From Mya arenaria (lineage: Eukaryota; Mollusca; Bivalvia; Myida; Myidae): a stretch of DNA of 64,000 nucleotides. The notes below the pieces were generated by a model. That model searched no databases, was not told where the DNA came from, and was given only the letters and a program-made list of their open reading frames with translations. Both the position numbers and the translations under genes were made by a program. The stretch is taken from assembly GCF_026914265.1 (NCBI RefSeq), contig NC_069136.1, positions 16,801,228 to 16,865,227 on the forward strand, written 5' to 3'. This document shows positions 1-64,000 of this stretch, piece by piece. Each line of letters begins with the position of its first letter. Position 1 is the first letter of the stretch.

Positions 1-1309
1 AAGAATTGAGTATACCAATGTAATCAATATTCATGTGAAAACATGAGTTTAAACATAACCCCGTTTAATGACACAGGGTAAACGCAAACGACATAAACCA
101 CTTATACAAAAAAGAACAAGACAAGAAACATGGAACAACAGCACAAAACTCAACAAACAATATATAATAACTTTTGTAACTTATTTACATTAACAAGAGA
201 TATATTGTATAGGTTAAACCTGGACTAATATTATTATAATTATTTAAAAAAATGTGCGATGATTGAGAACGTTCTATTTCATAGTTTATTATGTAAAGAT
301 AGATGTATTTTTGAATCAGCTGTTGCATACTAACGACTTTCGTGTTATGAAATTAACTAGCAATGTAGGTGTGCCATTTCATATCCTGAAAATACATTTT
401 AATATCAGCACATCAAATTTAACACTGAAAAACACAAGACAACTATAGCAAAAATGTAAGCAATGTAGTTTAACTAGACATCCGATGATACAATTGCAAG
501 AAAAACAATCGTCAAAAACTTACATAAAATAGATATCGTTATGTAAAACGAATTTAATCTGACGTACTGGCGAATCACGTCGCTTACGATACATCTCTCG
601 CAGATTGTATTTTTTTTTCAAAATGTATTCCGTTTGTCTACCCAGGAAGTTTTAGAAAAAGCGTCGGTATGTTTGTCGCCACGCATCACCTGAATTTCAC
701 ACGCTTAATATAAAAAAAAACGTCATAGATTACCAAAACTACGGAAAGTACTATGAACGGAAAAGAGCTGCCAAAAAATGCAGGCACATAGCCTGACTGA
801 TCAACATCGTTGATGGAATTGATAGCTGGAATCTTTTGAAGTGCTTAGGATGACAGCGAGTTGGCTGAAACGCTTTTTGAAACCTATGTGTGTGACCACG
901 TGACTTACAAGGTGTTTGAAAAAAAATCAGTCCGCACTATTCTTACACGAGAAAACCATTCCGCTCCATCTCTAAACGGGGAAATTCATCGGAGATGTCT
1001 CGTTGGATCACATATGTGTTGCGTTGTTTCTTTAAATCGTGTAAAAATATTAGTATCGGCGTTATAATAGCTCGTTTTGACAGTTTTAGGCTGTCTTTCT
1101 AGGCAAAGCTGTATTTGCAGATTTTGGGACCATCTGGTGTCTAGTCCCTTTTAGTATAATGTAACATAAAAAGTTAAAAGTGATGCATGTTTCAAAGTAC
1201 ACTTGTCCGTACAATTAGTTCAATGCTTTCGCGTTTTACACATGGACCGTCGATCAGAAAACTGCCATTACACGAACGCGACGTGGACAAATCCCCAATG
1301 CCGGATGCA
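1..1309. other. no gene recognised; downstream flank of the TNF gene
   Basis: A/T-rich sequence with only short open frames that lack splice context or a recognisable motif. The stretch at about 490-600 matches, in inverted orientation, the stretch at about 54350-54460 inside the duplicated block upstream of TNF copy C, so part of it is a dispersed local repeat. The 3' UTR of the minus-strand TNF gene must lie at its right end, but I found no clear AATAAA signal close to the stop codon. Confidence 0.5.
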
Positions 1310-3067
1310 TCATACTAGATGCAGGCCAAAGTAGTTACTCCCAGTTTGTTTCAAAAGTGTACCATCGCTTATCTTAACTGATATTTCATCACCAGCGTGA
1401 AGGTAGGCCGATGTTGCTATATGACTCACGTAGTAAATAACATTACCTCGTGAAGTGTTTTTACGAGACTGCACATTTGATGCGATTTCCATGTCATCGT
1501 CATCAATAACGCTATATTTATGCATTGCATGTTTTATTTCTTGCGTTTTGGTTGAATCTACGGGGATTCCTTCGTCCGTTAGACGTTGTTCTGTAAGACC
1601 TAGGAACGAGTATATGTAGTAAGTACCGCTTACAGAGACAATTAAACGGCCATTTTGGAACCTTATTCCGTATCTCTGAAGACCTGTTGTTTGATAAATG
1701 TCTGTGTCGTGACGCCAGCATGTGACCGTTACCATTGCATTATTACCTGAAAATAATATACCCGTATTTAAACACGTTAAGTAAAATTTATATATCAAAG
1801 TTATACACCGCAAAGGGAATGCAATAATTGACCTTAAGTAATTTTGAAATTTGACCTGCGTCCTTGAAGCTATATTCGTTGTGTTCTTTACAAATCCATT
1901 ACGCTAAGGAAAACATGTGCCATTGACTATTTAGAGTAGATATCCATTCCTTAACTTATATTGATCGCTAACGATAAACAACCTACGGGCTACTACAAGG
2001 ATTTGGAAAAAACGAATTATAAGCAGTCAATATCTTTAAACTTACAAGTACCGTTCACATGCTCTTGTTCCTCGCTATTGCCTAGAACTTTTGCATATGG
2101 CTTTTTGTACCACAGTGTGTTTTTGTAGTTTGTCAATAGCTGTACGTCGTGTTTTGAGACATCTACAATACGTATACAAAGGCATGTTTATCACGCTTTC
2201 GATTTACATGTTTATTAAAATAATTATCAAGAGTTAATATCCATTCAAGACTGATATTGATCGGAAACGATAACAAATTCGTGGATTATTACAAAGAAAC
2301 CGAGAACAAAAGATGTAAACAATCGGTATCTTTAAACTTGTAAGGTCAAATACCTGGTACGTGTGCCTGTTTTTCACGGATCAAAGATAGCAGTTGATAA
2401 TAATTAATCTCTCAAAGTTTAAATGCTCGCTTGGGCGATATTATTAAACAATATTCACATCATGTAAATAACTACAATGTGCATTATTTTACCTTGTACG
2501 TATTTTTGAGCTTGAATATTGTCCTGTTTCTCAGCTGCAGCATATGCAGATGCAATTTCCTAAAGATATTAACAAGCTTAAGTTTACGATGTTTAAAAGG
2601 AATTAAAGTTCAACAAATTAATCTAGTTTCACACTGGAAGTGTATTAGATGCCACAGAAATTTGTGAGAATTGCCTTATTGGCATAGGTAACAGCGCTAT
2701 TATAAAATGAACATAAGTATATGAGATTTATAAAAAAATTATCTAAGAACGTGTTTGGAAAACAAAAATAGTTGTCTAATTAAAACCATTATTGTTATAT
2801 ACATGAAGCTTACATTGTGTCAATTGGTATGTTTGAAAATAATAATAATATATACATGTATATTACCTTTTCAAAGAGTTCTTGTAGTAATCTTGTTGTT
2901 TTGCCACATTCTATTTTTTTGTCATTACTATGAAGACAAATCTCCGTATCCGCGTCTATTTGTTTTATATGTGGCATATTAAAGACAATGCAGAGCACTG
3001 CAATCAAGACTATAAACAATAAAGATAAACTGACTCCAGCCAATCTTTTAAAAATTTTGTCAGACAT
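1310..3067 (-). CDS. TNF superfamily ligand, type II membrane protein, five exons
   Basis: Minus-strand exons are 3067-2867, 2559-2493, 2410-2354, 2081-2052 and 1746-1310. Each boundary is GT/AG and the phases fit (0, 1, 1, 1), giving 263 residues. Residues 1-8 are a short basic cytosolic tail (MSDKIFKR), 9-29 a hydrophobic signal anchor, about 30-118 a stalk, and 119-263 the TNF homology domain. The domain shows the family's strand C block (NGRLIVSVSGTYYIYSFLGL), the GDEISVKI strand and the closing NYFGLHLV. TNF ligands trimerise outside the cell and bind TNF receptors to trigger apoptotic or NF-kB signalling; that role is inferred from the family. No furin-type site is obvious in the stalk. 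ATG 3067 is chosen because it sits just before the anchor and 54 bases downstream of a TATA box. The acceptor of exon 3 has a weak pyrimidine tract and is the least certain boundary. Confidence 0.85.
1930..2410 (-). repeat. tandem duplication (period about 296 bp) that made stalk exons 3 and 4
   Basis: The blocks at about 1930-2081 and 2225-2390 align over most of their length, for example TTGATCG at 1961 and 2257, and CTTTAAACTT just before each splice donor. Each carries one short symmetric phase-1 exon of the TNF gene. Exon 3 ends REKQAHVP and exon 4 ends SEEQEHVN, so the shorter exon 4 looks like the 3' part of exon 3 with a new acceptor. Phase 1-1 exons can be added without disturbing the frame, so the duplication would lengthen the stalk between membrane and TNF domain. 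Confidence 0.65.
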
Positions 3068-3120
3068 GTTCACACGGTGGGTTTAAAGTACTTATGATGA
3101 GTAGTAGTAAGTGGCGAATG

Positions 3121-3128
3121 TTTATATA
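3121..3128 (-). promoter_or_regulatory. TATA box of the TNF ligand gene
   Basis: The minus strand reads TATATAAA, 54 bases upstream of the ATG at 3067. A start site about 25-30 bases downstream would leave a 5' UTR of roughly 30 bases. The same TATATAAA is kept at 52936-52943 in duplicated copy C. Confidence 0.6.
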
Positions 3129-3154
3129 GCATGATAAGGCCGCGCTAAAAAATT

Positions 3155-3159
3155 ATTGG
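3155..3159 (-). promoter_or_regulatory. CCAAT box upstream of the TNF ligand TATA
   Basis: The minus strand reads CCAAT about 27 bases upstream of the TATA box, closer than usual for a CCAAT element. Function is inferred from motif and position only. Confidence 0.3.
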
Positions 3160-3310
3160 TTCAACGGATTTTTGGAGAGAAAAAATAGAGCGTGCGTAAA
3201 AAGAATACTATTTGTATTTCCATGTTCAATATAAGACAGGCCCGTTAAGTATTATAATGATATTAAGTCACTATTCAAGGATGACTGGCACTATAACATA
3301 AGCTTCTAAT

Positions 3311-3319
3311 TTCAGAGAA
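3311..3319. promoter_or_regulatory. STAT-type palindrome TTCAGAGAA upstream of TNF ligand
   Basis: TTCNNNGAA is the classical STAT/GAS core. It lies about 190 bases upstream of the TATA box and is conserved in copy C at 53132-53140, where much flanking sequence has changed. A nine-base motif can occur by chance, so the conservation is the main argument. Confidence 0.35.
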
Positions 3320-6270
3320 GATAATATAATTTGCAAAGAAAATACACGTATCAAATAAACGACCTTTGAATAAAATCATTGTTAATCAAACATTTTCAAA
3401 TATGCATATCACTCACTCAAGTTTTTCAATTTATATGTGTTTTCCATAAAGGAAATAAATAGAAGTCTAGCACATTCAAAAATACTACAAAGGGAAAACA
3501 TGACCATGCTGATGACACTAGATCATCAAACAATCAACATCTAACTTTGAAATAAACTTAAACATAAACATGTAACAATTTTGTTATTTCTTTTCTTTTG
3601 CCTTAGCCTAGGAAGAATTGTACTTTTGTACTTGCCTGACAAATAGGACAAGGAAGTGCATTCAACAAATATTTTACTGAAGTGTCCTTGACCAAATTAT
3701 TTAAAGTTTAATGGCACAGTGACGCATACCAATAGCTGCAATATCATAAACTACTTTAAGGACAGTAATGAAATTGCGTCGAAAATAATCGGGTGGGTTA
3801 GCGGTGTGGCTATCTATTTATTGACGTGCTTTAAATATCTTAAGCTTTTCAGCGTTATTTTACCTGTATCGTCATTGTAAAAAAAAAACACGCTTCATAA
3901 TTGTAGTATGTGTGAATTGACAATGCTACAATGTATTTCTTAATTAAATGACTGAAATTATTTAAACAAGTCAAATATTGGCCAATGAATACGAGATTTA
4001 GTACTTAAAAATTCAATTCAATTCCATTACTCCGTAGTTTCTAAGACATTTTCATTCGTTGTAGATACTGGCTTCACCAACATGTACCAATAGAAGGTTT
4101 GTGTACATGTTAAACCATTTGTAACATAAACTTTCGAAGGTTTAGATTTCTAGGGGAGATGTGGATTGAATTTAATTCCTGGTCATAAAAATGCAAATAT
4201 CTTTCTTCAAATAGCTACAATCACCACAGAGCCAAACACTTTCTGAATGGGTATTGTTGATGGTCTATTTTGACACAAAAATATTCGTTTTGTATCAAGA
4301 CATTTGCGATAAAATGCAAATACTGTTTAATTGAAAATGATGATCAAGTCTTCGTTCGTACAATTTTCTCAACTCCTAATTACTCCTACACATATTGCAA
4401 CGGATGTTTGTATTATGTTTGCTAAATATTAAACCTCAAAACTATATAAAAGATAAATATTTAAGCATTAAAACGATTTGTCCTTCAAACGCTTTTTGCA
4501 CTGTAAAATACCCTTAAAGGTTATATATATAAGCCTTTGAACAGAAAGAATACAACTGTGCTAAATGTCCTTATAATATGACATCATTGGGTTATTTATA
4601 AGGCTCGTACTATTTTCATTGTGATATCTTTTGTAACAATAGTTTGCATACTTTCTAGTATTAACCACAGGGGAAGGTTTCTTAACAAGTTGAAACGTAT
4701 AGGTATGCTGCTTAAATATGTTTTCAATACGAGCTAGTATGCGGCTGACAAAACACCATTTTACATGATGAAAAGAATATTTTGGGCTGTCTCTGCCGTG
4801 TCTACCCGTTTAAAAAAAAACAGCGCATACTGGTTTCCCAGTTTATAGTGAGTATATTTAGCATGTAAATGTCACGTAATTAGTACAGATATATATATAC
4901 CGACGCTATTTTAAAATTAACTGGGATTTACGTGGTAGTCAAATTCAGTACATTTCCAAATGAAAACATACGCAAAAACTGTGAAGGTCACTTATGACTA
5001 GACGATAACAACGCACATTAAGTTATCATATTTAAGAACAGCTGTATTTTATAGAAGTTCTTTCAATCTACTTTCTGTTAAATCTTCATTGTAACATTCG
5101 TATTATTTTCAAATATGCTGTAATATAAATGAACATTTTACTCAAGTTTCATGAACATATATCAAGTGTTTTTTGGAGATAAGGAGCCGACATGAAATCT
5201 AATACTCCAACATTCTACCTTCATCCATAAACCAGCGGGCATGGAATAAGACTACCATGCTGCGTTATTTAGCTCAGTTACTAAGAGCGTTTACTGTTTA
5301 AATCAAAGAAGCTAAATAGAGCTGTCAGAGCATAAGCGGGTGAGTTGTCCCTAGCCTCTTTTCCGTTACACAACGCCCATTTCTGGAAACGCAGGAATGC
5401 AATATGCTAGTTTGTTTTCGTACTGGATACACGCCCTGTTCGAAGCAGTTCCTGATGCACGTTCACTTTCTCCATTAGGACTTACTGCAGTTCGACAGCT
5501 GCTTTCTCATGAATCTAAAAAAAGTATAAAACAAATGACAATTACAGAATTTCAAAATTACACAAGTTGTTTCGAAATTATTTATTTAACTTGACAATGC
5601 ATATTTACAGAATAATATTAAAAAAACACATAAAACGCTATTCAATAATGTAACATTTGAAAGCAATTCTGTTTGTCATTCTTGCTCTAACGCAATGACA
5701 ATATTTCGGCGATACATCCTCTTTTAGCAATTCTGCGAATATTACTACTCATTTAAAAAAATATATTTGCAGCGATATCACATCTGCTCATTTAAATACT
5801 TGATTCTTCGGCGATACAGCCGCTTTTACAAATCAAGGGAGACTAAACTAACTCTATATTAGTGTTTATACAATACGCTCATTTCCCCTCAAATCAATAT
5901 TTAACGCAAGCATTCTGATTTGTAGATCTGTTTGTCCGAAAGTTCCCTTTCCATTTTAAGATTTAATATAAAAATGTTAGTCAAACCAGTCAACAAATGT
6001 ATCTAAAAATATTGTATTTAGGCACAAATACGTTCAAAGCTGATTTACAATATGGACTTCCAAAACCTCTTGATACATCATTCGTCATTTTCGTAATATT
6101 CCTATGAGTAACTGCAATATCTGGCATTTATAATACAACTTGCCATCCCAAGTTCTCTGCGCATATATCTATACCCGAACGATATGGCTTCAAAATTCTC
6201 GAATAAAACTTTTGAAGAAAATCTGTAAAAAAAAAATCAGCTATTCCCCTATAATGAAAGTCCAGTAACC

Positions 6271-8774
6271 TAGACAAATAATCCGTTTACTCTTTTCCCG
6301 ACCTAGATATCCATTCCATTGCAAGTGAAAAATAATTCGTTTTTTTAAAAGTCAAAAATACTATACGCACCATGTTTTACTTCTCTTTTTATTCAACAGT
6401 GAATTACAATGGATTTCATGACTTAGTTATCTTCGTACTATTTAACCTTCTGTTGCATCAGGGCCCGGTATCTCTCCGCTATAGCTTCGGTCAGAAGTGG
6501 CACATCGGTATGACAATGGCGGTGCCTCGGTATGACAGAAAAGAGGTATATCGGTAGAACATCGGCATTGACGTCTGTACTACATCTGTATTGCACCCCA
6601 ATTGTGATTTTTCAAATGCTTTCTCGACGGAGCTCGACCGAATTTCTCGCCTTGTTAAGTGAGTGCTCTGTGATTGATGCCCTTTTGTGATAATTGGCTT
6701 CGATAGCCAAGGCTACACGCCCATTTCTTGTATTTGTTTAAGATAGCCAGAGCTAGATGCCCATTCTATATTTGACTTTGCTATCCATGGCTTGGTGTCA
6801 TTTTGTGTTATTCAGATCTGATAGCTAGGGTAAGGGGACCTTTCAAGTGTTTAAATTGTTTCTGGTTTTTGATCAAAATAAATCAGTTGAACGACGTTTA
6901 ATTGTTTACATTGCGAAGCCGATTCATCTCTGGTATGTATTAGGGTTATTATTTTAAATATTTGTATATTCAACTTTCAGTATTGATGTTTGTGTTTCTT
7001 TACATAACTTGGTATGAATTATCATTATATATTTTTCAGAAATCTGAAAAGGTACCAGCTGTGTTTGTTTCAAAATGGGACACAACATACCAAGCCATAT
7101 CGAAAATTGTTTGCATTGTTTTCATCTTTAATTATGTAAGAAAAATGGTTAACTCACGAATTAAGTTTGTAAATACAAAAATTCACGTTTCAAACATACA
7201 GGTTCTTTCTGGTATGTTGTTTACAATAATTATGGTTTTGTCGATAGGTTTCCCGTGTATTTCTTAATTAATATTTTACACAGTTTCTAAATAGACACTC
7301 GAGGTATCGTATCGTGTGGTTAAAGAATTTAGCATTATGTCTGATGCTGCAAAATGTTATTTTTTACCTGATTTTCCTCATTGTTTTGCCGATATATTTT
7401 GTGAGTTGTGCCATTATTGGTATGCAAGGCAGACCAAAATATTCACCATCTGGTAAATATTAGTTTTAAAAGACCAATTTTTTTTTAGTAATGTGTGATT
7501 GTGGTATGTTAAGCAACTGAGGCTATTGTTATCTATATTGCAGTATTGCATATATGGGTTCCCGTGCGTTATATTTGTATTTGTTTTGTGACCACGTTCA
7601 TCTGAACCTGCAAACATGTCGGACCGTTTCCATGAAGCCGTTCTCAGTAGTGAAATATTAGCTTTTTCCGACTGAGAAGGTTCTATTGTTTTGTACTTAT
7701 CTTCAGAAAATGAAGTCATATCATGGTATTAAACGATAATAATAACATACTTGTCAGATTAATAGTCAGGCTGGTGAGTCGTGGAGCACTACCATTATTT
7801 GATGGAAGTATATCCAGTAAAAAGAAGAGTGTGTTGTAGGAAATAGACCTTATAGTCGAAAGTCTTTGTTTGAACTACAGAGCCGATTTTTGTATTGTTA
7901 TCGCTTTTTTTAAAGTAACTGAGCATTTGTTAATTATATGGCGGTCCCAAAATACCGCAGATAACTAGCGCATCTTCTTGTAGTACTGTATAACTACAAA
8001 CAACATGTATATTTATAGTACGGTCTATGCAGTGAGTTATTGCCCTTTCAGAAATAAAGAAAACAGACTTGGCGGTCAGGAGCCTTTCCATGTAAGCAAA
8101 TTATGGATATCAAAATGCAACTAAGTGTACATACCTGGACTGTGATTGTTTTTTTTTTGTCTTGATACGATCATTTAAACCAGAATAATCGCACTGTGAA
8201 TAATAAAAGCTTAAAAGTCCATCTGGAGACATTTCTTTGGAACTATTGGCTGAACAGGTATAATACTGATTTCAACTATGTGTAGCAATGTGCAGTGGTG
8301 CATATTGCCCATCTAAGTTGAGTCAGTAATAAAGGGTTATTACTCTTAGCTGAAACTGGTATACTTTGTTTAATATATACCCTAAATCTAATCTGTTTGA
8401 AAATTATAATATTTTCTATTTTCAGATTTCAAGGAACTTAAAGTTGCTTCTACAGAGATCAGCAAAATATATATTTCTCATTACGGTTTGGCGTAGACAT
8501 TTCTTACGTTTCCTTTTGTATTGAAATACTGTTACTTAATTGAGCGTTTTCATAGTCGAATAGTGAATTACTTTATCTTAATAGCAATCATTTTTTGCGA
8601 ATGAATGCAGAATTTTGTTACACTGGGGTCTTGGATAATAAGACCCTTTAACTGAAAGCTTTTGCGCGGGATATCATGGTTTTATTATTCTTGTTTTAAA
8701 TACGGTATAATGGAATGCCTCTTTTACATTCAGCCCTCCGGCGCGGCAGGGACGCTCCTCGACTGCCGGATATA
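6271..8774. other. no gene recognised between segmental duplication and TNF copy B
   Basis: Only short open frames without motif or splice support, such as 6962-7267 and 7414-7719. The one structured feature is the 40-bp tandem repeat listed separately. A stretch at 6440-6600 repeats the word TCGGT several times and loosely resembles 60420-60780. Confidence 0.4.
6661..6840. repeat. tandem repeat, about four copies of a 40-bp unit
   Basis: Units begin at GATAGCCAAGG (6702), GATAGCCAGAG (6742), GCTATCCATGG (6780) and GATAGCTAGGG (6820), each followed by a CCCATTTT-like stretch. Spacing is 38-40 bases and copies are diverged. Confidence 0.55.
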
Positions 8775-9319
8775 TCATACCAGGTGCAAGCCGAAGAAGT
8801 TATTGCCCGTGTATTTTAAAAGTATTACATTGCTTTGCTTCATTGATATTTACCACCGGCGAGAAGCCTCGACATTGTAGATATTTGACTCGCGTAAATA
8901 TTTTACTTACCTAGCGAAGCTTTTTTACGAGGCTGCAAATTTGATGCGATTTCCAATTGAACGGTATCAATTGCGCTATATTTATGCATTGAATATTTTA
9001 TATCTTTCGTATAGTCTGATTATACCGGAACTATATTCTGTTAGACGTCGTTCAGTTAGTCCTAGGAACGAGTATATGTCGGTATATGTCAATTAATCGG
9101 CCATTTTGGAACCTAATTTGAAACAACGTTGTTTCATATAGGTCTTTGTTGTGACGCCAACATGTGACCGTTTTCATTGAAGTATTATCCGAAAATAAGA
9201 TGTTCATATCAGGGATAAAACAACACAAAGGAATACCTAACTGACGTTAAGAATTTTTTAGTGATGCCCCGTATGCTTACCTTTTATGTCACATGCACCA
9301 GGCGCTATCGCTTGTTCTT

Positions 9320-12300
9320 ATGAATATTAAGTAATGGTATTCATTCAAAACGTATATGGGCAGGGGACAATTAAGTATTATTAATTGCCCGACTTCTGCG
9401 AATCGCCTGTATCCTCTCGAAAATGCTCATCATGTTTGACAATTCAAGGCCCGTAACCCCAAAGAGTGAAGAGGGCAATCTTAATGCCAACTAATCTCAG
9501 TCGAGATAGTATGTCAATAAACTTTGCTGCTTACTTAAGATTGGAGTAGATATGTAGGTGAGAGAATAAATGAAAGTGTGATGCCGCCGACGCGGATGAC
9601 ACCGGACCGCATGACTGTCAGCACAACAACAATAATCAAAAGACACATAATTTTAATCTAGAGCATATATAATATATCTTACAAGGTCCTCATAGAACCT
9701 CTCGTCAAAGTTGATGTATACACGAATAGATTACCACTATAAAGTGTTTTTAACATGATGTTGACTGAAGTATTTGTCTAACTTTATCTATTATTATTAT
9801 TCACTTTGAATTGTGGAGGTATATTTAAAACTTGTAAAGTTTGCATCGTGCCTTTTAGGTACAAGGGAGGCAATAGTATTTTAATATTGCACTAAAGTTT
9901 TGACGTATGCTCTCTCATTTATATGTTTCGATTTGTATACATTATACCCATATGTGTATAAGTTATTATGCTTTATATTAAATATTTACGAACGTTAACC
10001 ATCGTAAAGGAAAACTGATAGTCAATCTTGCGATTTTATGATTTTTTTTAATAGTGCGTGTGTTATTAAGTCTAAGAGACAAAGTAATACCAAAGTTATT
10101 CACGTTGAATATTGATCTTAGTATCGAAATACCTCGTCTGAATAATCATCACTCTCAGCCTTTACAGACAAGATCGGGATTGACTTTATTCCTGGATGGT
10201 CTCGTGTCACAAAGAACCAATACTTATGGAATACTAATGCATGAAGGTTAGAGCTTGGTAGAGATGTAAATATGTCCAAAGATGTTGGCAAACATTGAAA
10301 TCAGTTCGGTGTTCGTTTAACTTCCCCGCCTAATGCAGGGTGTTAATAGAAATGCCTTATTCTTAACCGAGGTATATATATGCTGAAAGACGAACTACTA
10401 TTACACATACGGAAAACAAAACGGTTACAATAACATTTTATTCTGATGTTATGGCGGAATGCAAGATAGTACAATGACGTACTGCCCATGTGGTGAGTTG
10501 TAATTGAAGCGAGGGGAAAACGTTCCATTACGAATATCTTGTATTATAAAGTGTATTGCTTGTTACAACAGTTTCATGATATAAACTATTGGATTTTTTT
10601 TATTTCCTTTCCATTTCTTTTCCTGATACAGTATGTTTTTGATCAGTATCGCATCTGTGATCTAGTGTTTATAGCGTGTATCTACAGGGCTTTTTGATAT
10701 GGTCGGTTGTTGTCTTGATGAAGATGTACACTTGTTTTTCTGCCAGCTGCCCGGCACTTTGCAAGAGAATCGGGTGTGAGATATTCATTAACCAAATTAC
10801 TTATAAGTCCAACTGGCTGGTCCAGACGTGAGAGGTGTAAGAGGTTATATAGGTCTGCCTTTGTACAAGTGTTATTGAATAGGGCCATTATTTGTGTAAC
10901 AGGTCCCGGTTCTACTTTTTCATTTTGGTTTTCATTTTGGTTTTCAGTAGATTTTACACCCTATGTCTAAAACATTTTTATTCATATCAAAATCTGGTCC
11001 GTTTTGGTTATGGTCCGTCATATCCTTAGACACAATAGGTCAGGGTTCGCCCATAGTTGAAATATGTAAGTGAAGAAGTGAGGGGTGAACACTGTATTTA
11101 AACTAGTCGGCAATATCAGGTTTACATCGCAAGTGCTCCAAACATTACATAACTATATTATGGTTCTCTTCTCTAGAAAATCCCGGAAGTAAGAAGGTCA
11201 TTTTTTTGTGATTTGTATTCCGTAATTAAGATTAAATGAAATCTTACCACGTACGAAAATTGTTAAAGTTTTGTCAGATGAATTGTTGTACGATGTTTAA
11301 ATACAGACTCAAGGAAGGAATGAAATATTATTATTATCATTTATTGAAATAATAACATTGATTGATTTGCTTAAATGTATAGGTCCGATCATGGAATGGT
11401 AGAGGCCATTTTTTGTACATGATAACTTCAAATTTACAAATGTATGCAATCCCGATGATGCTTTTTGTGTGCTCTTTAGATGGAAAAAAGTAATTCCCCC
11501 TGAAAACACGGTATGACACTGTTGTTGGCTGGATATTTCTATACAGCGAACATCTTCATAGCTGTGCCCAATTGTGTGATGACCGTTGCAGTGTTATGAC
11601 AAGGCATTTGAACTGAGGGATTCGTTTCGGTTCATATAGCGTTGAGCACCGTGCGTTTTGTCATAAAAAGTGATTTATAATTCATTATATATTTGACAAA
11701 GGATTCGATTGACCCCTATCAACACTAACTGCACATCGTCCCATGTGTAAATCGTTGTGTACATGCTTTATCAGTAAGACATTAATTAGAAAACAAAGTA
11801 TTTGTATGTAACAAAAGTTTAAAGATATGGAGGCGCTTGCAAGTTAGGGTTTGGCAGTCGTTCACTTTGATCCAAGGCAGCTGGTGGTACTACAACAACG
11901 GTTCTAGATATCACAGAAACAGGCTCAATGGTCAAACTAAACCGAAGACGGATTAGCCGCTGTAATACGCGTTGGTGTTCATTTTCGTTACTTTAACCCT
12001 GAGCCATTTAGATCACGCCTTATAAACAGCGAGCCCTGAATTATATGATACAATGAGTAAGTTCATCAAACATAATACAAAGTTAGTATCTTGTGGTCGA
12101 TACAAGTATAAGTGAACCATTAATACCATAAGAAACAATAACATTGGAACCAATACAAAGAAAAAGACATAGAAATTAGCTCAACTAGATTGAAAATCAT
12201 GCAGTCATCCCGATGACAAACACACATGTGTTTACAATTTTAAATAAGAGTTAAGGACTCTCGAAAAGTCCGAGCTGTTGCATACTAAATCAAAATGTAA

Positions 12301-14222
12301 GTAAGGGACACAATTCTTGATATACTACTGTATGATTTCGTATTGAAGTTATATATTCTGAATCTGAATACTATGTTTCATGTAAAGGTATCCCTGTGGT
12401 ATTGTATTTCAATTGCTATTTGAGAAGGAATGCATACACATGTTATTACATTTGAGATCTTATGAATCTAACCAATTCCACATGTTGAAAAAAGCTAATA
12501 ACGTTACACAAGTCTTAAATTTAAAATAAAGGGTTTATTTGATTTAGTTTCAACTGATTGAAAAACACTCGTGTGATTAAATGCACACACATTTTTGGAC
12601 TGCCGTACCAAGCGTAACACATGTTCAGCAGTTATGTTATGCAGAGTCTGAAAGAACAAATATATCTCTTTTAGAAGACAGGCCTCCCGGCCTTTAATTG
12701 ATGCTTTAAGCCAATATCACTTACCTAGTAGTTTAACTTACCTGGTTGACCACTATTTATTCTCATATCCTTAACTTTGTCCTTTGTTATAATTCAAGAA
12801 GTCAAATCAAATTCCATTACCTCGATTTATATAGACAGTAATGACCTTGCAACTGCTTTTAAACCGTTTAAAATGAGGAGCCAGATATTTATATAACCCG
12901 CCATAAAAAAATATTTAACACCCTTTTAACCCATATCAGATATCTGAACATTCAATCTTGAGCGAAAGTTATCATGTGTCATCAATAACCTTTGTTTAGA
13001 TCATTCATGGATACTTATTATATTACATATTATAACATAATGGAATAAACACATCGGACTTTCGGAGTGTGAAGTTACAGAATATAGTATTTTAATATAA
13101 ACTGACATGAAATACACATAATAAGCATGAAGAGCAAAACTATTTATAAAAGAAATCAGATCAGGCTAGGCAATATTGCCAGGTGGGTTTCTAAGCATTT
13201 GAAATGCATAAAAAATTTGCACTGCTCGTAATTGCTTCCTTCTTTAAGTTTATATGATCGTTACTGTACACCTTGTTCGTTTTGCTGACATTTTAGATAG
13301 ACAAACGTTAAAGTTACCTAAATGATTACGTTTATGGCATATTCAATTGAGTAACTAGAGGACGATCATGAATAAGAATGCCGTAAATATATCGACAGAA
13401 AGTGGCATTCACAGCATGGGTAAGGGGTTTGTAAGTTTTGAAGGAACAACGACATTGGGATCTACATAGGGGTAAGATCGGCACTGTATCTGAAATGTTT
13501 GGTGGCTACTAGTCCCATTGTCTCACGCATTGTTTACGAGAAGGTTAGTACGTTTGAGAACTCAGTTCTGATTGGGTCGACCTGGAGCTGGTTGAACCCT
13601 AATCAAAGAGTGGGGCAAGTGGATATTCAAGTTTACGACTGGTCAACTCCAGAAAGAAAAAAAGGGCTTTTAATAACCGACATAGAGAAACGACTCGTTG
13701 CATGGGTTCGGAATTTAGGTAGATAAGATAAGATATTCTTTATACATGTTGCCGAGTAGAGACGTATTAGAGTTAGACGGTGTAGATATCCCTTGCCTGC
13801 GGAATAGTGCTGTCCCTTAAGTCAGAAAGATAGTTGTCGCATAAGACTTTGTCATACCAATGTTTTCTGAAGCTGCTCTAAATGGGGTTTTTGTGGAACG
13901 TATAGAGGTGGTCAACAAGGCTAATTATATAGTTGAAGCAAAATATATGTTTCGTGAAAAGTATCCACTTATGACATTTATCAAGCTGCTTCTTGTAAGG
14001 TACGTGTTCTAAACCCTTTTCAAAATGACTAAAACAAAGTGCAGAATTTGCAGTTTTAGAACGGATCGAAGGGGTTGGTGGGAGCAAGAACCGAGAGCAT
14101 TGGCGTAAGAATGAACGAAAGCTTTATCGGAATGTTGCAGGTAAGCAGTGAAATGTTAGGCAAACCCCCATATCGATCAAAACCAAAAGAGAATCCGCAC
14201 CATCGTAAGGCAGTGTACGCCA
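9320..14222. other. intronic or spacer DNA of TNF copy B, no gene recognised
   Basis: Apart from the possible stalk exon at 12742-12774, nothing here resembles a gene. A 75-codon open frame at 13499-13726 has no recognised motif. GATAAGATAAGATATTC at about 13725 looks like the inverted tail of a non-LTR element (the complement reads as an A/T-rich TCTTATC end), but no body was recognised. Confidence 0.4.
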
Positions 14223-14248
14223 GGGGCCGGTTGCTCAAAACCTCTGTT
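14223..14248 (+). repeat. left terminal inverted repeat, Harbinger 1
   Basis: 26 bases, an exact inverted match to 19734-19759. Confidence 0.9.
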
Positions 14249-14275
14249 AAATATAACGCTACGTTACCTTAATAG

Positions 14276-14412
14276 TCCGTTAAATCCTTAACGGAGCGTA
14301 AGATAACGCTCCGTTAAAATCCTGTTGCTTAAAGAGACTTAACGCTGCCGTTAAATTACGTCAGCGTTAAGTCCATAACGCCAGTGATAAATCCTTAACA
14401 GGCTGTTAAATT
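14276..14412. promoter_or_regulatory. subterminal CCGTTAA/TTAACGG cluster, left end of Harbinger 1
   Basis: CCGTTAAAT, TTAACGGAG, CCGTTAAAA, GCCGTTAAAT and similar words recur in both orientations next to the left inverted repeat, several forming small palindromes. TAACGG fits the Myb recognition core YAACKG. As the element encodes a Myb-like protein, these are plausible binding sites for it; binding itself is inference. Confidence 0.45.
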
Positions 14413-14451
14413 TCTACTTCCTGTCCCATAATGCATCATTCTCCTTCCAAG

Positions 14452-16738
14452 ATGGCTGACTTGTCTTCTGCAAAAAAAAGAGAAAAACAAACTTTAATGA
14501 AAATGAAGTTTTGATGTTAGAGGAACTTATGAGTGTAGAAGAAACTAAAGAGCTACTTAGCTCTAGCTTCAGTAACAAGGTTACAAATCAGAAAAAAGAA
14601 GAAGAATGGCACCGAATTGCTGGAATAATCTCCTCTTTGGGCATTGCCATAAGATCTGCAGAAGAAGTATCGAACAAATGGCAGAATATAAGAAGAATTG
14701 CAAAGGAAGAGGTGACAAGGTGAAAATATTTGTTTAATTCTTAGATATATAGAATACTGCAAAATAATAAATAATACCAAATGTCATCTTTAAAAAAATA
14801 AGATATTGTGATGTTGATAATTTCACTGGTTTGTTATGTTGTTTTCATTTGAAGATTTTCACAGCACACAAAATCATTAGAATTTTTTTATTACTAAACT
14901 GTAAGTAAAGTTATTGGTCATGGAATAATAAAATTTTCTCAAAAATTACAGTGAAAAGCTGCAGAGACGCGAGAGTGGTAGGGGCTTGGCAAGTCTAAAG
15001 GTTGCATCGGAGCAATCACAGAGGATTGTCTCTGTTCATGGCAATGCAAGCTTCAGCGGCATAACAGGAGGGACGGACACTGACGAAAATGGTTTGAACT
15101 TTTGCAGTGTATGTGTTTGAATAATGTACGATTACTAAATAAATACTGCTATATGGAAAACCCAATGTTCTAAAAATAAACGTACATCATGTTGCTATTA
15201 ATAGAAATATATTATTACTGAAAAGCACTGACGAATAAGTGAAATTTTACTATTCAAAGCTGCTTAAACATAAACATTAACACGTACCTGTTATTCCATT
15301 CACTTCTCGAAACATCCACAGTAATCACCATTTTTGTCAGTTTTATAGAAACACGATCACATGGCAATATCAAGCATTTAACTCCCAAGAATAAATATCG
15401 CAAAGAAAACTATACCAAGAATTGAATTGCGACGCAGTGACCTCCCTTTACGAGCTGTTGCAAAGTGACACAATATTAATTGGAATTCAATTACATTGTT
15501 ACTTAATTTAATTGGAAATTAGATTTTGTCATGTACAATCGTTATATACATACAACTTAGTTACAAGTGTATATATATTATAAATTTAGTCGACTTTCAA
15601 AAGCATTTTAATGGCATGATAAATCGATAGTCATTTACTGTCAATTGACTTTTCTGTCTTTCTTGTTGGCAAATTTTGAAAGAAGTCAAAACGTACTTTA
15701 ATTCTTTGTTCTTTAATACAGATTGTTAGAAACTTATCATGAAATAAGATATATGATTTCTTCAATATACAATGTTGTTGTGTTGTTCTTTTATCTTGAA
15801 ATAAACGTCAACTTATGCTTTTTAATTGCAGATGGTTTGAGCTATATTGCTAACATCCCATCAGTGGTCCCATTGGAGGGAGAGGAGCCCTCTGATCTCG
15901 AGCCAACATGCCCAACTGAAGTGAAACAGGACCCCTGCACCTCGAGCTTACGGGCAACGTTTGCAGGGAGAGCTTCTGTGTTAGTTTATCATTTTCAGTA
16001 ATATGGTTATTTGTTCTCTACACAAAATAATATATTTACTAACGTGTAACTGTCAAAGTGTAAACCGGCTTTTGTGTTGATATGAAATGCGTATACGAAC
16101 CGAGTTTACGGCAGCTTCTAGAATATCCATTTAACAGTTTTAACTTAACCTTGTATTGATAATTGCATTCTCTGATTTTATGTTTGCAGACCAAAGCGGA
16201 AGAAACCCCTAAGCGAGGAGGTTGCCGAGTGGCAAATTCGTTTCTTCAAATCTCAGGTGGCATTGTCAGAGAAGAAGGTATAAACATCATTTATAAAATC
16301 AATTTCCTATTATTTTTATTGTTTTCGTGATTGTTGCAGCTAATTATTATTATTGAAAGTAATAGAATTAAAACTGGAAGTGTAGTAGTACTAGTTATAG
16401 TACTAGTGGTAGCAGTAGTAATAGTCGTAGTATTAGCAAAAACAGCAGCAGTTGCAGCAGCAGCAGTAGCAGTAGTAGCATCAGAAGCAGTAACAGCAGC
16501 AGGAGTAGTACCATCATCAGCAGTAGCAGTAGTTAAAGTAGTATTAGTAGTATCAGTATCAGTAGCATTATTATTATTATTATCATAATTATAATTAATG
16601 TTATTATTATCATTATTATTATTATTATTATTAAATTAATTATTGGTTGAGACACAGCAACGGGTACTAGAGAAATATAAGAGGCGTATGGACAACGAGG
16701 ACGTTGACTCTTTCATAAAAAGCCAATTTTTCAATTAA
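14452..16738 (+). CDS. Harbinger 1 Myb/SANT-like accessory protein, five exons
   Basis: Exons are 14452-14719, 14952-15091, 15832-15979, 16190-16277 and 16652-16738, all with GT/AG borders and matching phases. The start MADLSSAKK is in a different frame from the rest of exon 1. The run of eight A's at about 14471-14478 must be nine for the frame to hold, giving about 243 residues. From NFNENEVLMLEELMSVEE through EEWHRIAGIISS to VSNKWQNIRRIAKEE the N-terminal third has the tryptophan spacing of Myb/SANT-like domains found in Harbinger accessory proteins. A Gly-rich linker (GITGGTDTDEN), an acidic middle and a basic C-terminal helix (EKYKRRMDNEDVD) follow. The A-run difference may be a real lesion or an assembly error. 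Intron 4 is full of trinucleotide repeats. Confidence 0.7.
16370..16640. repeat. trinucleotide-rich microsatellite (AGT/AGC/ATT types)
   Basis: Impure GTAGTA, CAGCAG and ATTATT runs in intron 4 of the Harbinger 1 accessory gene. Open frames across it code only for V/A or I runs and are artefacts of the repeat. Confidence 0.8.
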
Positions 16739-16827
16739 ATTAAATTTTATTATATTGTATTGTAAATAGATATGTAAAAATGAAAACGAACAAAACAAAC
16801 AGTTAAAGCTATTCTTTATTACAGTAT

Positions 16828-16844
16828 GATGATGATGCTGATGC

Positions 16845-16897
<53 letters not shown>

Positions 16898-16963
16898 ATG
16901 ATTATCTGAACATGATGATTTGAGCATGATGTCAGATGATGATGATGATGATGATGATGTTGA
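16828..16963. repeat. (GAT)n microsatellite between the convergent Harbinger 1 genes
   Basis: Nearly pure GAT repeats at 16843-16895 and 16935-16960, with a short interruption. It lies in the 226 bases between the two stop codons, so it would be in the 3' UTR of either gene. Confidence 0.85.
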
Positions 16964-19566
16964 TTAAAAGTAACTGTTAACAATAAAATCCCGTTTCGCT
17001 GTTCCAGTACCAACATCATCCTGCATATTATTATCAATGTTTTGTATGACATCTACATCATCTACCTCTGGCATATTAAACATGACTGCTACATTATGTA
17101 GAATTGCACAGGCTGTAGCTATGCGACAGGCCTTGTCTGGACTTAGCCTGATCTGAAATAAAAATAAATAAATAGTAATCATAGCAAAGTTTTTAATATC
17201 ATCACATATCATAAAGGCGAGCAGTAAATTTAAAAATGAAAGCAGTCACTTTATGCACTTAAACTATAGACTGAATGAAACTTAGTCCGAGTATTCAAAA
17301 AACATATGCAAGAAAGTATCTCACTGTGCAGCACGTGGAAGCGCCGCTTGAGCCTACCAAAGGCCCTTTCTATGCAAACCCGGGTTCTAGTATGGGCTAG
17401 CTGGTACCTCTCCTTGGCAGGAGTGTCAGCGTTTATAAACGGCGTCATGAGGAATGGCCGTAAAGGATACCTGTGGCGGGGAATAAAATCAATATCAATA
17501 ATAAAATTGACAAAAAAAACAACAACGTCCCGATGTTACAATCTTGTAATCATACGGGTGTGTGTAAGATTGTTTATACTCGCCCTCGGGCCTTGCTCAT
17601 TCAGCGATTGCTCCCTTAAGAATATTAGTCATTTCAATTTTTGGAGCATGCTGTGCACAGACAGAATGTAACCCTGGTTTGAGCTACCCTGGTTCTTTAA
17701 CGTGCATCAGTGTATAGCACTGACCCCCATTTAACGTCCCTCCCGCGAGACGATTATTACGTTTAGTGATGCGACAGGGAATAAAAACATGCGACCGCTT
17801 GATTGAAAGTGAAGTGTTTATAATTAACAACTAGACCACGGTTCAGCTACTAATTTCATCTGATGACATCATGCTTTGTATATGCTACTTACCCACTATC
17901 TCCAAGAAACACCCCATCTTCCAGACATTGATTGTCTCGTTGTAGCCTGTTGCACAGCCCTGATGTCCTGAACACGTGTGCGTCATGGCACGAGCCTGGC
18001 CAACTGGCGTTGACACTTGTGAACAATCCTGGGAAAATAATGATTTAGTTATTTACCAATTAGCTTAACAGCACGTTCAGTCTTACAACTTTATGACATG
18101 ATTATAAACAACATTCGCATTTTTTATCATCAATTCAATTCAAACATTTATTGCATGAAGGCCTCCAGCCCATATCATCAGGGACGGTTCCTTAATGTTC
18201 TTTAATGTACAACCACAAATGTAAAGTTTATTTGTGTCGATGTCGGGGGATAGAGGGAGCACTAAGAGCTGTATGTCCCAACTAAAACCCCTCAATCATC
18301 AAATCCTGGAGCCATCCCTGCGTATGGTTAGGTTAGAGTGGTAAACTGTATTAAGTTAAATGAAAAACATTTAGGGGACCATTTGTAAAACTTTCTATGA
18401 TAATTGTCACATTCTGACCAAACCCAATATGCCCATTATTGATCGATAATCGGGGTGAATTTCAGATTTTATGACCGTTTCGGTCTAAGACGAGTTGACA
18501 AAAATTATTTGATAAAGCGTTTACAAGGCGTGAGACCACAGTTATTTTTACTATATGTTTCATATAGACACTAACCTGGCTTGTGACTTTATACACACCC
18601 CAATTGAAAAACAAGGACATGGCATCTCTAGAACAATTCAAGACACAAAATATAATCACAAGAAAACACCATGTTGACCATTGACCCGACTGTCAAAATT
18701 TAGTTCAAATACATAACCCTTCCGCCAGGGAGTCAATCGGCTACAAACAACTAATTTTCAGACTTCCACAAGCTATGAATTTTCAAATATTTACATTGAA
18801 AACTATCAATTTCTGCCATAGAGTGTCAAATTCAGTCAAGTACTCTGCAAAAAGAACATTTTTTGCTTCTTTTTCATTCAATTTTAATAAAATATTGATA
18901 CTTGAACACAAGCACTCCTTTTTTCTGTATTCACATCCGGATCTTGTCAACGGGGGGCAGATAACTGTGGTCTTGAGCCACAAGAAAAGGATCTTTAGAA
19001 TGTTTATGGTGAAATTTCAATCATTTTTTACCTTCATGATCGCAAACTGCCTGCATGTTGATACTATGATAGCCTTTTCGGTTGACATAAGCTGGCTCAT
19101 CAACAGAAGGGGCCTGGATACGGATGAGTGTCCCGTCAACGCACCCCACTACGTGAGGGAAGCCTGCCGATGTGAAAAATCCGCTCTTCACTCTATTCTT
19201 CTCTTCGCCGGAAGGCCATACAATGAATCGTTTCATTATTTTGCAAATAATATCCGTCACGTGGGTTACCACACGAGAAACTGTTGATTTGTGGTAACCC
19301 ATGCTGTCTCCTACAAGTACAACATTGAAAAACGCCCCTGTGGCGAGGAACCGAAGGGTTATAAGAACCATCTGTCGCACACTGAGGGCTCTGTTCCGGT
19401 GAGTGTCTCTTTTTATGTCATCCTTCAAGATATCCTCCAAAAATGCTACGCCATCATTTGTGAAACGATACCTCTCATGCATTTCCCCATCATCAAGATG
19501 CTGAACATGAGGAGTATGTCTATACTGACGCTGTTTCCTTACATTTGGTAAAAATACACCTGCCAT
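16964..19566 (-). CDS. Harbinger 1 DDE transposase, four exons
   Basis: Exons are 19566-19032, 18028-17893, 17470-17320 and 17152-16964, giving 336 residues with no stop. An N-terminal region with a helix-turn-helix (about 60-105: LSVRQMVLIT, then YHKSTVSRVV) precedes the catalytic core: D144 in GCVDGTLI, D194 in SWPGSCHD and E258 in CIERAFGRLKRRF. The family's ACAILHNVAV motif is in the last exon. Length and motif order fit active PIF/Harbinger transposases, which recognise the inverted repeats and move the element by cut and paste. One oddity: the join HSE to IRLSP places the exon 3 donor at GAG|ATAC, not GT, so that intron would be AT-AG, or the donor has mutated. All other borders are canonical. 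A SINE body and another retroelement end sit in its introns. Confidence 0.85.
17556..17773 (-). mobile_element. SINE body, 5'-truncated, minus strand
   Basis: The minus strand reads CGCATCACTAAA, GGGAGGGACGTTAAAT, GTTAAAGAACCAGGGTAGCT, CCAGGGTTACATTCTGTCTG and GAGCAAGGCCCGAG in the same order as the fuller SINE at 50813-51085. Nearly all of the tRNA-like head is missing. It sits in intron 2 of the Harbinger 1 transposase gene. Confidence 0.75.
18121..18320 (-). mobile_element. 3' end of an unidentified retroelement, minus strand
   Basis: Read on the minus strand the block ends GGCCTTCATGCAATAAATG followed by TTGAATTGAATTG, a short tandem tail typical of LINE or SINE 3' ends. No coding body is attached. 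It lies in intron 1 of the Harbinger 1 transposase gene. Confidence 0.4.
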
Positions 19567-19733
19567 GGTAAAGCTGCCGTTAACTTAAATCGAGGTTCTT
19601 AACTCAATTAACTTAAACGGTCAGTTCCACCGTTAACTCCATCGTTAAAACTGAACATTTCTTTGAGCAACAGAAAATTAACGCCATGTTGAAATTTAAC
19701 GGACCGTTAGCTGTTTAACGGTCCGTTAAGCCA
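19567..19733. promoter_or_regulatory. subterminal CCGTTAA/TTAACGG cluster, right end of Harbinger 1
   Basis: Between the transposase ATG (19566) and the right inverted repeat the same words occur (CCGTTAACTT, ACCGTTAACTCC, TTAACGGACCGTTAG, TTAACGGTCCGTTAA), mirroring the left cluster. The region would also serve as the promoter of the transposase gene. Confidence 0.45.
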
Positions 19734-19759
19734 AACAGAGGTTTTGAGCAACCGGCCCC
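19734..19759 (-). repeat. right terminal inverted repeat, Harbinger 1
   Basis: 26 bases, an exact inverted match to 14223-14248, ending GAGCAACCGGCCCC. Confidence 0.9.
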
Positions 19760-20990
19760 GGGTCTGTTATGGCTGTAAGAACGTCTAGGAGAAAATGAAT
19801 AATTTTAGGCTTTCTGGTTAAATATAAGGGTGTGTGTTCAAAACTTTAATGGGACATTGGGTTTACAGACCTAGCAAAACATTCAATAACTACAGGAAAT
19901 TCTGGGTATCCTTCCAATGCGATAAGTATTGAAAGGTTAACGAGTTGGTTAAGTCCGAAGGTCTCCCACTCCTACCAAGATGCCGTTTTTAGTTAAACGT
20001 TGTTCACAACCTTGACTTGACAAGAGTTGCTTTTTTAATTACCGTTTAAGTTCAGTGATTTTATAAGAGTGTATTAGTCTGTAAATTTAGCCATTATGAA
20101 ATGACCCGTTTGGCAATCAGGCTAAATAATTCCAGCAGCATATTCCAGTAAAGAAGTAAACAATGCAAAGTATGCATTGGGTCACTTGTTTCTTCTATAT
20201 GGATGACAGATAAGTGTCAGGGCAGAATTCGTGGTCTAAAAGTGTAAAGATGCCTGAAAATTTAAAGAAGCACCTGGTCAGCTCTGAGGTCATGGGCTAC
20301 ACAAACGATGGGGGTGATTTCCTTTTGATGCCAAAGGTGTCGGAATTAGCACACTTGCTTGAAGGTCATGAACGCTTGATTGCCTGTGCTAGCATTTCTG
20401 TCAACAAGACGAGGAAGAATTACTGCGTGGCGTTGAAATAATTGCTTACCGTTATATACTTCATCCAGTACTTCAACCAATATATGTTCATCGCAAGTTT
20501 AGCATCAGGATGATCTGCTTGTCTGCCATCTTCGTCTCAAAGAACAATTACAAGATTGACAGCGATCACGGCAGCGTATTCATTCGAAAAAGAATATTGA
20601 CCAGGCTAACCAGCTCACTTTAATTTTTTTCCTTGTGTTGCATGGACAGCATTTTGTGCGATCTGACATGTCACGATCACGATCTGTCTCGTTGCCAAAC
20701 GTCGCCGGAATGCGCATGTGCGAAAGTGGAGCCTCTAGATTGTGGTCCATGTAACAAATGTAACAGAGAGGCTGATACGATGGTGTTGGATGGTAAGCGC
20801 ATTTCAAACTATATAGAACAAATAAGATGGGTTGTCGGATACGCAACGGATTGTCGGTTTGTCGGACGTTGCAGATAAAGATAAGGAACTACGCGTTCAT
20901 GGCACACGGTCGATGCCTTCTCGTTTTCATTAATATTAATTTCGTACTCAATTATACTTCGTAGTTGTCTTATCTATCTCGTTTTTGAAT
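19760..20990. other. spacer in TNF copy B with two unassigned open frames
   Basis: An open frame at 20214-20441 (plus, 75 codons, containing SSEVMGYTNDGGDF) has no motif I recognise. A second at 20642-20809 is rich in cysteine and is listed separately. The rest shows nothing. Confidence 0.35.
20642..20809 (+). CDS. unassigned cysteine-rich exon-like open frame
   Basis: From ATG 20642 the frame reads MDSILCDLTC, CQTSPECACAKVE, DCGPCNKCNREAD and VLDG, with eight to nine cysteines in about 50 residues, and ends at a good donor (GATG|GTAAGC). No upstream acceptor or promoter was found and no family is recognised. The density of cysteines and the donor are the only reasons to list it. It may be a host exon fragment or chance. 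Confidence 0.25.
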
Positions 20991-20995
20991 GTTTT

Positions 20996-22205
20996 TATAT
21001 AATATACCATACAGAGACTTTCTACCATTCCCAGACTGCCTACCATATCCGGACTGTCTACCATACCTAGACTGTCTACTATACCCAGACTGTCTACAAT
21101 ACCAAGAGACTGTCTATCATACCCAGACTTTCTACAATTCCCAGACTGCCTACCATATCCAAACTGTCTATCATACCTAGACGGTCTACTATACCTAGAC
21201 TGTCTACTATACCCAGACTGTCTACAATACTAAGAGACTGTCTATCAAACCCAGACTTTCAACATTTCCCAGACTGTCTACCATACCCAGACCGTCTCAT
21301 AACCCGACCGTCTACCATACCTCGACCGTCTGCCATAACCAGGCTGTCTACTATACAGAAACTCTCCACCGTTCCTAGAGTGCCTACCATACTCAGACTG
21401 ATTACAATACCCGGACTACCTACCAAACCCACACTTTCTACTATACAGAGGCTTTCTACTGTTCCTGTACTGCTTACCATACCAAGACTGCCTACCATAC
21501 ACAGACTGTCTACCGTACAAAGACTGTCTACCATACCCTGACCGTCTATCATACCCAGACTATCTATCATACCAGACTGACTACCATACCCAGACTGTCT
21601 ACCATACCCAGACTGTCTACCATATCCCGACTGTCTACCATACCCAGGATGTCTACCATACACAGGATGTCTACCATACACAGACTGTCTACTATACCCC
21701 GAATGTCTACCATACCCCGAATGTCTACCATACCCTGACTCTCCACCTGGCTGTCTATTATATCCCGACTGTCTACCATACCCTCTACTATACCCCGACT
21801 GTCTACCATACCCCGACTGTCTATCATACCCTGACTCTCGACCATACCCAGGCTGTGTACTTTACCACAATTGTCTACCATACCCCGACAGAGTCTCTAC
21901 CGTTCCCAGATTGCCTACTATACCAAGACTGTCTACCATACCCAGACTCTCTACCATACCCAGACTGTCTACTTAAAAGAGACTTGTTAACCGTACCTAG
22001 ACTTTCTACTTTACCCAGACTGTCTACCAAACCTTGACTGTCTACCATACCCAGACTGTCTACAATACCCAGACTGTCTACTATACCTAGACCATCAACC
22101 ATACCCAAACTATCTACCATACCAGACTGTCTACACTATCTTGACTGTCTACCGAGTACTGGCTATCTACCATACCATGACTGTCTACCATTCACAGACG
22201 GTCTA
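20996..22205. repeat. 18-bp satellite array, about 1.2 kb
   Basis: Diverged tandem copies of CCAGACTGTCTACCATAC, with variants such as CTATAC, CGACCG and TTGCCT and occasional phase changes. As 18 is divisible by three, long open frames arise on both strands (repeated YGRQSG or MVDSLG); they are by-products. The array begins about 50 bases beyond exon 2 of TNF copy B, inside its intron. Confidence 0.9.
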
Positions 22206-22780
22206 CGTTAACAATTTATTTACAAGCAATTAACAAGTATGTTTATTCTTTCTTTACCTGCTTTCCATTTGTGTTTGAATTTTCTCCTTTTTCAACTCCA
22301 GCGTATGCAGATGAAATTTCCTGGCAGGGTTAAAGACATTATCTTTGCACGTTTATTGTGGGAAGTTAAATGTAACCAGGAAGTGACTTTGAGAATGCTG
22401 AATTAATATGGACGGAATAATTCATGAGTTTATACTTACAAATATATAAACTATAGTTATCAAAACTATCACCGAAAATTGTGAACATAAAACGAAACTC
22501 ATTAAAATAATCATAATTGATGTCATATTAAAACTAATTTAGACAGTAGCATTTATTTCAAATCAAAAGCTTATAATATTTCCCTTTTCAAACAATGCAT
22601 GTAACAAATCGGTTGTTTTACCACATTCTACACTATTGTTATTATTGCAGACATTTCTGAGTCACTGTCGATTTGCATACTGTCCGACAGAGTCCACATA
22701 ATGCAGAGTACTTCAATAAGAACGACAAGCAATAACAATAGACTGACTATATTCAACCTCTTAAGCAGTCCGTCTGCCAT

Positions 22781-23059
22781 GTTCGAAATGCGCAGAAGAG
22801 AGGTCGCAAACCGATAAAACTGAACATCAGCTTCGATGTCGGTACAACCAATCAATAATGAAGAAAAGTAAAGACATTACGAAGACAGTCTTAACTGGCT
22901 ACGAGTTTCGGTTAAAAGACTTTCTCCGCTTTACCAAGACAAAACAATAAATGAACTGAATTTACCTGTTTATATTTTGTTATCTGATAATATGAACTAA
23001 GGCATGAAGTGTTATTTCCGGACACTTTAAAGTTTATTTAATGACTAAATGAAACACAC
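22781..23059. other. upstream flank of TNF copy B, nothing recognised
   Basis: About 280 bases between the copy B start codon and the left end of the large Harbinger element. The TATA box seen upstream of copies A and C was not found here. Confidence 0.4.
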
Positions 23060-23062
23060 TAG

Positions 23063-23079
23063 GGCCCCGTTTTACTAAC
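23063..23079 (+). repeat. left terminal inverted repeat, Harbinger 2
   Basis: 17 bases exactly inverse to 42298-42314, followed by palindromic CGTAAG words to about 23170. Confidence 0.9.
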
Positions 23080-23534
23080 ATTTCGTAAGTTTTACGTAAG
23101 TTTCCACGTACATTTTCAACTTACGTAAATAATACGAAATGCGTACGTGCGTTTTACTAAATTTTCGTAAGTGTAAAACTCATATAAATAAATACAAATA
23201 AATAACAATAAAACAGACTTTGCTTGACTTTGCTAGGTTTTCATAGGCTTTGCTAGGTTTCGCTGGATTTTTTTCAATCTTGAAGTAATGTAATTTTACA
23301 AATTTAACACAAAATTTGCAATAAATTATACATTTTTCCAACTAAATATATAAAACTCATAAAAATAAATACAAATTAATAAAAATACAACTGACTTTGC
23401 TTGGCTTTGCTAGGCTTTGCTTGACTTTGCTAGGCTTTGCTAGGCTTTGCAGTGTTTAGTAGGACCCTAAATATTTGCGTAGCAATCGGAACTCCTCGGC
23501 TAGTATCAAGATATGGCCTCGGATATAATACGGG

Positions 23535-24645
23535 TCGTAAGAAAATAGTCCATCATGGCCGACCAAGAAGATGTTCAAACAACCAAGAGATATGTTAGTC
23601 CAAAGACAGAATGAGGAGCGAACTTTTACCACTTATTTGTGTGTAAGTGTTATTTTTTATACTTATTGTATTTTAATAAAATATAAAAATAGTTTTAAAA
23701 GAGCCCTAATGAGAAACTAATTGGAAATGTCATTAATTCTTAGTGGGTGGGGTAAAGTCTTTTTTCATTTGACAGATTCTAATATAGTAAATAACAATTT
23801 TGAAGCTCCAGTGATCAGTGGCAAAAAATAAGAAAACAAATACTCTATTTGATTTTTTTTAATAACAAATAAGTCTGAATCTGACTTTACTTAGATCGAT
23901 AATTGGTTCGACTTTCTTTCTCAGTGTATTTATCTCATACATTTCATATCATTAACTTTAATTTTAATTATTATAATTAAAATTTACATTCTTTTAACCA
24001 AGGATGTATGGTTTAAATGTCTGTGAGTGTTGGTATCGAACAACTTAATGTAATGGCACAATTGAATGCCTCGGCCTGCTCACTAATATAGTTCTCTAAA
24101 TAAATTAGATCTTCATTCTATTGGTTTAACAAAATGAGTTTGAATGCATAAACCAGCACACATTTCTTTCAAGACTAAATTCTATGATATCCACCAGTGG
24201 TGGTGATGCAGAAACATTGAAAAATGCTGACATTTTTACTGTGCCAATGAAATGCAGACATTTAAATTTTAATCTTATTGTCATTTTCAGAGAAGAGTAT
24301 GGTACCAGGGGTACAGCTGACTCTGATTCCCGGCTTCTTCTAATGAAAAAAGGCAGATGAGGTAATGGTTGTGCTATTTTCGAAATTCGGACAATAATTT
24401 AACAGTCAAGTATCCTATTGGTTTAAGCCCAAAAGTACCTGCATGTTTGTACAATTAACCAACAAGGATTGACAGTATTAAAATATCAACATTGTTACAA
24501 TTTATCTACAGTTTGTAGATAAATTAAAACATGATAACAATTTCATTTCATATTTTTTAATTTACCAGTAGTCCAGAGCTAAAAGCTGCTCTCTCACAGA
24601 TTGACAGTTCTTCTTGGTCATTCTTCAAAAGCCCAAAGGAGTAAT
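23535..24645 (+). other. possible small extra transcription unit near the left end of Harbinger 2
   Basis: ATG at 23535 opens MADQEDVQTTKRYVSPKTE then stop. Exon-like pieces follow downstream, including one after an AG at about 24569 that reads SPELKAALSQIDSSSWSFF and then KSPKE before a stop at about 24641. No family is recognised and the joins are not established. It could be a third gene of the element, a remnant, or chance. Confidence 0.2.
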
Positions 24646-25479
24646 TAAATTAAATTTACACATATAATTCATTATATGGCTTAAAGCAATAGCAAAAAAA
24701 TATTTTCCAAACAATTGAAATCTGTTCTATTATGTGTGACCTTATATGACTAGTTGGAGGAATTTTTACCAAATTTTCAAACTTGTATATGAAAGACTGT
24801 GATCTGATATTATGTCAGCAGTCTAATATCACTGGTTTCCATACATTTGCACAATAATTGCCAATTGGCTCGTTTAAAGGTAAAAATAAAAAAGGTGTCA
24901 GAACAGTAAAACTGTGAGGATGCAGCTTTAAATTGGTGTTGCACTTAATGTTTTGTGAATACTTTTCTGTTGTTGTACCGGCTTTTAAAATAATTGATCT
25001 GAAAATATAATTCCTATTATTGTTGTATTTTCTGTTTTCTATTTCAGGCACTGGAATCCGAATGTAATCAAAAATGCCATTGTATGAGGATTGACCTGCA
25101 ATGCATGGAAATCATCTAACACAACTGCAACGCCTACCTTGAAAAATGAGTGCAAGATGGAAAGGAAACAAAGCATTCAGTGGAACATCTTGTCATCTCG
25201 AATATTTGATGACTTACATACTGATGTGAAGTTGAAGATAAAAGACATCTGTTGGTCCGTGATTATTAAATAAATCCGAACATATATTTTAAAAGGGTAA
25301 TATGGTAAAGGATATATCTACGCTTAAAGTGGTTTTCCGAGGGAAGATAACTACAAAAACAGAAACAGATGGCATCGGCAGACCAAATAAACTATTTTGT
25401 TCAGTTCAATTTTTAAGTCTTCAGAAATTCCGTTAATAGGGCACATCCTTGCAAATGCCATATTGTAAACTGGGCTCTT

Positions 25480-25670
25480 GTGAAAAGGTGAAAGTGGTCT
25501 AGAGGATACGCCTCAAATTCAAGGTTGTGAGTTCAAGACCTCCAAGATACTTTCTCTTGACCTCAGGAAAAGGATGTCCATACTTGTTTCTACTTAGGCA
25601 ACAGACTTAAGAGTGATCTTGTAAGCTTCCATAGCAATCTGATAAGGCATAAAATAAGATACTAGCTGAC
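25480..25670 (+). mobile_element. tRNA-derived SINE in Harbinger 2
   Basis: AGTGGTCTAGAGG (A-box-like) and GAGTTCAAGACC (B-box-like) are spaced as in a tRNA promoter. A non-tRNA body and an AAAATAAGATA tail follow. The family differs from the SINE at 50813. Confidence 0.55.
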
Positions 25671-26815
25671 TTGCAAACAGTTTTTCCATTTGTGTTGATT
25701 TATTTTTCAGTCTGTTGGAATGTTTATTAGAAGTGATGCGCATTGCTTACTGCAACCACAATTTATTTTCTTTATTAAGTTAAATTTAACGAACACGTAA
25801 CATGACTTGTGATTTTACAGATGCATGTTTATTTTGGTTGATTGTATGAGTTTATTTTCTCAAATGATGTAATAAAAGTTATTCTGAATGACTGTCCTTT
25901 TTTGTTTGAAGAAAATGTGTTGAGGTTTTGGCATAGCATAGTGTCATCATCATCATCATCATCATTGTTGTGTACAAATAAAACATTCAAAACAATGTAA
26001 TTAAAACCAAACTGTCAAGCCAAGTACTCAAAGAGGCACAAGGATATTGCTAAAGAGACCGGTAATACATTTAGACAAATAAAATGCAAAGAAAGATCTA
26101 TAATTCTGACACATGGTAATGCTTTAAATAGTCCTCTCATTGTGTGTTTATTGTTAAAGTGGAGACATACAGTATTTTTTATAACGAAGACTTAAATTTG
26201 TATGGCAACTTAAAGCCATATATGTGGATTAAACGCCAGAAATATTGTGAAGTCTCCAAACTCAATGCACTTAAAAGGGCTTGGCACAGAAATGAAAGTA
26301 AAAATGGGAGCAAAACCTAATTTATCATTAATTTAACATTGGATTGCATACAGATGGCTCTGTTATTACTTGACTAATATCAAAAATAAAATTAAGAGAC
26401 ATGTTGATCCAAACTGTAATTATTCTTGTTTGCATTTTATGGAGTTGGACATAAAAGAGTCATTTGGTGAAGAGTGATCTAAAGGCTAATTATTCAAAAT
26501 AGATTAAGTATTATTGAAAAAAGTCTGGTATACATTGCTGAAAAGCTTAGTAACCTGGCTAAATATTTGTTTAAGGCTTTTATTTAGAAAAAAATAAATC
26601 AGTTGAGTATCTTATCAGTTACTCTTTTGGTGTTGTTGTTTTTAATAAAAAATGACAATTTACTCAAAGATATTGAGACTAATAATTATAGATTAAGACA
26701 AATATAATGTGTAAGGAAACTTCTAATGAATGGGTTTATCCACAGCCTAGGAGGTAAAGTGAAGCATGATCTGCCTTGAACAAATACAATTTTAAGACAA
26801 GTTCTGTCAACTTAG

Positions 26816-27134
26816 TGCACCAGTCAATTGTAACCCCCCCCCCCCACCCCAGGTCCGGGGGAATACTGGGGTTAACCCGGGGAAATGGGCCGTGTTTTTA
26901 CCTATCAGGTGGCCCTGCAGTGCTGGGTGAATGCGGTGGTTTTATCTTCGCTTAAAATATAGAGGGGAATGGACCTTACCTATAGTCCCTGGGTGTGGGG
27001 GCTTTTGGCAGGGATTTTGCCATTGGATCGTCCGCGCAGGGTGGGGATTTTAGCCGGGGTTGGCTGTATTGAAAGTCAAAGTCCCCACTATTCCCCAGAC
27101 CGGGGGGGGGGCGTGGTTACAATTGTCTGGTGCA
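26816..27134. mobile_element. MITE, 319 bp, with C/G runs in the inverted ends
   Basis: It begins TGCACCAGTCAATTGTAACC followed by a C run, and ends with the near complement GGTTACAATTGTCTGGTGCA. AGGTCCGGGG and CCCCAGACCGG extend the pairing inwards. There is no coding content. The superfamily is unclear because no target duplication is visible. Confidence 0.75.
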
Positions 27135-27938
27135 TATCCTCATGAACGTTGTACTGGTACTCTAACAATTGAGCTTACTGCGTGGATAGTCACCGCCCCA
27201 CCCCAACCCCACAGAACTGTTTACACAAAAAAAATCTGCAGCCCAAACCCAACAATGCTGAAGTAAAGGCATGCATAGATTTCAGCTGCTAAAGCTGACT
27301 GGGTGCCAAGCTCACACCCATCCTACCACAACCCACAAAACTCTGCACAAGGCAATCAATGATTTTACAGAATAGTAATGCTGTTTTAATGGCAAGGCAT
27401 GGTGTGAAAAATAACACGGCAAAGTATGACTTAAAACTTACATTTCATAGGGTATTCCTATAACTGTTGAGAAAATGTTGACATTTAGTCCATGCATGCA
27501 TTTAATCCGATGTAATGATTCATGCATACCGTATGATCATTTCAATGACTGTCAAGTACATTTTCTGTGTGCTCACGATTTTTCTAGAGGAAATAGAGTG
27601 CTTCAACTATAAGGAATCATCTAAATATTCATAAAACGAACATTCTTTGAGGTTACAATAAATATTTTCTCTTAAGCAAGCACATTTAATTTAACACAAT
27701 CCATTTCCTTGTTGTTACAATTGGCCTTCTTTACGCGGATTGAAAACGGTGTTAATCGCCGGCAGCCGCATCGCACTTTCGTATATCCTTACTACTATTT
27801 ACGAGGTCTATCTCGAAGCTTGCCGGAGATGGCCGAGTTGTTACGATTGATTTGCGTAGGGGTAAAAAAATGCGTAACTCTCCGATAGGAGGTAGCACGC
27901 GCGCACCTGTCAAAAAAAGTAAACAATCGTCTGCAACA

Positions 27939-29919
27939 ATGGAGCCGACCGCAAAGCAGCGACGTAAGGTGAATTGGTCCAGGGCGGAACAAGATATTTT
28001 TAAAGGAAAGTTACTTTGAGCTAACCTCAACATTAGACAATAAGTTCTGCCCTGGACTAACTCATGTTGATAAAGATCGGGCCTGGAAGGAAATAGTGGA
28101 GCGGTATGGTATTTTTCAGTCATAAACAACAAAAATCGGTTTGTATTTGAAAGATAAATCTCTTATGTTTAGTTTTACCAATAAATATATATTGCCACAA
28201 CAATTTTGACTGCCAGACTGTGGGAGGACCCCCCCCCCCCCACCCCGAAATATGAGTAAAATAATTAAATATTATATAAAAATACATATTGAAAACTCAC
28301 TTGAATTTCAGAGTGAATGCGCAAGGCGTTTGTGAGAGGACACTTGATGAGTGCAAAAAAAAATCAGTGACATAAAAACTGATGTGAAGAGACGAGAAAG
28401 GAGGAGGCGTCAGCTTTCAAATGTGACGGGGTGGGCCAGCTCCGAAATTGGAGGATTGGGAGGATAAGGTAAAATAATCATTTAAACTGTTTTCTTTTGA
28501 AGTAAACACAATAAATGGGGTGCTTATGAGTTGGTCCACTATAATGCCATCTCATGTATTGGACACAATCAAATGTAATATAAATGGATTATAGGTTATG
28601 TTTCTGGGTGGCTCTTACTTATATTTTTCCCAAATTTGATAAACGCCTATTTTGGCCTGATTTGTATTTTTCCCAAAGTCAACCTTTTTCACAATTCGAA
28701 AGGCACAGGCGATAAAAATAATTCCAAAACAAATCACATAATTTTCAATCTATTGTTATATAAATATTTGAAACAAAAATGAATTTTACTGACATGAAAA
28801 TGTTTTTTTGTGTACAGGAAACATAACTTTAATTTTGGCCTTAGTTACATTGATTTTGTGTAACTGTTACAGATGATTAACCTGATTGATGACTCAGCGA
28901 TTGGAGGCTTTGCTGGTGTTGATACCTTCTTGATGAAGAGTAAGTGGCCTTTTTTAAATTTGTATCACCACTTACTGTTATTTTATTTACCACATACTTT
29001 CTGATCCAAAAAGGTATGTGACCTCAGCATGTAAAGGGTTAACTGTTAAAGTGTTATTCTTGTTAGCATTATTGTCATTAATGCAAGCTCCAGTAATATT
29101 ATGTTTTATCACTACTACATTTATTAAAGTTGAATCAACCTACACCAATGAAACATCATCCATTAAACCTGCAGCCACTGAGCCGTTTGAAGCACTGGCA
29201 GCCTATGAGAAACCATTGCCGTACATCATATCAGTACCATCAATGCCCATAGGTGCCACTCTTCAAGAAAGGTAATTTTAATAAGGTTATCATTGGATGC
29301 ACTTCTATTCTTTGGATATTGCATTAAATATTCAATTGATGCATTCAATGAAGCAACATCAACATTATTAAATTATAATCATCATTCAATTGTAATCATT
29401 TGTTAGTATAATATTTATTTATTCCATATTTCAATTACAACTAGTCAAGAACTTACATTTACATTAAAAAACTAAATTAACAAAAATGTAACAAATTACA
29501 TAATTGTTTATTCACATTTAGTGCACCAATGGCAGTGACAGAAGACAGCGGTCAAATAGACAAAGGCAGAGGTATTGTAGTATTTCTTAATTAAATATTC
29601 TCAATCAGAAATAAAACAGTATGATATGCAGTATCATTTTTGACTAATTATTTGAGTTATATTAATAATCTATGAATAATTCTAATGCTATTTACATCTT
29701 CTTTAAAATAACTGTAAAACGAATAATAACATAATAATTTTGATCAAGATATTCTTTTCATTTATTGCAGCTCCTTGAAAAATGAAATCACATTACTTTT
29801 CAGGTGCAGATAGCATTGAAAATCTTCTAGTTCAACAGAATCAGCTCCTCAGTGAAATACTCCAACAACAAAAAATTACTAATGAGTTAATGATAAATTT
29901 CTACACTTTGAAGGCATAA
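27939..29919 (+). CDS. Harbinger 2 Myb/SANT-like accessory protein, six exons
   Basis: Exons are 27939-28108, 28314-28468, 28873-28939, 29130-29271, 29522-29571 and 29804-29919, all GT/AG. The phases fit if the T run near 28000 is one shorter, the A run near 28355 one longer and the G run near 28427 one shorter; the protein is then about 232 residues. It starts MEPTAKQRRKVNWSRAEQDI, runs through FCPGLTHVDKDRAWKEIVERY and VNAQGVCERTLDECKKK to VKRRERRRRQLSNVT and PKLEDWEDK, the Myb/SANT-like layout of Harbinger accessory proteins. It ends in a Gln-rich coiled coil (LLVQQNQLLSEILQQQK). Its expected job is binding the element ends and bringing the transposase into the nucleus. Confidence 0.7.
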
Positions 29920-32805
29920 ATATATGACATGAATACTTTATTTTACTCCCACCATATAGCGTTGTGAGCTATATTGGAATCACCTTGTCCCGTCTGTCCG
30001 TCCGTCCTGTGCCATTGGGACAAGTATACTTTTCTCCATTACTCATGTTTTTGTGTCTTGTACGAAGCAAAAATTTAAAGTCTTTGAGATATTGCTTTTA
30101 AACTTGTTATTGATATATATCTTGTTAAGGCCAATTGCAGTGCACAAGAACCATACCTCTGGGTGCACTTTTGTTTGCGTTAATTGCTTTGTTAATGTAC
30201 ATAATTATTTTTTGCCCAAAGCATTTACTTGACATGTTTAAAGTATTTTAGGTATTGAACATTTATAACTTAACTTATACCTTTTCACAGTCACAGGGCA
30301 TTCAATAAGTGTACATCACTCCCTGTTGTACTGCAATATTATTACAATAAGGCGGTATAGTGGGGTTATTAATCACATCCAGTGATATAATTTATTTACT
30401 CAATTGATAAAGAACTCAATAATTTGCTTATGATGGTGTTAGGCTAATTGTTAACATGACCTGATACAGGCAGTAATTTCTAGAAATGATAGTCTTGTTA
30501 CACTGATATTATTTTAAGTAGTCTGTGTAATAGTTAATAGTTGACATGAACTTAATTATTAATGATTAAGAACGGGCAGATTGAGCAAAGGCAAAGAGCC
30601 CTAACTTACTTAAAATACAACTCATTTACTGACTCATTGTCAACACAAAAAAAACACAGGGAGTGTGTATCAGATGAGTGGCAGTAGGCAGACATTAAAA
30701 CTACCTGAAATTCTTAAATATTATGCCTATTGCTTAATAATTGCCTGTTTGCAAGTTCAGGTTTTATTATAAATAATTTTCGAAGTGTTCACCAAATCAT
30801 CACGATAATATCCATAGCTGTAGTGCAGCAAATGTTAGAAGTAGAAGAAATTTAAATTCCAACATTATTTTCAGTCACATTTGTCTCTGACAACTTAATT
30901 ATTTGTGTATAATATGTTGTATGAATTTGTTCTCATCTGCTGTGACATTTACACTAATACTTATTCATAAAATGTCTGACTTAACAATTGTTTTTTCCAA
31001 ATGATATCAATCATGCCTACATCAGAATTTACTGTGAATGGTGTATCTATTCATAAAATTGACTTTGGATATATACATATTAACATTTATAATTGACACT
31101 TATCAGAGTTATCTGTTCTTATGTTGTATAATGTTTAATGTACTAACTTATGTAAATCAAATTTGAGGGTGAGCAAAAAAGTTAATGTTAGTCACATATA
31201 ACATATACTTGTTACAGTTAACATTACAAAAAAATGTTATTTCATGTCTGTTATATGTTCATGTAAAGTTTTATGTGTCAATGTAGTAGATGTATAATTG
31301 TAAACTGGTTTATCCAGAAATATGTGTACAGATCCATGTATTTATTACAGCTCTCCATGATTTTTACATCAGCTAATGAAAAGTTATAAGAAAACTATTA
31401 CTATGTGACACTTCACAAATATGTTGTTAGTTACATTATAAATTACTTTCATTAAGTTTAAAGTCCAGTTTGTAGTTTAACTGTTTTAATAACAAAAAAG
31501 TGCTATTCAGTAACAGCTTCATCAATTCATACATTTTCATTTAAAGTGATGTTTATTAATTTGGGAACATTGGCTAAAAGCAAATTGAATCTAGTTAAGC
31601 ATTCAATATACTTCCATCACTCCTGTACATTTGTTATCATCCAAATATGGCATTTACCTGAACCATCATTTATTATATCATCAGCGGAAATGCATTAGCT
31701 AGTACATTTTTGAGTTATTTGAAATGATTGAATTTGCAAAGAACATGTCATATTTAAAAGAATGGTCAGGTAAACTGTATTGGCATTTCAACAAAATATA
31801 AAACTTCCTTTTTACTGTGTTATAAGATTTCTTTATATATCAGATAAAGGATGATTAAAATCACCATGGAACAGCATTTATTTTGTTACTTCAAGTTCTT
31901 CCACTGATATAATTAGGAGTATATACCCCCTCATAAACAGCATAATAAATAGAATAGCTACTGTTTCATCATATTATGAGTCATGGCTATACTGTATGTT
32001 ATAATAAGTAATTACTTTCTTCATGTCAAAATGAAATAAAATATGACAATTTAGATGGTAATCATTACATTTCAAATATGTTTGTGCAACAAATTAACAA
32101 TGGTTATGATAATAGTAATGCATTGTCTCCTTTTTTCATGAATACATTCAGATTCATTATATCATGAAAAAGTTTGTTCTCACGGTTTACACTATACTGA
32201 GATTTTAGAGTAATCCATACAATTGAAAGCTTCATTCAAATTCAAGGTTGTTTTACTAATTTTGGCCATTTTGGAGTTTGCGGCAACTTCATTTAAAAAG
32301 AAGATTGTCCCATATACTGAGTCATAATAGGTTTTCATGGTACAGGCACAGTTTGTCATCAGTTGTGTCAATATTGTATTTTAGTTCATACAGGTATTAA
32401 TCTTTCAGACCCAATTTCTCGAAACATCTAAAGCATAACAAGCTTTGGTATTTATTTTCATTAATCAAGATTACTAATAAAAACTCTATAAAGTTAAAGA
32501 TTGTTTGTCAGTAATATAAGCAAAATAATTTCTATTGAAAGTACATGTATAAAAAGTCTTCAAAATGTTTATACTGTACAAGTTATACCGAAACCAAAAT
32601 ATTGGATAAAAGATAAATTCTGTTTTAAGAGACTTAAGATGTTTTGAGAAAAAATGGGCAATTGTGACAGTTTATGAAAATTGATACAGAAAGTTCTTAA
32701 CTTAATTATACATAAAAATGTGAATCTATCACAAATTAATAATATTTCCTTCGCTAGTCCAAATAACAAGATATGCAACCAATTAAAACAATGCGAGAGT
32801 TCATT
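29920..32805. other. spacer between the convergent Harbinger 2 genes
   Basis: A/T-rich, with no gene seen. At 29938-30070 is the head of a mollusc-type repeat (CCACCATATAGCG, then CCGTCTGTCCGTCCGTCC) related in style to the element at 33536, with no recognisable far end. The remainder shows short open frames only. Confidence 0.45.
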
Positions 32806-35800
32806 TCAAAATCTTGCAATAATAGCTCTTCTGTCCCTCTGCGCATTTGGGTCAAGTGCTCCAATGTAAGGTGGTGCATTGTCAGGGGCAACATGGACTT
32901 GTCCATCAAACACGACAGCATCATCTATACACATGTTGTGCAGTTTAGCACAAACAACAAAGACTTTGGCTGCCTTCTCAGGTGTGATTTGGAGGAATCC
33001 TCCAGTCTTATGAAGACATCTGCATGAAATGAAGTGAGTGCAAACATAATATAATACCAATTAACATCATTTTTCTATGATATACCTATAGGGTCAAATT
33101 ATTGTACTAGGAGTAAACAAAATAGGGTTCCGCCTATATTTAGAGGTGCATCTATAAGTTAGAGAGCTCGGCTACATTATGTTTTAAAACATAGAAGCAC
33201 AAAGACAAATATGCACTTCTTAATATAGAGGTGCACCTCTAAGTTGTACATCACATCCAGTGGAATGTGAATTTTTTTTACAAAAACGGTATGCCTATAG
33301 ATATCATAAGCTACTACTATTGCTTATTTTAAAGTGACATGTCTAACAATTGCATAACATATAAACATCAAATCTCGTTTAATTTAAGTTTCTTTTGATA
33401 ATATTGATGAATAAATAACAAAAATAGCAGCTCAGGGATAATAATTTGAATTTAAGGTTGCAAATGAAAACAAATTAGTTTGTTATATTTTAATGAAAGA
33501 ACTAATTTTTGGTCTCCTATTGTTGTTATATTTTATTATGCCCCCCTTCGAAGAAGAGGGGTATATTGCTTTGCACAGGCATGTCGGTATGTCGGTCGGT
33601 CGGTCCGTCGGTAGACCAAAGCTTGTCCGAGTGATAACTCAACAATTCCTGGACGTATGGTCATCAAACTTGACATGAAGGTTGGGCCTGACCAGTAGAT
33701 GACCCCTATTGATTTTAGGGCTCATCAGGTCAAAGGTTAAGGTCACAGTGACCTTTAATGGTAAAATAATTTTAAAGGTTGTCCGAGTGATAACTCAACA
33801 ATGCCTAGACCTATGGTCATCAAACTTGATATGGAAGTTGGGCCTGACCATTAGATGACCCCTATTGTTTTTGGGGGTCATCGGGCCAAAGGTCAAGGTC
33901 ACAGTGACTTTGAATGGTAAAAGAATGTCCGAGTGATAACTCGACAATGCCTGCACCCTTGGCCTTCATTCTTGACTTGGAGGTTGGGCCTGACCAGTAG
34001 CTGACCCCTATTGTTTTTGGGGCACATCGGGTCAAAGATCAAGGTCATAGTGACATTGAATGGTTAAAGGTTGTCCGAGTGATAACTCAACAATGCCTGC
34101 ACCCATGGCCCTCATAATTGACTTGGAGGTTGGGTCTGACCAGTAGACGAACCCTATTGTTTTTTGGGGTCATCGGGCCAAAGGTCAAGGTCAAAGTGAC
34201 CTTGAATTGTAAAAGGTTGTCCATGTGATAACTCGACAATGCCTACACCCATGGCCCTCATTCTTGACTTGGAGGTTGGACCTGACCAGTAGATGACCCC
34301 TATTGTTTTGGGGGGTCATCGGGCCAAAGGTACAGTGACCTTGAATGGTAAAAGGTTGTCCGTGTCATTACTCGACAATGCCTGCACCTATGGCCCTCAA
34401 ACTTGACTTGGAGGTTGGGCCTGACCAGTAGATGACCCATATTGTATTTGGGGGTCATTGGGCCAAAGGTCAAGGTCACAGTGACCTTTAATGGTAAAAG
34501 GTTGTCTGAGTGATAACTCTACAATGCCTGCACCCACGGCCATCTTGAATTGAATTGGAGGTTGGGCCTGACCAGTAGATGGCCCCTATTGATTTTAGGG
34601 GTCATTGGGCCAAAGGTCAAGGTAACAGTGACTTTGAACGATAAAAGGTTGCCCAAGTGATAACTCAACAATGCCTGCGCCCATGGCCCTTAAACTTGAC
34701 TTGGAGGTTGGGCCTGACCAGTAGATGACCCCTATTGATTTAAGGGGTCAGAGGTCAAGGTCACAGTGACCTTGAAAGCAAACTCGACAATTCCTGGACC
34801 TATGGTCATCAAACTTGACATGAAGGTCGGGCCTGACCAGTAGATGACCCCTCTTGACTTTGGGGGTCATCAGGTCATGGTCAAGGTCACAGTAACCTTT
34901 ATCGCAAAAAAGTTAACAAATCTTCTCCCAGTGATATCTCAACAATGCCTGAATCTATGATCATCAAACTTGACATATAAGTTGGGCCTGACCAGGAGAT
35001 GACCCTAATTGATTTTAGGAGTCATTGGGTTAAAGGTCAGGTTCACAATGACCTTGAATGCGAAAATGTTTCAAGTGATAATTTGACAATGCCTGCACCC
35101 ATGGCCCTCAAACTTGACTTGGAGTTGTGTCTGACCTGTAGATGACCCCTTATGATTTAAGGGGTCATTGGATCAAAGGTCAAGGTTACAGTGACCTTGA
35201 ACGAAAAATGCTTGTCTGTGTGATAACTTGTCAATGCCTGCACCCATGGCCCTCAAACTTAACATTTGGATTTTTGGTGACCAGCTGATGACTACTATGG
35301 ATTTTGAGGTCATAGAGTCAAAGGTCATGGTCATAACACACTCTATCCTCTTTGAATGGTCATAATCTTAAAACTGCCTCAACGGCATACAATGTCAGCG
35401 ACAAATCAGCTGTCATTTTGGCCCGTGCATATTTCATTCAATTGTCCATATAATCCTGACAACATGGCGCTCAGGGGGGTCATAATGTTTGACAAACATC
35501 TCTTGTTCATTATTTTTTTACATCTTCCATATCAAAAGTGTTATCAATTGGGCTTTCTGAATAGAAACAATTCATAATTAGTTGCCTTACACTTCTTTAA
35601 GTTAATTTGCTTACTTATGAACACCAGTAGATGGTAACAAGAAAGTAATACTATATTTGAAAAAAAAAATATTACCGAAATCTCGACTTCAACAAACCAA
35701 ACGCTCTTTCCACTACCATTCTGGTACGGCTTTTTGCCAAGTTGAATGCATTTTCCTGTTGGGTTGTAGGCCGGATCTATCAGCAATTGCATGAAATTAG

Positions 35801-38800
35801 TGTTTAAAGCTATTGCATTTATATTTATAACTTGCATTATATCTGGGATCGATCCGAAGACCTTACCATGTTTTTACAAGTTACCTGAGCAAATATGTCA
35901 CCTAATATGCTACAAACACAGTTTACATGATGGTGTTAATTAAATACAGACAATTACATATACCCTTCCTGTAATTGTATTGAACAATATTACATTAAAC
36001 TATTGTACACAATTATAATGTTTATTCTTGCCTTTGGTGTGAGCATGTAAGGTTTCAGGGCATAACCCGCGTAATCAATCAGCCAACCAACATTATTTTC
36101 CTCGACCCATGCCTTCAGGCCACAGTTCTCAAATATGGTGTTGTCGTGTGTAGACCCCGGCCACTGAGCGACCACATCAGTGAATCTGCAATATGGACAT
36201 ATGCAGACAGATACATGATTTGGATTCCCTATAGATGCATACAGATATTAATGTGAGTTACATTTTTAATGCACTGAATGATTCAATACAATTTTTATTG
36301 CAGTGTAATTTGTTCATTAGGTACATAAAGATAAATCATTTATTTCATCATACATGTATGTATTTAAAAATATTTCTTTGATTATCAACGTCACTTAAAC
36401 TACCGGGTAGTTCTAAATTTAATAATACCTCATATCGGGTGTCACTACTGCCTGCACGTTTATTGCATGGTATCCTTTTCTACACATATATATATCTTCC
36501 CTTACTCTTGGCGCTATGATGGGGATTAATGTTCCATCTACAGCTCCGATGCAATTTGACATTCTTGCTACCTGATAAAACTTTTGTTTAATAGAAGCCA
36601 GGTCAGCCTGGGTGGTAGGGAACTTGATGTTGTTGACACGCTGGTTAATTGCGTCTACAACCTGACATTAAAAATTAAGTAAATTTATTGAATTGTTTCT
36701 TCAAATTTACATGAAGCTTAAATATGAAGGATATACATTACTCTGTAAGTACTATAACTATCGATATCCCTCTAATTAAAGAAGTGTTTTATGGTTGAGC
36801 CTCTGTTTGAACACATTTTTATTTTTTCGATGAAATACAAATGATTAACATTCATGAGAAAAACATAATTATAAGGAAAATGTTCAGGATTTTTAAAGAC
36901 CTCATATCATATGGTAAAACTGAAGTTACAAATCACACATTAAATTAATTTATATACAGCACATGTCTGTTAAAAAAGCTTTGAAAGATCTTAAAATCAC
37001 AATTTTATGCAACACCAAATAAATCAATTTAAATCAATAAATGATTAAAATGAAGTTTTACTTACTTGCCAAACAGATACACATACAGTGCTTCTGGAGA
37101 CGCCATGTACAAGTCCACCCTCACTATAGAATTCCCCTTTCCCCAAGAACTGCAGTGTTATGAGAAGCTACCGGTACAACAGTTGAACCAAACAATTTGA
37201 TATAATATTATATAAGTTATATACTAAGGTAAATTTTGGAATGAAAGGAGAATATGATGTTGATTACAGAATATTCAAGGCACTAATGGTTGAGTAGCAA
37301 CAAAGTTGTCGGAAGAATAGCGCAATTATAAGTAAAACCCATACCTCAGTGACATCATTTGGATCAACTTCCATTGAAATTATGTTTACCTGTGTGCCAT
37401 TGCAGCAAGAGCCGAGACTACAATATTCCCAATACACAGCACATTTTAGTTTGTAGATTATAAGTTGCAAATAAATGTATGTCATGCAATATCACTTATT
37501 GGGGATTAAATGCCACCCAAAAGTTATAAAGCACAAACACGCTTACAAACAACTTTTCTTTTAATCTCAAACACTCGATTGCTTCCATCCGGATAGAGCG
37601 AATTTCGGATACAAATAGCGATGCCAAGTCGATTGTAATAGTCTCCCTTTATGAATCTCATGAATATTAATTTTTCACGGAAGGCGACCCAATATTGGTA
37701 CCGATTTTATACACTCTTTAAAACACATATATCAACATTTGCGGAGAACCATGTGGCTATTTATAGTTAATTAGATGATGAAATATTTTGGAAATCAGTC
37801 AAAGTTCACTGAAAACGTGGTTTTTCTAAAAGAAAAACGAAAGTGAAAATTTGATTAAACGTTTTTTCCATGTTTTAAGGCAAGTACAACGGATTATTTG
37901 GTTTGTTTTTAAGCATGGGAGGGGTCTCTCATAGTTTTTTATAACTTTTGATACGAAAACAATTGGACTATGAACGTTCTCAGACCATTTATAGACTTTG
38001 CCAAAATGTAAACAAAATTCCAAAATGGCTGCCGCGAAATGAAACTACAGTTTTCACCCAGTCAGATGTTTGATTAATGCATGAAACAGTTGCTGACAGC
38101 TTCAAACTCCAAGTACACCTTGTGTAAATAGGTGTAAACATTAAGAATGAATACATTTTATGTCCATTCTTTAAATAATTGTAAAATAAATTTTTCACAA
38201 AGTTTGTGTTCGTCCCCAGTTTCGTACCGTTTCGTTCTCAAATATGTTTACAGTGTGTAGTCAAGACGTGTTGATATAAAATAAAGCCCGAGAAAAATGC
38301 CAGATTTAGGTTACATCAGTAGTTTTCAAACTGAAACGTTGTTTTTGTGTAATAAGAAAAGATAAGATAAATTTTATTCCAATCATGGGTCATGTTATAT
38401 GACATATAAATCACATATTACATAATGTAGAAAATAAATTGAAACAGTAAGGCAACATATTTAGTGAATGCAAATAAGGCTTCATTTTGAATTTTTTTAA
38501 ACACAAATAACTTAAGCTTATTTGGAAAATTAATAAGCATGTTTCCCATTTCTTTTTGTATGCCTTAAAGTAATGTAAATGTACTATTTAAATACAGAGT
38601 TGATGTTTATATGTGATTATAACTTACAAATGGGAATCATGTTTAAAATCAATCACAAATTAGTATTTATAAACCATTTAACAGGAGACAACAGCAAAAA
38701 GAAGGAATTCACTCATAAATTGACAATCATTATTAAATATAATATAATATTAATATAATAATTGGTTTCATCAATATCACATTATTAAATAGCAGTGTAA

Positions 38801-41800
38801 TACTGTACCGGTAATTGCAATTAATGTACAACTCGTTTCAGTTTGTAACGAAACTGTTTATTTATTTAAGTTTGTTTATTTGCTGTGTTTTATTCAGTTA
38901 TTATGTCTGCATAGTAAAAAAGCCTTTTGAGCAGTTCTACATGCCTTACAATGAAAATAAAAACTTGGGTCAGGATTTCGTGACTTTTCAGTTAGTGCAT
39001 TTTAATGGCGGTGAAGGGTGGGTGCATACAAATGGCTATATCTTCACTTTGAAATGAGATATTTCAATAATTCTTGCATTTTTATACTCACAAAATATGT
39101 ATATTAACAGAAATGTAAGGTTTTTGCATGTCAAATTATTAAAAAAAAGTCATGTTGCAATGCTAATACAAATTTAAATTTCACATTACGTTGATACAAA
39201 CAATCCACAGTCTTTCAAAACATAATAGAAACACGTTTAAACCATGATTTAAAATCTACGATTAAGTCCTCCAATGCCTTTGTTTTAAAATCAGTAGGAA
39301 ACGCAAGTTGTGTGAAAGTTTGTAAAACAAAAGTTTCAAGCGTTTACACATCCAAGGTGAAGGTCAGATCTGAGAAAGGGAGGCTATCGTGGGCGATACT
39401 ATTTCCCGGTCCCGGTCTCATCCGGTCCCGGTCTCCTCCGGTCTCTGTTTTCAAAATTTTATTGTAGCTATCGGGCGTGATCGAGAAGGTGTGAATGACA
39501 GCGGGGGTAATAGGATTACAAAAGATTACAGTTAATTTAAACATTAGATAGTTAATGATAATTATTTCACCATTTATTTCATATTTTATATCAATAAAAC
39601 AAAAAATAAATTAAGGCAAAGATAAAAACATAATATATGCACATGTTCTAAACTTAATGTAATGAATAACAAACACATTGTGTGTTTGTTTCCTTATTAA
39701 ATTCAGTTATAAGTAAACTTTTGATAATAGTAATATGAATAGAAATGCAAGAATACATGTAAATCAAATGTGTAAGTTAACTCAGTACTTCATAAATTCT
39801 AACATTTTTGTTTTGTTTAACTATTGATTTTGTTACAAGAGATGCAGTGCCACGTCCAGTTCCTGCATTTTCTATTTTCGCAAATCACTATCGACGAATT
39901 CTAGCATTTCACATAAACAGAACGGTTAGTTTTTTTAAAGTCTAAGGGATCGCGCCTTTTCATTTTCTTTATGAAACAGTTTTTTCATGTTTTCTAGACT
40001 GACTAGATGTTCCCTTATTTCACTGACAACGAGTTTGGCATAAGAATTTACACAGTCATTCTTAAAACAAAATTCTACAGCATTCGTAATTGCAAAGACA
40101 GGCATGTCCATTTGACGGTTGTTGTAAACAGGCGCGTAGGAAGGAAATTGACATTGGGGCCGCGGAAGGAGTGTGCTGGGGAGGGGTGTCTCCTCCCGTC
40201 GAGATTTTATTTCAGTTTTAAGCATTGAAGGACTCGATTTCCTGTGATTTCAGGTTTTATTTTCGTGTCTTTATCTGAACCCTTTTTCGGTTGAAATAAC
40301 ATTGTAAGCAACAGCGATATGTTAATTATTGTGCAATCATAAATTATTATAAACACCAGTATTTATTTCTCTTTAAATATTCATATTTGCACAGTCTCAC
40401 AATGTATGTTAAATAACTAATTGGCACAGTTCACCTCTTCATCGTGTTGAATGCCCCATGTTCAGTTTTTAGTGCCAAAAGATCTCTATGGAAATCTTAA
40501 ACTTCTAGGCAGATTTGGAACGTCCATTTTTAAGTCAAACTTTAATGTGATGAGTTTGAAATAATACATATTGCTGGCTATTTAATGGCAATTCTATTTT
40601 AACGCTCATGACGACTTTTAATACAGATTATTGTATTTTGTAAGTTATATTTCATTTGTAAAATAGCCTTCCAAATATTTCAGTAGTTTATTTATCATTA
40701 CTATACTTACTATTATTATTGTCAAGGAACTCTTCATAACAGGTTTATGACAATACACAATAATGTCATACCATGAAAGGTGTAAATGCGATATACAACG
40801 CGTGTCAGAGATTAGCGCATGTCCCTCGATCGTTAAGGACATGATAAATGGATATGCCAGTTTTATTACAACCGCACGGCTTCTGTTCGGTTCATACCTT
40901 AAAAATATGGTTGTTTATTATAGTAAATGATTGTTATGCAAAGGGTCTTGTAAAGTTAAGAAATAATACGATAATTACATATAACCAAATTAAAAAATAA
41001 TCAGCGTCAGATTTCTTAAACAGTTAGAGATTTATTGCAAACTTAAAGTTGACAAATAAAATATATTCTGCTAAAGTTGTGTAATAATGACGAAGGTATT
41101 CGAATTTATTCAATGTAATAAGCGAATAGCACAAAAAATATATACGAAAAATGGAGACGTAATGTTTTTCTTACTTAAGAATGGTGCAACTTCAAATAAA
41201 CACTCTTCATCTAGTTGTAGATCTTGTGTACTTTTTCACCATTCATTGATTTACTTGTTTACATGCTATTAACACTGTATAATGTTTTACGCAATAAACA
41301 TATCTTATCGTAACGACATGCATGGGTCGGATATGCAACCATGGAAACGTTTTCAATTGTAATCATTAATTTTACACAATGCTTCAAAGAGAACCGTGCA
41401 CACTCATAGCTGGACTGCTTAAACAATATTATGTGTGTTTGTTTTTAAACAGAAGAGAAAAACAATAAACCAACTTGACAAACATAATTTAAAACGTGCA
41501 ATTCTAAGTTTCTTCATACTCTAGCCGTCCTTAATCCTTTATTAAAAAAAAATGAACATTTTTATTGCCATCGCATCTTTCTCTACACTTTTAACAAATT
41601 GCATAAATAGTTTAGGCCTATAACAAATTGCATAACTTAAGACATAATGTTTATATATGTTATTCTATTTTGTTACATATAAAAGCAAATAAGATTGTAA
41701 AATTAGTTTAACAAACATCGGCAACACAATCCGTCGCCTCGGGCCATAAGTTATGGACCGGGAATTATGAGACCGGATGAGACCGGATTTTACGAGGAGA

Positions 41801-42130
41801 GACCGGGAAATAGTATCGCCCGGCTATCGTGAAAGAACGTAGGCTATTGAAACGAGCTATAGAAACGAGCTATAGAAACGATAAGTTTTCCATCGACTAT
41901 TACTCGTCAAATATAAACATTTTTTTTACCTTTGTCATCGCTTGAATGGCATGACTTCGCATTGTTCTTGGTTTTATGTCGTCCTCAGTGAGGTCGTGCA
42001 AATCAATTATTTGCTGCCTGGATAGTCTGTACTTAACTTTTACTTCATTATCATTCAAATTATTCAACATATCAACTCTATCGCGAAAATTACGCGGCAG
42101 GCGACGTCGGGGATTTCTTCCGTCGGCCAT
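32806..42130 (-). CDS. Harbinger 2 DDE transposase, six exons, 334 residues
   Basis: Exons are 42130-41930, 37167-37066, 36661-36429, 36185-36032, 35776-35676 and 33019-32806, with no stop in frame. The N-terminus is MADGRNPRRRLPRNFRDR. A helix-turn-helix-like segment (LLITLQFLGKGEF, then VHGVSRSTVC) is followed by D143 in GAVDGTLIPI, D193 in QWPGSTHD and E253 in MVVERAFGLLKSRF, then VCAKLHNMCID. These are the DDE residues and LHN motif of PIF/Harbinger. Borders are GT/AG except the exon 4 donor AAG|GCAAGA, which makes a GC-AG intron; phases fit at every join. Intron 1 is 4.8 kb and contains a MULE-like element; intron 5 (about 2.7 kb) contains the 2-kb repeat element. The whole frame and clean ends suggest a recent or still capable element. 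Confidence 0.88.
33536..35510 (+). mobile_element. non-coding mollusc-type repeat element with about 12 tandem 145-bp units
   Basis: It opens ATGCCCCCCTTCGAAGAAGA with GTCGGTCGGTCGG just inside. About twelve units follow with the pattern GTCCGAGTGATAACTC, AATGCCTG, CATGGCCCTCA, TTGGGCCTGACCAGTAGATG, GGGTCAT, CAAGGTCACAGTGACCTT. It closes near GGGGGGTCATAATGTTTGAC. The ends are loosely inverse (ATGCCCCCC and GGGGGGTCAT). No protein is coded. Four units keep a perfect AGGTCAnnnTGACCT palindrome (33740-33754, 34188-34202, 34473-34487, 34758-34772). I recognise the style as widespread in bivalve genomes but cannot name a superfamily. Confidence 0.75.
37530..39390. other. intron 1 of Harbinger 2 transposase, left part; nothing certain
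   Basis: A 45-codon minus-strand open frame ending near 37535 (MRFIKGDYYNRLG) has no motif. AAAGATAAGATAAATTTTAT at 38356 looks like an inverted retroelement tail. Otherwise A/T-rich with no signal. Confidence 0.35.
39391..41821. mobile_element. MULE-like DNA transposon, 2.4 kb, non-autonomous
   Basis: The left end GGGCGATACTATTTCCCGGT (39391-39410) is exactly inverse to 41802-41821, and imperfect CCGGTCTC words extend the pairing. GGCTATCGT flanks both sides (39382-39390 and 41822-41830), a 9-bp target duplication as made by Mutator-like elements. No transposase was found inside. A 96-codon minus-strand open frame (39935-40225; ITNAVEFCFKNDCVNS, HKENEKARSLRL) has no recognised family and could be captured host sequence. 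It is nested in intron 1 of the Harbinger 2 transposase gene. Confidence 0.8.
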
Positions 42131-42297
42131 ATTTACGCTATTTGGAACAAACTTACGGATGCCTTTTTTAACGTAGTTTTACGCAAAAACTTACGTGCAT
42201 ACGTTAGTACGAACTGTTTAGTAAAACGCAGTTACGCTGAAAAATTGTGCGTACGCAAAAACTTACGGAAATATTGGAGTTACGCTTACGTAAGTCC

Positions 42298-42314
42298 GTT
42301 AGTAAAACGGGGCC
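42298..42314 (-). repeat. right terminal inverted repeat, Harbinger 2
   Basis: 17 bases exactly inverse to 23063-23079; TAG follows directly. Confidence 0.9.
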
Positions 42315-42317
42315 TAG

Positions 42318-45303
42318 GAGTAAAAGGGAAACGTTTTATATATATGTAAATGAAACTTTTGAAATAACAAACAGTTCTGTTGCTGTTGGCAGTTTATTAA
42401 GTATATACACAACCATCTGCAATAATAGTGTATACAGTATATATAATGCATTACTATATATTTTATATGAAGTTTGGAGTTATTCTTCTTATTTAACTTA
42501 AATTATAGCTACTATGCATTCAGAATTGAGATCAAGTACACAAACGCATTTGAAGAATATGTTACAAACAGAATTTAAATAAAAATGATCACATGCCAAT
42601 AATGTTTCTCTGAAGTATATTACAATCATTACAATGAGAGGTAATTATAATTTTAACTAGAATTGAATGGGTAAACATCTATTTAAATATAATGGTAAAA
42701 CATGGCAAAACATTTACTGAATTATTGATTGTGTATGAGAAATTTGTAGATAAGGAGCTCTGCCAAATTGTCTGCAAAACATCACAGTGAGAATACAGAA
42801 TATATTCTTATTTGTTTGTTACACAAATAAACTTTCAATAAACTTTGCTTTCAAGAATTTGTTGTTTGAAATGACAAAATGACAAATGAATCTGACAAAC
42901 ATCATGTCTAATGATCAAAATCATCTAAATTTCAATGAATTAATATTTTAAACAGCTTTGCTAAAATCAGGTATAAACTACAAGAGATCTGTTTTAGACC
43001 TTTGACAGTTAAATATGCCTGCACACATGTATTTTTACAGATCACCCACAGTGACCTTTTTGTCTTGCTTTTTGATAAAAAGTTGTTTTTACACCTTGTG
43101 GGAAATAAAACTGTATGAATAAATAAATGTTAAAATTTTCTAGACCTTTAAAGACCAAATATGTTATGCCCTCTCATAACATTTTTGACATGAAGTATAT
43201 TCTGAATTAAGCATGGAGATAGTCAATACCAAATTTCCATATCATGGGACTTTCTTATAGACCCAGTATGTTAAAGAACCTAAATTTATCAAGGTGTAAT
43301 TACAAAAAAAATGAACTCTAACCATCAAATAATATTTTAACCCACATGGTGATCTTAAAAGAAATGACAAATTGCAATTTCAATCAACATTGAACAGAGC
43401 TGAAAATATATTCTAAATTTAGTAAAAAGTAATCAAGTCAGTGATATTGTTGGAACACACCCGAATGAGAACCCAGTGAAAAACTGCCAGCTAAGCTTAC
43501 TTATCACTATTTCATACATATTTGTTCAGTGTACCAGCAAAAAGAGCAAGCCAAAATTTCCATTCCAAAACCATTTATATATGAAAACAATTGAAACTAT
43601 TAAAATGATTATATTTTATTATTTATACAGAATGCCATCACGAGGCTATTAAATCATTCACAAATGCTAATATGCACAAATTAAGGCTATTATTATCTAC
43701 TATTAATTTGTATAGATTTAAAACAAAATGCTTTCAATATGTACAGTGTCAAATTATGTTAAAAAATTCAGTGTTCTCAAAAGCACAATCAAAGTTTTTT
43801 TTGTTCTGACAGCTGGGTCTTTAATATTTAGCATATCAGTTCAACAACATACAAATAATGATCTTGGATTCATTGACATTCAAACCAAAACAACTACTAT
43901 ATATACTGAACCGATTGCATTTTGAAAAAAATCATGCAATAAAAGAAACCGAACAAAAAAGCAAAACCTGAAAGTATCTGGTATCTGGTTTTAAATGCTA
44001 AATTTGGCACAAAATTAACAAAACAGAGTTTTGCCATTGTCTATAAGTTGCTTAATTATTACATATTTGCTGTTAATGTCACATTTTGTATTATTGCCAC
44101 ACAAACAAGTTTGACATGGGTGACTAACATCTGCACTCTCTTGAAATATGGGATTCTGTGCTGTATCAACTTTACGGTTCAGATTGTTTGACCACTTCAA
44201 CCTGCTGGCACATCAGAATCTGTAAAGAACATAAATACAATGTTTTAACAGAATAAAAGTACTAACTACTTCTGTGAAGGTATGCTAGTTAACAACCATT
44301 TGAGGCATACAAAATTTTATATGTAGTCATAAATATGATATAGTCACATAATGTAATTTCATGAATTCAAAGATCAAGACAAAATAGATGAAATACATTT
44401 TGTTTGAATATTTTGAAATGAGTGTTTAACTCTCCAAGGTAATTTACTACAAAGAAGCATTTTGGAGGAGACATAAATGCACTTGCTTAGAATCTCTTCC
44501 TCCTTGAAGACATTTTCCATTTTCTAAAGGCGGTATGGAATTCCAGACAGAACTATCTTGAACATCATTTTTGTTTCTCATAAAGGTCCTCTTGGGCTTC
44601 ATCAACCAAGTGGCTATAAAAAGGAAACAGTACATATTTGTTTTTACAGAATGTTGAATTGTATTAAGAAGTATTGAGGAATAAGTAAAAAAAAATGATG
44701 TAACTGACATTCTTTTTATCCCATTTGCCATGTGATATTTTTGTTTATCTGTTTATAGATTAAGTCTTTAATGTAATGCTCAAATAAAAGAGCAAACAAA
44801 ATAGTTTCAAAAAATTGACAAACACGCAGAGGTTGTTGTTTCATTAAAAATGATATAATCTCATGGCCGCGACCGGAATTCATTTATATCCGGCATGAAA
44901 CAAAGTAATTTAGGAATGAAACAAACAGAAAGATAAACTGAAAAAAAATCAAACCCGCTCAAACAATGCTACTGATTGGATACATTTTCGTCAAGAGATT
45001 GTGAAATACTAATATTTACATTAACAGTATATTCCTTTACGATGGTTGTTGTTAATCAATTTCACATTATATCTGTATAAAGTGCAATGGCATTTCCCAT
45101 CGAAATCGCGTGCGTTTGTTCGATACTTCTGTCCTGTCATTGGGCGCAATAATACTTATGGGCGGGGCATATTTACTACGAACTAATCTTTGCAATGAAA
45201 TCGTAGTAAAATTATTGGCAACATGCAAAACTGTAATCTGCAGTAAAGCAGTTAAAACAAAATAAGCAACGATAATTTGATTGATTTTAATGTAAATGAT
45301 TTC
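42318..45303. other. no gene established right of Harbinger 2
   Basis: Very A/T-rich. Minus-strand open frames at 44447-44731 (contains KPKRTFMRNKNDVQDSSVW) and 44015-44200 (contains CQTCLCGNNTKCD) have partial splice-like borders but no family I recognise. A GC box (GGGCGGGGC, 45169-45177) precedes the plus-strand exon-like frame at 45304. Confidence 0.35.
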
Positions 45304-45379
45304 ATGCTGGATGGAACAGTTGAAGAAATATTAAACTACAATGATGAAGACTTATTTCGGAATTTGGAATTGACATTTG
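45304..45379 (+). CDS. possible first coding exon, function unknown
   Basis: ATG 45304 opens MLDGTVEEILNYNDEDLF and RNLELTFG and meets a donor (TTTG|GTAAAA) at 45380. A GC box lies about 130 bases upstream and base composition around it is less A/T-rich. No downstream exon could be joined with confidence and no family is recognised. Confidence 0.25.
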
Positions 45380-46083
45380 GTAAAATTAAAGCATCTGATA
45401 AAACATGACAACGAGGAAATGAAACAATAACACATTGTTCTGCACCCAGCAACGTCCAGAAGAAAGAGCTCAGTTCAACACTACGTCTTTTCGCGTCCTC
45501 TGGCTTTCCTTCCGCGAAAGTTCACGTTACCCCACCCGCCGCCACTGGCGTTTCCACAGAGACGTTTCATCGTCATTGAATGTTTACTTCCAAAGAAATG
45601 ACAATGCACTTGCTGATTTGTCCAATACCTTCTTCCAACATGATTCATACACCAACTGATTCTTCAAAATAACGCTCAACAAATAAATTGACTGGAATTT
45701 CTCTCCAATTTCAACACTCGTGACTTAACAAACGCTAGTATTGGGTATTATCGCGAGATATAATAAGAACTTTGTAGGTGGCGATATTTTTGTTGTTTTC
45801 TTGTTAGTGCTAATTTTTCATAACTCAAGTTGTATTTTTCTACTTGTAATACAGTTATAATACGTATTTATCATATACTTGACCTTGAAAATATAGAAAA
45901 TAAACATATAACTACTTTATCTGTGCATTCATTGATGTATAAAATTAGGTTACGATAGCTGTTCTAATGTACCCGCCATTGAGAACAACGAGAGAAAGAA
46001 AAAAGAGAAAATGCTCTTGAATAACCAATTTATTTTGGCAGAAATGTAGATTTAAATAAATGTAAATATAAGTATTAAAATTT

Positions 46084-46172
46084 GACATGTTTCATTTTAT
46101 TGGGGTATGGGGCTCCACCAAAATTTTGAACTGCGCCATTGCAAACCAGACCCCAATAAAATGCAACATGTC
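46084..46172. repeat. hairpin with 23-bp arms
   Basis: GACATGTTTCATTTTATTGG at 46084 and its complement ending at 46172 pair over 23 bases with one mismatch, separated by 43 bases (ATGGGGCTCC...). It could be a small folded MITE, an RNA hairpin or an inverted duplication. Confidence 0.65.
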
Positions 46173-47590
46173 GAAGTTTAATCCTTAAATAAATTACCGC
46201 ATGATGTCTGCTCCAATTTAAGTTTGGCTGGATGGTCTGTCATCATCCCTATCTCCAGCCTGTTGCAAACAATAAAAAATTTATAATGAGTTATTAAGGA
46301 ATTGGATTACTAAAAAGATGCACTATACTTGATTGATGAAATTACTAAATAACTTATTTTCATGAGGACATTCACTAATGGCTTGGAGTTGGGTTGGTAA
46401 AGCTGGCGTTTACACTAAATTGTGATTGGGGGGAGATGGGGGATTGATATCAAGTGTGTGTGTGTGGGGGGGGGAGTCGGGGCGCAAGAGCTATAAAAGG
46501 GTCTCAATTACTAGTCGCATAACCATGGAGCTCTTAAATTTTCATTATCATATATATAATTTAAATATATAATTGTAAGCAAGGGGGTGGAGGGCTTTGG
46601 TTTAAACAGGCACTAGAATTTTTTGGAGGGGAATATCACACTCAGGGGGTTCGACCCACTTTCCCACCTCACTCTGACAAGTTTCCTTGCATACCCGACA
46701 TGTGTTTCCGGTCATGTTTCCAATGCTGGAAAAATCTGTCATACACTCCCCCATGATAGATGAGTCAGGTGCAAAAATGTGCCACTTATTTCTTTTATTG
46801 TAAGGTTTATGGCGGGTGGGGGGGGGTACAATTGGCAAGGATATTAATTGTTTATATTAGATCAAAAAGACACATGAGTATTCAATAAATACGACATACA
46901 TGTATAAATTAAGTCGAAATGAACGCCGAATAAATTTCTCTTTCACAATTTGCAATGTTTACCTGTCAATTAAAAAAATACAGCAATAAATAAGACTTGC
47001 CCAATCACTGTTCATTGTTTCATCCAGTAATACATTCAATCTTAAAAAAGAACAGCATAGTGACTCACGTATTTAAAAAGTACAGAAAGTAACGTTTCTG
47101 GTTTGTTTTTGTGTGTTATGAGTCATAATGCAGATCGTTCAGGTTAATATCCCAAACAATAGTTGTAAAACTGACACGTAACCGTTTAATCGGATGCTAA
47201 CAGACAAAATATGAGAAAACCCTGTGAAATAAAAGTAGAAATGGCAATATTTACATTGTGTCAGAAGCGTATTGGAAACGGATGTCGGAGAATTCGTACT
47301 CATTCAATATCCTACCGGTATGACTAGGTAGAGGAAAGTGCTCTTTCCGCGGAAAGTACGAAATTGGTAAATGCTTCTGAAACGATAGTTTAGTTGTGAC
47401 TGGCACTAAATCTCCGTAAATCCGGGAAACCCCGTACCTAGATTGGAACGCGAAGACAGATAAAGCGTGAAGTTTCTAGTAAACCGTTTGAGTTTTCAAA
47501 ATATGAAATTCAATAAAAAATAAATAAAATATGCACCTCCGATGAACTCACCTTTACAATAAAATCAAACTTATTTGCTCGGCTTCCAAA
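46173..47590. other. no gene recognised; G/T-rich patches
   Basis: GTGTGTGTGT followed by a G run at about 46457-46475, another G run near 46820, otherwise featureless. The frame at 46602-46838 was considered and rejected. Confidence 0.4.
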
Positions 47591-47737
47591 CTAGGGATAG
47601 GATTTGTTATGGCTCCATTTCTTGTTGTTGTTGTTGTTGTTCCTTTTAAACAAAATGGCGTCCAATGCTCTCTTAAACTCTTCATAAAGTTCATTGTACC
47701 GTGAAATGCGGTTTAATATATTCAAGTGTGATGCCAT
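47591..47737 (-). CDS. small open frame, possible host exon, function unknown
   Basis: 48 codons from ATG 47737: MASHLNILNRISRYNELYEE, then FKRALDAILFKR, an Asn run from a GTT microsatellite, and a stop at 47591. The first 36 residues are amphipathic and look coding. The Asn run suggests read-through into a repeat, so the true exon may end earlier. No family is recognised. Confidence 0.25.
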   Translation of the reverse strand: MASHLNILNRISRYNELYEEFKRALDAILFKRNNNNNNKKWSHNKSYP

Positions 47738-48109
47738 AAGCATTTAATTTTAGTGATACTTAGCGATTTTGTCGGATGTAATAACTGCTTCAATGACAAA
47801 AACCATTTTGCTACATACTATATTGCTCATAAGTAAAACACGCTTTCCTATTTGTTTAAACTTTATTTATTTGACAAATAGCATACAAACATATATACGT
47901 TATATGTATAGAAATGAAATACATCACAATATGTTTGAGGATTAGAAAACAAGAAATAACTTATATTAATTCTGCTCCTCTACTTAGATAAAGTGTATAA
48001 GAAACAAATGAGACATGGCATATGCTACGTTGAAAATGATTATAATTGATAGATTTTGGCTTTTTAATATTATCTAAAAATGATAAAAAATGAAAATTGT
48101 TGGTCGCAC

Positions 48110-48425
48110 ATCGATTATGGGGCAGGCGTGATCAGCCCGATACGCCAGGGAGGGTTGGTCTTCGTGTATTGTTAGTTGCTTCTCATTGCTAACCGAACCG
48201 CCTAGAGGCAGTAATGTACGATTGCACAAGTGAACATATTACTTTGTTTTGTTCAAATGAAAGAGTTTCGTTTCCATAGAGGAGATTTTGATAAATATGT
48301 GCCTATGACATAGTGCTCAAGAAACGTCGTCGAATGTCTGCAAGCAGTGGACAATAAAGTAGGAAGTGTTCGGCAGTTTCGACGGATCCGCAACGACACA
48401 AAGGGGAATCGACTATTAAATGCAG
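48110..48425 (-). mobile_element. LINE fragment, C-terminus of reverse transcriptase ORF
   Basis: The minus strand codes IVDSPLCRCGSVETAEHFLL and YCPLLADIRRRF, the CxC...H...C end motif found after the reverse transcriptase domain of many LINEs, then a stop and a frame change. Only the last part of the element is present and it is degenerate. Confidence 0.65.
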
Positions 48426-48959
48426 TACTATTTTAACTCATATCCATGTTGCGGTCTAAATAGTACATGTACCTCGGGTGTTTCCGTGATGAATTTTCAT
48501 TGGTTTACGGAGGTCAAACCCCGCCCAAAATATGTACAATTTGCTTGCAGGCATGCATGCTCTTTATACGAACAATGTATTGCAAGATTTTCTGGTTCTC
48601 ATTTTCATGGTTCAGTGGTGCCAAAATTTGTTCATACCTATCACTCCAGCAAAAAGAAGTAGTCCCTTGCATACACATACAAACCGTAAGAGGGGTTGTA
48701 CAGCCCGTATAAACCTGCACTTATAGAGTTCAACTTTAGTAGTATCAACGAATATTTGAAGTTAATGTAAAGAATGTAGGCATTTGTGGTATTTGTTACA
48801 TATATTATTTTCAGAAAAAAATAACTCTTTATACGTTATATGTCGTATAGTTTAAAACAAATGAATTGATTAGCTATGAGAAATAGAAGAATGCAATATA
48901 TACAAATCATTAAGTTTTAACGTTCTTCTTTGTCACTACTGTATTATAGGTATTGAGGT

Positions 48960-50490
48960 CCACACTATGCAGTCGACAATACATTGTCTTATCATTCCGA
49001 AAATTTTGATGAAGTCAAATCATTTTTACAGGATGAAAGTAAAATCCTTATATATTTGTTTACTTGTAATAAAATGCAAACAAATCCTGTTTCAAAGTTT
49101 CAAGCCATTGCTGTTGGTAATAAACCCATTTAAAATATCTGGGCTATAGAATTGGCAACACTGAAATTGCATGTGACAAGTCTGTAAAACTACTAGGGAT
49201 TGATATTGACTACAAACTTAAATAATTATGATCTCCACATTGGTAATTTATGCAAAAAGCAGCTTAACAGCTTAAAAACCTTAAGAGAATCGGTCATAAT
49301 CTTAGAAAGCTAAATCGATTAATTGTCTTTCATACCTTCATTCTGTCAAATTTGATTTTTTGTCCAATGACTTGGTTTTTACAGTGAAGCTAATACTAGT
49401 AAAATGGAAAAACTTCAGGAAAGGGCGCTTAGATTTGTTTATAATGACTTCTGCTCACCCTATCAAGATTTGTTTACAAAAGTAAATTTACCAACACTTA
49501 GTAAACAAAATATCACATGTTGTTCTTCAAATTTGTTAAACGAAACTCAAACATATGTTTCAGATACACTAATAATTTGCAGGTACCTCGTATTGCTACT
49601 ACCATCAACGGTAAGAACACATTCAGAAATGCGGCGCCTGTACTTTGGAACTCCATTCCCGAAGAATATCGCTCTAGCACAAAATTTATCAATTTAAATG
49701 TTTAATGTCAAATTGGAATTGTAAAGGATGTAAATGTGTTGCTTGTTTTGTTTTTTTTGCCTAAACAACATAGCACAGGTATAGCTTTTTCTGATCTGTA
49801 GTTCTTGTTAGCAACCTACATACATGTATGTTAATAGCATGATCTGTTCTTTTTCTGTTAACATGCATTGTATTACTGTGTTGTTTTTATTACTCTGTAG
49901 TCTTGCCTTACTTTGCACTGTTTTGTACCCTTTCATTATTTTGCATAGTTATGCTTTTGTATTCCTGCCTTATTTTGCATCGTGTTGCTTGCATAATTTT
50001 GTCTTTTGGTTAGCTGCTTTAGAAAATATCATGCATGTATACTTATCTTGTATAACCTGGTAACCTGTAACCTAGCATTATTGTGATTTTCTGTTTCTCC
50101 TGGTTAGCTGCTTTAGAAAATATCATGCATGTCTGTATCTTGTATAACCTGGATACCTGTAACCTAGCATTATTGTGATTTTATGTGTGTCATGTCAGTA
50201 ATAATATAATATTGAATAATTTATACCAAATGATTTAATTTTATTTACTTTGAGTAACATGCTAATCTGATTTGAGCTGATATTTTGATTTCTTTTTTTA
50301 AACAAACACACTTGTGTCATTAACATTTTTTGTCTTGTACTAAAAATTTTTTAACCTCTTTTGAACACCTTTTGGTATGATTAGCATGTCTCCCCAATGG
50401 TTTTTATGCTGTAATTAAGTTCATCAGAGCTGATGTTGTCTGTATGTCTATCTTGCCGACTTTAAATAAATCTTATTTTATCTTTTTACA
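48960..50490 (+). mobile_element. degenerate LINE fragment with 3' UTR
   Basis: Broken frames code KLLGIDIDYKL-like sequence, then MEKLQERALRFVYNDFCSPY and FRNAAPVLWNSIPEEYRSS, the C-terminal hallmarks of LINE ORF2 in the CR1/jockey group. Several frameshifts and stops interrupt it. About 750 bases of 3' UTR follow, ending GACTTTAAATAAATCTTATT. Within it a stretch of about 95 bases (GGTTAGCTGCTTTAGAAAAT...) is duplicated at 50010 and 50103. Confidence 0.7.
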
Positions 50491-50812
50491 GATATCGTTT
50501 ACCTTGGGTCATGTGTCAGATAACAATGCAAATTGTGACTGCCAGTTTACTATAGGTTAGCATCTGTTAACTTGCATTGATCAATTAACAACATCGACTA
50601 GCGTAATCTTTTTAACTGCAAAAGAGCTTTTGTCTTAGACAATGCGAACATCAACCGACTTTCAGTTTATAAATTTCTTGTTTTCAAAGTACACTGTATT
50701 ATGAGTGACAATGTACGCATGTTACCAGCGTTGCGATAGAATGTTTCGTGAGGGCAAATATGTGGGTGAACCTATTGAAAGGTGTCATATAACATGGACT
50801 TCATTCATTTTT

Positions 50813-51085
50813 GTGGCGGATCCGTGGTCAAGTGGTAACTCCTTTGACTATCAATCCAGGGATCGCAGGTTCGATTCCACGTCGCATCACTAAAATGCTA
50901 ATCGTCTTCCGGGAGGGACGTTAAATAGGGGTCCCGTGTGACAGTGCAATACACTGGTGCACTTTAAAGAACCAGGGTAGCTCTAACCAGGGTTACATTC
51001 TGTCTGTGCACTGTGCTCCAAAAACCTGATATGATTAACACTCTTAACGGAGCACTCGCCGAATGGGCAAGGTCCGAGTGCGAGT
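50813..51085 (+). mobile_element. tRNA-derived SINE with conserved central domain
   Basis: The head reads TCCGTGGTCAAGTGGTAAC (A box) and CGCAGGTTCGATTCC (B box) in tRNA spacing. The body GGGAGGGACGTTAAATAGGG, GTCCCGTGTG, TTTAAAGAACCAGGGTAGC is of the kind shared by many mollusc SINEs. It is the full-length relative of 17556-17773. The head is not a working tRNA gene because the arms do not all pair and the body follows directly. Confidence 0.8.
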
Positions 51086-52699
51086 ATAAATAAGCTTACA
51101 TACACTGGACAACATTCAATTACCGCTTCACGCTTTATGAATTAATGCATCATTGTCAAGGTTGTGCGTCGAAAACGGCAGCCAGTCAACTCCTTTAATT
51201 GGTATGCGTTAAAATAGCAAGAAGGAAATATGTTGTTGAGTGTCGTTGATTGTATATTGCCTGTTTATTCATAAAAAATATCATTCATACTTAATTTGAA
51301 TGAATCGTTCATTATGCCTTTGAATGTACAAAATGTTCTTTATCATAATTTCGATTAACGTAATAAGGGGGCTTAATAAAGCTGTATTTAACATGCATTC
51401 ACGATTTAAAGCTGAACTCTTACAGAGTGTCAGTGTTTTCGTATACCTGATATGGTTTTGACATTCGTTATATTGTCTCAGCTGATTTTTATATCAATGC
51501 ATTTATTTTAGTCATATCTCAAGATATCTCACAATAGAAAGATATCATTGTTTTGAAAAACGCCGAAAAACTCATTTTTCCTAAAGTGTTATTTACTCTT
51601 TTTGACATCCATAAAATATCGATTTTCGAACGTAAATATGAAAAAATGCGATCTGATCATTTGTAAAAAAGCTTGTATTACTGTTTTTCCGACATTACGC
51701 AAAAATGTCAAAACGGTCAATCTGTGAGAATGCAGCTTTAAACATTTTTTGACATTAACAATCAAAATTGTATGATTTTTCACCACTCTTAACAAATGGA
51801 TAACTTTTATAAGATGTGTACGTCTAAATGTTGAATATGAATAAGTATATATAAAAATTAGCTTTGTTCCTTCTCTGCATAAAAAAGGTTAATGAATTAA
51901 AACGTATCGTTCATAAAATAATTATATTTCATTTTGGACATTATTGTTGTATATTTTTGAAATCAAATAATTTGAATGAAGTCCATCAACAAATGCCAGA
52001 TATTTATCAGAACATAATTGAAGAGAAATAACCCTATTTTAACCGATTTAAAAAGCGTTAATAACGCTTAATAAAGCTTTTTGGCAAAATCGATTAAAAA
52101 TAAGCAAATGTTGAATTTTGCAGATGTTTTTTTCATTGCTACACATTCATTTTTTGTTGAAATGTTTTGTTGGGATAAGGACATGGACCTTTAATAACGG
52201 TGATTGTGATGTTTACCGAGTACATTGTGAATTTATTTAAATCAATGATCAAAACTTCAGAATCAATAAGTACTCTTTTAGCTGCACAGTATATACATAT
52301 TATTTTATTCCTCCAACATTTATGAGACGAACTTATTTACAACTGTATACAACATTATAGACAGTAAATACATACAATAATAATTGATGAATACATATAA
52401 TATCATTCAGCAAGTTTAACATTTTGAGAATAGGAAACTATCATTCAATTAACACACTGAATACACAAATAACATTCTAAACTCTTCGAAAATTTGAAAC
52501 AGAAAAAATGTTAGGCCAGATTATAACAAACAGTTTTACATAATTTACAAACAACAACAACAAAAATAAGTGCATTTAAGTTAACCGAAACATTTTAAGT
52601 ACAGCGATCGTAATTTGATGATTAACTAAGCAGCCGATATCATTTTTGTACTGAGAGCACATCGGTCAGAACAAGTCATTGTCATAATCGACAATAGTC
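51086..52699. other. no gene recognised
   Basis: A/T-rich; open frames of up to 68 codons only, without motif. I saw no further exons of TNF copy C here. Confidence 0.4.
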
Positions 52700-52913
52700 G
52701 TATAATGTATCCCGAAGAAATTCAACAATTGACAGGATTTACATATCTGAACATATTGGCGTGAAGTAAACAGTCCTAGTTCATTCAATAATAATTTACA
52801 AACCGAACGAATCCTTGGTCTTGTTTTTGCAATGTCCCATAGTTGCGAATAGCTATTACATGCATAAACAATAAGTTGACTCAAGCCAGCCTTGCAGGAA
52901 GTTTGTCAGACAT
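52700..52913 (-). pseudogene. TNF ligand copy C, decayed exon 1
   Basis: From ATG 52913 the minus strand reads MSDKLPARLA then stop where copy A reads MSDKIFKRLAG; the glycine codon GGA is TGA here. Beyond the stop the sequence still resembles the membrane anchor (VNLLFMHVIAI) but drifts away. The promoter and 3 kb upstream are shared with copy A. No other exon of this copy was found in the window. Confidence 0.65.
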
Positions 52914-52935
52914 GTTAACGGCGGGTTCGAACTAC

Positions 52936-52943
52936 TTTATATA
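52936..52943 (-). promoter_or_regulatory. TATA box kept upstream of TNF copy C
   Basis: The minus strand reads TATATAAA, 23 bases from the dead start codon. In the intact copy the distance is 54, so the leader has lost about 30 bases. Confidence 0.45.
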
Positions 52944-55900
52944 ACACGATAAGACCGGACCAATTAATTATGTATTATACGGATTTATGAGGAAAAAATA
53001 TGAAATGGGCAAAAAAGCGAAAAAATAATATTATTTTTTTGTTTCGATTATCCATATGAGACAGATCCGTTAAGTATGAAATTATTTTGAGCCGCTATTC
53101 AAGGATAAGTAGCACGATAGCAGCTTCCCATTTCAGAGAAGATGATATACTTCGCCAAGAAAATATCGGATATCAAATAAACGCCCTTGTTTGAATCATT
53201 TTTTATTGCAAATCGACACTCTTCAAATATTCAATCACTTTCAAAAGTTTTATAATTATATTGTTATTTTCTTTTAAGCTTCCATGAAGATAGAAACGTC
53301 TAGATCATTCTTAACAAACTTTGACAAAAAGGGGAAAAGAGTAACCACGCAGATGAAACTAGATTATCAAGCAATAAGGTTTTTAAGTTTAAAAGTACAT
53401 AAACATTTAACACCATGCTATAGCTTTTCAATTTCCCTATGGACACTTATACAATGGTAAATAGTTAAGAGCACCCGTTCGCTATGTTGAAACGTATCTT
53501 ATTTAAAAAAACTAACATATGTTAAATTGTACTTACCAGCCAAAAACACAAAATAATGAAGTGCATGCAATAAATAGGTCACCGAAGTAACCTTAACGCA
53601 CTTTGATATAGCCATAGCATGACCTACAAACAGGACAAATATTTAAACTGCGTTGGTAATCAATAGGTGAACTTACAGTGTGAGTATCTATTTTACTTCA
53701 TTGACGAGCTTTAAATATCTAAAGTTTTTATCGTTATTTTACCTTTTCGTCATTGTCAAAAAACTCCACTCTTTTTTAACGTATTTTTGTGATTGGACAA
53801 TGCAGTAATGTATTTCTTATTAAATGACTGAAGTTCTTTCTTCATTAAACAGGTCAAATATTGGCCAATATATATGATATAAAGTACTTCAAATTTAAAT
53901 TACATTTTAATCACTCCGTAAATTTCGAAGACATATTCATTATTTGTAGGTAAAGGCTTGAAACACAGGAGTCATATTGGCTTCATTCAATGAGTATCCA
54001 TGTAATATTCAGATAATACAATATCAAAAGACCCCCTTATTGAGGGTGAAAGTCTTTCTTAATATATTGAAACGTATATGTATCCTGCTTGATTATGTTG
54101 ACAATACGAGCCAGTATGCGGCCGACAATACATCATTTTTAAAATAATGATTAAAAGAATATTTTGTCGCTGTCTAAGCTGTCATTACCCGTTACGAAAT
54201 AATGGTTTCCCTGTTTATAGTGAGTGTATTTATCACGTAAAAGTCACGTAATTAGTTCAGGTAATATACCGACGCTTTTTTAAAATTACCAAGGATTTAC
54301 CTGGTAGACAAACTCAGTAAATTTTGAAATGGAAAAATACGCCAAAATGACGGGTGCTCGTGTCGTAAGCGATGTGATACATCAGTAAGTAATATTCAAT
54401 CAGTTGCACACGACACTATTAATTTTATGTAAGTGTTTGACAATTATTTTTTCATGCACTTGTATAATCTGCTGTATAGTCCCTTTAAGGTCCGGCGCAG
54501 CTGGTTAATCTGTAATTTGATCAATGCATTTTTTAAAACATCAACTAGCTAAGAGTTTGAAATTATGTCTTATTATTGGCACTGTCTCTGGTTGAAGAAT
54601 AAATAATGACAAGACGATGAGAAAGCGCGTTAAGTAATCAAACTAACCAGCTATATTATTTCTAAGATATGCTTTCAATCGACTTTCAGTTTATAACTTA
54701 ATTGTAACATTCGTTCTATTTTCAAAATAAACTGTAATATAAATAAACCTTTTACTCAAGTTTCAAAAATATATATCAAGTGGTTTTGGAGATAAGGAGC
54801 CGATATAAAATCTATGACTCAAACATTTTACCTTCATACTTAAACCGGCACGCATGGGATGTGAGTTCTGAACGTCATATTGATGTAACGAATAATTGAC
54901 CCGCGTTCAATGGAAATCGTTCCGGGAATTCATGAGATACGGAACGAATACGAAATATATGGCTCGAATATTTTACCTTCAACTGTGTTCGACGTTAGGT
55001 CGGTCGCACTTGTGAGTTCCGCACGGCGTCCCGAAGCGTTAGCATTGACCAAAGTTTCATGAAAGTTTAGGGGGTTTACGAGATATGGAATGGACAGGAA
55101 TGCACAACAGATAGACAAAATTCCACTATGAAAAGGTGACATGTGTTCCATGCAGTGTTGAAAAACCAAACACTTTGAAAACCTATACAGTCGTTATTAT
55201 TAGCGACTGAAATAATGATACAAAAACGATTAACTCCACGGTAGTAATTTTCGATATTTGTGTATGTAATAGGATTAGCGTTTTAGTTTATAGCAAGAGA
55301 CAACCATCACTACAGTGGAACAGTGAATGTCCCGTATGTTCAAGTAAATCAGACTAGTAATTGGCAGCTGAATTTTGCAATGGCTTTCAAAATTAATGCA
55401 TCAGAAAAAAATGCCGCGATAAAAAGTACGAATTACGACGTGATAAGCAGCAAAATATAACATAGAATTGCTACACTAAGCACAACATATAAGCTGTCAT
55501 CTGCGCTGAGGAATTGGTTAAAGAGATACGTATTTCCTGCCGAGAATATTCCGAATATTGTTCTAGTAGAAAAGTAATTTAAATTGCTACTTTCAACACA
55601 TCACATAAGCAATCGGCTGCGTTAATGTGCTCGTCGTGCCTGATTTTAATACTGGTCGATATTCCATTAATGTTGTACAAGTATAGATGTTGTATTTACT
55701 CGCTTTACTAACCAAACATATTAGCAATTATCTGCGCCGATGAACTGGTTATAACGTGTGGGCTGAATTGCTACCGGCGGGTATTACATAACATCAGTAT
55801 AAGTAGAAAGGTAGAATGAAGATTGCAAAAACCCCTATACTAAACGATAAATGCAGATACTGTTGTGTTTCTTTAGTGTTTAACATATCAATCGGAAATA

Positions 55901-56806
55901 GTTTTTTTGATTTACTTTCACCTATTTGTCATTTTTTCACTCTCATTTGCCACAAACTGTGTTTCTGGTAGCTTACTATTCATTCAATCTACTTTATTTA
56001 TTATAGTTATATGAAATGTTCAATGTGATCATTGTTTGTTTGAAAGTAAAAAAAAAATCAGGATTTCGACAAAACCGAATTTCAACTGATTTGATCACAT
56101 TGAGTGTAATTTGAAGAGGTCAGAGAGGGGGTTTAATACTTTATTTACTATTAAACTAAAATGTCAAATTTACAGTTATAATTGCAGAAATCGTATCTGG
56201 AACACATCTGGAGTAACCCTTGAAATCAGTGATATTTATTAAATTGTGAACAATCCAATATTCACAAATGGCAAGTTGACACAAACTATTAAAATCTTTG
56301 TATACACATTTCACTCTTATCAATGTAAGAAACGAATTTGGAAAGCAGTTTGAAATATAATAAAAGCAAAAAAAAATACAGTCAAATGTTGTACAACATA
56401 AAACTGTGATGACTCGTGTCACCAGCAATTGACTGCAATATTGACGTATGTAAATTAAAGCTGTCCCCATCCCTTCAAAAAAAACGCCTCCTGTTCTGAT
56501 AGCTTTTGTTCTGGCTTGTTTGTTTGAAAGGCCAGGTGATCTGATAAATCTGGTTGCGCAATTAGTGCGGATCAATCATTGGATGACAAATTTCCTTTTG
56601 CGGTATGAAATCACCATGGTAAACCAATTTACCATACAGAAACCTAAAATAAAGAAAAAACCTGTATGAGTTAAAATAACTTTCGCGTTAATTTGATTTT
56701 AAACATATATACATTGGTTGAAATTAATTCTTCGCTGTTTTTATAATAACCACAGCACTATGATGATGACTGAAAATTAGTGCAATAATTTCTTTACAAA
56801 GGATTT

Positions 56807-57128
56807 TCATTGGTTTAGAATATGAATTACTTTTTCCTTGTTTTTTGTTGATATCCCGTCTAGCAGTATTGACAATATTTCCAAAGTGTCGAGGCAATCT
56901 TCATCTCCAAGGTTTTCAAGCTTCCTACGAAAAATTCAATAAATGTTAAAACATAATTATTTCTTTATAGTTCAGAATAATTCAATACCAATATTTAATG
57001 AAAACTAATTTAATCTATACAATCCTTACGGCCGAAAGTTCGATCAAAACTGTTTATTTTAATAGTCAGATATCAATCCACTCACTTGGTTTACTGCGCA
57101 GACCATTTCTGGCTCTTCTTTTGACTTC
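56807..57128 (-). CDS. two exon-like pieces, unknown gene, minus strand
   Basis: The piece 56924-56807 follows an acceptor (CGTAG|G) and codes RKLENLGDEDCLDTLEILSI, then LLDGISTKNKEKVIHILNQ and a stop, in a sensible amphipathic pattern. The piece 57128-57086 has both an acceptor (TTTGCAG) and a donor (CAA|GTGAGT). The phases of the two do not fit directly, so they may be remnants or an exon between them is missing. No family is recognised. Confidence 0.3.
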
Positions 57129-57829
57129 CTGCAAACACGGAATGATGCAGAATAAATGAAAAAGCCAATTTTACAGTTCTACGCTCTACAGTGATGCATC
57201 AATAGGTACCACACAGAATGCAATATATATATAATATATACATATGGCATTTATTGTATGTGCAATGAATACAATTAAATAATATAAAAAGGTTAATAAG
57301 ATTGCTAAATGATCAATCTATCTTTTATGAAGGCATTATTTTCATTTACTGAACATTTTCGACGCCTCTACATGTCACTCGTTCGTCATCTCTACTAGCA
57401 AAAGCAAATTGTTGAAGCATATTCAACTAGTATATGTTTTTGTATATTTACAAAGAACACCAGCATTTAAATAATCCCAATTTGTAAAACAGTTAATTTA
57501 AAACACAAAACGAAAATATTTAACACATTCAATGCCTCCATGTTGGCTAGGTTTGCATCTTACAAATATAAGTTATTTCATTTACCTGATATGGTTTTAA
57601 ATTATTAAATTATGCCATATCATGCCGCGTTATTAGCGCATTACATGTTTACTTGAAAACAATTCTGCTTTGTCATTCTTGCCCTACCGCAATGACAATA
57701 TTTCGGCAATATTACATCTGCACGTTTTAATACTAGTTTCTTTGACAATACCGCCACTTTTACAATGCAAGGGAGGCTAAACGAACTCTTTATTTTTGTC
57801 GATACAATGCCCCTAAACTCAAAAATTTA

Positions 57830-59300
57830 AACTCGATTTTTGATGAAATTTTTCGATGTAACCGATGTAACCAGTTGTAACCAATGTAACCGCGTAACCC
57901 GCTATTTCAGAAAGAATAAAACACTTTTTCAAACTTTTCAAAAACTTTGTTGTAACTCATTGTAACTAATGTAACTGCATAACTCTAATCATATGTCGAC
58001 CTGAAAACTCGATTTTGATAAAAAAAATTCGATGTAACCAGTTGTTACTAATGTAACCGCGTAACCCGCTATTTCAGAAAGAAAAAACCCTTTTCAAACT
58101 TTTCTAAAACTTTGTTGTAACTCATTGTTACTAATGTAACTGCATAACTCTGATCATACGTCGACCTGATAACTCGTTTTTTGATGAAAATTTTCGATGT
58201 ATACGATGTAACCGGTTGTAACTTATGTAACCGCGTAACCCGCTATTTGAGATAGAAAAAAACACTTTTTCAAACTTTTCAAAAACTGTATTGTAATTTA
58301 TTGTAACTAATGTAACCGCATAACTCTGATAATATGTCGACCTGAAAACTCGATTTTTGATGTTGAACTTTGATTTTTTTTATGTAACCGATGTAACCGG
58401 TTGTAACCAATGTAACCGCGTAACTCACTATTTGAGATAGAAAAAAGCACTTTTTCAAACTTTTTAAAAACTTTGTTGTAACTCATTGTTACTAATGTAA
58501 CTGTATAACTCTAATCATACGTCGACCTGATAACTCGTTTTTTGATGAAATTTTTCGATGTATACGATGTAACCGGTTGTAACCAATATAACCGCGTATC
58601 CCGCTATTTGAGATAGAAAAAAACACTTTTTCAAACTTTTCAAAAACTATGCTGTAACTTATTGTATGCAACCGCATAACTCTGATAATATGTCGACCTG
58701 AAAACTCGATTTTTGATGTTGAACTTTTATCTTTTTTAATGTAACCGATGAAACCGGTTGTAACCAATGTAACCGCGTAACCCGCATTTTGAGATAGAAA
58801 AAAGCACTTTTTCAAACTTTTTAAAAACTTTGTTGTAACTCATTGTAACTTATGTAACTGCATAACTCTAATCATATGTCGACCTGAAAACTCGATTTTT
58901 GATGAAAGTTTTCGATGTAACCGATGTAACCAGTTGTAACTTATGTAACCGCGTAACCCGCTATTTCAGAAAGGAAAAAAAAACACACTGTTTCAAACTT
59001 TTCAAAAACCTTGCTGTAACTCATTGTAACTAATGTAACCGCATAACTCTGATAATATGTCGACCTGAAAACTCGATTTTTGATGCTGAACTTTGACAAT
59101 TTTCGATGTAACCGATGTAACCAGTTGTAACCAATGTAACCGCGTAACCCATTATTTGAGATAGAAAAAAACACTTTTTCAAACTTTTCAAAAACTATGC
59201 TGTAACTCATTGTAACTAATGTAACTGCATATCTCTGATCATATGTCGACCTGAAAACTCGATTTATTGTGGTTGAACTTTGACTTTGTTTTCATTGTGT
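57830..59300. repeat. satellite array, about eight units of 173-188 bp
   Basis: Units start at ACTCGATTTTTGATG-like sites at about 57832, 58005, 58172, 58343, 58529, 58697, 58885, 59066 and 59247. Each contains GATGTAACCGATGTAACC, CGCGTAACCCGCTATTT, CTTTTTCAAACTTTT and ATGTCGACCTGA. Two unit types can be told apart after the start (GATGAAA and GATGTTGAAC). Open frames on the minus strand (58492-58815, 58941-59210) are repeat by-products. The array is absent at the matching point of copy A (about 5880). Confidence 0.9.
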
Positions 59301-59730
59301 ATAATATGTTCTATTTATTTGCCTGTAACCCATGTAACTATAACGTGAGAAGGGCTACAAAATTCGAAGCTCTCATTTTATGGGCCGATTTTTGGCGCTA
59401 ATTGAGCATTCTGATTTGTATCTGTATTTCCGAAAGTTTCCTTTCCATATAAAAATGTAAGTCAAACAAATGTATCTATAAATTATGTATTTGGGCATAA
59501 AAACGCCCAAAGCTGATTTTCAACATAGACACACCAAAAACTTATCGATATATTATTCGCTGTTTTCGTAATAATACTATGACTGCAGTATCTGCATAAA
59601 ATAATCCAGCTTGCCATCCCAAGTTCTATGCGAATGCATTTTATACCTGGCTATATTGATTCCAAATTCTCGAATAAAATATTCAGAAATATGTTTTAAA
59701 AAACAGCTATTCCCCTAAGTATCCACTTAC

Positions 59731-61389
59731 AATCTTTCATTCATTATAAATGCCAAAACTGCATCATTCTCTTTGCTCTCATCATATGTATGTATGTATA
59801 TATGAGCATGATAAATGTCTGCACTCAAATATCTTATCATGATTTGAGAATTGGACGCGTTTGACGAAAAACGTGTAATACAAATGTTAGATAATACGAT
59901 TAATGCGTCTGCTATTTAGGTTGACAGTTGAGACGGTTTGAATCGGTTAAAAAGTGTAGTATCTAGAACCATGGTGGTAGTACCGCCTGTCCCAGCTGTC
60001 CAGACCAAGTTAAAGAGCTGCCATTCGAACTTGCCAAATATCATGTTGTGGTATACAAAGACTTGGGATTGCATTTTATGTTTTACTGATTTAGCATACC
60101 AAACGTTTTTACATGGGGTGTTATGATTATCTACGTACTATTGGTGTGAATATAATGTAGACATGGGAGTTACAGATTTTAAATTAAAATGCATGATCTG
60201 ATCAGTTGCCAAATGATGTAGCATAATGATGACTAAATTTATGACTGTTATCATTTAGAATAATTGAAATGTATTAAAAGCAAAGCATCATATTACGGAC
60301 CGGGATTGGAGTATTGCTGTTGTTGCGCTGCCGGAGTGAAAAATGGGGACGAAAACGGCAGTACAACAGCTGCATTGTGACATGGCTTCGTAAATGTCGG
60401 TAAAATACTGGTAGGGCCCCGTTGTAGATTGGTGACGTACTGGTATATATGTGATAACGTAGTTTCGCCGATGTACTAAATATGTTTTACCGCTCTTAGC
60501 TATGTTATACTGCAGTAAAACGGAAGCATAATGCCTCAGTCAGATTTCCCGATCGGTGGCCGTAGACCGGTGGTAATCGGTGGTGTGAGCGATGCCCCAA
60601 CATCGGTCCTCATTTGTCATGTTATCCTTAACACATCTGTCACAGCATCGTACTGAGGCCGTGCATACCCCCGCCGATGATCGTTTGGCGAGTGACTTAA
60701 GAGTGAAACATTTTTTGACCAGCGTGGCACCGGCCGGACATCGACCGGACATCGGACACTCTTCACCGATCATCCTACAATGTTCGACGAGTATATTGTT
60801 TTCAATGAAAAATATAACTCCAGGTATCCGATCTTAGACAATATCGGTCATTCAAGGTGACATATATATTGTCAAACATTTTGTTAAAATTATCACACTA
60901 AATAATGTTGAGATAGGGTTGTGTACCCATTTAATAGTTTAATACCCAGTGAGCTACCTACTTACAGGCATACTACCAAAATCGTATCATGTATCAATAA
61001 AGAAAGTTTGATAATTTTTTAGTCTATCTAGTACTTTGTGCTTCTCTCGTATAGTGTATGTCCTTTTACTCCTAAAATATGTTTTTCGTTATTTGTGTTT
61101 AACGAAATGAGCTCAGTAATCTCTGTTTTTGTAACAATCCTTTGCTTGAATGTGAAATTCGTGACCAGTTTAAGACGCATATATGTCAACTGATCTAACT
61201 AAAAAATCATTGTAAAACTATATACTATATTTTCAGATTTAACCAACTTAATAAACATTCGCACAATTCATTTAAATAAACATGAATAGGGGTATATATT
61301 TACATCTAATTTTGGAGAATAAATAACACTCTTTGTAAAATAATATTTGTCTTCTAAGATTTGACATGATGTATTATGTTGCATTGTGT
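59731..61389. other. no gene recognised
   Basis: Short open frames only. The 60300-60780 stretch is less A/T-rich and repeats GGTGG/CGGT words; its minus-strand frame (60540-60773, Cys-containing) and plus-strand frame overlap and neither has a motif. It may be a diverged repeat related to 6440-6600. Confidence 0.4.
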
Positions 61390-61496
61390 GACGTGATATG
61401 TAGCGGTTGAGTGGTCAAGTGGTCAAGACGTGTAAACAATAGTGGACAGATAAAAATATAAATATTTAATTTAAACAGGATTGTTTTACATAGAAA

Positions 61497-62987
61497 ATGG
61501 CTAATTGTGTTAGTGGTGACAGTGATGGTAACGTTTTGAGTGGGGATGAGGAGGAAGGGATCGAAATAGACGAGGAAATACCAGTGATGAATCGTTTTTC
61601 ATGTTTGAACAATGGCGGAGATGGCGGGAAATTCACACAGGTGACAAAGGGAAAGAAAAGAAAGAAGGGAAGTAGTAGCAGTAGTGAAAGTTTTGCTAAT
61701 TTGTCTACTGACGAGAAGCTAAACAGTATATTTGATCAAGTAAATAAGAACTTTGAGAAGATCAGCGACGTAGAAGACGAGCAACATGCATGTAGGGATG
61801 ATGTACAAAACATATACAAATACTGTAGTGATCTTGAGGTACGGATTGTAGAACTAGAACAGCAGTTTAATAAGCAACTAACATTTACAAAGGCCCTTAG
61901 TTACAGATCAATAGACAATGAAGCTAGAAACATGAGGAATAATCTCATTTTCTATGGTATAACCGAAAAACTGTCATATAAGTACGAAGACAAGCGCACC
62001 CTGCTTCGTTTATTAGAGAGTGAGCTAGGGTTAGATGAGGACGATTTCTGTATTGACAGGGCACATAGATTAGGCAGGGGGAAGAGAAACGGGGCTAATG
62101 ATGATCTGAAACGACCGTTGATAGCGCGATTTAGAGACTATGAGGATACCGAAAACATCATGCGAAAAGCCTACTTACTGAAACAAAGTAATTTCGGCAT
62201 TGACAGGCAGTACCCGAAGGAAATAGCCAATGCACGATCAGCACTTTACAAATCGGAGCAAGCGGTTGAAGCTAGAGTGAATCGCAGAAAAGTACAAATA
62301 CGATACCCAGCGAGATTGTTCATTGACGGAGTATGTGTGAGGGACGAATTTCCGGACTGGTTTGGAGTACTAGGCACTAATCGCATACAAATGTACATCG
62401 ATCAGTCGCAAAACATCGTAGAAAATGCTAATGTAACTAGGCAACGGGTTTATTCCAACGAGACGGTCGTACAGGGAGCAGAAACTAGCGTTTTCGTGGA
62501 CGAACCGACTATCAACAAAGAGGACACCCCTGAGAGACACGCCCCCTCGGATGTACATGTAAACATTCGTCCTGAAACTGGGTCAACATGTACTTCGAGC
62601 AATGAACATGTGATAAGCGATGACTTACCTGTGGCAGCAAAGGCTACGTCGTATCCTAATACATCCATGAACAATCAGACACAACATGTTAAGTCCCCAA
62701 CACAAGTATTTAAAAGTAATTCCGGGGCGAAGAAAATCACAACACACGAAACACGGGCGTCTTCAACTAGGAGCGTGAAACCCCACATTGGGAAACCAGC
62801 TGTGACCGTGTCGAGCGGTAAAAATAAACATAGTGTTAGTGTTAAAAATAGCGTGGGGAGCGAGAAACCGATCGGGGAATCCCAGAAAGAGACTAGTGTG
62901 CGTAGTGGCGCGGGGAATCAGAAACAATACAAGGTGACAGGTGGGCGAAAAGAAGCAGCCAATCAGAGACCAGGAACGCAGAAGTAG
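61497..62987 (+). CDS. LINE ORF1 protein, RNA-binding, 496 residues
   Basis: Whole open frame. Residues 1-60 are acidic then Lys-rich (KGKKRKKG). About 74-135 form heptad-like coiled coil, 147-230 an L1-type RRM (NNLIFYGI, FCIDRAHRLGRG, RPLIARFRDYED) and about 235-290 the L1 ORF1 C-terminal domain (FGIDRQYPKEIANARSAL). The rest is a long Ser/Thr-rich tail ending in basic repeats (TGGRKEAANQRPG). L1-type ORF1 proteins trimerise by the coiled coil and coat the element RNA. The tail of about 200 residues is longer than in mammalian L1. Confidence 0.85.
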   Translation: MANCVSGDSDGNVLSGDEEEGIEIDEEIPVMNRFSCLNNGGDGGKFTQVTKGKKRKKGSSSSSESFANLSTDEKLNSIFDQVNKNFEKISDVEDEQHACRDDVQNIYKYCSDLEVRIVELEQQFNKQLTFTKALSYRSIDNEARNMRNNLIFYGITEKLSYKYEDKRTLLRLLESELGLDEDDFCIDRAHRLGRGKRNGANDDLKRPLIARFRDYEDTENIMRKAYLLKQSNFGIDRQYPKEIANARSALYKSEQAVEARVNRRKVQIRYPARLFIDGVCVRDEFPDWFGVLGTNRIQMYIDQSQNIVENANVTRQRVYSNETVVQGAETSVFVDEPTINKEDTPERHAPSDVHVNIRPETGSTCTSSNEHVISDDLPVAAKATSYPNTSMNNQTQHVKSPTQVFKSNSGAKKITTHETRASSTRSVKPHIGKPAVTVSSGKNKHSVSVKNSVGSEKPIGESQKETSVRSGAGNQKQYKVTGGRKEAANQRPGTQK

Positions 62988-63002
62988 GACAGCGATGGGG
63001 TC

Positions 63003-64000
63003 ATGACCGAGGTCAAAGTGTGTTTACTAAATGTACAAGGTCTTGTAGGTAAACAATACAATAAACTTGACAGTTCTGAAATGAAATCATTGTTTAAAAC
63101 ATATGACATACTTTTATTTACTGAAACTTGGTCAAATGATTTATTTAATTATGATGTAGCTAATTTTTCTACCTATATTCTAAATAGAAAAGATAAGGTT
63201 AAACATTCAAAGAGAAGTAGTGGAGGTGTCATGATTTATGTACATAATAAATTATCAAAATATGTTCAGTTTGTCAAAAATACTAGTGACTGTATTCAGT
63301 GGATTAAATTAGATAGACAGTTACTAAATACAGATAATGATGTATTATTGTGTCTGACTTATAATATTCCTAAGGGTAGTTGCAGAGAATATTTAACAGA
63401 TAATTCAGTGTTTGAGTTGATTTTGGATGATATTTTAGATTTTAATATTATATATGAAAATACTTGTGAATATTTTGTTTGTGGAGACTTTAATGCTAGA
63501 GTTGGAGAAAGGCCAGATTTTGTCTTAAATGATAATATTCATACTTGTTTGGAAGATATTTTCCCAGATGACTATGTACAAGATGAATATATGCATAGAA
63601 GCAATTTAGATAAAACTGTAAATGAATATGGGAATATGATGTTAGATTTCTGTAAAATGTCAGGTTTGAGAATTTTAAATGGCAGGATTGGATTAGATGC
63701 CAATATAGGAAAATATACTTTTGTTAATGCAGCAGGATGCAGTACTATTGACTTAGTTTTATGCTAAAAAAAGATGTTCTGTTGTGTAAAGAGTTTTAAT
63801 GTGTTAGTTCCAAACATTCTGTCTGATCATTGTGTTGTTAGTTTTAGCTTGGGATGTTCACAAATTTGTGGTAATAATAGTCTTTGTAATGAAGATGTGA
63901 AAATTGATGATACAGTTGATAATATACCATATAAATACATGTGGAGTGATGACAAAAAGAATGATTATGTTAACACATTAAATAATGAAGAGACTACACA
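63003..64000 (+). CDS. LINE ORF2, AP endonuclease domain, partial
   Basis: From ATG 63003 the frame shows endonuclease motifs in order: LLNVQGL, LLFTETW (E41), SSGGVMIYV, YFVCGDFNARVGE, STIDLVLC and, after one in-frame stop (TAA 63765-63767), NILSDHCVV with the catalytic His. The frame is open again after that stop to the window edge (KYMWSDDKKNDYV). So this copy has one nonsense codon in an otherwise intact domain. The endonuclease nicks target DNA to prime reverse transcription. Codon use is far more A/T-rich than in ORF1 next door. Confidence 0.8.

Follow-up and report, generated by a model that had tools for sequence, protein, structure and literature searches.

The 19,252-bp interval at positions 23063-42314 of the window, that is, of the whole 64,000-nucleotide stretch of Mya arenaria DNA that was analysed (contig 15, 16,801,228-16,865,227), is a real and correctly delimited Harbinger-type element, yet as a copy it is ordinary: it has decayed, and it swelled after its insertion. 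Very probably, a Harbinger of about 8.6 kb landed at this site, was swelled by four later inserts and decayed, and it is now most likely dead. What appears as a giant DNA transposon is in this case a normal one grown after landing, as seen from its siblings and from empty sites within one genome, and a transposase is not whole merely because its frame is open. The analysis also supplies the anatomy of a CWG-target Harbinger family in the soft-shell clam.

In the history that we propose, a two-gene CWG-target (NuwaI-type) Harbinger of about 8.6 kb would have been pasted into a TAG inside an older dispersed repeat. Four pieces of mobile or repeated DNA would afterwards have entered it, raising its length to 19.25 kb. 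Meanwhile the window copy would have decayed, losing the GDxGY aspartate of its transposase and acquiring a frameshift in its Myb/SANT gene.

The limits of the element and its target site were delineated as follows:

23063..42314, no strand: PIF/Harbinger-type (NuwaI-like) DNA transposon, 19,252 bp (exact ends, colinear siblings, paralogous empty sites)
23063..23079, + strand: left terminal inverted repeat, 17 bp exact (ends compared; 17-mer genome count)
42298..42314, - strand: right terminal inverted repeat, 17 bp exact (ends compared; 17-mer genome count)
23060..23062, no strand: TAG target-site duplication, left copy (flanks read; empty sites)
42315..42317, no strand: TAG target-site duplication, right copy (flanks read; empty sites)

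The inverted ends match exactly over 17 bp and imperfectly further in, which confirms the exact 17-bp ends of the original prediction. This terminal 17-mer is not a product of chance, because an exact-match count found it 67 times (31 and 36 by strand) in the 1.2-Gb genome searched (1,216,080,610 bases, 18 contigs), while the reversed 17-mer used as a control was found 0 times in the same genome. The predicted TAG duplication was likewise borne out by a TAG on both sides of the element and a single TAG at all four empty sites read.

The outer flanks of the element are part of a dispersed repeat. When the two flanks, joined through one TAG, were used as a query, there were 306 candidates, of which 40 were scored and listed; 38 of these were paralogous empty sites crossing the junction, and two were the window's own flanks. 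Each of the four empty sites fetched read ACTAGGAG. Because the paralogous empty sites lack the entire interval and carry one TAG, the whole interval 23063-42314 is the inserted unit, and it is one Harbinger-type insertion. We regard it as scarcely conceivable that the ends come from two separate short elements or that the interval is a composite of several. A second Harbinger-like fragment does lie nearby at 19021-19584, and similar ends are common, with the 67 occurrences in the genome, but the siblings are colinear with the window copy from one end to the other, and the whole interval is missing from the empty sites. Thus, we found neither two separate short elements at the ends among the siblings nor, among the empty sites, one lacking only part of the interval, and the earlier claim of one element with two matching ends holds.

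Five siblings on other contigs differ from the core of the window copy by 1.75-2.19% substitutions:

contig 7: 8,587 bp, uninterrupted
contig 9: 5,459 bp, with an internal deletion
contig 6: 10,033 bp, with one insert of its own
contig 1 (19.3 Mb): about 19.9 kb, left tip altered; its own inserts are a 6.5-kb ISL2EU transposon and 4.7 kb within exon 1
contig 16: about 13.5 kb, left tip altered, with two inserts of its own

Family-wide, we counted 13 end pairs with both ends read, out of roughly 27 that could be formed by eye; the siblings on contig 1 (19.3 Mb) and contig 16, with their altered left tips, stand outside this count. Equal 3-bp flanks were present in 10 of the 13 pairs, being CAG or CTG in nine and TAG in one, the window copy. 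The remaining three pairs have the unequal flanks CTG/CAG, CAG/CTG and ATG/CAT. The spacing of the 13 pairs ranges from 4,499 to 49,935 bp, the longest having been read only at its ends and over 20 kb of its interior. Because the window copy ranks fourth longest, its 19-kb length is not singular. Two of the nine CAG/CTG pairs are one insertion that was duplicated together with its flanks on contig 3 (flanks 98.9% over 1.5 kb on the left and 97.0% over the first 970 bp on the right), and these two copies now measure 26,850 vs 13,436 bp. Since the contig 3 copies differ in length and the siblings bear inserts of their own, in-place change of length is common in this family.

The window copy carries four inserts, numbered here from left to right:

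23178..27849, no strand: private insert 1, 4,672 bp (high-copy repeats, among them satellite-type units; no clear duplication)
33538..35502, no strand: private insert 2, about 1,965 bp, in intron 5 (146-bp tandem repeats; ragged edges)
37617..39165, no strand: private insert 3, 1,549 bp, within intron 1 (flanked by an 8-bp duplication, ATACAAAT; its ends look hAT-like by eye)
39392..41821, no strand: private insert 4, 2,430 bp, within intron 1 (inverted ends of 21 bp; flanked by a 9-bp duplication, GGCTATCGT)

Inserts 3 and 4 arrived by insertion, as shown by their exact target duplications and by the unduplicated target seen in all three siblings aligned at each of the two sites. We infer that inserts 1 and 2 arrived by insertion as well. 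Parts of three of the inserts have other copies in the genome, at up to 97% for a piece of about 400 bp of insert 1, up to 99-100% for the right 416 bp of insert 3 and up to 98% for the left 400 bp of insert 4. The original prediction had attributed the swelling to long introns that hold other mobile elements. Foreign DNA does lie inside the element, but insert 1 is outside the introns, in the stretch that separates the left end from the Myb/SANT gene.

The five siblings are without each insert wherever its site survives. With loci belonging to one copy merged, the sites of inserts 1, 2, 3 and 4 are uninterrupted in 17, 3, 18 and 19 copies, respectively, counts that leave out copies of 90-95% identity (left side) on contigs 4, 5 and 12. 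Two of the 19 copies cross site 4 only just, and site 2, deleted in contigs 6 and 9, was checkable in only three other copies. Because the left 300 bp, as a query, was swamped by the satellite-like repeat of insert 1, copies were traced on the left side with sequence starting at 27850. Partial cases likewise show none of the window copy's inserts: at site 1, one locus (L027) has other sequence and another (L032) passes through the site and diverges about 20 bp later, while at site 4 two loci (L010 and L047) and the right end on contig 5 diverge before the site and have no insert 4. Among the copies fetched, none was found with any of inserts 1-4 at the same place. The comparison of other copies with the same ends for length, empty sites and nested insertions, a check proposed together with the original prediction, thus returned inserts that are private to the window copy.

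The four inserts sum to 10,616 bp, and subtracting them leaves 8,636 bp, against 8,587 bp for the uninterrupted sibling on contig 7. As the siblings lack the inserts and the subtraction gives the length of an uninterrupted sibling, the element would have been about 8.6 kb long on landing and have grown in place; the swelling is most simply taken to be later than the move. The original prediction had instead offered a recent move at nearly full size, in which the element would have travelled at close to its present 19 kb with the nested elements aboard. The ends are exact, the TAG duplication is exact, the frame is open and a 19.9-kb sibling exists, as such a move would have it. Nevertheless, the insert sites are uninterrupted in the copies counted above, the partial cases differ in sequence, the inserts of the 19.9-kb sibling are different ones and no copy fetched carries any window insert at the same place, all of which make a recent full-size move highly improbable. 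We therefore retain growth in place after landing.

The transposase gene lies on the minus strand:

41930..42130, - strand: exon 1, start codon at 42130 (sibling comparison, joined frame)
37066..37167, - strand: exon 2 (sibling comparison, joined frame)
36429..36661, - strand: exon 3, with D143 (sibling comparison, joined frame)
36032..36185, - strand: exon 4, with D193 and a GC donor (DYAGY, codons 216-217 at 36071-36076, vs GDAGY in siblings)
35676..35776, - strand: exon 5, with E253 (joined frame)
32806..33019, - strand: exon 6, with the stop codon (joined frame)

Joined together, the six exons keep one frame and encode 334 amino acids, with the first stop at the end, in agreement with the predicted six-exon frame without a stop; the boundaries proposed for exons 1 and 2 are supported too. 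Residues 142-292 of the 334 match DDE_Tnp_4 (E = 2.3e-33), and a PDB search for a solved structure of this protein gave 0 matches at E <= 1. All introns are GT-AG except intron 4, which is GC-AG and has the same donor in three of three siblings. In at least one sibling, neither stops nor frameshifts interrupt the transposase frame.

The openness of the frame had been taken as a sign of a whole transposase with D143, D193 and E253. These three residues are all present in the window copy, but D193 is the aspartate of a GSTHD motif and not that of GDxGY. Where siblings read GDAGY at residues 216-220, the window copy reads DYAGY, such that residue 217 is a tyrosine here and an aspartate in the three of three siblings that keep the exon; the transposase is therefore probably not whole. 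In DDE enzymes, the second catalytic aspartate usually lies 36 positions ahead of the glutamate. We take D217, which follows GWLIGD and stands 36 positions before E253, to be this second catalytic residue. Because of the GWLIGD motif and the spacing to E253, we read Y217 as a catalytic loss: D217, rather than D193, is probably the second catalytic aspartate. A MAFFT alignment of three sequences including an ISL2EU transposase matched up the first D, the GSTHD aspartate and the E, and placed the D of GDxGY opposite a gap; at the GDxGY place, the ISL2EU relative reads VDKGF by eye.

The element also contains an accessory gene, which was absent from the description in the original prediction:

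27870..28122, + strand: accessory Myb/SANT gene, first part (sibling reading matches PF13873)

The match of the sibling reading to PF13873 (Myb_DNA-bind_5) has E = 2e-6. The T run at 27997-28001 is one base too long in the window copy, which breaks the frame; all five siblings are in frame there. The frame of all five siblings ends slightly further on, in contig 7 a bit earlier than in the other four, and this end presumably lies past a splice donor.

Coding changes private to one copy, i.e., those at which all other copies agree, were counted after dropping BLAST pieces of <90% identity and gapped codons. The window copy has nine replacement and three silent changes, the contig 7 sibling 0:2 and four siblings pooled 13:11 (replacement:silent). 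Against the 3.5:1 expected without constraint, these strict counts give p = 0.011 for the siblings and p = 0.74 for the window copy; the difference between 9:3 and 13:11 is not significant (Fisher p = 0.29). Under a looser rule, with all but one copy agreeing, the counts are 9:3 for the window copy, 1:2 for contig 7, 5:3 for contig 1, 5:3 for contig 16 and 4:3 for contig 6, with 15:11 for the siblings together. From these sequence comparisons, the private coding changes of the window copy look neutral, or unconstrained.

These counts bear on the notion that the host site has been protected, which the original prediction held as its other option. Protection is not needed to account for the element because its coding sequence looks unconstrained (9:3). 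Domestication of the transposase by the host, with protection of the site, would explain why the frame is open despite the copy being old and interrupted. However, one of its unconstrained-looking private changes removes the D of GDxGY, the inserts lengthen intron 1 to 4.8 kb and similar copies that have inverted ends are numerous, whereas published domesticated PIF genes are described as lacking inverted ends (PMC9710019). We consider domestication very improbable and keep to the reading of a decayed copy.

In rice Ping, mutating one DDE residue lowered excision about 150-fold, and no excision was detectable once the Myb-like protein was disrupted (PMC2836001). Y217 and the Myb/SANT frameshift, both seen in the sequence, would be expected to abolish the activity of the window copy, which is now most likely dead and inert. 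The frame without a stop and the exact ends imply that the decay is slight, and this counts against the explanation that we prefer. Moreover, the ends of the window copy could in principle remain recognisable to proteins of intact relatives. It may then be dead itself and yet mobile in trans, the transposase and Myb/SANT protein of such relatives being able to excise the 19-kb unit. The outer 115 bp and both 17-bp ends are kept, at 95.6-100% to the five siblings, and the sibling frame free of stops and frameshifts could serve as a source of transposase. Great length usually lowers transposition, though, and as no other copy read has the inserts, nothing points to a past move in the swollen form, so that we judge mobility in trans to be unlikely.

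Across the six copies, which together have at most about 52 kb of core, the insertion load amounts to nine inserts and about 30 kb, in copies about 2% from the window copy. Length was the reason for choosing the window copy; leaving it out, the other five copies carry five inserts totalling about 19 kb. An unlikely extension is that copies of this family absorb insertions unusually fast and that swollen copies with intact ends could move in trans; if this were true, the swollen copies would move multi-transposon cargo.

The DDE_Tnp_4 transposase, the Myb/SANT gene, the terminal inverted repeats and the 3-bp target duplication are all marks of PIF/Harbinger elements. Within the PHIS superfamily, the family resembles the NuwaI group as described by Han et al. 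(2015; PMC4482050). NuwaI elements have CWG targets, and here CAG or CTG is found on both sides in nine of 13 pairs; they have short inverted ends and a DDE transposase with a Myb/SANT second gene; and they occur in animal hosts, one molluscan species among them (PMC4482050). In contrast, the ends here start with GGC whereas those of NuwaI usually start with GGG, which is not a strict criterion, the core of about 8.6 kb is about twice the NuwaI average of about 4,462 bp, and the window copy sits at a TAG, not at CWG (PMC4482050). Because of the GGC ends, the double core length and a comparison made on described features, the NuwaI assignment is a lead with partial support.

Long copies have precedents. 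In a 2007 account of PIF/Harbinger in Medicago truncatula, complete copies span 2,180 to 25,288 bp, and nested transposons are present in several of the long copies, a likeness that points to the same process (PMC2213677). That system differs in its plant host, its TTA/TAA targets and the gypsy-like retrotransposons among its inserts (PMC2213677). Teleost Harbingers share the transposase and Myb-like genes, the inverted ends and the 3-bp duplications, but they have other hosts and the word 'nested' is absent from the main text of the paper describing them (PMC9179366).

Elsewhere in the genome searched, contig 18 is the mitochondrial genome, since a COX1 frame spans its bases 181-1518 and contains six in-frame TGA codons. 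The gene at 1310-1903, tried as a candidate C1q protein, was rejected as such, its Pfam match being to the TNF family.

The 19.9-kb Harbinger sibling on contig 1 contains a nested transposon of the ISL2EU type, which encodes a YqaJ exonuclease frame besides its transposase frame and is bounded by inverted ends of approximately 34 bp that are 88% alike.

Contig 1, 19349635-19356114 (L063/L064): ISL2EU transposon, 6.5 kb
L064:198-1268: ISL2EU transposase frame, 357 aa, with HTH_Tnp_4 and DDE_Tnp_4 domains

A 400-bp piece of the transposase was found with 100% identity at all 40 places scored (out of 78 candidates), its own locus included. Among 150 scored DDE_Tnp_4 matches, drawn from 1815 candidates, 58 had a bit score of 146.0, equal to that of the contig-1 transposase, and a stop-free 357-aa frame was present in 55 of these 58. 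The ISL2EU copies look like the product of a very recent burst, which is perhaps still ongoing; this apparent burst is more striking than the finding of the Harbinger element in the window.

Other Harbinger copies have also received insertions. The copy at L027 (contig 4, near 55827205) is broken approximately 115 bp from its left end, almost at the position of insert 1 in the window copy, by sequence that differs from insert 1. A sibling on contig 16 carries, at 23185058-23186531 (L065/L066), a relative of the insert 2 repeat, 88% alike over 1.4 kb. Because this relative is oriented the other way round from the repeat in the window copy and sits elsewhere in the element, the repeat family entered Harbinger copies more than once. 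On contig 3, one Harbinger insertion is present twice (L020-L023), in duplicated flanks that are 97-99% alike close to the element:

Contig 3, 60653790-60680639: 26.9 kb
Contig 3, 61011362-61024797: 13.4 kb

This pair represents either a segmental duplication or unmerged haplotypes.

In three of the 13 Harbinger copies with both ends available, the two flanking triplets do not repeat each other but are mutually reverse-complementary, perhaps as a result of recombination between copies at CWG sites:

L034/L035: CTG/CAG
L061/L041: ATG/CAT
L040/L060: CAG/CTG

The window holds further coding, mobile and tandemly repeated sequences:

1310-1903, minus: frame encoding a domain of the TNF family (PF00229, E = 1.4e-13)
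19021-19584, minus: second Harbinger-like transposase fragment (DDE_Tnp_4, E = 6.1e-8)
21005-22206: 18-bp tandem repeat, approximately 67 copies, both strands open in several frames
57829-59265: tandem array, unit of approximately 176 bp, 8 copies
61494-63767, plus: LINE-like frame pair, the first frame of 497 aa and the second for an endonuclease (Exo_endo_phos, E = 2.5e-11)

The DDE_Tnp_4 match of the transposase fragment covers the region of the first aspartate only, and the fragment lies 3.5 kb to the left of the Harbinger element at 23063-42314.
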